Positions 1 to 36,451 of a stretch of DNA of 36,451 nucleotides are shown here, piece after piece. Within the stretch, counting starts at the first letter, position 1, and each line of letters starts with the position of its first letter. Position numbers and translations under genes: made by a program. The notes under the pieces were generated by a model. The model saw only the letters and a list, made by a program, of their open reading frames with translations, did no database searches and was not told where the DNA came from. Source of the DNA: a virus; IMG/VR virus record IMGVR_UViG_3300022198_000808, positions 1 through 36,451 of that record; one strand, given 5' to 3'.

Positions 1-1
1 G

Positions 2-91
2 GAAGAATACGACGAAGATAAACACAAAGCAACAAAACAGGCACTACGCGACCTTGGCTACGACCTGTGTGACATTGATTTCATGACATGA
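2..91 (+). CDS. C-terminal fragment of an unidentified phage protein (5' truncated)
   Basis: The reading frame beginning at base 2 stays open from the left edge to a TGA at 89-91 and encodes 29 residues ending in DLCDIDFMT. The start lies outside the window. The piece is highly charged (EEYDEDKHK), as is usual for small phage early proteins, and lies in the same direction as the genes that follow. No family can be recognised from so little sequence. Its last codons overlap the TGACA repeat array, so a regulatory signal seems to begin inside the gene. Confidence 0.55.
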   Translation, partial: EEYDEDKHKATKQALRDLGYDLCDIDFMT

Positions 92-123
92 AATGTCAAG
101 TAAATGACACAAAATACTTGACA
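70..123. promoter_or_regulatory. TGACA repeat array with a 9-bp inverted repeat (operator-like)
   Basis: TGACA occurs at 70-74, 84-88, 105-109 and 119-123, and its complement TGTCA at 94-98. The direct copies are spaced 14, 21 and 14 nt apart. TGTCAAGTA (94-102) and TACTTGACA (115-123) form a perfect 9-bp inverted repeat around a 12-nt loop. TGACAT (84-89) and ATGTCA (93-98) form a second dyad. The cluster sits just upstream of a gene start at 146, where an operator or phage promoter region would be expected. Function is inferred; only the repeats are seen. Confidence 0.45.
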
Positions 124-145
124 ACCTGAAAGGAAAAGTAATACC

Positions 146-171
146 ATGAGCTACGAATCATTCAAAAACAA
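146..171 (+). repeat. Copy 1 of a 26-bp direct repeat at a gene start
   Basis: The 26 bases starting at the ATG match bases 337-362 except for one A/G difference. Both copies encode the same N-terminal octapeptide MSYESFKN in two adjacent genes whose remaining sequences differ. Confidence 0.85.
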
Positions 172-340
172 TTCACCAATGGAAAAAGCAATTGAAATTC
201 GTGTGTACGCAGAGACAAGCGGATGCGCTGAACACATCGCAACATTCTACAGCGAGTCAGCATATATTATATCTGTCCCTAAGCTACAAGCATGGGCTAA
301 GTTAAACGGATTCACATCCATAACCGAATCAGAATCATGA
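146..340 (+). CDS. Small hypothetical phage early protein (64 aa)
   Basis: I do not recognise the family. The protein starts MSYESFKN, the same octapeptide that opens the next gene, and then diverges completely. The middle contains a short hydrophobic beta-like stretch (AYIISVPKLQAW); no membrane segment or catalytic motif is visible. The start at 146 is supported by a purine-rich AAAGGA about 11 nt upstream, one of the few Shine-Dalgarno-like sequences in the left arm. The stop codon overlaps the next start as ATGA (337-340), so the two genes are probably translationally coupled. It may be a host-takeover factor, judged only from its position at the head of a run of tiny genes. Confidence 0.65.
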   Translation: MSYESFKNNSPMEKAIEIRVYAETSGCAEHIATFYSESAYIISVPKLQAWAKLNGFTSITESES

Positions 341-362
341 GCTACGAATCATTCAAGAACAA
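337..362 (+). repeat. Copy 2 of the 26-bp direct repeat at a gene start
   Basis: This matches bases 146-171 at 25 of 26 positions and again begins at an ATG. The pair could reflect partial tandem duplication or recombination between gene starts. Confidence 0.85.
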
Positions 363-627
363 AGAGACATGGCTCATCAATGTGTGGGGATACGTCGACG
401 AGATTGCCAACGTGTGGATTGAAAACGAAACTCCCAATGGGGCATCATTCATTGACATTACCCCGGAGTATTGTAGGGATGCGTTCGAGATGCTTACAGA
501 TGATATGTACAACAGGCTCGGCGATACAGGAATCCTGAAGGACTTCATCGACGATAGCATAAGCAGTGTTGATTGGCGAGAGATTCATGAGCACGTTAAA
601 GACATCGTAAGAGATGCAAAAGATTGA
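337..627 (+). CDS. Small phage protein of the N-x-ETW type (96 aa)
   Basis: After the shared MSYESFKN leader the sequence continues KETWLINVWGYVDE. This resembles a widespread group of small acidic phage proteins that begin with a 'NYETWNVALWIxND' motif and have no established function. The C-terminal half keeps the usual pattern of acidic helices ending in a VDWREIHEHV-like segment. The start overlaps the previous stop (ATGA), and the following gene begins at 614, inside its last 14 bases. The family resemblance is from memory of the pattern rather than a search, so the assignment is moderate. No enzyme motif is visible. Confidence 0.65.
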   Translation: MSYESFKNKETWLINVWGYVDEIANVWIENETPNGASFIDITPEYCRDAFEMLTDDMYNRLGDTGILKDFIDDSISSVDWREIHEHVKDIVRDAKD

Positions 628-832
628 CATCAAGAGCAAGTACTTGTTCGGTCGGTTCATATCTGTAATGCAGTTTGAGTTCATTGAGATAATGGACAAG
701 GAGTGGACAGAGCAATTTGCGCGAGACCTAACCATCTCACCTCAGAGACAAGGAGTCGTGCTTGATTGCATCGAGTGGAAGTTCAACGAATTAACGTCCG
801 TTAACAGACGCAGAGCAATAACCGAAGAGTGA
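614..832 (+). CDS. Small hypothetical protein (72 aa)
   Basis: I do not recognise this protein. It begins with a basic, beta-like segment (QKIDIKSKYLFGRF), is rich in Phe and Glu in the middle and ends in a basic RRRAITEE tail. The start at 614 lies 14 nt before the end of the upstream gene, with a weak GTAAGAG before it, consistent with coupled translation. No cysteines in metal-binding spacing and no membrane helix are seen. The gene belongs to the early small-gene cluster. A stretch of 38 nt without an ORF separates it from the next gene. Confidence 0.55.
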   Translation: MQKIDIKSKYLFGRFISVMQFEFIEIMDKEWTEQFARDLTISPQRQGVVLDCIEWKFNELTSVNRRRAITEE

Positions 833-870
833 GGGCGTTTTAAGAATAGAAACAATTAATCCAATACACC

Positions 871-1104
871 ATGAGTGACGAAAAGAAAAGAGAGTTCAAG
901 CTTCTTGAGAACAAGAACCATGATTCGGGTGTGCTTCGAATCCAAGTAGGGGCGATGACCCTGTCCGTGACAACCATCAACGGAATCAACGAGATGGTGG
1001 TCTTTAGTGAATCAGGTGATGCTATCAGCGAGGTCATAGGCGTCACGGATTTCAGTCAAGTGATTCACATGATGTGGAATCTAGAAAGAATCGCCGATGC
1101 CTGA
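871..1104 (+). CDS. Small hypothetical protein (77 aa)
   Basis: Unrecognised. The N-terminus is charged (SDEKKREFKLLENKN), followed by alternating hydrophobic beta-like stretches (VLRIQVGAMTLSVTTI and EMVVFSES) and a helical C-terminus (FSQVIHMMWNLERIA), so a small alpha/beta fold is plausible. The start has no Shine-Dalgarno sequence; it is preceded by an A/T-rich leader, as at most starts in this arm. Its stop region overlaps the start of a 32-codon membrane-peptide ORF at 1097. Confidence 0.6.
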   Translation: MSDEKKREFKLLENKNHDSGVLRIQVGAMTLSVTTINGINEMVVFSESGDAISEVIGVTDFSQVIHMMWNLERIADA

Positions 1105-1195
1105 CAAGAAATTTTCTGATGTCATGTGCAATATCGGTTGGCTTGGCATCGTTGTAACACTAAGTATCATTTTAATCCTCAACCTATGCAGTTAG
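1097..1195 (+). CDS. Small single-pass membrane protein (32 aa)
   Basis: ATG at 1097 opens a 32-codon frame ending with TAG at 1193-1195. The peptide has a polar N-terminus (MPDKKFSDVM), then a continuous hydrophobic stretch of roughly 18-20 residues beginning IGWLGIVVTLSIILIL, and a short NLCS tail. This is a good candidate for one transmembrane helix. The start overlaps the upstream gene by 8 nt, and the end overlaps the next likely start (1186) by 10 nt, which matches the spacing style of neighbouring genes and argues for a real gene. Tiny phage membrane peptides often serve in superinfection exclusion or membrane remodelling, but no specific role can be assigned. Confidence 0.6.
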   Translation: MPDKKFSDVMCNIGWLGIVVTLSIILILNLCS

Positions 1196-1392
1196 AGAAC
1201 ACCACCCGAAGCGTGCAACGCACCTTCCAACTCCACGACAGCGAAACAATCTGTAAGCTGTTCCTTGATGCCTGTCGGCAGTACGACCTTGGCAAGATGA
1301 CAGCCGAGCAATTAGCTCAGAAGTGCATGGTCATCCATGACGATGCCGAAAACCTTGGGCTCACTGACCCACTAAGCAACTGGGAATCATGA
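1186..1392 (+). CDS. Small hypothetical protein (68 aa)
   Basis: Unrecognised helical protein starting MQLENTTRSV. The frame is open from an ATG at 1126, but I chose 1186. The upstream 20 codons coincide with the membrane-peptide gene and give an unlikely sequence, whereas from 1186 the protein is regular: amphipathic helices (ETICKLFLDACRQYDL, then AEQLAQKCMVIHDDAENLG). It ends with LSNWES, and its TGA overlaps the next ATG (ATGA, 1389-1392). No catalytic motif is visible. Confidence 0.55.
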   Translation: MQLENTTRSVQRTFQLHDSETICKLFLDACRQYDLGKMTAEQLAQKCMVIHDDAENLGLTDPLSNWES

Positions 1393-1649
1393 GTGCAAGC
1401 AAAATGTTTAAAACTTTGTGCGCAGATTTGTTGAGATTGTCCAAAAAATCCTCGAACTTCGCCAACGCGATTCACGCCGAGCGTCAGGCATACAACAACC
1501 TGATACGCACACAGAGCGTGCTACTAGACGAGTACGAAGACCTAATGAAAGCCTATGAAGACAGCCTTGAAGGTAGTGCTGATACTACCTGCCATACTGA
1601 TAGCAACTCTGTTGCATCCACTAGTAATCCTCCAAGCAAGGATGCTTGA
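1389..1649 (+). CDS. Small coiled-coil-like hypothetical protein (86 aa)
   Basis: Unrecognised. Residues 1-60 look continuously helical with heptad-like hydrophobics (MFKTLCADLLRL, then AYNNLIRTQSVLLDEYEDLM), suggesting a coiled coil or small helical bundle. The last 25 residues are a Ser/Thr/Asn-rich low-complexity tail. The start overlaps the previous stop by 4 nt. It is the last tiny gene before the recombination genes, with a 37-nt gap that shows no clear promoter or terminator. Confidence 0.6.
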   Translation: MSASKMFKTLCADLLRLSKKSSNFANAIHAERQAYNNLIRTQSVLLDEYEDLMKAYEDSLEGSADTTCHTDSNSVASTSNPPSKDA

Positions 1650-1686
1650 ATCAGCAAGACAATTCCTTGAAAACTAATTCAATATC

Positions 1687-2226
1687 ATGAACAAACACAA
1701 GTTCAAGACCACGAACATCCGTGGCAAGCAGTACGTAGAAGTCAACGAACGCATCAAGTTCTTCCGGACAGAAGACCAATACAAGAATTGGACTATCTCA
1801 ACGGACGTGACGATAACAGACGACAGAGAGGAATGCATCTGCAAGTGCATCATCGCAGACCCAGAGCAACGTGTCATCGCCACCGGTCATGCACATGAAG
1901 TGAAGTCTTCGAGTAACATCAACAAGACATCCTTCATTGAGAACTGCGAGACGTCAGCAGTAGGACGTGCCTTGGCAATGATGGGTATCGGCATCGACAC
2001 GAGCATCGCATCAGCCAATGAGGTTCAGGACGCAATTGCAAAGCAAGAGTCAACCGAGCCTGCAAAGAAGCAACAGAGTACTACTGAGCATGACTACCAA
2101 AAGGCAGTCACCTTCCTCAAGAATGCACAAGACCGGGCTGAAGCTTGGGGTAAGATTGAGAAGCAGTGTAAGACCAAGTTCACTGACGAGCAATACAACA
2201 AGCTTGTCGAATACGTCAACGGATAA
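1687..2226 (+). CDS. Putative single-strand annealing / ssDNA-binding recombination protein (179 aa)
   Basis: The core contains ENCETSAVGRALAMMGIG (residues 86-102), resembling the 'T-S-A-x-G-R-A-L-x-x-x-G-I-G' signature of phage ERF/Rad52-like annealing proteins. Upstream, residues 35-70 have the mixed beta pattern expected for that fold (TISTDVTIT, then ECICKCIIADPEQRVIATGHA). The C-terminal third is Gln/Lys-rich and helical, as is common for the flexible tail. The next gene is an exonuclease joined by a TAATG overlap, the classical exonuclease plus annealase pairing (as in RecE/RecT or Red). Alternatively it may be a small ssDNA-binding protein. The start lacks a Shine-Dalgarno sequence and follows an A/T-rich 37-nt gap. 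Confidence 0.65.
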   Translation: MNKHKFKTTNIRGKQYVEVNERIKFFRTEDQYKNWTISTDVTITDDREECICKCIIADPEQRVIATGHAHEVKSSSNINKTSFIENCETSAVGRALAMMGIGIDTSIASANEVQDAIAKQESTEPAKKQQSTTEHDYQKAVTFLKNAQDRAEAWGKIEKQCKTKFTDEQYNKLVEYVNG

Positions 2227-2990
2227 TGCTGAGTATCAAGTTAGCCGAAGCCGTAGGCAAGGGGCATCTCTCGTACAGCTCCATCAAGTACGCACTTCAA
2301 GACATGAAGCTGTGGGAGATGTACATGAGAGGACAGCTCTTCAAGGAGAGTGATGCGCTGACCTTTGGGAGTATGTACGACTGCCTTCTGTTTACACCTG
2401 AAGACTTCGAGAAGCAATTCATGGTGATTGACGACGAGAAGAAGTGCGCAGAGATTGGTGGACGTGCACCACGAATGACCAACAAGTACAAGGAGTGGGT
2501 CAAGCAGTGGGAAGACGACGCCGAAGAGAAAGGAGTAAAGCTCATCGGGATTGAGGACTACAAGAAAGCCCATGAGATGATTGACAGACTAAAGGTTAGT
2601 GGTGTGCTTGAGCAATACCTCATCGGCGACTACCAGCACGAGTTCAATCAAGAGATTAATGGTGTTCCTGTCCGAGGCTTCCTCGATTGCTTGAACAAGG
2701 AATACATCAGTGACCACAAGACAACGAGAAGTTTGTCTCAGTTCCGGTACGCTGTCAGGGATTACGGCTACGACATTCAAGCCTACATCTACTGCACGGT
2801 GCTCGGTCTAGACAAATTCTACTGGGTCGCTCAAGAGAAAGCCTACCCGTTCGCCATTGGTGTGTTCGAAGCTAGCGACGAGACACTTGAGGCAGGCGAG
2901 ACCAAGTTTAACAAAGCAGTTGAACGAATCACTATGTACTTGGACAATAACATCCAGACTGATACGTTCTTCATTAAAGGAATCATCTAA
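2226..2990 (+). CDS. RecE/Cas4-like PD-(D/E)XK exonuclease (254 aa)
   Basis: The protein fits the exodeoxyribonuclease VIII/DUF3799-like group that resects dsDNA ends for phage recombination. Motifs in order: a start region LSYSSIKYALQD (15-26); FGSMYDCLLFTPEDF (47-61), matching the 'G-x-x-x-H/D-x-L-L-x-P-E-x-F' element; a beta-strand GFLDCL with D154; ISDHKTT with D163 and K165 as the D-x-K pair; and the downstream helix YDIQAYIY, with Q185 in the usual QxxxY position. These give a complete PD-(D/E)XK active site. The start shares its A with the upstream stop (TAATG), so it is coupled to the putative annealing protein, and its own stop overlaps the next gene in the same way. Confidence 0.85.
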   Translation: MLSIKLAEAVGKGHLSYSSIKYALQDMKLWEMYMRGQLFKESDALTFGSMYDCLLFTPEDFEKQFMVIDDEKKCAEIGGRAPRMTNKYKEWVKQWEDDAEEKGVKLIGIEDYKKAHEMIDRLKVSGVLEQYLIGDYQHEFNQEINGVPVRGFLDCLNKEYISDHKTTRSLSQFRYAVRDYGYDIQAYIYCTVLGLDKFYWVAQEKAYPFAIGVFEASDETLEAGETKFNKAVERITMYLDNNIQTDTFFIKGII

Positions 2991-3256
2991 TGACAACCCA
3001 AGAACTCATTCGCAAAGCAAGCGCACACTTCGGTGCGGACGTGGCTGCCCCATGCAAGTTTGGTGGCGACACATTCGACGAGCGATGCATGACTGCGTAC
3101 TACGCAATCAAAGAACTCAACAAGCCGTACAAAGAGCTTGCTTCGCTTATGAATTCAGACAACATTGAGCTCCGCTTGATGTGGTTGTATGCAGAGGGCA
3201 ACATGGGAGTTGTACAATCCCGTAACCGGTACAAGAATTTCATTTCAACACTCTAA
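2990..3256 (+). CDS. Small hypothetical protein, possibly HTH (88 aa)
   Basis: No family is recognised with confidence. Residues 35-70 read as helices (MTAYYAIKELNKPYKELASLM, then IELRLMWLYAEGN) with spacing that could form a helix-turn-helix like that of DnaA domain IV, but no diagnostic residue settles it. The TAATG overlap with the exonuclease suggests co-production, so a recombination accessory role is possible. No signal peptide or membrane segment is visible. Confidence 0.55.
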   Translation: MTTQELIRKASAHFGADVAAPCKFGGDTFDERCMTAYYAIKELNKPYKELASLMNSDNIELRLMWLYAEGNMGVVQSRNRYKNFISTL

Positions 3257-3268
3257 TTTTTCACCATC

Positions 3269-3529
3269 ATGGCTGACAACAGCAACGTGTATGTGGGATA
3301 CACTGAATCCCCACGAGTGACTCAACGCATTTCCTTCACCTTGGAAGAGCTTGACACGATGAAGCAGTACGCAACCCAAAAGGGACGTGTGTACGTAGAC
3401 GTAATCTCCTTGCCAGACAGGGAAGACAATCGTCGGATGAAAGCTTTCTGCTCTGTGTATGACCCCAACTCAAGCGGGGAACAGCAACGCAAGGTAGAGA
3501 AGCAGGCAACCAATGAAGTGCCGTTCTGA
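3269..3529 (+). CDS. Small hypothetical protein with an SSB-like C-terminal tip (86 aa)
   Basis: Unrecognised. The N-terminal 60 residues alternate beta-like stretches (RVTQRISFTL, RVYVDVISLP, MKAFCSVYD). The C-terminal 25 residues are polar and end in NEVPF. Single-stranded DNA-binding proteins typically end in an acidic tail closing with a hydrophobic Pro-Phe, so this tip is suggestive in a recombination cluster. However, the protein is shorter than usual SSBs and no OB-fold motif is obvious. The start at 3269 follows 'tttcaccatc' with no Shine-Dalgarno sequence. The stop (3527-3529) is followed immediately by a GNRA-capped hairpin. Confidence 0.6.
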   Translation: MADNSNVYVGYTESPRVTQRISFTLEELDTMKQYATQKGRVYVDVISLPDREDNRRMKAFCSVYDPNSSGEQQRKVEKQATNEVPF

Positions 3530-3593
3530 CCTAGGCAACTAGGAAGGGGGAAGTCAACTGGTTTTCGCTTTGTTTTACAGCTAGGCTTCCCCC
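3530..3593 (+). other. Two RNA hairpins downstream of the recombination genes
   Basis: CCTAG (3530-3534) and CTAGG (3539-3543) enclose GCAA, a GNRA tetraloop, directly after a stop codon. A longer stem follows: GGGGGAAG (3546-3553) pairs with CTTCCCCC (3586-3593), extended by one wobble and one GC pair to 10 bp around a 28-nt loop. There is no U-tract, so it is not a textbook intrinsic terminator. It may protect or process the 3' end of the upstream mRNA, or belong to a structured RNA that includes the tRNA downstream. Confidence 0.5.
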
Positions 3594-3601
3594 ATATCCC
3601 T

Positions 3602-3656
3602 TTACCTCGTCATCATGACCGTCACTGGCGGCGGGTCTCCTACACCCGTGAGGTAA
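3602..3656 (+). other. Nested hairpin, truncated-tRNA-like, just upstream of the tRNA
   Basis: TTACCTC (3602-3608) pairs perfectly with GAGGTAA (3650-3656), extendable by two G-U pairs. Inside it, CGGGT (3632-3636) and ACCCG (3644-3648) form a 5-bp stem with a 7-nt loop placed like a T-arm against a 7-bp acceptor-like stem. At 55 nt it is too short for a tRNA and has no anticodon arm. It ends 4 nt before tRNA-Arg and could be a processing signal or a tRNA remnant. Confidence 0.4.
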
Positions 3657-3660
3657 TCTT

Positions 3661-3734
3661 GCCCCCGTAGCTCAGATGGAAAGAGCATCTGCCTTCTAAG
3701 CAGACGGTCACAGGTTCGAGTCCTGTCGGGGGTA
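3661..3734 (+). tRNA. tRNA-Arg (anticodon UCU)
   Basis: A full cloverleaf can be drawn. The 7-bp acceptor GCCCCCG/CGGGGGT carries one G1-U72 wobble. The D-arm is GCTC/GAGC and the anticodon stem TCTGC/GCAGA. The loop is CTTCTAA with anticodon TCT at 3695-3697. The T-arm is ACAGG/CCTGT with loop TTCGAGT, and the discriminator is A at 3734. CCA is not encoded. It reads AGA/AGG codons, and AGA is used freely in the phage genes here, so it may supplement the host pool. It stands alone in an otherwise structured noncoding stretch between the recombination and replication genes. Confidence 0.95.
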
Positions 3735-3850
3735 CTTCCCTTCCTATCTACGTCCAACGGGAATTTAAACTCTACCTTGTCGGGTGAGGTGGGATAGCCA
3801 GTCAAGACATATTCGGTTCGAGTTACGGAAGGAAAAAGTTAATTACGCCG
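3735..3850 (+). other. Noncoding stretch after the tRNA with tRNA-like fragments
   Basis: No convincing gene is seen. The segment repeats GGTTCGAGT (tRNA T-loop, 3713-3721) exactly at 3815-3823, and CTTGTCGGG echoes CCTGTCGGG of the tRNA. CCTTCC (3739-3744) can pair with GGAAGG (3827-3832). A second tRNA does not fold because no T-stem forms around the second TTCGAGT. It may be the remnant of a duplicated tRNA or the leader of the following genes. Confidence 0.35.
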
Positions 3851-3964
3851 ATGTGTCAGTTGATTAAACCGAGCCGTTGGAAGGAGGACATCGACTCGCT
3901 ATGGCTATCAAAGACTGACGGCTCGGAAAGACGAGCAAATTTGAATCTAATTACCCCACCATAA
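3851..3964 (+). CDS. Tiny ORF coupled to the HTH protein (37 aa)
   Basis: ATG at 3851 opens 37 codons that end with TAA at 3962-3964; the last A is the first base of the next gene's ATG (TAATG). The same 1-nt junction is used elsewhere in this genome (2226, 2990, 24215, 29413), which is the best argument for reality. The peptide is polar and charged (WKEDIDSLWLSKTDGSERR) with no recognisable family. A perfect 9-bp inverted repeat, CCGAGCCGT (3869-3877) and ACGGCTCGG (3918-3926), lies inside it and would fold the mRNA. An AAGGAGG inside that loop resembles a Shine-Dalgarno sequence but serves no clear start. A leader-peptide role is possible. Confidence 0.5.
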   Translation: MCQLIKPSRWKEDIDSLWLSKTDGSERRANLNLITPP

Positions 3965-4551
3965 TGAACATCTTTCAGGAAACGTGGCTGGAATACTGCC
4001 ACACCATCGGGAAGACTCCCGAAAAGAATCGGTTGCGACCGAACGTAGAGTGCAGAGCCGCCTTTGCCAATGCGTGCAACCCGTTCTTCCATCACAACGA
4101 CGTCTCAGCGTTGTTCGAGATGGACAGAACCACCATCTATCACTACCTTCGTAGTCACGAAACCTACTATGCATACAGCGCGGACTATCGCAGATGGTTC
4201 AACATCGCGACGCAGATTGTGGGTGACAAGGTGGACAGCGTTTCGTCTGACGAGCTAAGAGAAGAAGCTAAAAATAAAATCGGGCCACATGAACAAATTG
4301 ACTCAATCCAAAGAACAATCAAAGTCCTCCAAAGAGTCCTCACAAAATTCGAGGAAAGAATACGACGCAGTAAATCATCCGGAGCACTACAAAACTGGGG
4401 GCAAGGAAGTGTTTCAAATGATGATGGACATTTGGGGAACGGAAGGCTACATTCTGTTTTGCGAGATGAACAGCTTCAAGTATCGGATGAGAGCAGGCAA
4501 GAAGCCGGGGCAACCGATGGAGCAAGACTTGAAGAAAGCGCAGTGGTATGA
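3964..4551 (+). CDS. DnaA-domain-IV-like HTH protein with overlapping C-terminus (195 aa)
   Basis: Residues 27-65 contain NVECRAAFANACNPFF followed by DVSALFEMDRTTIYHYLRSHE. This resembles the DnaA C-terminal DNA-binding helix-turn-helix, where 'G-R-D-H-T-T-V-x-H' contacts DNA; here the equivalent is DRTTIYH. Residues 108-137 look like a coiled coil (EQIDSIQRTIKVLQRVLTKFEERI). From residue 109 the frame overlaps the DUF3310 gene in another frame, and residues 138-195 have the Gly/Ser/Asp-rich, irregular look of a shadow translation. The functional protein is probably the first ~137 residues, with a tail forced by the overlap. An origin-binding or replication-initiator role is inferred from the motif and the neighbouring primase-helicase. 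Confidence 0.65.
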   Translation: MNIFQETWLEYCHTIGKTPEKNRLRPNVECRAAFANACNPFFHHNDVSALFEMDRTTIYHYLRSHETYYAYSADYRRWFNIATQIVGDKVDSVSSDELREEAKNKIGPHEQIDSIQRTIKVLQRVLTKFEERIRRSKSSGALQNWGQGSVSNDDGHLGNGRLHSVLRDEQLQVSDESRQEAGATDGARLEESAVV

Positions 4552-4666
4552 AAATCAAATAGAGCAACTGCGCGATGCAAAACAAACGAGTAACGATATA
4601 CCCCACAATCTATCGCACACAGGAGGCGGTAGTAACATCGTTAGATACGGTTCTAACGAGGATTAA
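4289..4666 (+). CDS. DUF3310-family protein (125 aa)
   Basis: Residues 24-95 match the DUF3310 pattern: VNHPEHYKTGG (28-38), a middle helix around ILFCEMNSFKYRMRAGKKP (55-73) and DLKKAQWYENQIEQL (80-94). Proteins of this family are common in phages and are often annotated as nucleotide-kinase-like, but the activity is not established. The first ~23 residues (Ser/Lys/Gln-rich) overlap the coiled-coil region of the HTH gene in another frame, so a later start is possible; the codon at 4289 is the only ATG before the domain. Its last 92 nt overlap the start of the primase-helicase, making one stretch in which three frames are used in turn. Confidence 0.85.
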   Translation: MNKLTQSKEQSKSSKESSQNSRKEYDAVNHPEHYKTGGKEVFQMMMDIWGTEGYILFCEMNSFKYRMRAGKKPGQPMEQDLKKAQWYENQIEQLRDAKQTSNDIPHNLSHTGGGSNIVRYGSNED

Positions 4667-6371
4667 AGAGGGCAAGAGCCGGCCCAAGGTTGAGCTCATC
4701 AGAGAGGGAGACAAGTCAGTCAAGCAAGAGCTCCCCGCTGTGTGTTTCAGTGGTGTCTTTGAGGCGGGCAAGCGGAACGACGAGGCACTTCAGTATCACT
4801 CCGGTCTTGTCATCCTAGACTTCGACCACGTCGACGTTAACCGAGCCAAGTCTGCGCTAGCCGGAGACAAGTACATCATGGCTTGCTGGGAATCCCCAAG
4901 CGGGGAGGGAGTGAAGGCTCTGGTAGAAATCACCAACACGGAGAGACACCGAGACCACTATCGCTCGCTCAAGAGATACTTTGATGAGCAGTACGCCTTG
5001 GAGTTGGATAGCACCGGCGAAAACGAATCGCGTGCGTGCTTTGAATCATACGACCCAGACATCGTAATCAAGCAAGACTACGAGAAGTATGGTGGTATGC
5101 TGTCTGAACGCTCGCAACACCAAGAGGTGAAGAGCACGGGCGGATGGACAGACTTTCAGAAGGTGAACATCGCATCGCTTATGATTGCGAAGGCCGCCGA
5201 TGGTGAGAAGCACAACGTCCTAGTCAAGGCGGCTACCCTGATGGGCGGATACATCCAAAGCGGAATCGTTGAGGAGGATGTAGCACGATGGGTGCTAGAG
5301 CGCGACATCAAGAAACGAAACATCGACAGCCTAGAAGGTGCGCTCAAAGCTATTGACGACGGCATCCGAAAGGGGAAGCAGCTTCCAATCAGCGAGGTGC
5401 TAAACACAGAAGACCGCATCCGCAGGGAGATGAAGCTGAACGATGGCGACATGTCATTCATCAGTAGCGATGACGTTGACTTCGATTGGATTGAAGAGTA
5501 TGTGGACGGCAACATCCCGCTTGGTTTGACCACAGGTAATACGCGCGTTGACCAGCACTTCGTATTCAAGAAGGAGTTCGTTATGATTAACGGGCACAGC
5601 AACATCGGCAAGACAACCTTCGCTCTGTGGATGATGGTCGCGAGCGCAATGAACCACGATTGGAGATGGGTCATCTACAGCTCGGAGAACAGGACAGCAG
5701 CAGTGAAGATGAAGCTGATGACGTTTGCCCTGAACAAGAAACTAACCAGCACCACGTTCCAAGAACGTAAGGCTGCACGCAAGTGGGTTGAGGAGCACTT
5801 CGTTGTCATCGACAACAGCAAGACGTACAGCTATACAGACATCATCCTTTTCTGTGAGAAGGTTCATAGGCAACAGCCTATTGACGGCCTGTTTGTTGAC
5901 CCATACAACAGCCTCAAGATTGAGATGAGTGCTAGTCGTGGGGTTGGGCCACATGAGTACCACTACGAGGCGGCATCGGAGTTCCTTACGTTCAGCAACA
6001 ACATGGACGTTGCCGTGTGGGTGAATGCGCACAGCATAACCGAAAGCCAGCGGCGTAAAGGCGATGACGGATTGCAGGTGGCACCCTACGCAGAGGACAC
6101 GGAGCACGGGGGCAAGTGGGTGAACAGAGCGGACTGCTTCATCACACTTCACCGAAAGATTCAGCACCCCGACGTATTGCAACGGCGATGTGTTGAGATG
6201 CACGTCAGGAAGGTGAGAGAGGTGGACACGGGCGGGAAACCAACGCCATTCCTTGAGCCATTGATGTTTGAGTTCAACAGCACGCAGTCTGGTTTCGCAC
6301 TTATCGGGCCTGAACCAAAGCTTTTTGAAAACCTTGGGGAAAAAATGGTCGGGAGACAGGGAACCTTGTAG
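4575..6371 (+). CDS. Primase-helicase: BT4734-like N-terminal domain fused to a T7 gp4/Twinkle-like helicase (598 aa)
   Basis: The N-terminal ~175 residues match the BT4734-like domain: LPAVCFSGVFEA (53-64), HSGLVILDFDHVD (75-87, with D82 and D84 as likely metal ligands), a WESPSGEGVKALVE segment (105-118) and ESRACFESYDPD (151-162). Family members accompany mobile-element and phage helicases, and a primase role is proposed. After a helical linker, residues 305-575 form a RecA-fold helicase: Walker A GHSNIGKTT (340-348), the H1a segment YSSEN (368-372), Walker B LFVDPYN (439-445), an H3-like VNAHSITE (483-490), and the late EHGGKWVNRADCFITLHR block (510-527) typical of T7 gp4/Twinkle helicases. 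No zinc-finger or TOPRIM primase domain is present. The start is within the preceding DUF3310 gene, and the conserved VTIYPTIYRT beginning supports it. Confidence 0.88.
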   Translation: MQNKRVTIYPTIYRTQEAVVTSLDTVLTRIKEGKSRPKVELIREGDKSVKQELPAVCFSGVFEAGKRNDEALQYHSGLVILDFDHVDVNRAKSALAGDKYIMACWESPSGEGVKALVEITNTERHRDHYRSLKRYFDEQYALELDSTGENESRACFESYDPDIVIKQDYEKYGGMLSERSQHQEVKSTGGWTDFQKVNIASLMIAKAADGEKHNVLVKAATLMGGYIQSGIVEEDVARWVLERDIKKRNIDSLEGALKAIDDGIRKGKQLPISEVLNTEDRIRREMKLNDGDMSFISSDDVDFDWIEEYVDGNIPLGLTTGNTRVDQHFVFKKEFVMINGHSNIGKTTFALWMMVASAMNHDWRWVIYSSENRTAAVKMKLMTFALNKKLTSTTFQERKAARKWVEEHFVVIDNSKTYSYTDIILFCEKVHRQQPIDGLFVDPYNSLKIEMSASRGVGPHEYHYEAASEFLTFSNNMDVAVWVNAHSITESQRRKGDDGLQVAPYAEDTEHGGKWVNRADCFITLHRKIQHPDVLQRRCVEMHVRKVREVDTGGKPTPFLEPLMFEFNSTQSGFALIGPEPKLFENLGEKMVGRQGTL

Positions 6372-6384
6372 CGTAACTTAGTGT

Positions 6385-6870
6385 ATGGCAAGGCAGCGAA
6401 GAAAGAATCTGACACGACCTGACAAGGGAAGGAAGCGACGCGACCTCAGTCGAGGCAGGGTAAAGCTGAAGTCAACATTGGAGACGTATTGCTACGACCA
6501 GTTGAAAGAAGCGAAGTTAGATTTTGGTTACGAGTCCGAGACATTCCAGCTCATGGACTCGTTTCGCTATTCAGGAGTGTACCATAAATCAACACGTGGG
6601 AAGGACGTGATGACCAACGTTACGAACAGGGTAGTGTTGGGAATTAAGTACACCCCTGACTTCGTTAGCCACAAGGAAAGGTTTATCATTGAGACTAAGG
6701 GATGGGTTCCATCACAACACACATTCCCGCTACGATGGAAGCTGTTCCTTAAGTACCTAACTGACAACGGGATGGACGACTACATGCTTTTCATCCCGAA
6801 GAACAAGAAGCAGGTAGATGAAGCACTGAGAATAATCAAACAACATATCAATGACGAAGGAAAAGCTTAG
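6385..6870 (+). CDS. T7 endonuclease I-like Holliday-junction/PD-(D/E)XK nuclease (161 aa)
   Basis: After a very basic N-terminus (RQRRKNLTRPDKGRKRRDLSR) the protein has E33 in LKSTLETYCYDQL, then YTPDFV (P91-D92) and IIETKGW (E103, K105). The E ... PD ... E-x-K-G pattern and its 10-11-residue D-to-E spacing fit phage endonuclease I, a junction resolvase that also degrades host DNA in T7. Length (161 versus about 149 in T7) is close. It begins 13 nt after the primase-helicase stop, with no Shine-Dalgarno sequence, and its end overlaps the next gene by 20 nt. The resolvase role is inferred from motifs; a nicking nuclease of another PD-(D/E)XK branch is the alternative. Confidence 0.78.
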   Translation: MARQRRKNLTRPDKGRKRRDLSRGRVKLKSTLETYCYDQLKEAKLDFGYESETFQLMDSFRYSGVYHKSTRGKDVMTNVTNRVVLGIKYTPDFVSHKERFIIETKGWVPSQHTFPLRWKLFLKYLTDNGMDDYMLFIPKNKKQVDEALRIIKQHINDEGKA

Positions 6871-7072
6871 TCAGCTCTACGCTTTTGCGACCGGAGAAAT
6901 CCATCGCTTGACAACAGAGCTTTACGAGGAGCTCCACGATGACAAGGGAGCTCCCGGCAGAGACTGGGACAAGACACTGGATGAGGTTAGGAAGTACAAA
7001 CGGTTGGTAATCTTGGAACTGGAAGGAATCAAACATGCATTGAAAGAATTCCATGAGCAAGAACTACCTTGA
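6851..7072 (+). CDS. Small helical hypothetical protein (73 aa)
   Basis: Unrecognised. It is almost wholly helical and charged: KEKLSQLYAFATGEIHRL, a Gly/Asp-rich turn (DDKGAPGRDWD), then DEVRKYKRLVILELEGIKHAL. A helical hairpin or coiled coil is likely. It starts inside the nuclease gene (20-nt overlap) and ends inside the next nuclease gene (20-nt overlap), so its product should be made together with both. A nuclease accessory or inhibitor would fit the position, but nothing in the sequence proves it. Confidence 0.6.
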   Translation: MTKEKLSQLYAFATGEIHRLTTELYEELHDDKGAPGRDWDKTLDEVRKYKRLVILELEGIKHALKEFHEQELP

Positions 7073-7550
7073 AATCGAGATAACAGACCCAATGGTTTGG
7101 ATGGCTGGATTTCGCGCCATGAAGATGGGTGCTCTGAAGAATAGTATCACTGAGGGTGATGCGAACTTGGAGGCATTCATTGCAGAGGAGGCTGTGTCAA
7201 GACTCCTAAAGCAGAAGCTCGCTGACACCCTCGACTACGACTTGCTGTGGGCACCTAACGGCAATGTCCTCACGGCTGACGTCAAGACAAAACGTAGAAC
7301 CAAGCTGCCTTCCCCATACTTTGATTGTCACATAGCGGACACTAGCTTACATCAACGGTGCGACACCTACATCTTCACGTCCATCATCAATGACGATGAT
7401 TGGTACAGGCTCTGGGTTCTTGGATGGCTTACAAGAGAAGAGTTCTTTGAGCGAGCAAGGAGAGTGCTCAAGGGAGAGAAGGACGGGCCATTCGTCGAGC
7501 ATGTCGATGGCTACAAGTGTAAGGTTGCAGACCTTCGCCCTATGCCATGA
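7053..7550 (+). CDS. PD-(D/E)XK-like phage nuclease, putative (165 aa)
   Basis: The first half contains a helix with acidic residues (AFIAEEAVSRLLKQK, E45/E46), then YDLLWAPNGNVLTADVKTKRR, where D63 and the D76-V-K78 pair sit in the expected order for a restriction-endonuclease-like fold. The second half (TYIFTSI, a predicted turn, then YRLWVLGWLTREEFFERARRV) has the 'strand, G-W-x-x-x-E-x-F' ending common in phage nucleases of this fold. No known enzyme name can be given. It overlaps the upstream small gene by 20 nt and the next nuclease by 4 nt (ATGA). Confidence 0.65.
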   Translation: MSKNYLEIEITDPMVWMAGFRAMKMGALKNSITEGDANLEAFIAEEAVSRLLKQKLADTLDYDLLWAPNGNVLTADVKTKRRTKLPSPYFDCHIADTSLHQRCDTYIFTSIINDDDWYRLWVLGWLTREEFFERARRVLKGEKDGPFVEHVDGYKCKVADLRPMP

Positions 7551-8131
7551 GCTCGTTCGACAAAGACTTATTGATAGGCGAGCAGATTGAGCGTGCATGG
7601 GGCAAGTTCATTCTTAATACGCATCCTGTGTCTGACATTGAGTACAGCCAAGGTAAGGTTTCTGGCTGGGACTTACGATTAATAAGGGATGGGAAGACTA
7701 GTAAGTTTCACGAGGTCAAGTTCGACCAATCGTCTGCTGCACCTTGGGTGAATGCAAATGGAAATGTGTGCAAGCCAACAGGTAATCTGTTCATTGAACA
7801 TCGCAACCCCCGTACCGGTGCTGACAGCGGCATCATGGCTACTCGTTCTGATTGGTGGGTCTACATTGTCAAGCAGGCATTCGGGCTTGTCGACTTGAGT
7901 GAAGTGGACAGGTACACGGCGCGAGCCTACATCATCAAGGCTGACCAGCTGAAAGAATACATGATGTCAAACAATTTTCGAAGCGTTCCTACCGTTAGGA
8001 ATACTGTGAACGGAAAGGTGAACGCAGAGGGCTGGCTTTTACCTGTTCATTCACTAAAGAACTCTGGCGTAACGCATTACGAAGAGGACTTTACGTCTTA
8101 TATTAGAGCCCTTTTTTCTTCTAACCTTTAA
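7547..8131 (+). CDS. PD-(D/E)XK-like phage nuclease, putative (194 aa)
   Basis: Residues 10-60 carry E12 in a helix (IGEQIERAWGKFI), then GWDLRL with D42 and FHEVKFD with the E56-V-K58 pair: the three-part PD-(D/E)XK active site. Next come TGNLFIEHR (78-86) and SGIMATRSDWWVYIVKQ (94-110), a combination frequently seen in small phage nucleases of this fold. The gene overlaps the preceding nuclease at ATGA and ends 11 nt before the ribonucleotide reductase. The arrangement suggests host-DNA breakdown feeding nucleotide supply, but a recombination role is equally compatible. Confidence 0.68.
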   Translation: MSSFDKDLLIGEQIERAWGKFILNTHPVSDIEYSQGKVSGWDLRLIRDGKTSKFHEVKFDQSSAAPWVNANGNVCKPTGNLFIEHRNPRTGADSGIMATRSDWWVYIVKQAFGLVDLSEVDRYTARAYIIKADQLKEYMMSNNFRSVPTVRNTVNGKVNAEGWLLPVHSLKNSGVTHYEEDFTSYIRALFSSNL

Positions 8132-8142
8132 TCCTTTTAGCT

Positions 8143-10047
8143 ATGGCTGAAAACCAATTGGTGGGCTCCATTCCATGGGGGCCAGTAGGATACGTCACCT
8201 ATAAAAGAACGTATTCAAGACAGATTAACGACAAGCGCAGTGAGGAATGGCCTGACACTGTGGAGCGAGTAGTCAAAGCGTGCGACAAGCAATTGAACGT
8301 AGGCTTTACACCCGACGAGGAGCAAGAGCTAAGAGAAATCATGCTCAACCTGAAGGGGACTGTCGCTGGCAGATTCCTTTGGCAGCTTGGAACCAAGACT
8401 GTCGACCGATTGGGGCTTCCTTCTCTTCAGAACTGTGCATTCGTTGTTGTTGACGAACCGGTTAGACCTTTCACGTGGGCGTTCGAGATGCTGATGCTTG
8501 GTTCAGGCGTGGGCTTCAACATCCAGCGAGAAAACGTCTACCAATTGCCGAAGGTCAAGAAGAAAAAGATTAAATTGGTTAGGAAAGATGAAAACGACGC
8601 AGACTTTATCGTACCTGACTCAAGAGAGGGCTGGGTCGAGCTGCTCAAGCGTACCATCGAAGCCAGCTTTGAGACTGGTGAGGGATTTAGCTTCGCTACT
8701 CACCTCATCCGCCCAGCGGGAGCTCCTATCAAAGGCTTTGGCGGAACGGCAAGCGGGGCCGAAGACCTAGTCAAGGGAATCATGAGCATCAACGAGGTTC
8801 TTAACAGGCAAGCCGGCAAGAAGTTGCGCCCTGTTGACTGCCTCGACATCATGAACATCATTGGCAGCATTGTCGTAGCCGGAAACGTCCGTCGCTCTGC
8901 GCAGATTGCACTCGGAGACCACGACGACATCGAGTACTTGCGTGCCAAGCGTTGGGACTTGGGTAGCATCCCCAACTGGAGGGCCATGTCAAACAACAGT
9001 GTAGTCTGTGATGACATCGGCAAGCTTCCTGAGGAATTCTGGGAGGGTTACAAGGGTAATGGCGAGCCTTATGGTCTCATCAACCTCGAAGCTTCTCGTC
9101 GTATGGGACGCACTAACGAGACTCAGTACCCAGACCCAGACGTTCAGGGATACAACCCATGCGCAGAGCAGAGCCTTGCAAACTTTGAGACTTGTTGCTT
9201 GGCAGAGATTTACCTGCCCAACATCGAGTCAAAGGAGGAGCTGTTCAAGGTTGCTAAGTATCTTTACCGCATCAACAAGCACAGCTTGGCTATCAAGTGT
9301 GCCATTAAGGAGACTGAGGACATCGTCCATGAGAACATGCGCATGGGAATCGGTGTGACTGGATACCTTCAGGCAACAGAGGAGCAGCGTCAGTGGCTTG
9401 GAGAAGTGTACCCAAAAATCAGAGAGCTAGATGTCGACTATTCAAGAACTAAGGGATTTCCAGAGTCAATTAAACTCACCACAGTTAAGCCCAGTGGCAC
9501 GCTGTCTCTACTTGCTGGCGTTACACCGGGAGCTCATCCCGGATATTCGGAATACTTCATTAGACGAATTAGAATGGCTTCAAGTAGCGACCTTGTACAG
9601 GCTTGCAGGGATAGAGGCTACGGCATAGAGTACGTCAAGAACTTTGACGGGACGGAAGACCATGGCACTGTGGTGGTAGAGTTCCCCTGCAAGTTTCCTA
9701 AGGGCACGACGTTCGCTAGCGACATGACAGCCATCGACCAGCTCAACGTCATCAAGAGACTTCAGCAAGAGTGGAGCGACAACAGTGTATCTGTTACCAT
9801 CTACTACAAGAAGGAAGAACTTGACGACATCAAGGCATGGTTGGCTCTGAACTACTACGACGTAAAGTCTGTGAGCTTCTTGCTTCACAACGAGCACGGC
9901 TTTGCTCAGGCTCCATTTGAGGAAATCACAGAGGAGAAATATATGGAATTGAGTTCCAAAGTTGTACCAATTACTAGCCTTGGCGTGCTGGATATGGACG
10001 ACATTGACATTCAGGATTGTGCAACCGGAGCATGCCCAGTACGATGA
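8143..10047 (+). CDS. nrdJ: Adenosylcobalamin-dependent (class II) ribonucleotide reductase, monomeric type (634 aa)
   Basis: This enzyme reduces ribonucleotides to deoxyribonucleotides with coenzyme B12. Conserved elements are all visible: LQNCAF with redox C98; YNPCAEQSL with the radical-site C340 and E342 and substrate-binding N338; FETCC with C351, 11 residues after C340 as in the Lactobacillus enzyme; a PSGTLSLLAGVTPGAHPG block (450-467); and a C-terminal CATGAC pair (C626, C631) that re-reduces the active site. It is about 100 residues shorter than the 739-residue Lactobacillus RTPR, with both halves reduced. The start 'ttttagctATG' lacks a Shine-Dalgarno sequence. Its stop overlaps the next start (ATGA). 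No thioredoxin or glutaredoxin gene is beside it, so host reductants are presumably used. Confidence 0.95.
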   Translation: MAENQLVGSIPWGPVGYVTYKRTYSRQINDKRSEEWPDTVERVVKACDKQLNVGFTPDEEQELREIMLNLKGTVAGRFLWQLGTKTVDRLGLPSLQNCAFVVVDEPVRPFTWAFEMLMLGSGVGFNIQRENVYQLPKVKKKKIKLVRKDENDADFIVPDSREGWVELLKRTIEASFETGEGFSFATHLIRPAGAPIKGFGGTASGAEDLVKGIMSINEVLNRQAGKKLRPVDCLDIMNIIGSIVVAGNVRRSAQIALGDHDDIEYLRAKRWDLGSIPNWRAMSNNSVVCDDIGKLPEEFWEGYKGNGEPYGLINLEASRRMGRTNETQYPDPDVQGYNPCAEQSLANFETCCLAEIYLPNIESKEELFKVAKYLYRINKHSLAIKCAIKETEDIVHENMRMGIGVTGYLQATEEQRQWLGEVYPKIRELDVDYSRTKGFPESIKLTTVKPSGTLSLLAGVTPGAHPGYSEYFIRRIRMASSSDLVQACRDRGYGIEYVKNFDGTEDHGTVVVEFPCKFPKGTTFASDMTAIDQLNVIKRLQQEWSDNSVSVTIYYKKEELDDIKAWLALNYYDVKSVSFLLHNEHGFAQAPFEEITEEKYMELSSKVVPITSLGVLDMDDIDIQDCATGACPVR

Positions 10048-10337
10048 GCAGTAAAGCAAGCAAAGAGTTCATTGCGAACATGAAAATGTTCCGCGTCGAG
10101 CAAATCATGCAAGCCCTCGTCGACGAGGAGGCACTACTTGCTGATGGATTTGAAGAAGCATTGCTCGGACACACGCAAGGCTTAAACGTAGTAGCTGTGT
10201 ATGACTACGATATGTGCGTTCACATCCTTATGGAGCGTGACGGCATGACGTGTGAAGATGCAGTGGAGTTCATGGACTTTAATGTCACTGGCTCCTACGT
10301 AGGAGAGAAGACACCAATCTTTATCTCCTTGGCATGA
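10044..10337 (+). CDS. Conserved small phage protein next to the RNR (97 aa)
   Basis: I chose the ATG at 10044, which overlaps the RNR stop as ATGA; an in-frame ATG at 10017 would add nine unlikely residues from the reductase tail region. The C-terminal half, YDYDMCVHILMERDGMTCEDAVEFMDFNV followed by GSYVGEKTPIF, follows a pattern I recognise from many phage proteins of unknown function ('Y-D-x-x-x-C-I-x-x-L-x-x-x-D-G-M-x-x-E-x-A-x-E-x-x-x-F-N-V-x-G-A-Y-V-G-E-x-T-P'). It is soluble and helical with no catalytic signature. Coupling to the reductase suggests late-early expression with DNA metabolism genes. Confidence 0.78.
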   Translation: MSSKASKEFIANMKMFRVEQIMQALVDEEALLADGFEEALLGHTQGLNVVAVYDYDMCVHILMERDGMTCEDAVEFMDFNVTGSYVGEKTPIFISLA

Positions 10338-10350
10338 AGAGGATAGAGCA

Positions 10351-10416
10351 ATGCTGGATAAGCCAGCTTTACTATCTTGGTACCGTTACGCCGGTGTAGT
10401 GCAACATGGGCTATAA
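10351..10416 (+). CDS. Possible 21-codon leader-like ORF before the terminator
   Basis: ATG at 10351 is preceded by AGAGGA (10338-10343) with a 7-nt spacer, one of the best Shine-Dalgarno sequences in the left arm. The frame encodes 21 residues (MLDKPALLSWYRYAGVVQHGL) and stops with TAA at 10414-10416. Its last three codons are exactly GGGCTATAA, the 5' arm of a hairpin that competes with the intrinsic terminator just downstream. That arrangement is typical of leader peptides controlling termination. However, no same-strand gene follows, so the role is uncertain and the ORF could be fortuitous. Confidence 0.35.
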   Translation: MLDKPALLSWYRYAGVVQHGL

Positions 10417-10434
10417 CGCTACCTTTTATAGCCC
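10408..10434 (+). promoter_or_regulatory. Anti-terminator-like hairpin
   Basis: GGGCTATAA (10408-10416) pairs perfectly over 9 bp with TTATAGCCC (10426-10434). The 3' arm shares AGCCC (10430-10434) with the 5' arm of the terminator hairpin, so only one of the two can form at a time. Confidence 0.55.
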
Positions 10435-10458
10435 TCGCTCTTCGGAGTGGGGGCTTTT
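10430..10458 (+). terminator. Intrinsic terminator of the rightward operon
   Basis: AGCCCTCGCTC (10430-10440) pairs with GAGTGGGGGCT (10445-10455) in an 11-bp stem with two G-U pairs and a very stable UUCG loop. TTTTACTTTTT follows. The U-tract overlaps the stop codon of the converging holin gene. On the opposite strand there is no U-tract, so it should stop only rightward transcripts. Confidence 0.85.
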
Positions 10459-10894
10459 ACTTTTTAGACTTTTCGATTGTACGGCCAGCAAAGTATGCAC
10501 CGAAAGATGTGAGCATCAGAATCTGAAGCAAGTCGATGTAGCTGTCCTTCACATTGAAAGGCCAGTTGTCTAGGCTGTCAAAGACCATGGTCAGGCAGAA
10601 CATCACCATGAGAGTGATGAGCGTCACAGGTCTTATGAGCTTGGCAAGCTTGACATCACCGTTCATGTCTGCCTTCCATCGCTCTGTTACGTTGTTCTGG
10701 TATGCAATTTCTGCATCGACCCTAGCCTTGGCCTCTTCCGGTGAGATGCCGGGCTCCTTGTCCAACAGGTTCTTGACGATTCCGAGTGCGCCTTGGTCTG
10801 GCAACAAGTCCCCGACAGTGTCGAGTACGCTCGGTGCTTTTTCTGCGAGCCATTTACCTAGCCCTGTCTCCTTAATCTTCTTTTGTTCAGCCAT
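10457..10894 (-). CDS. Holin, two-helix type resembling the 3TM/GTA holin family (145 aa)
   Basis: This membrane protein is likely to form the lesion that releases or activates the lytic enzyme. Residues 1-60 are soluble and charged. QNNVTERWKADMNGDVKLAKLIRPVT-type sequence (66-91) then leads into helix 1 (about 88-106, LITLMVMFCLTMVF) and helix 2 (about 119-136, YIDLLQILMLTSFGAYF), followed by GRTIEKSKK. The 'V-T-x-R-W-x-x-D-M ... I-R-P ... D-L-L-Q ... F-G-A-Y-F-x-G-R-x-x-E-K' order is characteristic of the holin family often named GTA_holin_3TM. It overlaps the DUF5675 gene by 8 nt, forming a lysis pair at the end of the late operon. Confidence 0.85.
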   Translation of the reverse strand: MAEQKKIKETGLGKWLAEKAPSVLDTVGDLLPDQGALGIVKNLLDKEPGISPEEAKARVDAEIAYQNNVTERWKADMNGDVKLAKLIRPVTLITLMVMFCLTMVFDSLDNWPFNVKDSYIDLLQILMLTSFGAYFAGRTIEKSKK

Positions 10895-11357
10895 CGTAAT
10901 CGATATATGTGATTGTTACTTCTTGTCCTCCTTCAATTGCAGCCGCAATCTTCGGATAGATGTCAGTATACGCTGCTGAAGAGCGACCGATAAATCCATC
11001 AGGCTTCTTGATGTTGCTTTCCTGAGTCTCCCCAACGAGAAGGCAACCAGCAGTGTGCTCATCAGTGTTGCCACAATGAATAAGTATGTACTCAAAATTA
11101 GGAATGTCCCTAACCCATAGCATACCCTTGTGAATGTCCTTGAAACGCTCCGCATATTTCTCGTGGAATCCCCCAACTGTTCGTAGCGTGACTCGATACG
11201 TTCCAGCGGGAACTCTAGTTTCTGAATAAACCTTCTCGTCCCTTTGCTCATCCTCCAATGTATAACAAAGGAACTTGCGGTCACCGTTTGTGATGTCAAA
11301 CAGAATGCCAGAAGTGCTGTCCTTCTGGCTGCTGAATCTCAGTACTTCTAGTTTCAT
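10887..11357 (-). CDS. DUF5675 protein, candidate cell-wall lytic enzyme (156 aa)
   Basis: The sequence matches the DUF5675 pattern: VPAGTYRVTL (49-58), FEYILIHCGN (88-97) and HTAGCLLVG (101-109). The combination of a 'P-x-G-x-Y' strand, an IH-x-G element (H94) and a later 'T-x-G-C' (C105) is close to the active-site layout of YkuD-type L,D-transpeptidases. A peptidoglycan-acting cysteine enzyme is therefore plausible; this is inference, not an established activity. There is no signal peptide or membrane helix, so it would need the holin to reach its substrate. It starts in an ATGA overlap with the giant ejection gene and overlaps the holin start by 8 nt. No other endolysin candidate is visible in the window. 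Confidence 0.75.
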   Translation of the reverse strand: MKLEVLRFSSQKDSTSGILFDITNGDRKFLCYTLEDEQRDEKVYSETRVPAGTYRVTLRTVGGFHEKYAERFKDIHKGMLWVRDIPNFEYILIHCGNTDEHTAGCLLVGETQESNIKKPDGFIGRSSAAYTDIYPKIAAAIEGGQEVTITYIDYDG

Positions 11358-14300
11358 TCTTCAATTGATTCGATATATCTACCCTCAGTGTAGAATGCAG
11401 GCTTGACGATTGAGAAGTAGGTGTCGATGAAGCTCTTGAGTCTGGCGAACTCTTCTGACGACATGTCTTGCTTCTTACCTCTGAGGTACGCATAGTAATC
11501 ACGTGCGTTCTTCAGTTGAGATGGCAGCTTTCGAACCTCTCTCATGTACTTTCTATGCTCTTCTGGGTAAGCTGTCTCCATGTGCTTCTCTGCTACGAAA
11601 GGCTTGACGCTTGAGCTAAAAGAGTTCGTAGCCCGAATCTTGTCGAATGGATTTGACAGCTCACCAACGATGTCTGTAATCCTTTCCTTCCCTTCGCCTG
11701 CCTCAAGCTTTGCCCCGTACTTCTGAGCAATTGTTTCGTATGCCGCGAGTGCTTCCTCATTGGACAGCCTACGGTCTCTTGGGAGGTCATCCATCTCTCG
11801 TACAAGGATGTCAATTTCCTTGCTTCCAAGGCCGGCAACCTGACCAACGGCAAGGAACATCTTAAGGTAGTAGTGCAACATCATGGCGTCCTTGTCTTCG
11901 GGTCTGACGTAGTATTCCATGCCGCTGCTCGTGACAACCTTGTTGTTGCTCTTGCCCACATTGGCAATGATTGTTCTGGCGTCATCAATGAAGTCACCGT
12001 ATGGGCCAAGACCTCTGGTGAATCCTTGGAATGGGTCTTTAGGCGCACCTTCGTAATACATCTGCGCACCCTTGCCGAGTCTAGTCCATCTCTCGTACCC
12101 GTCGTCGTCACCGAGATTGAAGTCGCCCTCTCTCATTACATCCATCGGATACCACAGGTAGCGATTCATCAAGCCTTTAATCTGACTATCGAATACTCCG
12201 AAAGGAGGCAGCGGTTGAGCATCGGTGAGAACCTGCGTTGCAATCTCCCGCCACATGTTGTCCTTCGGCAACTCTTCCTCGTCGTCATCCATAAAGATGG
12301 CTGCGATTGAAGGAATCATAACCTTGCCGATGTAGGCAAACAGCGTCAATTCAGCGGCGTGTCCAAGCATCGCAACACCGCCTTCCTTCTTGGCTTCAGT
12401 ATCACCATACCACATACGCATCGCGTCAGATGAGATGCTTCGCTTCTTGTTTACAGCAAACCTAGAGAACGGCAAGAGGATGTTTTGAGCCATGTAGTTT
12501 ATCATGTTCTTCACGCCCTTCTCATTCTGGTAAAGGTCTGCTGCTTCGCGTGGGGTAGATGCCGCTTGGTCTTTGTTGACCATCATATCCGCGTAGCTGA
12601 GTGCGGTCTTGTTTGGGTTCGCAGCTTCGTAGTCCCAGTTGATTTGGTCATAGCTCTCGACAATACCCTCACTGATAAGTGCATCGCCGTAGAACGTAAA
12701 CCATGAAGCAACAGCGGCAACTTTATCTGTACCCTTCAGGTTCTTGAGGCTGATGTTGGTCAGAGAATCAATGAGCTTAGATAGCTTGCCTTGGTCTAGG
12801 TTCATGCCCCCCGTGTAAGGGTCAATGTTTCCAGACTCGTAGTCTCTTTGGAATACCGGAGAGTTTTGGAGAAGCTTGTATCTGCCGTTATCAAGAGCCA
12901 TCTTACTGTCCTCTCTTGCCAATGTATTGAGAGAGAATGCGGCCATCTCCGCTACCGTCTGAAGCAGGTATGGGATAGCCTGAATAGGGTTCTTAGTCTG
13001 GAACATAACAGACATGAGAACTGTAGACTGCTTCAGCGTTTGGATACCGAAGCTGCCGAAAGCCTTTACAATCACTGCATTTCTCAGCAGGTTGATTGGG
13101 TTGATGTACTTCGGTGTCGGAACCCCAAGGAAACGATTGAATGTAGGTTGGAATACGGGAGGGGTCTTTGCCGTATCCTGTTGGACATACAGCCTAACCT
13201 TTCTTTCATACTCGTTACGAACCTTAGCATCAGGGATGAGCTCCTTCATTGCATCGCTGTTGAGCGCGTGGCTAGCGACGACGACATCCCCCACAGTGTG
13301 AGACAATATAACGTTGTCTCTAATCGTTCTCTCATTGATTGACAGGAAGTCGAGTCCTATTCTGTTGTTGCCCTTCAATGAGCGTGGGTTTCTTTCGAAG
13401 CTGCTTCCTGCAACCTTCTTTGAGTTGGATAGCGACGAGCTGGCAATCTGGTCGCTCAGAGACATGCGAAGCTTGAGCATATCGTCAACGTCTCTAACCC
13501 CTGTCTCTGGGATGACCTCAAATGCGGTGTAGTTTTCTTCAACCACAAGCTCCTTGCCGAGGTATCTTTCCACGTAGTTCTTGAACTGCGGCATCAGTGT
13601 CGTGTGGATGTCTGCCACAAACTGAACGAGCTGAACGACATCACCTCTTTCGTTCTCAATTCTTGACATCAACTCAGGCAGCGTCTCGTCAACACCGAAC
13701 AGATAGTTGAATGCATCTTCGAATTCTTCACGCTCACTGGGGTCGAATGACTTCTGCTCATTGTAGTAGTCAATCGTTCTGCGCATGGCGTTCCTAAGCT
13801 CCAGATACCAAGATGCTTCGGCACCACCACGCTCGCCCTCAAACTCAGGAAGCTGTCTTGCCATCGAGTAAATCTGAGCAATAGCCCTGTCTACGCGACC
13901 CTTGACGCTTCCCCCTTCTTCGGTGATTCTGTCAATCTCTGCCTCAATCAGCTCCACGATTTGAGAGTGAATGAAGTCAGCTTTAGCAAAGCTCGTCGTG
14001 AGTGCACCGAGGCCGATGGCGTTGCGGAGTTTCGCAAACGAAATTCTGTCGGTTGGAATAAGGTTTGACAGGTAAGAGTTTACCGTGTCGAGCGGGCCAA
14101 GAAGAACCCTTGACCTAGACTTCAGCCCCTTATTCTTTCTCAAGCGAGAAATCTCAGCAGGCATATCGATAACACCCTTTACAAGGGAATGCATGTAGCC
14201 AATGCCATACACTGAGTCGTTTACGATGTAGTCATCAAGTCTGTAGTCGAGGTTGATGATGTGGTGACGCTTGAGCTTTTGCAGTCTTTCGGTAAGCCTC

Positions 14301-17300
14301 GCCAAATCCAAGTCCTCCTCAGTGTAGATGCCGAGGATTTCTGCAATCTGCGTGTCCTCCAAAAGCTTCTCAATGTTGGCTACGATACGTGGGATGAGGA
14401 CGTCGTAGATGATGGCGTCCTTTTGCAGCTCTTCCTTGAGCGCGGCTTGGTCAGCCAGTATCTGAGAGATGATGTCGATGTGAGCTGGGTTGGTCTCATC
14501 AAGGACGATGGTCTCACCGGTATCTGGATGCTGAATGGTAGGGTTGTCGTCTATGAAGTTCAGGATAGCGCGTCTGCTTGACGACAGCCTGCTTCGCTCG
14601 TAGTTCTTTACAATCTTGTTGTACTCCTCCTCGATAGTAGTGCCATTCTTCTCTGCTCTGATGGCAGCCCTATTCATGAAGAGTGCTTGTCTTCCGAGCT
14701 CCTCCATGGCTCGATACGACGAGAGCTTATTCATCAGGATGGAAGCCCTTGTCTTCGGGAACGCCACTCCAACGTATGCCTCAACCTCCTCATCGAACAC
14801 CGCCTTAGACTTTGACATAGAGCTGATGGTCTGCATCAGTGTGTTGACGAAATCAGCCAGCTCATTTTGTGGGAGCAGGGCAGGGTTGATTGCGGCTAGA
14901 CCGTTGGCAACCCTTGCATAAGATGCAACACTCTTAGGCGCAGCACCACGGCCACGGGTCTTAGCCATACGCTTGATTCGCTGCTGCAATCCTTGAGCAT
15001 GACGGATGCCGTCGAGGTATTTCTGAAGCTCTGCCTTCGCGTCACGTTGGTCAAAGATGACAGAGATTTTGTCAATAAAATCCTGCATGGCATCAAGCCC
15101 ATTCTCGCTAGCCTTCTTTGCGCTAGTCTTGTGAGCTTGGCGCACATACTTGATGAGTGCCATAACCTGAGACCGAGTGAATGGAGTCTTTGCGTTCTCC
15201 TTCATTCGCTCGTCAATCAACTCAAGAGCTGCGGACAGGAATTGATTAAACGTGTTTGACTTGTCTTTCAGCTGCTCAAGAGCCTTCTTCAGGTTCTTCG
15301 CCTTGGTAGAAATCTTGCGAGTCTCGGCGGCGTTCTTCATGGCAATCTTCATGCCTTCACGCTTGCCTTGTACTCTACCCTCCTTGTATGCAACGGCTCT
15401 CTTATACAGGCTTTCTGCACCATCCTTTGTAAACCCGCTCTCCATGAGAGTCTTAATCACCTCCGCCTTGACGTAGGTGTACGAGAACAACTCCGTCTGA
15501 CCCACGTCCTCGATACCGACAACCGGATTCTTTTTTCTACGGTCTCGAATAACCTTAGGTGTCGGGTACTTCGCGTCAATCATTTGAGACACGATACGTA
15601 ACAGATTATCTTGTGCCTTTGCCTCGTAGTCAACGACGGACTGGGACTTTGGTGCCAGCCTAGCCACACCGTACGCTTGGTTTCTAAGTCCAAGCAGCGC
15701 AGTCCAAGCAGCGTCAGCTGCCTTGCGCGAGTCAACTAAATTACCGTTGATGTTAATCTTACCAGTGTACTTCGGGTGGAACTTTTCTACGAAAGCCTCG
15801 CGCCCCCAACCACGCTCTGTAACGTACACCTTTTCCGCCATCGGCCTTTCCGAGAACAGGTGCATCTTCGGTGGCTTCTTATTGCCGTTCTCATCAACTT
15901 GATAGATGGCTGCCGGAAACACAGACTCACCCTCTTCGATTCCAAACGTGACGTCAGAATCAATTTCTACAGCAGCATACACCTGACCGGGCATCGTGCC
16001 CTGAAGCAACCTCTCAGTAAGCATCTGAGAAACAATACGCTTTGTCACCGAGCCGCCCTGCTTCTTTCCAACATTGCCATCGTGACCAAGCATCTCTCCA
16101 ATTGACTGTCTGGCCGCGTCGTTGTCGACCAACGCATTACCCAAGTTCACGAATAGTCTGTCCGTTAAGTACTTGCGCTTGCCGAACGTAGAGGTCGTGA
16201 CATTCGACATGTGGGATAGGATTCTCTCCACAATCTCAGCCCTCGTACCAGTCATCGGGATTGGCTGTTTCTTGGGGTAGGCTTGCTTGAAAGAATCAAT
16301 GAGAAGTTTGTTGAACACAGACTCCTGCATCACGCCCTGCTCAACTAACTTTCTGAGAATGATTTCAGTGGCTCTTAATGCGCCAGTGTTGCTGAAGAGT
16401 TTCTCTTGAGTCCCACTCACAAGCACGAAGTATGCCTTGCCATCAGGGGACTTTCTTCTAAGCTCGTTGAGCTTGTCCGCAATCTCTTTAGCTTCCTTCT
16501 CCTGAGCTACTGCCCATACATTTCCAGTTCTTACTGGATAGAACATACCGCCACCGCCTTCAAAGATTAGTTCGCCATCAAAGTACAGCTGACCAACCAT
16601 CATGTTGTCAGGAGAAGACGTGATAAACCCTCTGCCCTGAAGGAGTTCGTCCATGTCTACGTTGTGGACAACGATTCCCTCCATCAACTTCTTGAAGTCC
16701 TTGTCGTTCTCGGCATACTTGTTCTCGAAACGACCAAAAATCTGAGCCTTATTTGAGAACATCTTGCTCGTGTCGGTAGCCGTCTCTCCGGGTACAGACT
16801 TCTGGAACTTCATGACGCTGCCATCAGGTCTGGTCATGGCAAACCTCTCGTCAGATGGCAGTGCCTTGACAGCACCCTTGGCAAGCACGAGTGCTCCAAT
16901 CTGAATCACCTCATCGGCATTGACAATAGGATTGCCGTCTCTCTTGTCGTAGAACCAGCTATGTCTGAACGGGTTCATGCCAACTTGAATCCAGCCGTCA
17001 ATCTTTCCTTCCGCAACATCGTCCATATTGTACTCCTCGCTAGCCATAATCTCTACAGCTCGCTCTCTCAGAGACTCGGAGTCATGGTTCTTCCACTTGC
17101 CATGCATGCGGGCAATGGTGCTCTTCGCAAACTTTCTAGGCTTGCCTGTTTTCGGGTCAATCTTCCCCTCAGGGGATTCTCCAACAGCAATGTTGAACGC
17201 ACCCTTCGCGGCCGATACAAACTCAACGTCAGTGATGAGTCCTGTCTGTCCATAGGCGATAGCCTGACCCCTGCCTTCGTGTGCCGTAACAACCCAGATG

Positions 17301-20300
17301 TCATAAAACTCATAGGCCGGGATGTCCAACCTCAAAGCCACCTCGTATCCGTCTGGGATTTGCTTGTTTACATCGATGATGCCGCGAGCAATTTGATTTG
17401 ACTTCAGTGCAGCGGCAATGTCAAGGATGGATGGCACGTCAGGTACGGCAACCATGGGTGAGATTGGCTGCTCTCTACGAACAATCTCGATGTAATCACC
17501 TTGACCAATCTCATTAAAGTAGTATCTCCTTGCGGCCTCAACTACAGGAGCTACGCGCTTCTGACGCTGGTCTTCCGGAAGCTTAATCTCCGTCTCTCTT
17601 GCTGAAAGCTCTGCTTCGGTGAAGCCTGATTTAGCAAAGAAAGATTCAGTGCCAACGTCTTGTGTAAGAGACTTGATGACCGCCTGTGCCTTGCCGTTAG
17701 ACAGCCGTTCTGCATACTCATATGCTTCCATATAGTCTGTCATCCTCACGCCTTCTCCAACCTTGCCCTCTCCCCTTACGAAGAACACAACATCTGGTTG
17801 GTCTTTGAGTGGCGAGTCGGCGTCGTCCCAACCTTCTGGGGCAAACTCAGGGTTGAAGTCCAACCTAGCCACCGGCTTCCACCCGTTGCTAACGTACATG
17901 GCCTCCAGCTTCGTCGCAAAAGCATCGTAAAACTTGCCGCCGTTTCTCGCTCTGATGGTTTGTAGTGGGCCACTAATAGCGACCAACTCAGAGTCCGGGT
18001 TCTTAAACAACCCGCCCATGTATCCGTCAGCCTTGAGGTATGCACCGCCCATCCCGTCCTTCATGATGAACAGCTTACCCCCGTCATCGAGAATTTTCTG
18101 CGCGTCCTCTGCGGTCATGGCGTCCACCTGAAGGAACAGCTTCTTTTTCAGCTCACGCATCCTGTCGGTAGCCTCCGTCATGGCCGCTGCCCACATGACT
18201 GCGTCAGTAGTTTCCTCTACGTCTCTGTTTCTAGCATAAACACCTTGAGCTTTTGGGGTAAGGTCTTCAAGCTGGATTGCCATCGCATTATATCCAGCCC
18301 TAATCAGTGCCTCTCTGAGGTCTGTAGTACCCGTCACGGCCTCTCCTTGCTCAAGCTGCCCCGTAACCTTTTGCAATGCAGTAACGAGGTCTTGAATTCT
18401 TGGGTCGGTATCTGTCATGTCGACGTCGATACCCATGGCATTCAGCGAATCCTTTACGTGCTTCTTGAATGCGTTAACCAACCCCCTCTTCACACTGACC
18501 TCGACGTTAGCTGTATCTCCAGTCATGTCAGCGAGCAACTCCACCAAGAACTCCTCGGCTGCAAGTGGGTTTTCTCTAATTGCCTTCAATGGGTTTAGCG
18601 TACCCTCGCTGTAGGCTCTAGTGAAGTTGATGTACTTCGTTCTAATGTCCCCAGTCAAGCCTCTAAACAAGCTTTCAGCCAGCTGTTGAACGGCGGTTGG
18701 GCCAATGGCTTCTAGAATCAAGTCGTGATAAGCCTCGTGAAAGCCGGTGTTCTCCATAATCAATGGAGCAAACAAGTGAATCTCACCTTTCTTGGCCCAC
18801 ATGCCACGGCCAAGCTGGTCTTTCGGCACACCCACTGCATCTGCATAAGAGTCAATGGTCTTGTGAATGGTGACGCCTACGAAGTTGCCAGTCTTTGCCA
18901 GTGCCTTTGCTACGGTGACAGCGTTCTTCATGGCACGCTTCATCGTCTCTCCAGACTTGAATACACCTCGCTCAGAAATACCTGACACGGTGTCCATCGT
19001 TGTCTGATTGATAGCGTCAAGTACGGCGTCTGCATTTTCTCCAGTGACAGTGACGGAGTCTACGTCGCCTTGGAAGATTTCTCCGTAACCGTTATATCGC
19101 TTGTCAATTTTTGACAAACCACGAGTGATTCTACCGAACTCACTATTGATGTCGATACTATAATCGAGACCCAGTTCATTCTCAAGCTTTGCTCGTTCGT
19201 CAATCAGGGCTGAGACCTGCTCCTTCAAAGCCTTGCGGCTGTCTGCGTCTTGGGTTCTAGCGTACTCAATGCCAAGCTTTGCAATTCTAGACTGGAGACC
19301 CTCAAGCTTTGCGAACATTTCTGGGTTTGTCTCAGCCAGATTCTTGTAGAAGTTTACCCTGCCGAGCTTCTTGTCCCACGCCCTCTGAATCGTGTCTGAA
19401 ATTTTCTGACCAATCTCAGCCCTGAGTTCCTTAGTTGGGGCTGCATCATATTCCTTTGCCAGCTTAGTGATTTGAAGCGAGTCTCTGAGGCTAGGGATAG
19501 AAGAGAACCCCATGCTCCATGAGCGAATCTCATTGATTCCAGCACGGGTGCCGCGTACCGTGCCGGTAAATGCGCTTGCAGCACCAGCAACTCCACCACC
19601 AAGGGTTACGCCAGCATAGAACCCCTCCTTCGTTGCCTCCCAAAGTCCCTCGTATGAGAACTTCATGTTGGGGTTGGCGGCTGTACTCAAGTAGTACTGA
19701 CCAGCAGCGGTGACGCCCTCCGTGATACCCTCTTCTGCGGCACCTCCGAACACGGCCATCAACGCACCTCTAGCCCAAGACTCAGCTGCCTTCGTTCCAC
19801 CGTTTGCCAAGATGTTTGTTCCGATGGATGTAGCCACAAATGCAGGTGCGCCCTCCAAGAAGCCCATGGCGGAAGTGTATCCAGCCTTTTCCAACCCGTT
19901 CATTTGCTGGAACCAGTCCTCGTCACGAACTGCGTTATAGCTAGTGCCCATACCCATGAACGTGGTGGCAGCAAGAGCACCCCTGTTTTGAGCCCTTCCA
20001 GCCGCAGCCATAACGCGGGCAGAGACAGTCGTCTTTTGAGCACCTCCGAGATAACCGCCAGTAGCTCTGTACAGCCTACTGAACTTGTTCACTTCCTTAA
20101 ATGCCTTGCCAGCTTCGATAATTTTTCTGGCCTCGGCAACTCTTTCGGCACCAGCAAGCCCCCTGAGAGAAGACAGATTAGCACCTCTAGCTGCCCTGCC
20201 TCTCGAAGCGACACCAGCAACAAGGGCAGCTCCCATCATGGGAGCAGATTCACCGAACATTCTTAGCCCGTCGTCGACATACCTTTCGAGGGAATCGAAG

Positions 20301-21400
20301 TTTACTGGCATGAGAGGGCTTGCGTTTGCAATCTGCCCCATCATATCATCAGTACGCTCAGACCAAAGCTTCAGCGAAAATGGCAAACGCTCTGAAGCCT
20401 CTTGAGCCATCTTGTCGCTTTCTTCAGCAGCACTGAAAGCCCAGTTTGAAAACCAGTTGTCTTCACCAAACACAGCCACAGCCGCATCACCCATGATTTT
20501 ATTCATGCCTGACATCGACTCGTGCCAAGCTCTCGCGGCAGTCAACCCCGCCCCCGAACTCTCGGCATCCTTCTTGAGGAATTCGTAACCGCCAATGTAT
20601 GTGTCGTTGTTGAAGTCAAGGGCGAGATTGTGCTCGTCCCACATGTACCGCTCAAACTTGCTGAGTTCTTCTGGGTTATTCCTGATGTCCTCTGGGATAA
20701 GCTGTCTCATGCTGGGCCCCATGTCCATAGCAACTTGCCCTCCAACACTTTGAACCGCTTCACTGACTCTTTCTGCGAGCGTATATTTCTGTTCCTGAAC
20801 ATAGTCTCCAGTCACCTCGTCGATGCCGGCCATGTTCCTGAAGACGTTCTCGTTGACACCAGCAAGCAAGTATCTGTTGACTTCGAAGTCTGGGTCTTCT
20901 TGAACCAGCAAGTAATCAACGAGGTTTGACTTTGCTTCATACCTCTCGTTCTCTGTCGTAGCCAACTTGTATGCGTCAAGCAGCTCTGCGTTAACCTCAT
21001 CTACTCCGCCCTCACGGATGAGCAAGTCTTCGTATCTATCGACGCTAAATTTGTCACGCAAGATTTGCGTGTATGCGTTGTCGAAGTTTTCAGCCGTCTG
21101 GTTTAGGATGTCCGCGACGTGGTCTGGCACGTACACGTTGGGTCTGATAGGCGTGTAGCCCTCATGAATCCTGCTTCTTATACCCGAACCCGAAGGTGTA
21201 ATGCCTTGTTCTCCACCCAGATTTGTACTCGCACTTGAATCCAACGAATCCACCTCCGAAGTGGGCTGAGACGGTAATGCTCCTTCGGGCTGGTCTTTTT
21301 TTTTTAATCCGTAGAAGTCCTTAATGATGGCATTGATTTCCGTCATTGAGGCTCCACGCTCCCGCGCAGCATCAATAAGTGCTTTGAGTTCTGGATTCAT
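11354..21400 (-). CDS. Giant polyvalent ejection/internal virion protein with zincin motif (3348 aa)
   Basis: At 10 kb this is over a quarter of the window. It resembles the very large multidomain 'polyvalent' proteins packaged in virions and injected with DNA. Visible parts: a Ser-rich linker (35-75) with an A10 tract in its gene; Gly/Ala-rich helices near 390-620, including AAEEGITEGVTAAGQYYL; a zinc-metallopeptidase motif HEAYH (H888, E889, H892) with candidate third ligands E949/E950/E954; a region about 1100-1210 (GGAYLKADGYMGG through PDVVFFVRG) that could be acetyltransferase-like; a polyvalent-type block WIQVGMNPFRHSWFYD near 1470-1485; long charged helices about 2050-2450; and a VILSHTVGDVVVASHA region near 2700 followed by hydrophobic helices. 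It probably forms part of a channel and delivers enzymatic domains to the cell. The start is 12 nt after the upstream stop. Confidence 0.85.
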   Translation of the reverse strand: MNPELKALIDAARERGASMTEINAIIKDFYGLKKKDQPEGALPSQPTSEVDSLDSSASTNLGGEQGITPSGSGIRSRIHEGYTPIRPNVYVPDHVADILNQTAENFDNAYTQILRDKFSVDRYEDLLIREGGVDEVNAELLDAYKLATTENERYEAKSNLVDYLLVQEDPDFEVNRYLLAGVNENVFRNMAGIDEVTGDYVQEQKYTLAERVSEAVQSVGGQVAMDMGPSMRQLIPEDIRNNPEELSKFERYMWDEHNLALDFNNDTYIGGYEFLKKDAESSGAGLTAARAWHESMSGMNKIMGDAAVAVFGEDNWFSNWAFSAAEESDKMAQEASERLPFSLKLWSERTDDMMGQIANASPLMPVNFDSLERYVDDGLRMFGESAPMMGAALVAGVASRGRAARGANLSSLRGLAGAERVAEARKIIEAGKAFKEVNKFSRLYRATGGYLGGAQKTTVSARVMAAAGRAQNRGALAATTFMGMGTSYNAVRDEDWFQQMNGLEKAGYTSAMGFLEGAPAFVATSIGTNILANGGTKAAESWARGALMAVFGGAAEEGITEGVTAAGQYYLSTAANPNMKFSYEGLWEATKEGFYAGVTLGGGVAGAASAFTGTVRGTRAGINEIRSWSMGFSSIPSLRDSLQITKLAKEYDAAPTKELRAEIGQKISDTIQRAWDKKLGRVNFYKNLAETNPEMFAKLEGLQSRIAKLGIEYARTQDADSRKALKEQVSALIDERAKLENELGLDYSIDINSEFGRITRGLSKIDKRYNGYGEIFQGDVDSVTVTGENADAVLDAINQTTMDTVSGISERGVFKSGETMKRAMKNAVTVAKALAKTGNFVGVTIHKTIDSYADAVGVPKDQLGRGMWAKKGEIHLFAPLIMENTGFHEAYHDLILEAIGPTAVQQLAESLFRGLTGDIRTKYINFTRAYSEGTLNPLKAIRENPLAAEEFLVELLADMTGDTANVEVSVKRGLVNAFKKHVKDSLNAMGIDVDMTDTDPRIQDLVTALQKVTGQLEQGEAVTGTTDLREALIRAGYNAMAIQLEDLTPKAQGVYARNRDVEETTDAVMWAAAMTEATDRMRELKKKLFLQVDAMTAEDAQKILDDGGKLFIMKDGMGGAYLKADGYMGGLFKNPDSELVAISGPLQTIRARNGGKFYDAFATKLEAMYVSNGWKPVARLDFNPEFAPEGWDDADSPLKDQPDVVFFVRGEGKVGEGVRMTDYMEAYEYAERLSNGKAQAVIKSLTQDVGTESFFAKSGFTEAELSARETEIKLPEDQRQKRVAPVVEAARRYYFNEIGQGDYIEIVRREQPISPMVAVPDVPSILDIAAALKSNQIARGIIDVNKQIPDGYEVALRLDIPAYEFYDIWVVTAHEGRGQAIAYGQTGLITDVEFVSAAKGAFNIAVGESPEGKIDPKTGKPRKFAKSTIARMHGKWKNHDSESLRERAVEIMASEEYNMDDVAEGKIDGWIQVGMNPFRHSWFYDKRDGNPIVNADEVIQIGALVLAKGAVKALPSDERFAMTRPDGSVMKFQKSVPGETATDTSKMFSNKAQIFGRFENKYAENDKDFKKLMEGIVVHNVDMDELLQGRGFITSSPDNMMVGQLYFDGELIFEGGGGMFYPVRTGNVWAVAQEKEAKEIADKLNELRRKSPDGKAYFVLVSGTQEKLFSNTGALRATEIILRKLVEQGVMQESVFNKLLIDSFKQAYPKKQPIPMTGTRAEIVERILSHMSNVTTSTFGKRKYLTDRLFVNLGNALVDNDAARQSIGEMLGHDGNVGKKQGGSVTKRIVSQMLTERLLQGTMPGQVYAAVEIDSDVTFGIEEGESVFPAAIYQVDENGNKKPPKMHLFSERPMAEKVYVTERGWGREAFVEKFHPKYTGKININGNLVDSRKAADAAWTALLGLRNQAYGVARLAPKSQSVVDYEAKAQDNLLRIVSQMIDAKYPTPKVIRDRRKKNPVVGIEDVGQTELFSYTYVKAEVIKTLMESGFTKDGAESLYKRAVAYKEGRVQGKREGMKIAMKNAAETRKISTKAKNLKKALEQLKDKSNTFNQFLSAALELIDERMKENAKTPFTRSQVMALIKYVRQAHKTSAKKASENGLDAMQDFIDKISVIFDQRDAKAELQKYLDGIRHAQGLQQRIKRMAKTRGRGAAPKSVASYARVANGLAAINPALLPQNELADFVNTLMQTISSMSKSKAVFDEEVEAYVGVAFPKTRASILMNKLSSYRAMEELGRQALFMNRAAIRAEKNGTTIEEEYNKIVKNYERSRLSSSRRAILNFIDDNPTIQHPDTGETIVLDETNPAHIDIISQILADQAALKEELQKDAIIYDVLIPRIVANIEKLLEDTQIAEILGIYTEEDLDLARLTERLQKLKRHHIINLDYRLDDYIVNDSVYGIGYMHSLVKGVIDMPAEISRLRKNKGLKSRSRVLLGPLDTVNSYLSNLIPTDRISFAKLRNAIGLGALTTSFAKADFIHSQIVELIEAEIDRITEEGGSVKGRVDRAIAQIYSMARQLPEFEGERGGAEASWYLELRNAMRRTIDYYNEQKSFDPSEREEFEDAFNYLFGVDETLPELMSRIENERGDVVQLVQFVADIHTTLMPQFKNYVERYLGKELVVEENYTAFEVIPETGVRDVDDMLKLRMSLSDQIASSSLSNSKKVAGSSFERNPRSLKGNNRIGLDFLSINERTIRDNVILSHTVGDVVVASHALNSDAMKELIPDAKVRNEYERKVRLYVQQDTAKTPPVFQPTFNRFLGVPTPKYINPINLLRNAVIVKAFGSFGIQTLKQSTVLMSVMFQTKNPIQAIPYLLQTVAEMAAFSLNTLAREDSKMALDNGRYKLLQNSPVFQRDYESGNIDPYTGGMNLDQGKLSKLIDSLTNISLKNLKGTDKVAAVASWFTFYGDALISEGIVESYDQINWDYEAANPNKTALSYADMMVNKDQAASTPREAADLYQNEKGVKNMINYMAQNILLPFSRFAVNKKRSISSDAMRMWYGDTEAKKEGGVAMLGHAAELTLFAYIGKVMIPSIAAIFMDDDEEELPKDNMWREIATQVLTDAQPLPPFGVFDSQIKGLMNRYLWYPMDVMREGDFNLGDDDGYERWTRLGKGAQMYYEGAPKDPFQGFTRGLGPYGDFIDDARTIIANVGKSNNKVVTSSGMEYYVRPEDKDAMMLHYYLKMFLAVGQVAGLGSKEIDILVREMDDLPRDRRLSNEEALAAYETIAQKYGAKLEAGEGKERITDIVGELSNPFDKIRATNSFSSSVKPFVAEKHMETAYPEEHRKYMREVRKLPSQLKNARDYYAYLRGKKQDMSSEEFARLKSFIDTYFSIVKPAFYTEGRYIESIEE

Positions 21401-21412
21401 TCTTTATCCTTC

Positions 21413-23278
21413 TTAGTTGCCGTAAGCAGTGGAGTCCTGAAACATCAGCTGTCCGTTACCGATGTATGGGTATCTGCCGTTTTCTGCCTCCGCTAAGATA
21501 CGGGTTTTAGCAGCAGTCTGGTCTCCCGGACGAAGGCTATCAACCCAGTCCATTACTTCGGCTGCATCGATTTCATTGAGCGCAACGGCACCAGCCATGG
21601 CTTGAGCGTAAGCACTAGCCAACTCAATTGCTTCGTCTGTAGGTGCATTGCTATGCATCTTTATCATAGCGTCCTCTGCATCAATCAAGAACTGAGCCCC
21701 TCCCCTCTTGCTCTTTGATGGTGGGGCAACCTGATTAATAGTAGTAAGAACTTCCTTAAACACTTCTGGATTGGACTCCTGCATCACGGTGAAGTTCATG
21801 ATTGGCGTTCCTTCAATACCGAGGATTGCTTGGTCAAGAATTCCCGGCCCAGTATTCAAATCAAAGCCAATGAGCTTTCCTGTAGAGGGGTCGTGAATCA
21901 AGTTCTTTACTTCAACCTTAATATCTCCAGACGTAAGCTGAGTAACCATCTGGTCTTCGATGGGCTTACCATTAGCGTCTGTCGGCTTAGGGAGAGCATT
22001 ACCGCTGATGTTGAATCTGTAAGACCTTCCCGGCACGCTAGCCTTCACCTTTGGGTATGGGTCTTTTGTTGGGCCTATCTTATCTCCAACTTGAGTAATG
22101 ATTGGCTCCATAAAGGAATCAATCGGCGTGTACTCCATGGGTGGCTCTTCTGGGTCTGGAATCTCGCTGAGAATTTGCTTTCTCAACTGAGCAGTTTCAT
22201 CGCTAACCACGATAAGCTGTCTTGCTCTTCGCGCTGTGGCCTCTGCCCACCCACTAACAGCCTTTCTTTTCTGAATCATCTCAGGCATTCCGACCCGATT
22301 CAACTCCTCGTCGGTGACGTCAAATACCCACTTTCCCTCCTCGTTAATGTTTCCCGAAGTAAGAGACTTGCCAGCATTAACGCCAGTAGGATACTCTGTA
22401 TCGAACAGTTCTGCTTCTGTGTAAAAGGCTTGAGCTTCAGCGAAGTCTCTTTCAGTTAGTTCAGTCTTACCCGGCACACGGATATTCTTGTACCCCCAAG
22501 CTTGCATGGCTTCTAGCAATTCAGGCCCACGTGTGGTAAGCCTGTTATTGATTTCATCGTTGATGTCAGAGAAGATAGCTGCCTCGTCTACCTCGCCTGT
22601 CGCATAACCCAGTTTTCGAACTTGATAAGTCTCTTGCTTTTGACTCAACAACGTCTCATAAATGTCTTGACCCACGGTCTCAGGAACGTACTCTGTTCCC
22701 TGCCACTTCATCTGCGGAACGTACACGTCGTTCATGTCCGCAATATTTGACGTCTTCCAGTCTACATATTGTCCATTGACCGAAACTTCAAGCATTCCTG
22801 TCGCTTCATTCCATCTGTAGTCAGCAGTGTTATACTGTTCGAAATCAGCGAGCGTTTCTTCTGTCGAACCAGACAGGTTTTTGATTGTGCCGTTAGCAAT
22901 GCCTAATCTGGTCTGTCCATCCAGTGCGCTCTTTGCTGATGAGATGTTCTTAAACTGAATAAACTCTCCCTTGAGCTGTTGATACCTAGCGATGTCGTCT
23001 GGATTGCCAGACTGGTATGCTTTTGTCGCCGCCTCCTGATACCTGTCAAGAAGAGTCTGGGCACCTACTCTGTACTTCTCACCAACGCCAGCAGGGACAG
23101 ACTCCTCAAGAGCCTTGGTAAATCCCATGGTTTGGTTGAGCTGGTTCTGCCTAACCCTACGGTCGTTCTGGATTAATTGCGCCGTATTAGTGATGTCTTC
23201 ACTAATCTGCCGTCCCATCTCGCCGAAGCTTACTGGAGCCCCGACAAATCCGGTTTTAAATCTAGTTCCTTCAGCCAT
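21413..23278 (-). CDS. Internal virion/ejection protein (621 aa)
   Basis: No named family is recognised. The first 130 residues are helical (ISEDITNTAQLIQNDRRVRQ and similar) and the rest mixes helices with Gly/Pro-rich beta segments; Gln/Glu/Ala-rich helices recur. It lies between a short coiled-coil ejection protein and the giant polyvalent protein, in the place that T7-like and Bacteroidota podoviruses use for internal core proteins. The start overlaps the upstream gene's end by 8 nt. No enzymatic motif is visible. Role as an ejection protein is inferred from position and composition. Confidence 0.7.
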   Translation of the reverse strand: MAEGTRFKTGFVGAPVSFGEMGRQISEDITNTAQLIQNDRRVRQNQLNQTMGFTKALEESVPAGVGEKYRVGAQTLLDRYQEAATKAYQSGNPDDIARYQQLKGEFIQFKNISSAKSALDGQTRLGIANGTIKNLSGSTEETLADFEQYNTADYRWNEATGMLEVSVNGQYVDWKTSNIADMNDVYVPQMKWQGTEYVPETVGQDIYETLLSQKQETYQVRKLGYATGEVDEAAIFSDINDEINNRLTTRGPELLEAMQAWGYKNIRVPGKTELTERDFAEAQAFYTEAELFDTEYPTGVNAGKSLTSGNINEEGKWVFDVTDEELNRVGMPEMIQKRKAVSGWAEATARRARQLIVVSDETAQLRKQILSEIPDPEEPPMEYTPIDSFMEPIITQVGDKIGPTKDPYPKVKASVPGRSYRFNISGNALPKPTDANGKPIEDQMVTQLTSGDIKVEVKNLIHDPSTGKLIGFDLNTGPGILDQAILGIEGTPIMNFTVMQESNPEVFKEVLTTINQVAPPSKSKRGGAQFLIDAEDAMIKMHSNAPTDEAIELASAYAQAMAGAVALNEIDAAEVMDWVDSLRPGDQTAAKTRILAEAENGRYPYIGNGQLMFQDSTAYGN

Positions 23279-24215
23279 TGTCGTCTGCCTTTTCGAATCT
23301 GTTTACGAGTGAGCGCACAAATTTATGAAGCGGTGACTTGCCTTTGTCGGCCTCCCTCTTCAGTCTTCGCGCGTCCTTTGGGGCGATTACATACTCGCCG
23401 CCTGTCAAGGCAATGTTCATGTCCTTGCCATCCTCATCGACAACGTACATTTCGTTCGTGTCGTGGTTGAACTCACCCGGTGTCTTCTGAACCTTACCGC
23501 CCTTCTCCATGCCAATGCCGATTGCTGTCTTGGCAATACCACCAACGGTATTGGTGATACCCGCTCCAATCTGCTGCATCGCCGCTGCCTTGGCTGCTTC
23601 AGCCTTAGCAACTGCATCGTAACCGTAATCGATGTCTCTGGTAGAGCGTGCCTCTCTTCTCACCACCTCCTGCTGTCTTGCATCTGCTAAATTTGTAAGA
23701 GCCTGAGTTTGAAGCTGCTGCTGAGTGAGAGCTTGCTCCTGCATCTGACGCTGTGCCTGCTCAGTAGCCTGCATGATAGAGCCCAATCCTCTAGAGCCAT
23801 ACTGCTGCGCCGCTGATGCTGTAGTAGCGAGAGAACGATTGATGTCTTGAGTTCTCATCTGAACCAACCTCTGGTCGTAGGCATTCTTTACAGCCATGTA
23901 ATACTCGGCTGGAGTTGAGAGAGATGGCTGTGAAGCTTTTAGTCTCTCAAGCTCTTGGTTAGATGTCATGATGTCCTGCTTGGCCTGACGGTTGGCTTTG
24001 ATTCCCTGAAAAACATCTACAATACCGCCCACAGCTTGAACAATACCACCTGTGGTAGCACTTGCCTTAGCTGCTGCTGAATTGTAGAGAGAGTCCTTTG
24101 TACCCGAAGCCTCTGTACCCACGCTTCTCGTGTCTGGAACGTTACCGAGTATCTGAGCGTCAGTCATCAGGGGGTCTGTTTTAGGGTCTCCAAGGGGTGA
24201 GTTGTATAAAGACAT
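23271..24215 (-). CDS. Short ejection/internal virion protein with C-terminal GGEYV motif (314 aa)
   Basis: Residues 45-230 are Ala/Gln-rich helices (for example QAQRQMQEQALTQQQLQTQA), typical of small internal virion proteins that line an ejection channel. Two Gly-rich hydrophobic stretches (GGIVQAVGGIVDVF and GAGITNTVGGIAKTAIGIG) could insert in membrane. The C-terminus carries PGEFNHDTNEMYVVDEDG and TGGEYVIAP (271-279), a pattern seen in structural proteins of crAss-like and other Bacteroidota phages. The first base of its ATG is the last base of the nozzle gene's stop, and its end overlaps the following gene by 8 nt. Confidence 0.72.
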   Translation of the reverse strand: MSLYNSPLGDPKTDPLMTDAQILGNVPDTRSVGTEASGTKDSLYNSAAAKASATTGGIVQAVGGIVDVFQGIKANRQAKQDIMTSNQELERLKASQPSLSTPAEYYMAVKNAYDQRLVQMRTQDINRSLATTASAAQQYGSRGLGSIMQATEQAQRQMQEQALTQQQLQTQALTNLADARQQEVVRREARSTRDIDYGYDAVAKAEAAKAAAMQQIGAGITNTVGGIAKTAIGIGMEKGGKVQKTPGEFNHDTNEMYVVDEDGKDMNIALTGGEYVIAPKDARRLKREADKGKSPLHKFVRSLVNRFEKADDNG

Positions 24216-27200
24216 CAGTTCTCTTGTTGTTCGTTATGAAGTGGCGATGGGGTAAACACCATGTTTACTGCGTACAGCTCGACATCAGCCGTATTCGTAT
24301 TAGTTAGTTTCACTTTTGAGTAGTAGTCCCTCATGTGGTCTCCGTTGATTGAGCTATGGGACACAGCAATAAGCGTGTCACCAACAGAGACTCCCGGCGT
24401 ATCGTTAAGCGTGATTGACGTTCTACTGTCAACCGAAGAGATGTGCCTAGCTGTCTCTGTTTCAGAGCTTTCCGAAAGTACGTTAACCCTGTCTCCAAGT
24501 CCAAACGGAAGGTTACTTATTCTTGACGTAAACGTCACCGTGTTTCCACTAACGCTAGCAACCTCTCCAAGCACCACTTTGTTAGACCCAGACGAATCGG
24601 TCGACGACCCAGAGGTGTCTTTTGGAATGACAGAGTACCGAAGCCCTTCCTTAACCTCATACTCCCCACTACCAATTGATGTGGATTGACTTGAGTTCGT
24701 GATGACCGCAGACCAGTTATCATCACCCTCCAAGCTAATAGCATTGTACACCTTTACCATGGATGGGTTGACCCTAGATATAATCGTAATACTTGAGTTG
24801 TATTGAGTGCCGTAGAAGTTATTGTTAGTGTTGTTGACGTTATGCCTGTACATCTGACCATTCTCAAACGAGAAGAAGCGATTATGAAGGTTCGCATACA
24901 TCTCTGGGTTGAATGAGTATAAGCTCATCCAGTATCCTTTGGTGGTGCTATACGCCACTGTATTACCATCGTCATCCAGCCCATCCGTAACGGATATATT
25001 TACCGACGTATCAGATAAAGTACCAAACTTAATTAGCGTATCTGGGAAGGAAATAGAACCGTCAACATTATTGATTAACCCAACTCCACGATACTTGCCA
25101 TCGGAAGTCAGGATGTCAATCTCAACATCAGAGGTACTAAGCCTACTACTTGGGTCAACGAATACCGAGCCACGCTCAGTGAGTTTATCGACGAACATGA
25201 TTGACCCCCCTAAGCTGTCCCATTGGGGAAGGTATGACACAGGTGTGATATTTGTATCACTCCATATAAGCGAGTCATTGTCCCAAGTCATCATATTGTT
25301 ACTACCATAAACCGGCTTCACCTTTCCGGATGGGTTTGACACCCTCGCATTGGTTGGTGGTTTCTGCACATCGCCCACCGTGTCACCATCAATAATGATG
25401 TCGTTCACATCTTGCGATTCTGTTGTAACTAGAATTTCGTCATTCTCTGGGTCGATACCACACGGAATCCTAGGGACGGAATCCCTGAGTAGCAACTCAG
25501 CAAACAAGCCCTCAAAGAATGAACTCATACTCTTGTCACTTATGGGTTCAATCCCATTACTTGAGAGGGCAAACACCTTACCAGCATCCATGTCGCAGAA
25601 ATACGTGACACCAAACCGCTCGACGACAGACTCCGGGTTTAGTCCGGGGCCGAATGAACCGGCAAAGTAGGTTTCATTACCTAGGACGTTGGTGCTGGTT
25701 ACAAGCATTCCATCCCCAGATGTTTCAATAAGCTGTCTTCCGATGGGGGTTGAGCTCACCTTTTTCTCCTGCATGGTAAGCATACCTTCGCCCTTGTCAA
25801 CCAAGAAGCAGATAGCCCCATACTTAGAGTTGTAGTCTTTGTATGGATAGAGTACAGGGTTGAATGAAGACAGGCTCAGGATTGAAGAGTCAGACGCAAA
25901 CGGAGCACTGTAAGTGACAGCCGTGTGTCTCCTGATTTCTTTTTGGTCTGGGGTCTCGATGAACGGCCTTCCAATGCTAGATGCTTTTGAATCAAAGAAA
26001 TCGCTAACCGACTCATCCTCTACCACCCACTTCCTGTACAGCTGGTTGTCTGGTATGGTGGGGTTGTAAAGGTAGGTTACACTGTTGTCTCCTGACGGGG
26101 TGAAATCAACTTGAGGATTGCTTAGTTGCTCTCTAATTCTCATGAATACATCACCCGTTGTTAAGGTAACGACTCCTTTGTGTATGCTATTGCTGCTACC
26201 AACGGTGGTTGATATTGATGCACTAACGAGGCCAGTAGCCGCTATGTCGGTTTGAGAGAACGAACTTCCATCAGAAATGCTGTACGCGAACTCTCCGCTT
26301 TCTAACGGTCTAATCCCAGCTACAAATACATTAGAGTTAGCCGTGATAATCTTGTCACCTAAGTACAGTCGATGTGCAGACTTGAAGGTGTTTGTTCCGG
26401 TTACGTTGATGCCGAAGATTGGAGAGACACTGTTAGACCTATCGCCAGCGTGAGTTCTTACTCCTCCCACCTCAATGACATCGTACTGCTTCTTCAGCTC
26501 ATAGTATATGCGAGACTCCTCAGTAGACTCCTTCTTTGGTGTACAGATTTCTACCAAGCAGTTCTGGCTAAACTTGTCTTTTCCAAGAAGAACATCAGCG
26601 CGAGAGAATCCGGGGATGTTGTTGTCTCTTACAGTAAGGAACCAGCCAGTACGTCTGTAGTTTGTTTCGTCATCCTCATCGCTAATATCGCTAAGCCTGA
26701 TTGGGTTTTGGTCGTCGTCGCTATAATACTTGTATGATGTGATGACAAACTCGTGAAGAGGTCTCTGGATGTTCCCGTCTGAGTCTTCGTATTGAAGCAC
26801 ACGCAACACATCACCCTCGGCAAATTGATACGACAGCTTAGCTCCTTTGAAATCTCGGTATGAGTTTGATTTCCCCTCAAGCCCCCTCATTGATATGAAG
26901 ATTTGACCGTTAGTCCCCTGTTCTAGTCCCTGAGTAATCGGTCTTGTCTTCGTGCCATCGTTTGAACGAATGTCTGTAAATGTTGTCTGCTTTCCGGTTG
27001 CTGCTTCGTTCACAACAACTTGCAGAATCTTATCATACGAAGTATTCTTCGAGTACACAGGAGCCCATTTCTTCGCCCATGTCGGCGGGTCGTGTAAGAT
27101 TCTCAAGTCTATCTCCGTTCTCCCGTTGTTGCCTTGTCGGTTTTCGCCAAAGTGCTTGACGTACTTCTCTTTTATAGGCTGAACACCTGACGGTCTGTTC

Positions 27201-29413
27201 CTGTCATCGTAGTATACGATACCGAAGTCATGGGTAGCACCAGCTTTGAAAGAGCTTACAGCTTCACCGTCTGTAGCTGAAAAGTCAACAGTTGAGCTTT
27301 GAAGCGTGTAGTTAGTCCAGTACGAGCGAATCGCCCCGTTATTAATGCTGTAGTCTCTCAGTCTGTATCCGCTTGCATTCTCCTGAGAGCTTATCACTGC
27401 ATTCACCTGAGAGCCTGAGTATATGTGGTATGCAGCAAGTCCAAGGCAACCTCCACGTTGCGCTTGCTGGTAGTCAGGATTGCTTATGTCAGATGCAGCG
27501 ACAAAATCATTTCCAGTAACCGTACCAGAATTTAATGTATGATACGGGGCAACAACAGTGTCTGCAGATAATTCGACACCAGTACAAACAGCCTTGCATG
27601 TAACTTTTTGAGCGGCTTCATTATACGATGCTACAAGCTTGAAGTTTCCCGTCCCTGACATCCAAGCAATAAGTCGGTCAGCCTCATTCGTATTTGGCTG
27701 AGAGGATTGAGCACCAGTCGTACCGGCCAACATAACAGTAGCTCCTAACAGCTGTCCATAATTTGTCGAGCTTGGGTTCAGTCCTACTGATGCTTGCGGG
27801 GCGTTATTATTAATCTCGTTGACCAGCACGGATGCGAACTCACTAACGGTAGCATAAGGAACCGTAGAGAACTGATGAACGAACTGGCAAGGAGAAGACA
27901 TTACTAAGTTTCCTAAAGCTTGCTGTTCACTTTCCGGGTCTAGAATGAAGAGAGCTTGACTATGAATCTCATCTCCATTCTCATCATATGTTGCAGCATT
28001 TACAGTTATACGGGTGTTAGATGCATTACTGTTAATGTCAGCAGCAAAACCAATCTTGTCACAACCAAGAGAGATGTCGAAAGAGCATACGCCTACAGCG
28101 TTAATACCCCCTATGGGGAATTCGCTAAGGTCAATGTCAAACGACACACCGTTTGTTGTTGCATCACCGAATCTGGCAGCAGTGTAGCTGTTATTTACAA
28201 GGAATCCCTTGGCTAAAGTACCTCCATAATAAGACCTAGCATTCTCCCAAAACTCATTTGAACCATTGCCTGAATAGACCACTGTCTCGTTCATCAGCTC
28301 GCTATCAACTACCTCAAAATCTACTTCCGCACCTGTCTGAAGGTTTGGGTGGTACACAGGATAGTTGTACACGTCCGTATTAGCAAGGTTGTCGAAACCT
28401 TCGATGTAGTTGCCGTAAATCAGCCTGCCGTTCGAGATAGCCTGTGCCATCGCTGCTCTGGGTACGGCATCGTATGGTTTGTTCGCTTCTTCGTTGGAGA
28501 TGTATGAGTACACCTTGTCGTTACGGAACACGAAAGACTGCTGAGCTTGCGTTGGGTCATTGTCAAGTTCGTGAATCTTCTGGAATGCTCCGTCATTATT
28601 GCGCCTAGCAAACACTCGAATCTTCTTTACTGGCCCATCCGAATTAGTCACGGTCAGTCTAAGTTCATTATTGTATGACTCCAAGTAGTCAATAGCTGCT
28701 GAGTTGAATGCAAGGTTTGTGCTGCTTACAGCTAAGCTTGAGTAAGCAGATATTGCACTCGCCTCTCCATCATCATACACGTATTGGTAGGCAAATTGAA
28801 AGCAGTTCTCCTTCAGGTGATTTGCTTTGACTGAGCTGTTGGTCTGAAACGTCCAAGTGATAACGTCCTGTGGTGGCTGCTTGCACACCGTCAAGTACTT
28901 GTTCTTCTGCTCGTCATTGCCTGAAGTCATCAGGTCGTTGTATCCTCCATACAGCAACCTCGTGGCGTTCACCTTCCTAGGTTCATTCCGATTGTCGGTG
29001 AAGTAAAGGAGGTGCTCCTGAAATTGATTGATGACAACATCACCCTTCACGAATCCATCGCGCTCGAAGTTGAGCACCGAATCCTCGTAAAGCTTTACGT
29101 AGTTGTCGTTGATTGAGTCGTACCGGTAGATACCGTGGTTCAGCTGAGAATTATACAGGAAGAAATAGATGCACTTACCAGCCTCACATGGAACAGCCCC
29201 AATAACCCTGTTGTCACCAGAGCTTGGTATAGCGTCCGATGAGGTGGCTGCTGACACTGCTGTGTTACCCTCAATATTCTTTACAATCCCTTGGTCACCA
29301 CCGTCTTCATGAGACACGCGAATGTTCAGCGCGTCTGTCATTTCAAACGGCTTAATTAACCTCTCGTCTTCATCCTTATTGAGGTATTGCGGTACAAGCT
29401 TATCTATAGCCAT
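24215..29413 (-). CDS. Tail nozzle/stabilisation protein (gp12/P22 gp10-like role) (1732 aa)
   Basis: This very long, beta-rich protein opens LVPQYLNKDEDERLIKPFEMTDALNIRV, then has short strands with Asn/Asp turns throughout. Segments such as YYDDRNRPSGVQ and HDPPTWAKKWAPVYSKN (middle) resemble the stabilisation or tail tubular B proteins of crAss-like and other Bacteroidota podoviruses, which form the beta-propeller nozzle below the adaptor. The position directly after the adaptor gene supports this. At 1732 residues it is about twice the T7 gp12 length, so extra domains (possibly receptor-facing) are likely in the second half. Late residues 1560-1732 contain 'GDRVNVLSESSE' and 'GDTLIAVSH'-type beta repeats. 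It has a 1-nt overlap at both ends. Confidence 0.78.
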   Translation of the reverse strand: MAIDKLVPQYLNKDEDERLIKPFEMTDALNIRVSHEDGGDQGIVKNIEGNTAVSAATSSDAIPSSGDNRVIGAVPCEAGKCIYFFLYNSQLNHGIYRYDSINDNYVKLYEDSVLNFERDGFVKGDVVINQFQEHLLYFTDNRNEPRKVNATRLLYGGYNDLMTSGNDEQKNKYLTVCKQPPQDVITWTFQTNSSVKANHLKENCFQFAYQYVYDDGEASAISAYSSLAVSSTNLAFNSAAIDYLESYNNELRLTVTNSDGPVKKIRVFARRNNDGAFQKIHELDNDPTQAQQSFVFRNDKVYSYISNEEANKPYDAVPRAAMAQAISNGRLIYGNYIEGFDNLANTDVYNYPVYHPNLQTGAEVDFEVVDSELMNETVVYSGNGSNEFWENARSYYGGTLAKGFLVNNSYTAARFGDATTNGVSFDIDLSEFPIGGINAVGVCSFDISLGCDKIGFAADINSNASNTRITVNAATYDENGDEIHSQALFILDPESEQQALGNLVMSSPCQFVHQFSTVPYATVSEFASVLVNEINNNAPQASVGLNPSSTNYGQLLGATVMLAGTTGAQSSQPNTNEADRLIAWMSGTGNFKLVASYNEAAQKVTCKAVCTGVELSADTVVAPYHTLNSGTVTGNDFVAASDISNPDYQQAQRGGCLGLAAYHIYSGSQVNAVISSQENASGYRLRDYSINNGAIRSYWTNYTLQSSTVDFSATDGEAVSSFKAGATHDFGIVYYDDRNRPSGVQPIKEKYVKHFGENRQGNNGRTEIDLRILHDPPTWAKKWAPVYSKNTSYDKILQVVVNEAATGKQTTFTDIRSNDGTKTRPITQGLEQGTNGQIFISMRGLEGKSNSYRDFKGAKLSYQFAEGDVLRVLQYEDSDGNIQRPLHEFVITSYKYYSDDDQNPIRLSDISDEDDETNYRRTGWFLTVRDNNIPGFSRADVLLGKDKFSQNCLVEICTPKKESTEESRIYYELKKQYDVIEVGGVRTHAGDRSNSVSPIFGINVTGTNTFKSAHRLYLGDKIITANSNVFVAGIRPLESGEFAYSISDGSSFSQTDIAATGLVSASISTTVGSSNSIHKGVVTLTTGDVFMRIREQLSNPQVDFTPSGDNSVTYLYNPTIPDNQLYRKWVVEDESVSDFFDSKASSIGRPFIETPDQKEIRRHTAVTYSAPFASDSSILSLSSFNPVLYPYKDYNSKYGAICFLVDKGEGMLTMQEKKVSSTPIGRQLIETSGDGMLVTSTNVLGNETYFAGSFGPGLNPESVVERFGVTYFCDMDAGKVFALSSNGIEPISDKSMSSFFEGLFAELLLRDSVPRIPCGIDPENDEILVTTESQDVNDIIIDGDTVGDVQKPPTNARVSNPSGKVKPVYGSNNMMTWDNDSLIWSDTNITPVSYLPQWDSLGGSIMFVDKLTERGSVFVDPSSRLSTSDVEIDILTSDGKYRGVGLINNVDGSISFPDTLIKFGTLSDTSVNISVTDGLDDDGNTVAYSTTKGYWMSLYSFNPEMYANLHNRFFSFENGQMYRHNVNNTNNNFYGTQYNSSITIISRVNPSMVKVYNAISLEGDDNWSAVITNSSQSTSIGSGEYEVKEGLRYSVIPKDTSGSSTDSSGSNKVVLGEVASVSGNTVTFTSRISNLPFGLGDRVNVLSESSETETARHISSVDSRTSITLNDTPGVSVGDTLIAVSHSSINGDHMRDYYSKVKLTNTNTADVELYAVNMVFTPSPLHNEQQEN

Positions 29414-30219
29414 TAGTACTTAGGAGATTGCTTGAAGTTCTTACGGATAGTCTTGAGAGCCTCTTCAGCACTGAATGCCTTCAGTCTGGCATTGGCCTTT
29501 CTCCTTTCGTTGTAGTATTCTTGTCTGGCTCTAGCCTTCTCACCCATAGGCACGCTTGACTTGCGTTCGATGAGCTTGTAGTAGATGTAGGAGCGAAGAG
29601 CCTCTTCAGCCTCCACCTGTACGGTGGGAGATACAGAGCGTGCCTCGTCAGCGATGTATTCAATGACAACCTCCGAGTGCTGAACGCCGGAGAGCTCGAT
29701 GCGATTCTGGTCGTGATTCAATCTGTACTCACCTTCGTAGTACCCACCACCCAGTCCGTAAATCTGACCGATGTTGTTTTGGTAGATGTAGTTGCTGAAC
29801 ACAACGTAATCGTCATCGCCGAAGACACCGCTGCTAGTGCCTCCAGTCTTAGCCTCTACTCTGTCATAGATGCCATCTCCATCTGAATCGATAAAGTTTC
29901 CAGCGGCATCGCTGTCATACTTCTGTGAGTAGTTGATGTTCTTGTTCTCTCCAAACACGTACACCAACCCATCGCTCTTGACCACACCAATCTTAACCAA
30001 GTCAACGTAGTCGTCAGGAAGAGTCACCGTGTCATTGCTGTTCACTGACAGCTTAACAGAGCGGACGCGCTTCAACATATCGAAACCCATCTCTCGGATT
30101 CCTCTGAGCGCAAAGTTCTTGATGACTACGTCTGAAGCATTGTTCACGTAGTCGTCAGAGTCGAGAGTCAACACGAAGTCATTGACGACTTGGTCTACTG
30201 TTACTAGGTTCCTTGCCAT
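29413..30219 (-). CDS. Head-tail adaptor / tail tubular protein A-like with EF-hand loop (268 aa)
   Basis: The N-terminal helices (TVDQVVNDFVLTL, then VVIKNFALRGIREMGFDML), the strand SVKLSVNSNDTVTLPDDYVDLVKIG and the C-terminal helices (EAEEALRSYIYYKLIERKSS) follow the layout of gp4/gp11-type adaptors that join portal to nozzle; the 'L-P-D-D-Y-x-D-x-x-x-x-G' segment is typical. A loop insertion at residues 111-122 reads DSDGDGIYDRVE, a perfect canonical EF-hand (D1, D3, D5, G6, D9, E12), so calcium binding is expected. The gene is joined to the nozzle gene by a 1-nt overlap and follows the preceding connector gene after 3 nt. Confidence 0.78.
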   Translation of the reverse strand: MARNLVTVDQVVNDFVLTLDSDDYVNNASDVVIKNFALRGIREMGFDMLKRVRSVKLSVNSNDTVTLPDDYVDLVKIGVVKSDGLVYVFGENKNINYSQKYDSDAAGNFIDSDGDGIYDRVEAKTGGTSSGVFGDDDYVVFSNYIYQNNIGQIYGLGGGYYEGEYRLNHDQNRIELSGVQHSEVVIEYIADEARSVSPTVQVEAEEALRSYIYYKLIERKSSVPMGEKARARQEYYNERRKANARLKAFSAEEALKTIRKNFKQSPKY

Positions 30220-30222
30220 CTA

Positions 30223-30960
30223 TTACCGCTTTTGAGATTGAGTTTCTGCGTACGTGTAGATGTTTGAGTCACGCAGACTAATTCCAATCAACCTAGCCAT
30301 CTCCTCCACAATCTCTGGGATGTAGTGTTCTGGCAACTCGAAGTCCACGCTCGTGCTGGCGTTGTAGGTTTCCTTGTTGTTGTTCGTAGTGAATCCGAAC
30401 TTGGGCATGGACGCGGTTCTTGCACCCGTAGTTGGGTTCAAGCCTTCAGGCTGCTTGTAGTAGCGCAACCTAATCCTTCTGATGCTTTGAGGGTATACCT
30501 CAATCTCGTCATCAAGAAATGCAACTGGTGAGGTTTCAGTTGGCTTGCTTAGGTTGCTGTTAAGAATGTACTCCAGCTTCTCCTCATCATACTCAACGGG
30601 TACTGGGATTGCTGTATTCGTTCCAAGCAAAAGAGAACCATCCGTCTTGACGTAGATGATTCTTGCCAAATCGTCGGGCTTCGCGAAGTGTGCGCCTTGC
30701 GTCCTAGTGATGACTGGAGACGTCTTTGAAAACGTCGAAAGGTCTTCTTGTAGTTGCTTAATAGCTGACTTGTCGCGACCGGGGTCAATGCCCCGCTTCT
30801 TCATTGCGTTGACGTTGGTCATGCGCTTGAACATCGCATTAAAGACGTTTGCTTGAGCAATGGGCGCGAAGGAGTTGAACTCTGTTGGAGTTACAAAACC
30901 TCGCTGGTCTTTGTTTGCAATATCCTTTAGTGCATTGTAAACCTCTCGAACACTTGCCAT
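30223..30960 (-). CDS. Connector/ring-like structural protein (245 aa)
   Basis: The sequence begins ASVREVYNALKDIANKDQRGFVTPTEFNSFAPIAQANVF, a motif ('G-F-x-T-P-x-x-F-N-x-x-x-x-x-A-Q') I associate with head-tail connector or ring proteins of Bacteroidota podoviruses and crAss-like phages. The middle has beta-rich segments (IIYVKTDGSLLL, IEVYPQSIRRIRLRYYKQP), and the C-terminus is helical (PEIVEEMARLIGISLRDSNIYTYAETQSQKR). I set the start at the ATG at 30960. A TTG in the same frame at 30990 would add ten residues but lies next to a terminator, whereas the ATG has GGAGA 10 nt upstream. Confidence 0.7.
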   Translation of the reverse strand: MASVREVYNALKDIANKDQRGFVTPTEFNSFAPIAQANVFNAMFKRMTNVNAMKKRGIDPGRDKSAIKQLQEDLSTFSKTSPVITRTQGAHFAKPDDLARIIYVKTDGSLLLGTNTAIPVPVEYDEEKLEYILNSNLSKPTETSPVAFLDDEIEVYPQSIRRIRLRYYKQPEGLNPTTGARTASMPKFGFTTNNNKETYNASTSVDFELPEHYIPEIVEEMARLIGISLRDSNIYTYAETQSQKR

Positions 30961-30987
30961 AGTTAGGGAATCTCCAGCAAATATACT

Positions 30988-31019
30988 CAAAAAGAAAGGG
31001 GGGCTTTGTTGCCCCCCTT
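30988..31019 (-). terminator. Intrinsic terminator inside the late operon
   Basis: On the leftward strand AAGGGGGGC and GCCCCCCTT form a perfect 9-bp stem (30996-31004 with 31011-31019) around a 6-nt loop, followed by TCTTTTT. It lies between the stop at 31045 and the connector start at 30960 and should reduce transcription into the tail genes. Confidence 0.88.
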
Positions 31020-31044
31020 CCCCTAGTTCGAGTATGATAGACCG

Positions 31045-31881
31045 TCAAGCAATCTCTGCCAGCTGGCGTTCCAGCTCCGACAGGACAGTTGAGCCTTTGT
31101 CAGTCAGCACAAATCTAGTCATAACCTGTACTTTATCCTGTCCAACAGGTACAGAAACTATCAACTTTCCTGTATCGAACCAAACAACAGCACCGTTTCT
31201 GTCGTCAATGATTTGAAAATCAAATGCTTGCGACACCGTAGAACGAGCCATGACCAGAGGGCTGTCAAACAATGACATGAATTTTTCTGGATTCGACTTG
31301 GCCTGCTGAACTAAAGCACGCTTGATGGCAAGGTCTTTCTGGTTGGTGTTGATGTTTAGGGCGATTGCAATGGGGAGCAGCTCATCCATGTCTCTTGACT
31401 TAATCAAGGTGATGGCGTCCGTTACCGCAAATTCGTTTTCGAGTTCAGCCTCGCTATCGGCTTCTCTGTTAGCCAGCTCAAACACGCTACCACCATTCTG
31501 AACGTTGTCAGGATGAAGCTCCAAAAACTGTCTAAGATTCGGCTTGTCGAATGGCACAATGAGCATCTTATTATCAAACACGACGTGAGAGATAACCGCC
31601 ACGTCTGACTGCTCGTCAACATAAATAGAACGCTCTCCGGGGCAGTATCTAATCTGCCTTACCGTTCGAGACTCTTCATCAAAGATGTTTACGTTCTTGC
31701 TGCGAAGCCTAAAGTAGATGCCGCCTTTATTACCAACCATCTGGTAAACTTGAGGGAGCTTGCTTTCGTCAGGAAGCTGTCTTCTAACCTTGGTCTTCTT
31801 TGCTGTGGGCTGCGTGTTCACAACCGGTGCGGGAGCTTGTTTTGGAGGACGACCCGCTGCCCTCTTGATTTGCTGTGTCAT
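31045..31881 (-). CDS. Uncharacterised structural-module protein downstream of the capsid gene (278 aa)
   Basis: No family is recognised. The first 40 residues are basic and Pro/Ala/Lys-rich with an AT-hook-like AGRPPKQ, a pattern compatible with DNA or surface binding. Next is a beta-rich region (GGIYFRLRSKNVNIF, IYVDEQSDVAVISHVVF, MLIVPFD), an acidic linker (READSEAELENEF) and helices (DELLPIAIALNINTNQKDLAIKRAL). It lies between the capsid gene and an intrinsic terminator and is transcribed with the capsid. Head completion, capsid decoration or genome packaging are possible roles by position only. Confidence 0.6.
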   Translation of the reverse strand: MTQQIKRAAGRPPKQAPAPVVNTQPTAKKTKVRRQLPDESKLPQVYQMVGNKGGIYFRLRSKNVNIFDEESRTVRQIRYCPGERSIYVDEQSDVAVISHVVFDNKMLIVPFDKPNLRQFLELHPDNVQNGGSVFELANREADSEAELENEFAVTDAITLIKSRDMDELLPIAIALNINTNQKDLAIKRALVQQAKSNPEKFMSLFDSPLVMARSTVSQAFDFQIIDDRNGAVVWFDTGKLIVSVPVGQDKVQVMTRFVLTDKGSTVLSELERQLAEIA

Positions 31882-31917
31882 ATTGAATGAGATTGAATTT
31901 CACACGGGTGTAATGAA

Positions 31918-31939
31918 GGGGAGGGCCGATTCCCTCCCC
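31918..31939 (-). terminator. Hairpin just downstream of the capsid gene (weak terminator or RNA stabiliser)
   Basis: GGGGAGGG (31918-31925) and CCCTCCCC (31932-31939) form a perfect 8-bp GC-rich stem with a 6-nt loop. On the leftward strand it is followed by TTCATTACACC rather than a run of U, so full termination is doubtful. It could attenuate readthrough or protect the 3' end of the highly needed capsid mRNA. Confidence 0.6.
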
Positions 31940-31956
31940 CGCATTACGCATCAGAA

Positions 31957-33357
31957 TTATGCAGTTTTCTTGAGCAACACGTGCTGGTTTGCAGCGCGAG
32001 TCACCAAGCAGCACTCAGAGCGGTAGTTAAACTGAGCCAAGTCCTTCGTGTCGTTCGTGAATCCGAGAACGCCACCACCGGTTACCCAGTGCTCCATCTC
32101 ACGGCTGTAGCCGTTCGTGGACTTGTAGTTCATCTCCAACGCAGGAGCTCTGTTACCGCTACGTGGGTCGACAACGTTCGTGATAGGAATCATAACGCCG
32201 GCAGCCACAGACTTAGCAATAGCATCAGTACCCAAGAGCGTGGGGTCGTTCAACAACTTCCATGCATGCTTGTGGAACGTGTATCCTCCGCGACCGAACG
32301 ACTGGAATCCGAGGTTCACAGCCATGTCCTTGTTGTTGCCAAAGGCACCGTAAGACGCAGTCAAACCACCACCAGTATTAATGGCAGCCAACATGTCGTC
32401 GAACTTCAAGAACTGCTCGGTGTTAGCGTAGATAGCGTACTCAGCAGGAGCACCCTGCTTGTCGAGCTGCTTAACGACAGCATCCAAGTCGGCGAGTTGG
32501 TCGACGGTCTCGTTGGTAACGATACCTCTGTCTTCGATTGCAGAGAAGTAACCTTCGGTACCCTTCACGCCCGTGATAGCAGTAGTCTGCTCACCGAGCA
32601 ACATGGTCATCTCACGCTTGTCCAAGAAACGCTGACGGGTGTCAGCCTCAGACTTGATGTACCATCTGTAGTCACCACCACCGAGGTCGATGTAGCCAAT
32701 GTTGGTAGCTTGAGAACCGCTCACTTCGTAAATCTCCTTCACGATAGCGTAGTCGTTCTTTCTTCTCACAACGTTAGACTGCAAGAAGCGACTTGGCTGG
32801 TCGCTGCCCTGAGCAAACATGTTACCGACGATAGGCAAAACCGTGTTGTCGGCGATATTATTAGCAGGAGCAACACCGTCCAAAGTCTTCACCTTGAAGC
32901 TGTTTCCAGCGTCATTACCCGTAGCGATGATTTCGGTAACGTACATACGCTTACCGTCGGCTGGGTTCAAGAGGATGTCGCCCACACGAACAACGAGTGC
33001 ACCTGCGTCATCTGCGCCGGCATCGGCATCAGTGACAACGGTCATTTCCGTGCCAGCAGTAACAGCACCATTGATGAGCTGCCCTTGGTGCAAGCGAGCC
33101 TCTTCGTAGTACGTCACCTCGTCAGCGGTACCGGCAGCGTTCACAGCACCAGTGAGCTTCAAGAAGCCCGTGATACCTTGGTCGCCGTACTGCTTGATGA
33201 GTTGAGCACGCACGTCAGGAGCATTCACCGTGTTGATGAAGTCGTAGAGAGAAGTGTACTTGGTGGGGTCGGCCAAGTTGAACAAAGAGTTCTTAACCCC
33301 TTTGGGGGTAAATCCGTCGTTGGAGTTACCCGTGTTAATGCTAGCTGAAAAAGCCAT
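31957..33357 (-). CDS. Major capsid protein, HK97-fold type (466 aa)
   Basis: The gene lies directly after the scaffold gene. The N-terminal arm reads YTSLYDFINTVNAPDVRAQLIKQYGD, resembling the N-arm of crAss-like and Bacteroidota podovirus capsid proteins. The C-terminal end FNYRSECCLVTRAANQHVLLKK (446-464) is a familiar closing motif of that group ('Y-R-S-E-x-x-L-V-x-R-A-A-N-x-H'). Beta-rich insertions around residues 95-190 and a GLTASYGAFGNN segment are consistent with an HK97 fold. The start is preceded by AACTTAAGAAATC with no Shine-Dalgarno sequence, the A-rich context expected for highly expressed Bacteroidota genes. A strong hairpin follows the stop. Confidence 0.88.
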   Translation of the reverse strand: MAFSASINTGNSNDGFTPKGVKNSLFNLADPTKYTSLYDFINTVNAPDVRAQLIKQYGDQGITGFLKLTGAVNAAGTADEVTYYEEARLHQGQLINGAVTAGTEMTVVTDADAGADDAGALVVRVGDILLNPADGKRMYVTEIIATGNDAGNSFKVKTLDGVAPANNIADNTVLPIVGNMFAQGSDQPSRFLQSNVVRRKNDYAIVKEIYEVSGSQATNIGYIDLGGGDYRWYIKSEADTRQRFLDKREMTMLLGEQTTAITGVKGTEGYFSAIEDRGIVTNETVDQLADLDAVVKQLDKQGAPAEYAIYANTEQFLKFDDMLAAINTGGGLTASYGAFGNNKDMAVNLGFQSFGRGGYTFHKHAWKLLNDPTLLGTDAIAKSVAAGVMIPITNVVDPRSGNRAPALEMNYKSTNGYSREMEHWVTGGGVLGFTNDTKDLAQFNYRSECCLVTRAANQHVLLKKTA

Positions 33358-33371
33358 GATTTCTTAAGTTT

Positions 33372-34484
33372 TCAGAATTTGAAAGTGAGAGAGTTTGTTC
33401 CCCCGAAGGCTTTCAGAATCTGTTCATCTAGGCTACTTGTCTGAGGCTGAGACGTATCTCTTTGAGCAGTCTGATTACTAATATTGGCTGCGTTCTGAAC
33501 AACCTTACGTTGCCCATCACTCAGTCCTTGTTGGTATACAGATTGCACTATGCTGTCAATGTTGTCAATGACCGCGCGGTGTGCATTCAGCTTCTCAAAG
33601 TTCCAGTCCCCTCCATCGTTTACGTAGTCGTCGAAGAACTCCTCTAGTCGTGAATTCTTGCTGATGAGTGACTTGCGGTAGTCGTCCTTAATCCCGTAGG
33701 TAAATTCACCAGAAGGGAGTTTAAAGACAAGACCATCGAAGTCGTTGACCTCAGCAGTCATCGTACGAACCCAGTCTTCAGTAATGGGGGATTGCACTTG
33801 GGCTTCGCCTCTTTCATTAACAGGTAGCTGGTACCCGTCTCTCAATTCGGCAATAGACTTCCGTGCTGATTCCGCGTCCATCTTGAGTTGCAGCTTTGCA
33901 AGAGCAACTTCGTTATCGTCATAACGGTCGGCATCCAGCTTGTACTTGTTGTTGACCAACATGTTAATCTCTTCCATAGACAGATTATCATGCTCAATCA
34001 CCATTTGGTTTCGCACAGCAGTGACGTCATCCATTTCGGTTGGGTTCAACTGCTGGTACTTATACCAGTCTTCTGGGCTGCGTCCCGTCTTGGTAACGAA
34101 GTCGTTGATTGCAGCTACGCGCTCATCGATTTCAACGGGTTTATTTGAAATAGCGTTAGTCAAGAAGTCAAACCCAGAGACCTCTGTTCCTAGCTTTTCG
34201 CTTAGATACCTGAGGACTTCTGCGTCGACATCAATGTCTTCCGCTGGTTCAGATGCTTGTGTTACTGCTTCTTGAACAGGCTCTGAAGATTGGACTTCAG
34301 GGCTTGCCACAGGCGCAGAATATTGAGGAGTGCTTGGTTCAGCCACCCCTTGATTTTCGACAGGCACATCAGGAGTGCTTGCCATGGTTTCTTCCACAAC
34401 ATTGTCGGTTGGGTTTTGGGTAGGCAGTTCATCCGTGAGCGTAAAGCCCGCGTCCGCCATAATGGTTTTCAGGTTGTCTTCCAT
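33372..34484 (-). CDS. Scaffolding protein (370 aa)
   Basis: The sequence has the usual scaffold make-up: a long acidic, Pro/Thr/Ser/Val-rich disordered N-terminus (residues 15-85), then charged helices (EVLRYLSEKLG, ERVAAINDFVTKTG, NEVALAKLQLKMDAESARKSIAELRDG) and a Gln/Asn-rich C-terminus ending in LDEQILKAFGGTNSLTFKF, which could be the coat-binding segment. It sits 14 nt upstream of the major capsid gene, the standard position. No protease motif is seen. Assignment is by composition and context. Confidence 0.82.
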   Translation of the reverse strand: MEDNLKTIMADAGFTLTDELPTQNPTDNVVEETMASTPDVPVENQGVAEPSTPQYSAPVASPEVQSSEPVQEAVTQASEPAEDIDVDAEVLRYLSEKLGTEVSGFDFLTNAISNKPVEIDERVAAINDFVTKTGRSPEDWYKYQQLNPTEMDDVTAVRNQMVIEHDNLSMEEINMLVNNKYKLDADRYDDNEVALAKLQLKMDAESARKSIAELRDGYQLPVNERGEAQVQSPITEDWVRTMTAEVNDFDGLVFKLPSGEFTYGIKDDYRKSLISKNSRLEEFFDDYVNDGGDWNFEKLNAHRAVIDNIDSIVQSVYQQGLSDGQRKVVQNAANISNQTAQRDTSQPQTSSLDEQILKAFGGTNSLTFKF

Positions 34485-34490
34485 TTCCTA

Positions 34491-34811
34491 TTAATTGAAT
34501 TTCTTTTCTTGACCCTTGGGCGGAGCCTTCTTGTGGCCCCCTGCTTTCCAAAGGAATCTATTCGCCCAGTACGCAGCACTTCCTTTACGGGCGATGTTCT
34601 TTCCGTGTCTGCTTTTGAATGCGGCTCTAGCTTTTGCGCTGTAGTTGTTTCCCATCTTCTGGTCACCGAACCGAACGAGCACGCCATTCTCTTGTCCCGG
34701 CCCAATGGTGCTAACTACAGCTGCTTTTTTTGTTGCATGGCTAGGAGTCAACTTTGGTTTGTTGACACCCTTGAATCCAAGCCTCTTTGCTTTTTCCGCA
34801 GCACTAGACAT
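34491..34811 (-). CDS. Small basic conserved phage protein with YWA-x3-LW motif (106 aa)
   Basis: This is a strongly basic protein. The C-terminal half, KARAAFKSRHGKNIARKGSAAYWANRFLW (residues about 59-88), resembles small basic proteins recurrent in Bacteroidota and crAss-like phages with the motif 'A-R-x-x-F-K/R-x-R-H ... Y-W-A-x-x-x-L-W'. Their function is unknown. Lys/Arg-rich tails at both ends suggest binding to DNA or RNA. It ends 6 nt before the scaffold start, so it is part of the head operon. Confidence 0.65.
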   Translation of the reverse strand: MSSAAEKAKRLGFKGVNKPKLTPSHATKKAAVVSTIGPGQENGVLVRFGDQKMGNNYSAKARAAFKSRHGKNIARKGSAAYWANRFLWKAGGHKKAPPKGQEKKFN

Positions 34812-34833
34812 GCTACAAATATAATAATTCCAG

Positions 34834-35094
34834 TTACGCCCTAATTCCGTACTCTCCAGCCGCTACGGTGTAGGTATATTCCCCATCAGCTGTCAGATAT
34901 GTAAACGACATTCCGCCATCAGGAATAAGGATTGAATCGTAAGTGGCCTCCCATGTTCCGTCGCCGTTGTCAACGCACTCGTCGAGTGTGAGTTCGTTAA
35001 AGACAAATCCCATGTTGGGAAGCTCTGGTGTGCTCCACGTCTGCTCAAGCTCCTCTTGAGAGGACACGGTATATGTTCTACTATTCCGAATCAT
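34834..35094 (-). CDS. Small hypothetical protein in the head/tail operon (86 aa)
   Basis: Unrecognised, short and beta-rich (RTYTVSSQEELEQ, GTWEATYDSILIPDGGMSFTYLT, EYTYTVAAGEYGIRA). The alternating strands suggest a small beta-sandwich, possibly a decoration or tail accessory protein. Its start overlaps the stop of the RCC1-like protein (ATGA, 35091-35094), implying coupled expression and maybe interaction with it. No enzymatic residue pattern is visible. Confidence 0.6.
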   Translation of the reverse strand: MIRNSRTYTVSSQEELEQTWSTPELPNMGFVFNELTLDECVDNGDGTWEATYDSILIPDGGMSFTYLTADGEYTYTVAAGEYGIRA

Positions 35095-36404
35095 GCGATG
35101 ACAACTAAATCATATGGGCTGGAAGCGTTGCTAGTGGAGAGATACGGAACAGCAAGCGTCACGTCGTTAGGAATCGTGTTGGTGGAGTCCGCGTCATTCA
35201 ATGGCATCCCAATGTCTGTGTATATGCCTTGGTAAATGTTCAGGAATGAAGTTCGTTGCGTCCAATCACCAGAATTCAAAACACCGTGAATGTACCAGTT
35301 ACCATTCCTCTTGTATGTGAGGTTTGGAATCTGATAGTTGTTTGCGAACCTTATGTCCTCCCATCCAGTCTGACTGCCTATGCGTTTAAAGTATCCGCCG
35401 TTATCTTCAAACAGCTTAACTCCAGTATAGGAAACTCTTGCGGAGCCGTACAGCTCTCCGTCTTCGTTAATAGCAAATATCGTTGGGACTCCAGCGAACA
35501 CCTTCACCCAGTTGGTTGCTGGAGCAGAGTCGCCGTAAATAGTTGGCTGATATGGATACAGTTGGTCTGTTGCTGAGCCTGTTCCTTGACCACTTTCATT
35601 GGCCTCGCCCCAACAATACATCTTTCCATCTTGGGTTACGCACATGCTGCCACGAACCCCCATGGAAATGTTCACGACATCCTCGGCAAAATCATTTGAC
35701 GCATCTGCCTTAACCCTCGTCCAGTTGTAAGTAACGCCGCTAGCTAATCCAAGGCCAGTGACACCATAATTGTTGTACCCACAAGAATACAGGTATCTCT
35801 GTCGGTTAGCCGCATCGCCCTTGATTGCAAGGGACGAGTACGGATACTCCACTCCGTTACCAACAATGTCAATCCAATCTGTGTCAGTGCCGTACTGCAA
35901 CCACGTCTGGCTTGCTGTTGTCGTTGCTTGTCCAGACCCGGAGCTGTTAATCATGCTGTTTGCAGCACCACACCACCACAGCGTACCATTCGTCTTTATT
36001 GCCCAACAGCCATTGTTGAAAGGGGCAAACTTCGAGACGCCAGTAAGAGAAACATGAAACTCGTCAGCTGGTGCATTGGTGAAAGACCGCCCTAAGTAAG
36101 ACGTGTTGGTTCCACCAGCAGAGTACAGGTCTCCACCAGATGTCAGCGCGAACGCTCCGCCAAAACTAAACTTAAGGTCTACAAAGTCAGTCCTGCTCGA
36201 CAGCTGATACGCATGAATAGATGGCAGGTAATCATTTACCGAACGAACGTCAACAGGATATTGACCCCCAGAGATGCCGCCGTAGTACAGGAGTCCAGTT
36301 GTTGACGCGGGAACGGAAGCCCCTCCTCCAGATGGCGCATCGACGCCGCTAATGCTTTGAATACTCGCCATGTCTATTCCGCTATAGTATGAGATTTGTG
36401 GCAT
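35091..36404 (-). CDS. RCC1-like beta-propeller tail/receptor-binding protein (437 aa)
   Basis: After a short phage-type leader (IDMASIQSISGVDAPSGGG) the sequence has at least five RCC1-like repeats, each a strand with a small hydrophobic core, then 'D/N-G-x-L/M-Y-x-x-G'. They lie at about residues 82-98 (FALTSGGDLYSAGG), 132-150 (CWAIKTNGTLWWCG), 190-215 (SLAIKGDAANRQRYLYSCG), 251-277 (SMCVTQDGKMYCWGEANESGQG) and 309-322 (IFAINEDGELYGSAR). RCC1 repeats form a beta-propeller used for protein or surface binding, so a tail tip or receptor-binding role is likely. The start at 36404 has no Shine-Dalgarno sequence; an in-frame ATG at residue 12 is possible. Confidence 0.78.
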   Translation of the reverse strand: MPQISYYSGIDMASIQSISGVDAPSGGGASVPASTTGLLYYGGISGGQYPVDVRSVNDYLPSIHAYQLSSRTDFVDLKFSFGGAFALTSGGDLYSAGGTNTSYLGRSFTNAPADEFHVSLTGVSKFAPFNNGCWAIKTNGTLWWCGAANSMINSSGSGQATTTASQTWLQYGTDTDWIDIVGNGVEYPYSSLAIKGDAANRQRYLYSCGYNNYGVTGLGLASGVTYNWTRVKADASNDFAEDVVNISMGVRGSMCVTQDGKMYCWGEANESGQGTGSATDQLYPYQPTIYGDSAPATNWVKVFAGVPTIFAINEDGELYGSARVSYTGVKLFEDNGGYFKRIGSQTGWEDIRFANNYQIPNLTYKRNGNWYIHGVLNSGDWTQRTSFLNIYQGIYTDIGMPLNDADSTNTIPNDVTLAVPYLSTSNASSPYDLVVIA

Positions 36405-36421
36405 GATAACACATCATATTA

Positions 36422-36451
36422 TTAGAGCCTGATGTATTCTGGTGACGGGTC
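36422..36451 (-). CDS. C-terminal scrap of an upstream gene (5' truncated)
   Basis: On the minus strand the frame from the right edge reads DPSPEYIRL and stops with TAA at 36422-36424, 17 nt before the next start. It is too short to identify. The spacing suits the operon, and the upstream gene would be a tail or head protein by position. Other frames in these bases are open too, so this is a weak call. Confidence 0.3.
   Translation of the reverse strand, partial: DPSPEYIRL

Follow-up and report, generated by a model that had tools for sequence, protein, structure and literature searches.

The giant open reading frame of IMG/VR virus record IMGVR_UViG_3300022198_000808 (36,451 bases, analysed in full and here called the window) most probably encodes the largest ejection, or cargo, protein of a Bacteroidota-type short-tailed phage, an injected polyvalent protein with an exchangeable cassette; we rate this reading at about two chances in three. 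The N-terminal part and the mostly helical C-terminal half would serve as a packaging and delivery scaffold, and the middle (residues ~780-1900) would be the exchangeable cassette, made up of a zincin, a GNAT-like module, a phage-only domain resembling L5 gp82 and a domain associated with the zincin (LPD). Packed into the capsid together with two smaller operon partners, the giant would exit via the muzzle-gated tail before the DNA and arrive inside the cell; the zincin would cut the giant polypeptide itself, freeing the cassette domains, and possibly host proteins as well. Packaging, ejection and entry rest on analogy with the systems discussed below; zinc-dependent cutting and what the remaining domains do are likewise inferred.

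The late operon and its ejection slot

The earlier note had described a 3,348-residue protein from one 10-kb gene and given no strand. The reading frame at 11354-21400 is indeed a single unbroken one of 3,348 codons, and it lies on the minus strand, the plus-strand reading being full of stops. The gene stands in a late operon with the following landmarks:

11354-21400, minus strand: giant ORF P0001, 3,348 aa, ATG start, the largest of the ejection/cargo trio and its final gene
21413-23278, minus strand: 621-aa mid-size trio member, in the position of DEV gp72 and T7 gp15 by gene order only
23271-24215, minus strand: 314-aa small trio member, in the position of DEV gp73 and T7 gp14
24215-29413, minus strand: crAss-type muzzle/tail protein, 1,732 aa (Pfam crAss_MUZ, 1.6e-14; PHROG structural, 3e-101)
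31957-33357, minus strand: major-capsid-type virion protein, which places the phage near Elemovirus, Callevirus and Pachyviridae

Read along the minus strand, the operon runs from an RCC1-like gene through the major-capsid-type and adaptor-like proteins, the muzzle and the 314-aa and 621-aa proteins to the giant, followed 3' by a small PHROG-1501 protein and then a holin. The neighbours of the giant are virion late genes (muzzle, adaptor-like, capsid, holin), as expected of a polyvalent protein, and the small, mid-size and giant genes are consecutive within one late operon and form an ejection trio by gene order. The 314-aa protein aligned with syntenic small virion proteins (hhalign E 2e-5, probability 76%); for the 621-aa protein, homology to its flavophage counterparts was not detected.

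Capsid and muzzle place the phage near Elemovirus, Cellulophaga phages phi38:1 and phi18:3, Tenacibaculum phage Gundel and Maribacter phage Panino. These neighbours are all Bacteroidota phages, and the window phage is probably a short-tailed relative of phages of marine Bacteroidota. Full-length relatives of the giant share 57-63% identity with it, and a search for near-identical DNA among 50,697 phage records gave no match.

The order muzzle, small, mid-size, giant recurs in phi18:3, whose syntenic giant, gp123, is annotated as structural by MS/MS, though it is a distant protein that lacks the HExxH motif. By analogy with gp123 the window giant is probably packed in the particle and, as its slot suggests, shot into the host. 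The name ejection protein, given to it earlier, fits its place in the ejection/cargo slot of the late operon. The syntenic giants of phi38:1 and Panino likewise lack HExxH. The Panino protein of 1,829 aa (PANI_CDS0069, L006:12229-17718) bears the record name 'tRNA methyltransferase', which looks doubtful because no Pfam methyltransferase match was seen.

Several further features of the window were recorded. The RCC1-like protein, a 'regulator of chromosome condensation' by PHROG (35091-36404, minus strand), is encoded on the side of the late operon where the head genes lie. A block on the opposite strand carries a 634-aa ribonucleotide reductase (8143-10047, plus strand) and a single tRNA-Arg (tct) at 3661-3735. 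A 455-aa plus-strand frame at 31981-33348, antisense to nearly the whole capsid gene, is probably a codon-usage artefact.

Domains of the giant protein

No Pfam or NCBIfam family was accepted for the giant. Its matches in BFVD comprise ART-PolyVal, NAT_SF, LT_GEWL, large-polyvalent-associated proteins and an Elemovirus structural protein. The protein divides as follows, in order along the polypeptide:

19091-21400, minus strand: N-terminal region, residues 1-770, with a Gly/Ala-rich stretch at ~440-680
18371-19033, minus strand: zincin-like metallopeptidase domain, residues 790-1010, recognised by motif, Glu cluster and predicted fold
18725-18739, minus strand: HEAYH, residues 888-892, sole HExxH of the giant
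18539-18556, minus strand: second-helix Glu cluster, residues 949-954, with E950 and E954 as candidate third zinc ligand
17753-18148, minus strand: GNAT-like domain, residues 1085-1216, without canonical acetyl-CoA motif
16826-17593, minus strand: 'HSWFYDK' (HSWF) domain, residues 1270-1525, remote kin of Pfam PF25735 Phage_L5_gp82
15806-16738, minus strand: zincin-associated domain ('LPD'), residues 1555-1865, without Pfam family
11357-15703, minus strand: C-terminal half, residues 1900-3348, mostly helical, more conserved in near relatives than any other part

The earlier note had singled out HEAYH at residues 888-892 and a Glu cluster downstream as marks of a zinc-peptidase candidate. From composition, 0.025 HExxH motifs are expected in the giant, and 2.25% of 2,000 shuffles contain one. 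For the conservation check proposed for H888, E889 and H892, a zincin profile was built from 12 relatives, its H/E/H columns were masked, and it was run on loci fetched via other domains. It matched 26 distinct proteins, every one of which carries HExxH, with variable x positions (AY, AF, GY, VF). When the HExxH regions were aligned, E950 was kept in 25/26, E954 in 21/26 and G872 in 23/26 (HExxH itself is present in 26/26 of this alignment by construction, because the segments were cut by the motif). An AlphaFold2 model of residues 773-1900, computed from 46 sequences, reached a pLDDT of 79.8. It contains, in model numbering (giant residue minus 772), a helix at 45-63, strands at 70-74, 94-98 and 101-105, a helix from 113 that holds HEAYH and a helix at 173-188 that holds the Glu cluster. 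In its order of secondary structures the model matches the layout reported for the metallopeptidase (MPTase) domain of polyvalent proteins, namely an N-terminal helix, three strands and two C-terminal helices (PMC5512222). A PDB fold search with the zincin region gave no significant match; among the matches listed there was a single zincin, at E 5.1. Taken together, the motif, the second-helix Glu residues and the predicted fold support a zincin-type metallopeptidase domain at residues 790-1010, for which catalysis is presumed from sequence and model.

Scans of viral contigs for a degenerate pattern gave no match with the zincin region alone, and near relatives plus one weak match with a three-member alignment. 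At locus L137 (IMGVR_UViG_3300025876_000019), VEEFAHAE stands ~140 residues before the giant's LPD, where HExxH would be expected; judged by its letters, it is possibly a degenerate, inactive peptidase.

The acetyltransferase-like region noted earlier at ~1100-1210 corresponds to a real module, residues 1085-1216, which is 72-84% identical per 50-residue block to the nearest relative and whose best PDB match is the RimI-type structure 4j3g (probability 0.99, E 0.019). The GNAT-like fold is therefore retained from that claim. The Q/RxxGxG/A acetyl-CoA motif, however, is absent in all 16 relatives inspected (12 + 4), which makes transferase activity doubtful despite the fold. The giant of Tenacibaculum phage Gundel_1 (gp074, L009:16109-23557) carries another GNAT, in which the motif is intact (RGQGKA), together with an HEFGH zincin, which suggests a separate acetyltransferase capture in the same slot.

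The HSWF domain was matched in 427 IMG/VR contigs, in 3 isolate phage records among 50,697 and in one bacterial MAG contig among 84,980 genomes. Against PF25735, the copy in the window scores 13 bits (cut-off 27), and several homologues exceed the cut-off, with up to 40.8 bits; no description of the function of L5 gp82 was found in the literature searched. The domain also occurs as a stand-alone gene of ~305 aa (L061, L063, L064, L066), and in the phages ctYwJ313, CRP-9 and CRP-207 it is located between the portal and coat genes.

For the LPD, the libraries searched held no family. The domain was found at 37 viral loci, 36 of which were confirmed by the LPD profile. HExxH precedes it in 31 of these 36, at a spacing of 144-182 residues in 20; where more sequence intervenes the spacing is longer, ~350-365 residues, or 660 in the family of the window. 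This recurrent pairing in cis fits action of the zincin on its own chain, or its regulation by the neighbour. The phrase 'undescribed effectors' in the earlier note is fair for two modules, HSWF, for whose distant Pfam kin no function was found, and the LPD. Both are widespread modules with no assigned role, and one of them is nearly invisible in cultured phages.

The Gly/Ala-rich stretch of the N-terminal region is common to syntenic giants of Cellulophaga, Flavobacterium, Tenacibaculum and Maribacter phages, and N-terminal profiles of the window family and the flavophage giants align with an hhalign probability of 95.9% (E 5e-9). For the C-terminal half, homology to the flavophage giants was not detected, and a PDB fold search, with the structure predicted for residues 2290-3348, remained without match. 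Hits to Peptidase_C65 (E 0.065), 4HB, Acetyltransf_11 (best 3e-4, in 12/18 members) and the pyrophosphatase 2eb0 (E 2.5e-4) were rejected as spurious, as they fall on all-helical stretches that lack the context of those enzymes.

Module exchange and likeness to known systems

Reading the module order with one profile per module revealed extensive rearrangement. Near relatives show the order of the window, zincin, GNAT-like, HSWF and LPD; L034-L036, L038 and L046 have zincin and HSWF, with the GNAT-like domain and the LPD missing; L037, L040 and L042 have zincin, LPD and HSWF; L118, L124 and L132 have the GNAT-like domain, zincin and LPD; and in Elemovirus just the zincin and the LPD are present. 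Within the close group the two terminal parts do not change, and relatives lose and reorder the modules between them. Constant ends and shuffled modules therefore look like one chassis with interchangeable inserts, and they support the idea of one delivery chassis carrying interchangeable enzymes. The four separable cassette modules, with activities presumed from fold and motif, bear out the multi-domain polyvalent architecture that had been claimed for the giant, a protein of several unrelated domains.

The class of polyvalent proteins (Iyer et al. 2017, PMC5512222) resembles the giant in being encoded by very large late-operon genes, in gathering several domains of unrelated kinds about a central zincin MPTase and in its predicted delivery with the DNA. 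It differs in that Pfam detects none of its domains in the giant; neither the L5gp82-like domain nor the zincin-associated one matched a named LPD in the libraries searched. A zincin accompanied by interchangeable, partly undescribed domains makes the giant an example of this class and not a new kind of system.

The virion RNA polymerases (vRNAP) of N4 and DEV share the slot. DEV gp71 is of nearly equal length (3,398 aa), belongs to an operon trio and consists of three parts, an N-terminal one, an enzyme at ~800-1900 and a helical C-terminal one (PMC10925440); the N4 protein also has an MPTase. They carry an RNA polymerase in the middle, whereas the window protein has zincin, GNAT-like, HSWF and LPD modules there. 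A virion RNA polymerase was rejected for the giant, which gave no such match in Pfam, PHROG or PDB and lacks the DxDGD motif of multisubunit-type polymerases. With no recognisable polymerase domain, it seems to occupy the same slot and not to be a member of the vRNAP family. In crAssphage, polymerase proteins travel as cargo, and their genes follow that of the muzzle (PMC10172136). The cargo proteins gp45-gp50 thus resemble the giant in position and packing, and the window muzzle matches the crAss muzzle family, but the large crAssphage cargo proteins are RNA-polymerase-related. That the RNA-polymerase cargo slot of N4 and crAssphage here delivers a swappable effector cassette, led by the zincin with a dedicated undescribed partner, and that HSWF represents a new class of injected effector, is a tentative proposal and, as a whole, rather unlikely.

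Closer in content is Elemovirus gp18, a syntenic structural protein of 3,694 aa, from a cultured phage of Flavobacterium sp. BAL314, with an HEIFH zincin followed ~153 residues on by the same LPD and nothing inserted between the two; unlike the giant, it has no HSWF but a DUF3293, and its C-terminal half is not detectably homologous. DarB-like giants such as JC1 gp69 (4,515 aa; PMC9144972) are likewise giant multi-domain proteins, and gp69 was found in the virion by MS, but its helicase-like, LPD3, LPD38 and lytic-transglycosylase-like domains were not found in the window giant. DarB and transglycosylase architectures were accordingly discarded.

Possible targets of the zincin

In the polyvalent class the zincin, its commonest domain, is proposed to free separate domains from the polypeptide (PMC5512222), a processing role that is predicted rather than shown. 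The giant family, clean and with dozens of relatives, is suited for testing zincin function. Taken on its own, self-processing by the window zincin falls slightly short of even odds. The N4 vRNAP carries an MPTase and yet is packaged unprocessed (PMC5512222), so that self-processing before packaging cannot be assumed.

Alternatively, as the earlier note suggested for host defence or regulatory proteins, the zincin may be injected as an effector against one particular host protein, be it of defence, signalling or the envelope, and leave the giant itself uncut. Retention of HExxH while the flanking modules shuffle would suit such an effector, as would the frequency of protein-modifying domains in the polyvalent class (PMC5512222). 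The close partner domain, usually in cis, fits work on the own polypeptide at least as well, however, and in the class literature (PMC5512222) self-processing is favoured no less than host-protein cutting; we consider an effector of this kind unlikely. An entry role akin to that of T7 gp16, in which zincin and partner assist in crossing the envelope or in forming the ejection channel and nothing cytoplasmic follows, would agree with a giant that is the largest of the ejection trio, a slot used by channel and engine proteins. As the searches of the giant returned no peptidoglycan hydrolase, be it a transglycosylase, a lysozyme or another, this role appears very improbable. A purely structural or assembly protein whose zincin acts in prohead maturation before packaging, for which the processing of P1 DdrB before encapsidation (PMC5512222) and the portal-coat location of HSWF in ctYwJ313, CRP-9 and CRP-207 could be cited, is highly unlikely too, since the gene of the giant follows the muzzle gene, outside the head block, and the syntenic giants of phi38:1, phi18:3 and Panino indicate that assembly in those phages proceeds without need of HExxH.

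Follow-up and report, generated by a model that had tools for sequence, protein, structure and literature searches.

Neither adaptor rings nor calcium loops of the Dx[DN]xDG type are new, and among phage proteins the lysin LysGH15 has an EF-hand-like calcium site, which lies in a lytic enzyme domain and not in a virion ring (passages of PMC4022735). Among the described ring proteins, ring protein 1 of crAss001 (gp43) shares with the protein studied here both the adaptor/ring fold and an adjoining muzzle gene. In the text of PMC10172136, the crAss001 ring proteins R1 and R2 form the interface to the fibre hubs, and rings and hubs are joined by disulfides, whereas our protein is free of cysteine; the word 'calcium' is absent from the main text of that paper. 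The adaptor gp11 of SU10 has the fold in common (Z 8.5 for 7z47_A), with a weak sequence match that remains below the Pfam cut-off. Sections 10 and 11 of PMC9509320 describe a dock domain of the SU10 adaptor that holds the long tail fibres and has radially protruding dock loops, and in the passages of that paper calcium occurs once, in the reference list. Cellulophaga phage phi38:1 (Pervagoviridae) encodes a homologous protein, gp96, in the same gene order and with 26% identity, but there the site of the calcium loop is occupied by a short D-x-N-G hairpin.

The Dx[DN]xDG loops of Rigden et al. (2011, PMC3123361) are defined, in the parts of that paper used here, by a six-residue motif with acidic ligands further along the chain, whatever the fold, as is the case in the present protein. 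The ion is bound by the side chains at positions 1, 3 and 5 and by a carbonyl past the motif, one or more acidic or amide residues further on complete the calcium site, and the motif occurs in many folds (PMC3123361). The terms 'phage' and 'viral' had no match in its main text. Among the matches listed from the open-access literature, with subscription papers outside the scope, no report of a calcium loop in a phage adaptor was found.

The window, i.e. the whole stretch of DNA analysed, is a virus record of 36,451 bases. An ORF at positions 29413 to 30219 on the minus strand encodes a 268-aa adaptor/ring protein, which matches phrog_13977 ('virion structural protein', E 3.4e-71) and has the corresponding predicted fold. 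The adjoining gene (24215 to 29413, minus strand) encodes a muzzle (nozzle-like) protein of 1732 aa, the probable downstream tail partner, with Pfam matches to crAss_MUZ (E 1.6e-14) and crAss_MUZ_C (E 1.8e-9) that both exceed the cut-off. The order of these two genes matches that of gp43 and gp44 in crAss001. A second adaptor-like candidate ring protein, of 255 aa, is encoded at 30223 to 30990 on the minus strand; it matches phrog_14543 (E 3.2e-38) and, under the cut-off of 27 bits, Pfam SU10_adaptor (E 7.5e-4, 20.4 bits). The named relatives are phages of the flavobacteria Cellulophaga, Maribacter and Flavobacterium from seawater and Baltic or brackish water, and the capsid protein has the same neighbours as the adaptor, at 32-33% identity among the matches listed. 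Cysteine is absent from the 268-aa protein and from a further 69 of the 92 distinct proteins compared below.

Several other genes of the window were also of interest. Three adjoining tail-region genes (11354 to 24215, minus strand) encode proteins of 3348, 621 and 314 aa, 4283 aa in total, with no cysteine at all, next to a muzzle protein with 15 cysteines. At a threshold of E 0.01 the largest of the three matched no Pfam family, and its PHROG match was weak (E 0.0015); the trio could be ejected cargo proteins. Inside the structural gene block, a 437-aa protein with RCC1-type repeats (35091 to 36404, minus strand) matched Pfam WD40_RLD (E 2.3e-17) and exceeded the cut-off of RCC1_2. A holin (PHROG match, E 7e-22) is encoded at 10457 to 10894 on the minus strand, while the plus strand carries a DnaB-like helicase with a BT4734-like N-terminal domain (4575 to 6371) and a ribonucleotide reductase of the B12-dependent type (8143 to 10047).

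The structure of the adaptor/ring protein was predicted with AlphaFold2, giving a pLDDT of 72 with 45 sequences and of 83.7 with 121 sequences, and the latter model was used. It has the helix bundle and beta-sandwich of an adaptor-type ring protein, in agreement with the identity originally proposed for it. In a Foldseek search against solved structures crAss001 ring protein 1 was ranked first (E 1.3e-7, and 2.7e-7 for a second entry of it) and SU10 third (E 1.4e-5). By Z-score, crAss001 ring protein 1 (PDB 7qog chain B, gp43; Z 11.5 over 195 residues at 3.6 A) was tied with the KHP30 adaptor (11.0), followed by GP4, Moo19, A4, B2, Pa223, VP1 and N4 (10.2 to 9.1), the SU10 entry already mentioned, and T7 (8.0). 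Sequence comparison was less informative. With hhalign there were no matches to gp43, gp40 or gp35 of crAss001, and the relation to these proteins is therefore based on predicted fold and gene order. A profile comparison with the second ring candidate of the window and an NCBIfam search were likewise without a match; in PDB sequence searches the profile had none, and those of the single protein were all weak and unrelated (best E 0.14). The window protein matched Pfam SU10_adaptor weakly, under the cut-off, and 35 of the 121 members matched this Pfam family with E-values no higher than 0.1, the best being 3.6e-4. Based on the model, the 268-aa protein is a ring protein that probably links the head of a crAss-like phage to its tail.

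The loop of interest comprises residues 111-122, DSDGDGIYDRVE (29854 to 29889, minus strand), and it was identified from its sequence, its conservation and its ordered coil in the model. The translation of the ORF confirms oxygen ligands at positions 1, 3, 5, 9 and 12, the last of these a Glu, and Gly at position 6, just as had been read from the DNA. The loop is part of a variable stretch inserted into the beta-sandwich domain (residues 92-163; 29731 to 29946, minus strand), delimited by homologue lengths and by the model, which places it between strands 86-88 and 164-168. Mean pLDDT is 94 for residues 101-110 and 92 for 111-120, and a bridge at 109 is followed in the model by coil at 110-119 and a strand at 120-122, so that a confidently ordered loop is predicted and not a buried strand. 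The prediction is poor for residues 141-146 and 148-157.

The six residues DSDGDG, together with D119 and E122 at 2 and 5 residues past the motif, make up a Dx[DN]xDG loop, and in residues and spacing the adaptor loop fits the calcium loops of PMC3123361, as far as these are described in the parts of that paper used. Among the 22 window ORFs taken as likely genes the motif is unique to the adaptor, where it occurs in a single copy. When the residues of the 268-aa protein were shuffled 200,000 times, DxDxDGxxDxx[DE] arose with a frequency of 1.05e-4, compared to 1.6e-3 for a relaxed form. These rates alone favour a non-chance motif in a suggestive but not decisive way, and conservation is the stronger evidence for the loop being real.

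The original prediction had called the loop a canonical EF-hand. The ligand positions and Gly 6 bear this out, but the remaining features do not. In the EF-hand consensus, position 8 is Ile, Leu or Val. Here it is Tyr, and among the 92 distinct homologues Tyr (34) and Phe (31) prevail over Asn and Leu (8 each). Position 12 is Asp in 85 of these proteins, Glu in 4, Asn in 2 and Ser in 1, the Glu of the window thus being a minority residue. The model contains no helix of at least 4 residues between positions 48 and 201 and consequently no helix-loop-helix. The window protein had no match to EF-hand Pfam families at E up to 1, and no such family was among the 17 matched by any of the 121 members at E up to 0.1. 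A canonical EF-hand was rejected on account of the missing flanking helices in the model, the Tyr at position 8 and the lack of profile matches in these searches. The bacterial TSP3 repeat (PF18884) was also rejected: it scored 14.9 bits against a cut-off of 25 (E 0.025), in one copy without a tandem, and was matched by 1 of the 121 members at E up to 0.1. Judged from residues and model together, the loop is classed as an EF-hand-like Dx[DN]xDG loop in a predicted beta context.

Conservation was first assessed in an IMG/VR scan with six search peptides, none of which touches the loop, and the best 80 of 146 relatives were kept. Although the scan was thus not keyed on the loop, Dx[DN]xDGxx[DE]xx[DENS] was retained in 71 of these 80 homologues and the stricter DxDxDGxx[DE]xx[DE] in 63. 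Across ORFs of at least 100 aa within up to 5 kb on either side of the 80 loci, all 71 matches to a similar pattern sit in the adaptor. Two scans pooled with the window gave 92 distinct proteins, in which the ligands were all acidic with Gly 6 in 69, were oxygen ligands with Gly 6 in 13 (including L058, which has a one-residue deletion in the loop) and were broken in 10; oxygen ligands and Gly 6 were thus retained by 82 of the 92. The scans favour the most similar sequences, and these frequencies therefore speak for close relatives and not for the entire group. Column variability was 0.43 bits at 111, 1.09 at 113, 0.5 at 115, 0.3 at 119 and 0.49 at 122, with 0.76 at Gly116. The ligand columns (0.3-1.1 bits) vary much less than the surrounding insert, with 1.5-3.0 bits at 102-110 and 2.0-3.2 bits at 125-135, although position 113 is close to the protein-wide median column (1.02 bits). 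In the 91 calcium-type rows, which were chosen for this very Gly, the codons of Gly116 are spread as 26, 22, 22 and 21: the DNA drifts and the residue is held. Taken together, the aligned homologues indicate that the loop is under selection where it is present.

Wider scans enlarged the set to 136 close and 42 distant rows. The close rows comprise 91 of the calcium type, 31 with a PLNI-type substitute, 8 with a short insert and 6 others, so that 45 of the 136 are without the motif. The PLNI-type loop, e.g. PLNIEDNFIDNREDDK in L062, is mostly of equal length, with its spacing mostly held. Among the 8 short-insert rows, 7 are without the loop segment and L246 has a shortened one, and the insert 92-163 as a whole varies in length across homologues and is in part absent. 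The calcium motif is absent from all 42 distant rows, kin of Cellulophaga phage phi38:1, Maribacter phage Panino and the Flavobacterium elemo phages, many of which have a short hairpin such as LYDVNGDIL. Homologues without the acidic ligands, which had originally been named as evidence against the proposal, thus do exist in part: most of the close homologues sampled conserve the ligands, while a minority of these and the distant ones do not. Since 45 of the close and all of the distant rows are without the motif, the loop appears dispensable, i.e. such a virion can evidently be built without it. The sole relative in the bacterial genome collection (L273:10001-10714), on a Sphingobacteriia MAG contig, is 33% identical and without the calcium loop, and its source is possibly a phage of Bacteroidota.

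The direction of change was considered with a quick tree, from which residues 92-150 were left out and for which three distant rows served to place the root. Rows of the PLNI type and most short rows nest within the calcium-type rows, which would fit repeated losses of the loop. By parsimony the calcium label changes 9 times on this tree, with 3 of the changes forced by starred branches; support is below 80 for 49 of the 132 inner branches, and the root branch is very long. Cysteine was present in 22 of the 31 PLNI-type rows (e.g. L055, L060 and L073) compared to 14 of the 91 calcium-type rows, mostly, in the former, at the positions that correspond to residues 210 and 217 of the window protein, both part of a helix in the model. 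Only 3 independent pairs on supported branches were available for this comparison (sign test, median p 1), and the idea that cysteine serves as a replacement staple in PLNI-type rows is a lead from the alignment. In a single case, L257, the insert has CGEC at the site of the calcium loop, possibly as a disulfide or another metal site replacing Ca2+.

Our preferred reading, which we consider reasonably probable, is that the loop of the ring protein binds Ca2+, clips the variable insert and stabilises the tail, without acting as an ejection trigger. The motif, its conservation, the ordered conformation in the model, the adaptor fold found by structure comparison and the muzzle gene next door are the observed part of this reading. 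The protein would probably belong to a dodecameric ring on the portal side of the tail. Each loop 111-122 would hold one Ca2+ by the side chains of D111, D113, D115 and D119 and/or E122 together with the carbonyl of residue 117, and the ion would pin the variable insert in the beta-sandwich. In SU10 the beta-sandwich domain is the one that docks the tail fibres, and in crAss001 it is turned towards the fibre hubs; from topology the insert may be the counterpart of the SU10 dock loop. It is from the fit of the motif, from the role of the dock domain in SU10 and from the interface between R1/R2 and the hubs in crAss001 that we infer a structural Ca2+ clip; binding of Ca2+, the ring itself, the outward-facing place of the insert at the fibre dock and the stabilising role are likewise inferred. 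In calcium-rich water the free virion would carry a filled site, and the loop would probably stiffen part of the tail as a structural clip. Several observations speak against this reading: a lone loop with no partner may bind weakly, many relatives manage without the motif, position 113 is conserved no better than a typical column, and R120 is kept even in broken loops. A stiffening of the portal-nozzle junction had originally been proposed. The muzzle gene does adjoin the adaptor gene, but the loop lies in the insert of the beta-sandwich, and its placement at the junction would be conjecture.

It is also conceivable, though rather unlikely in our estimation, that the loop is loaded at exit, i.e. 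that it is empty in the host cytoplasm, where free Ca2+ is low during virion assembly, is filled once lysis has brought the particle into calcium-rich water and only then locks the fibre dock or contacts within the ring. Adaptors assemble in the cytoplasm and remain outside the new host, and the large Ca2+ step experienced by the ring therefore comes at exit. The named relatives infect flavobacteria of marine or brackish water, and section 7 of PMC3123361 gives the roles of Dx[DN]xDG loops as structural or regulatory. Should the lone loop bind Ca2+ weakly, filling on exit from the host becomes the more interesting reading. The jump from cytoplasm to seawater might then serve as a one-way maturation, with loops empty and flexible at assembly and loading after lysis locking the fibre-docking surface, and with the clip replaced elsewhere by the PLNI-type loop, the CGEC of L257 or a shortened insert; we regard this extended version with the same reserve. 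Relatives without the loop exist, however, and a tight site might load early or slowly.

The loop might also have no metal at all, the acidic turn being a protein-protein contact or a salt-bridge cluster round R120 in a virion without Ca2+ at this site. We consider this unlikely, but part of the conservation is in its favour. R120 is invariant throughout the 92 distinct homologues, even in the 10 whose loops are broken, so that some of the conservation must arise from another cause than the ion. The broken loops also keep D119 in 8 and D122 in 9 cases, and the PLNI-type loops mostly hold the spacing. On the other hand, PMC3123361 gives Gly at position 6, combined with Asp or Asn at 3 and with Asp at 5, as the signature of calcium loops, and Gly 6 and Asp 5 are lost jointly in 10 of 10 broken loops, as would be expected if they served one ion.

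The adaptor ring of podoviruses stays outside the cell. The original suggestion that the loop senses a change in Ca2+ on cell entry, its loss at cell contact or entry opening the tail, is for this reason and owing to the dispensability of the loop most improbable, for although the loop belongs to a ring of the ejection conduit, the adaptor never enters the cell, the motif is missing from 45 of 136 close and 42 of 42 distant relatives, and the loop sits in a variable insert that is in part missing from 8 of the 136 close rows.

Adaptor rings keep the seal between head and tail and, in several short-tailed phages, the attachment of the fibres. If binding holds true, the structural Ca2+ clip would add the adaptor fold as a further context for Dx[DN]xDG loops. 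Rigden et al. sought series documenting such loops in other families with limited success (section 8 of PMC3123361). The present family has motif-bearing, substituted and shortened versions together, and provides such a series for the origin or decay of Dx[DN]xDG loops. A lineage-specific metal clip, if true, predicts that the stability of these virions is dependent on Ca2+.
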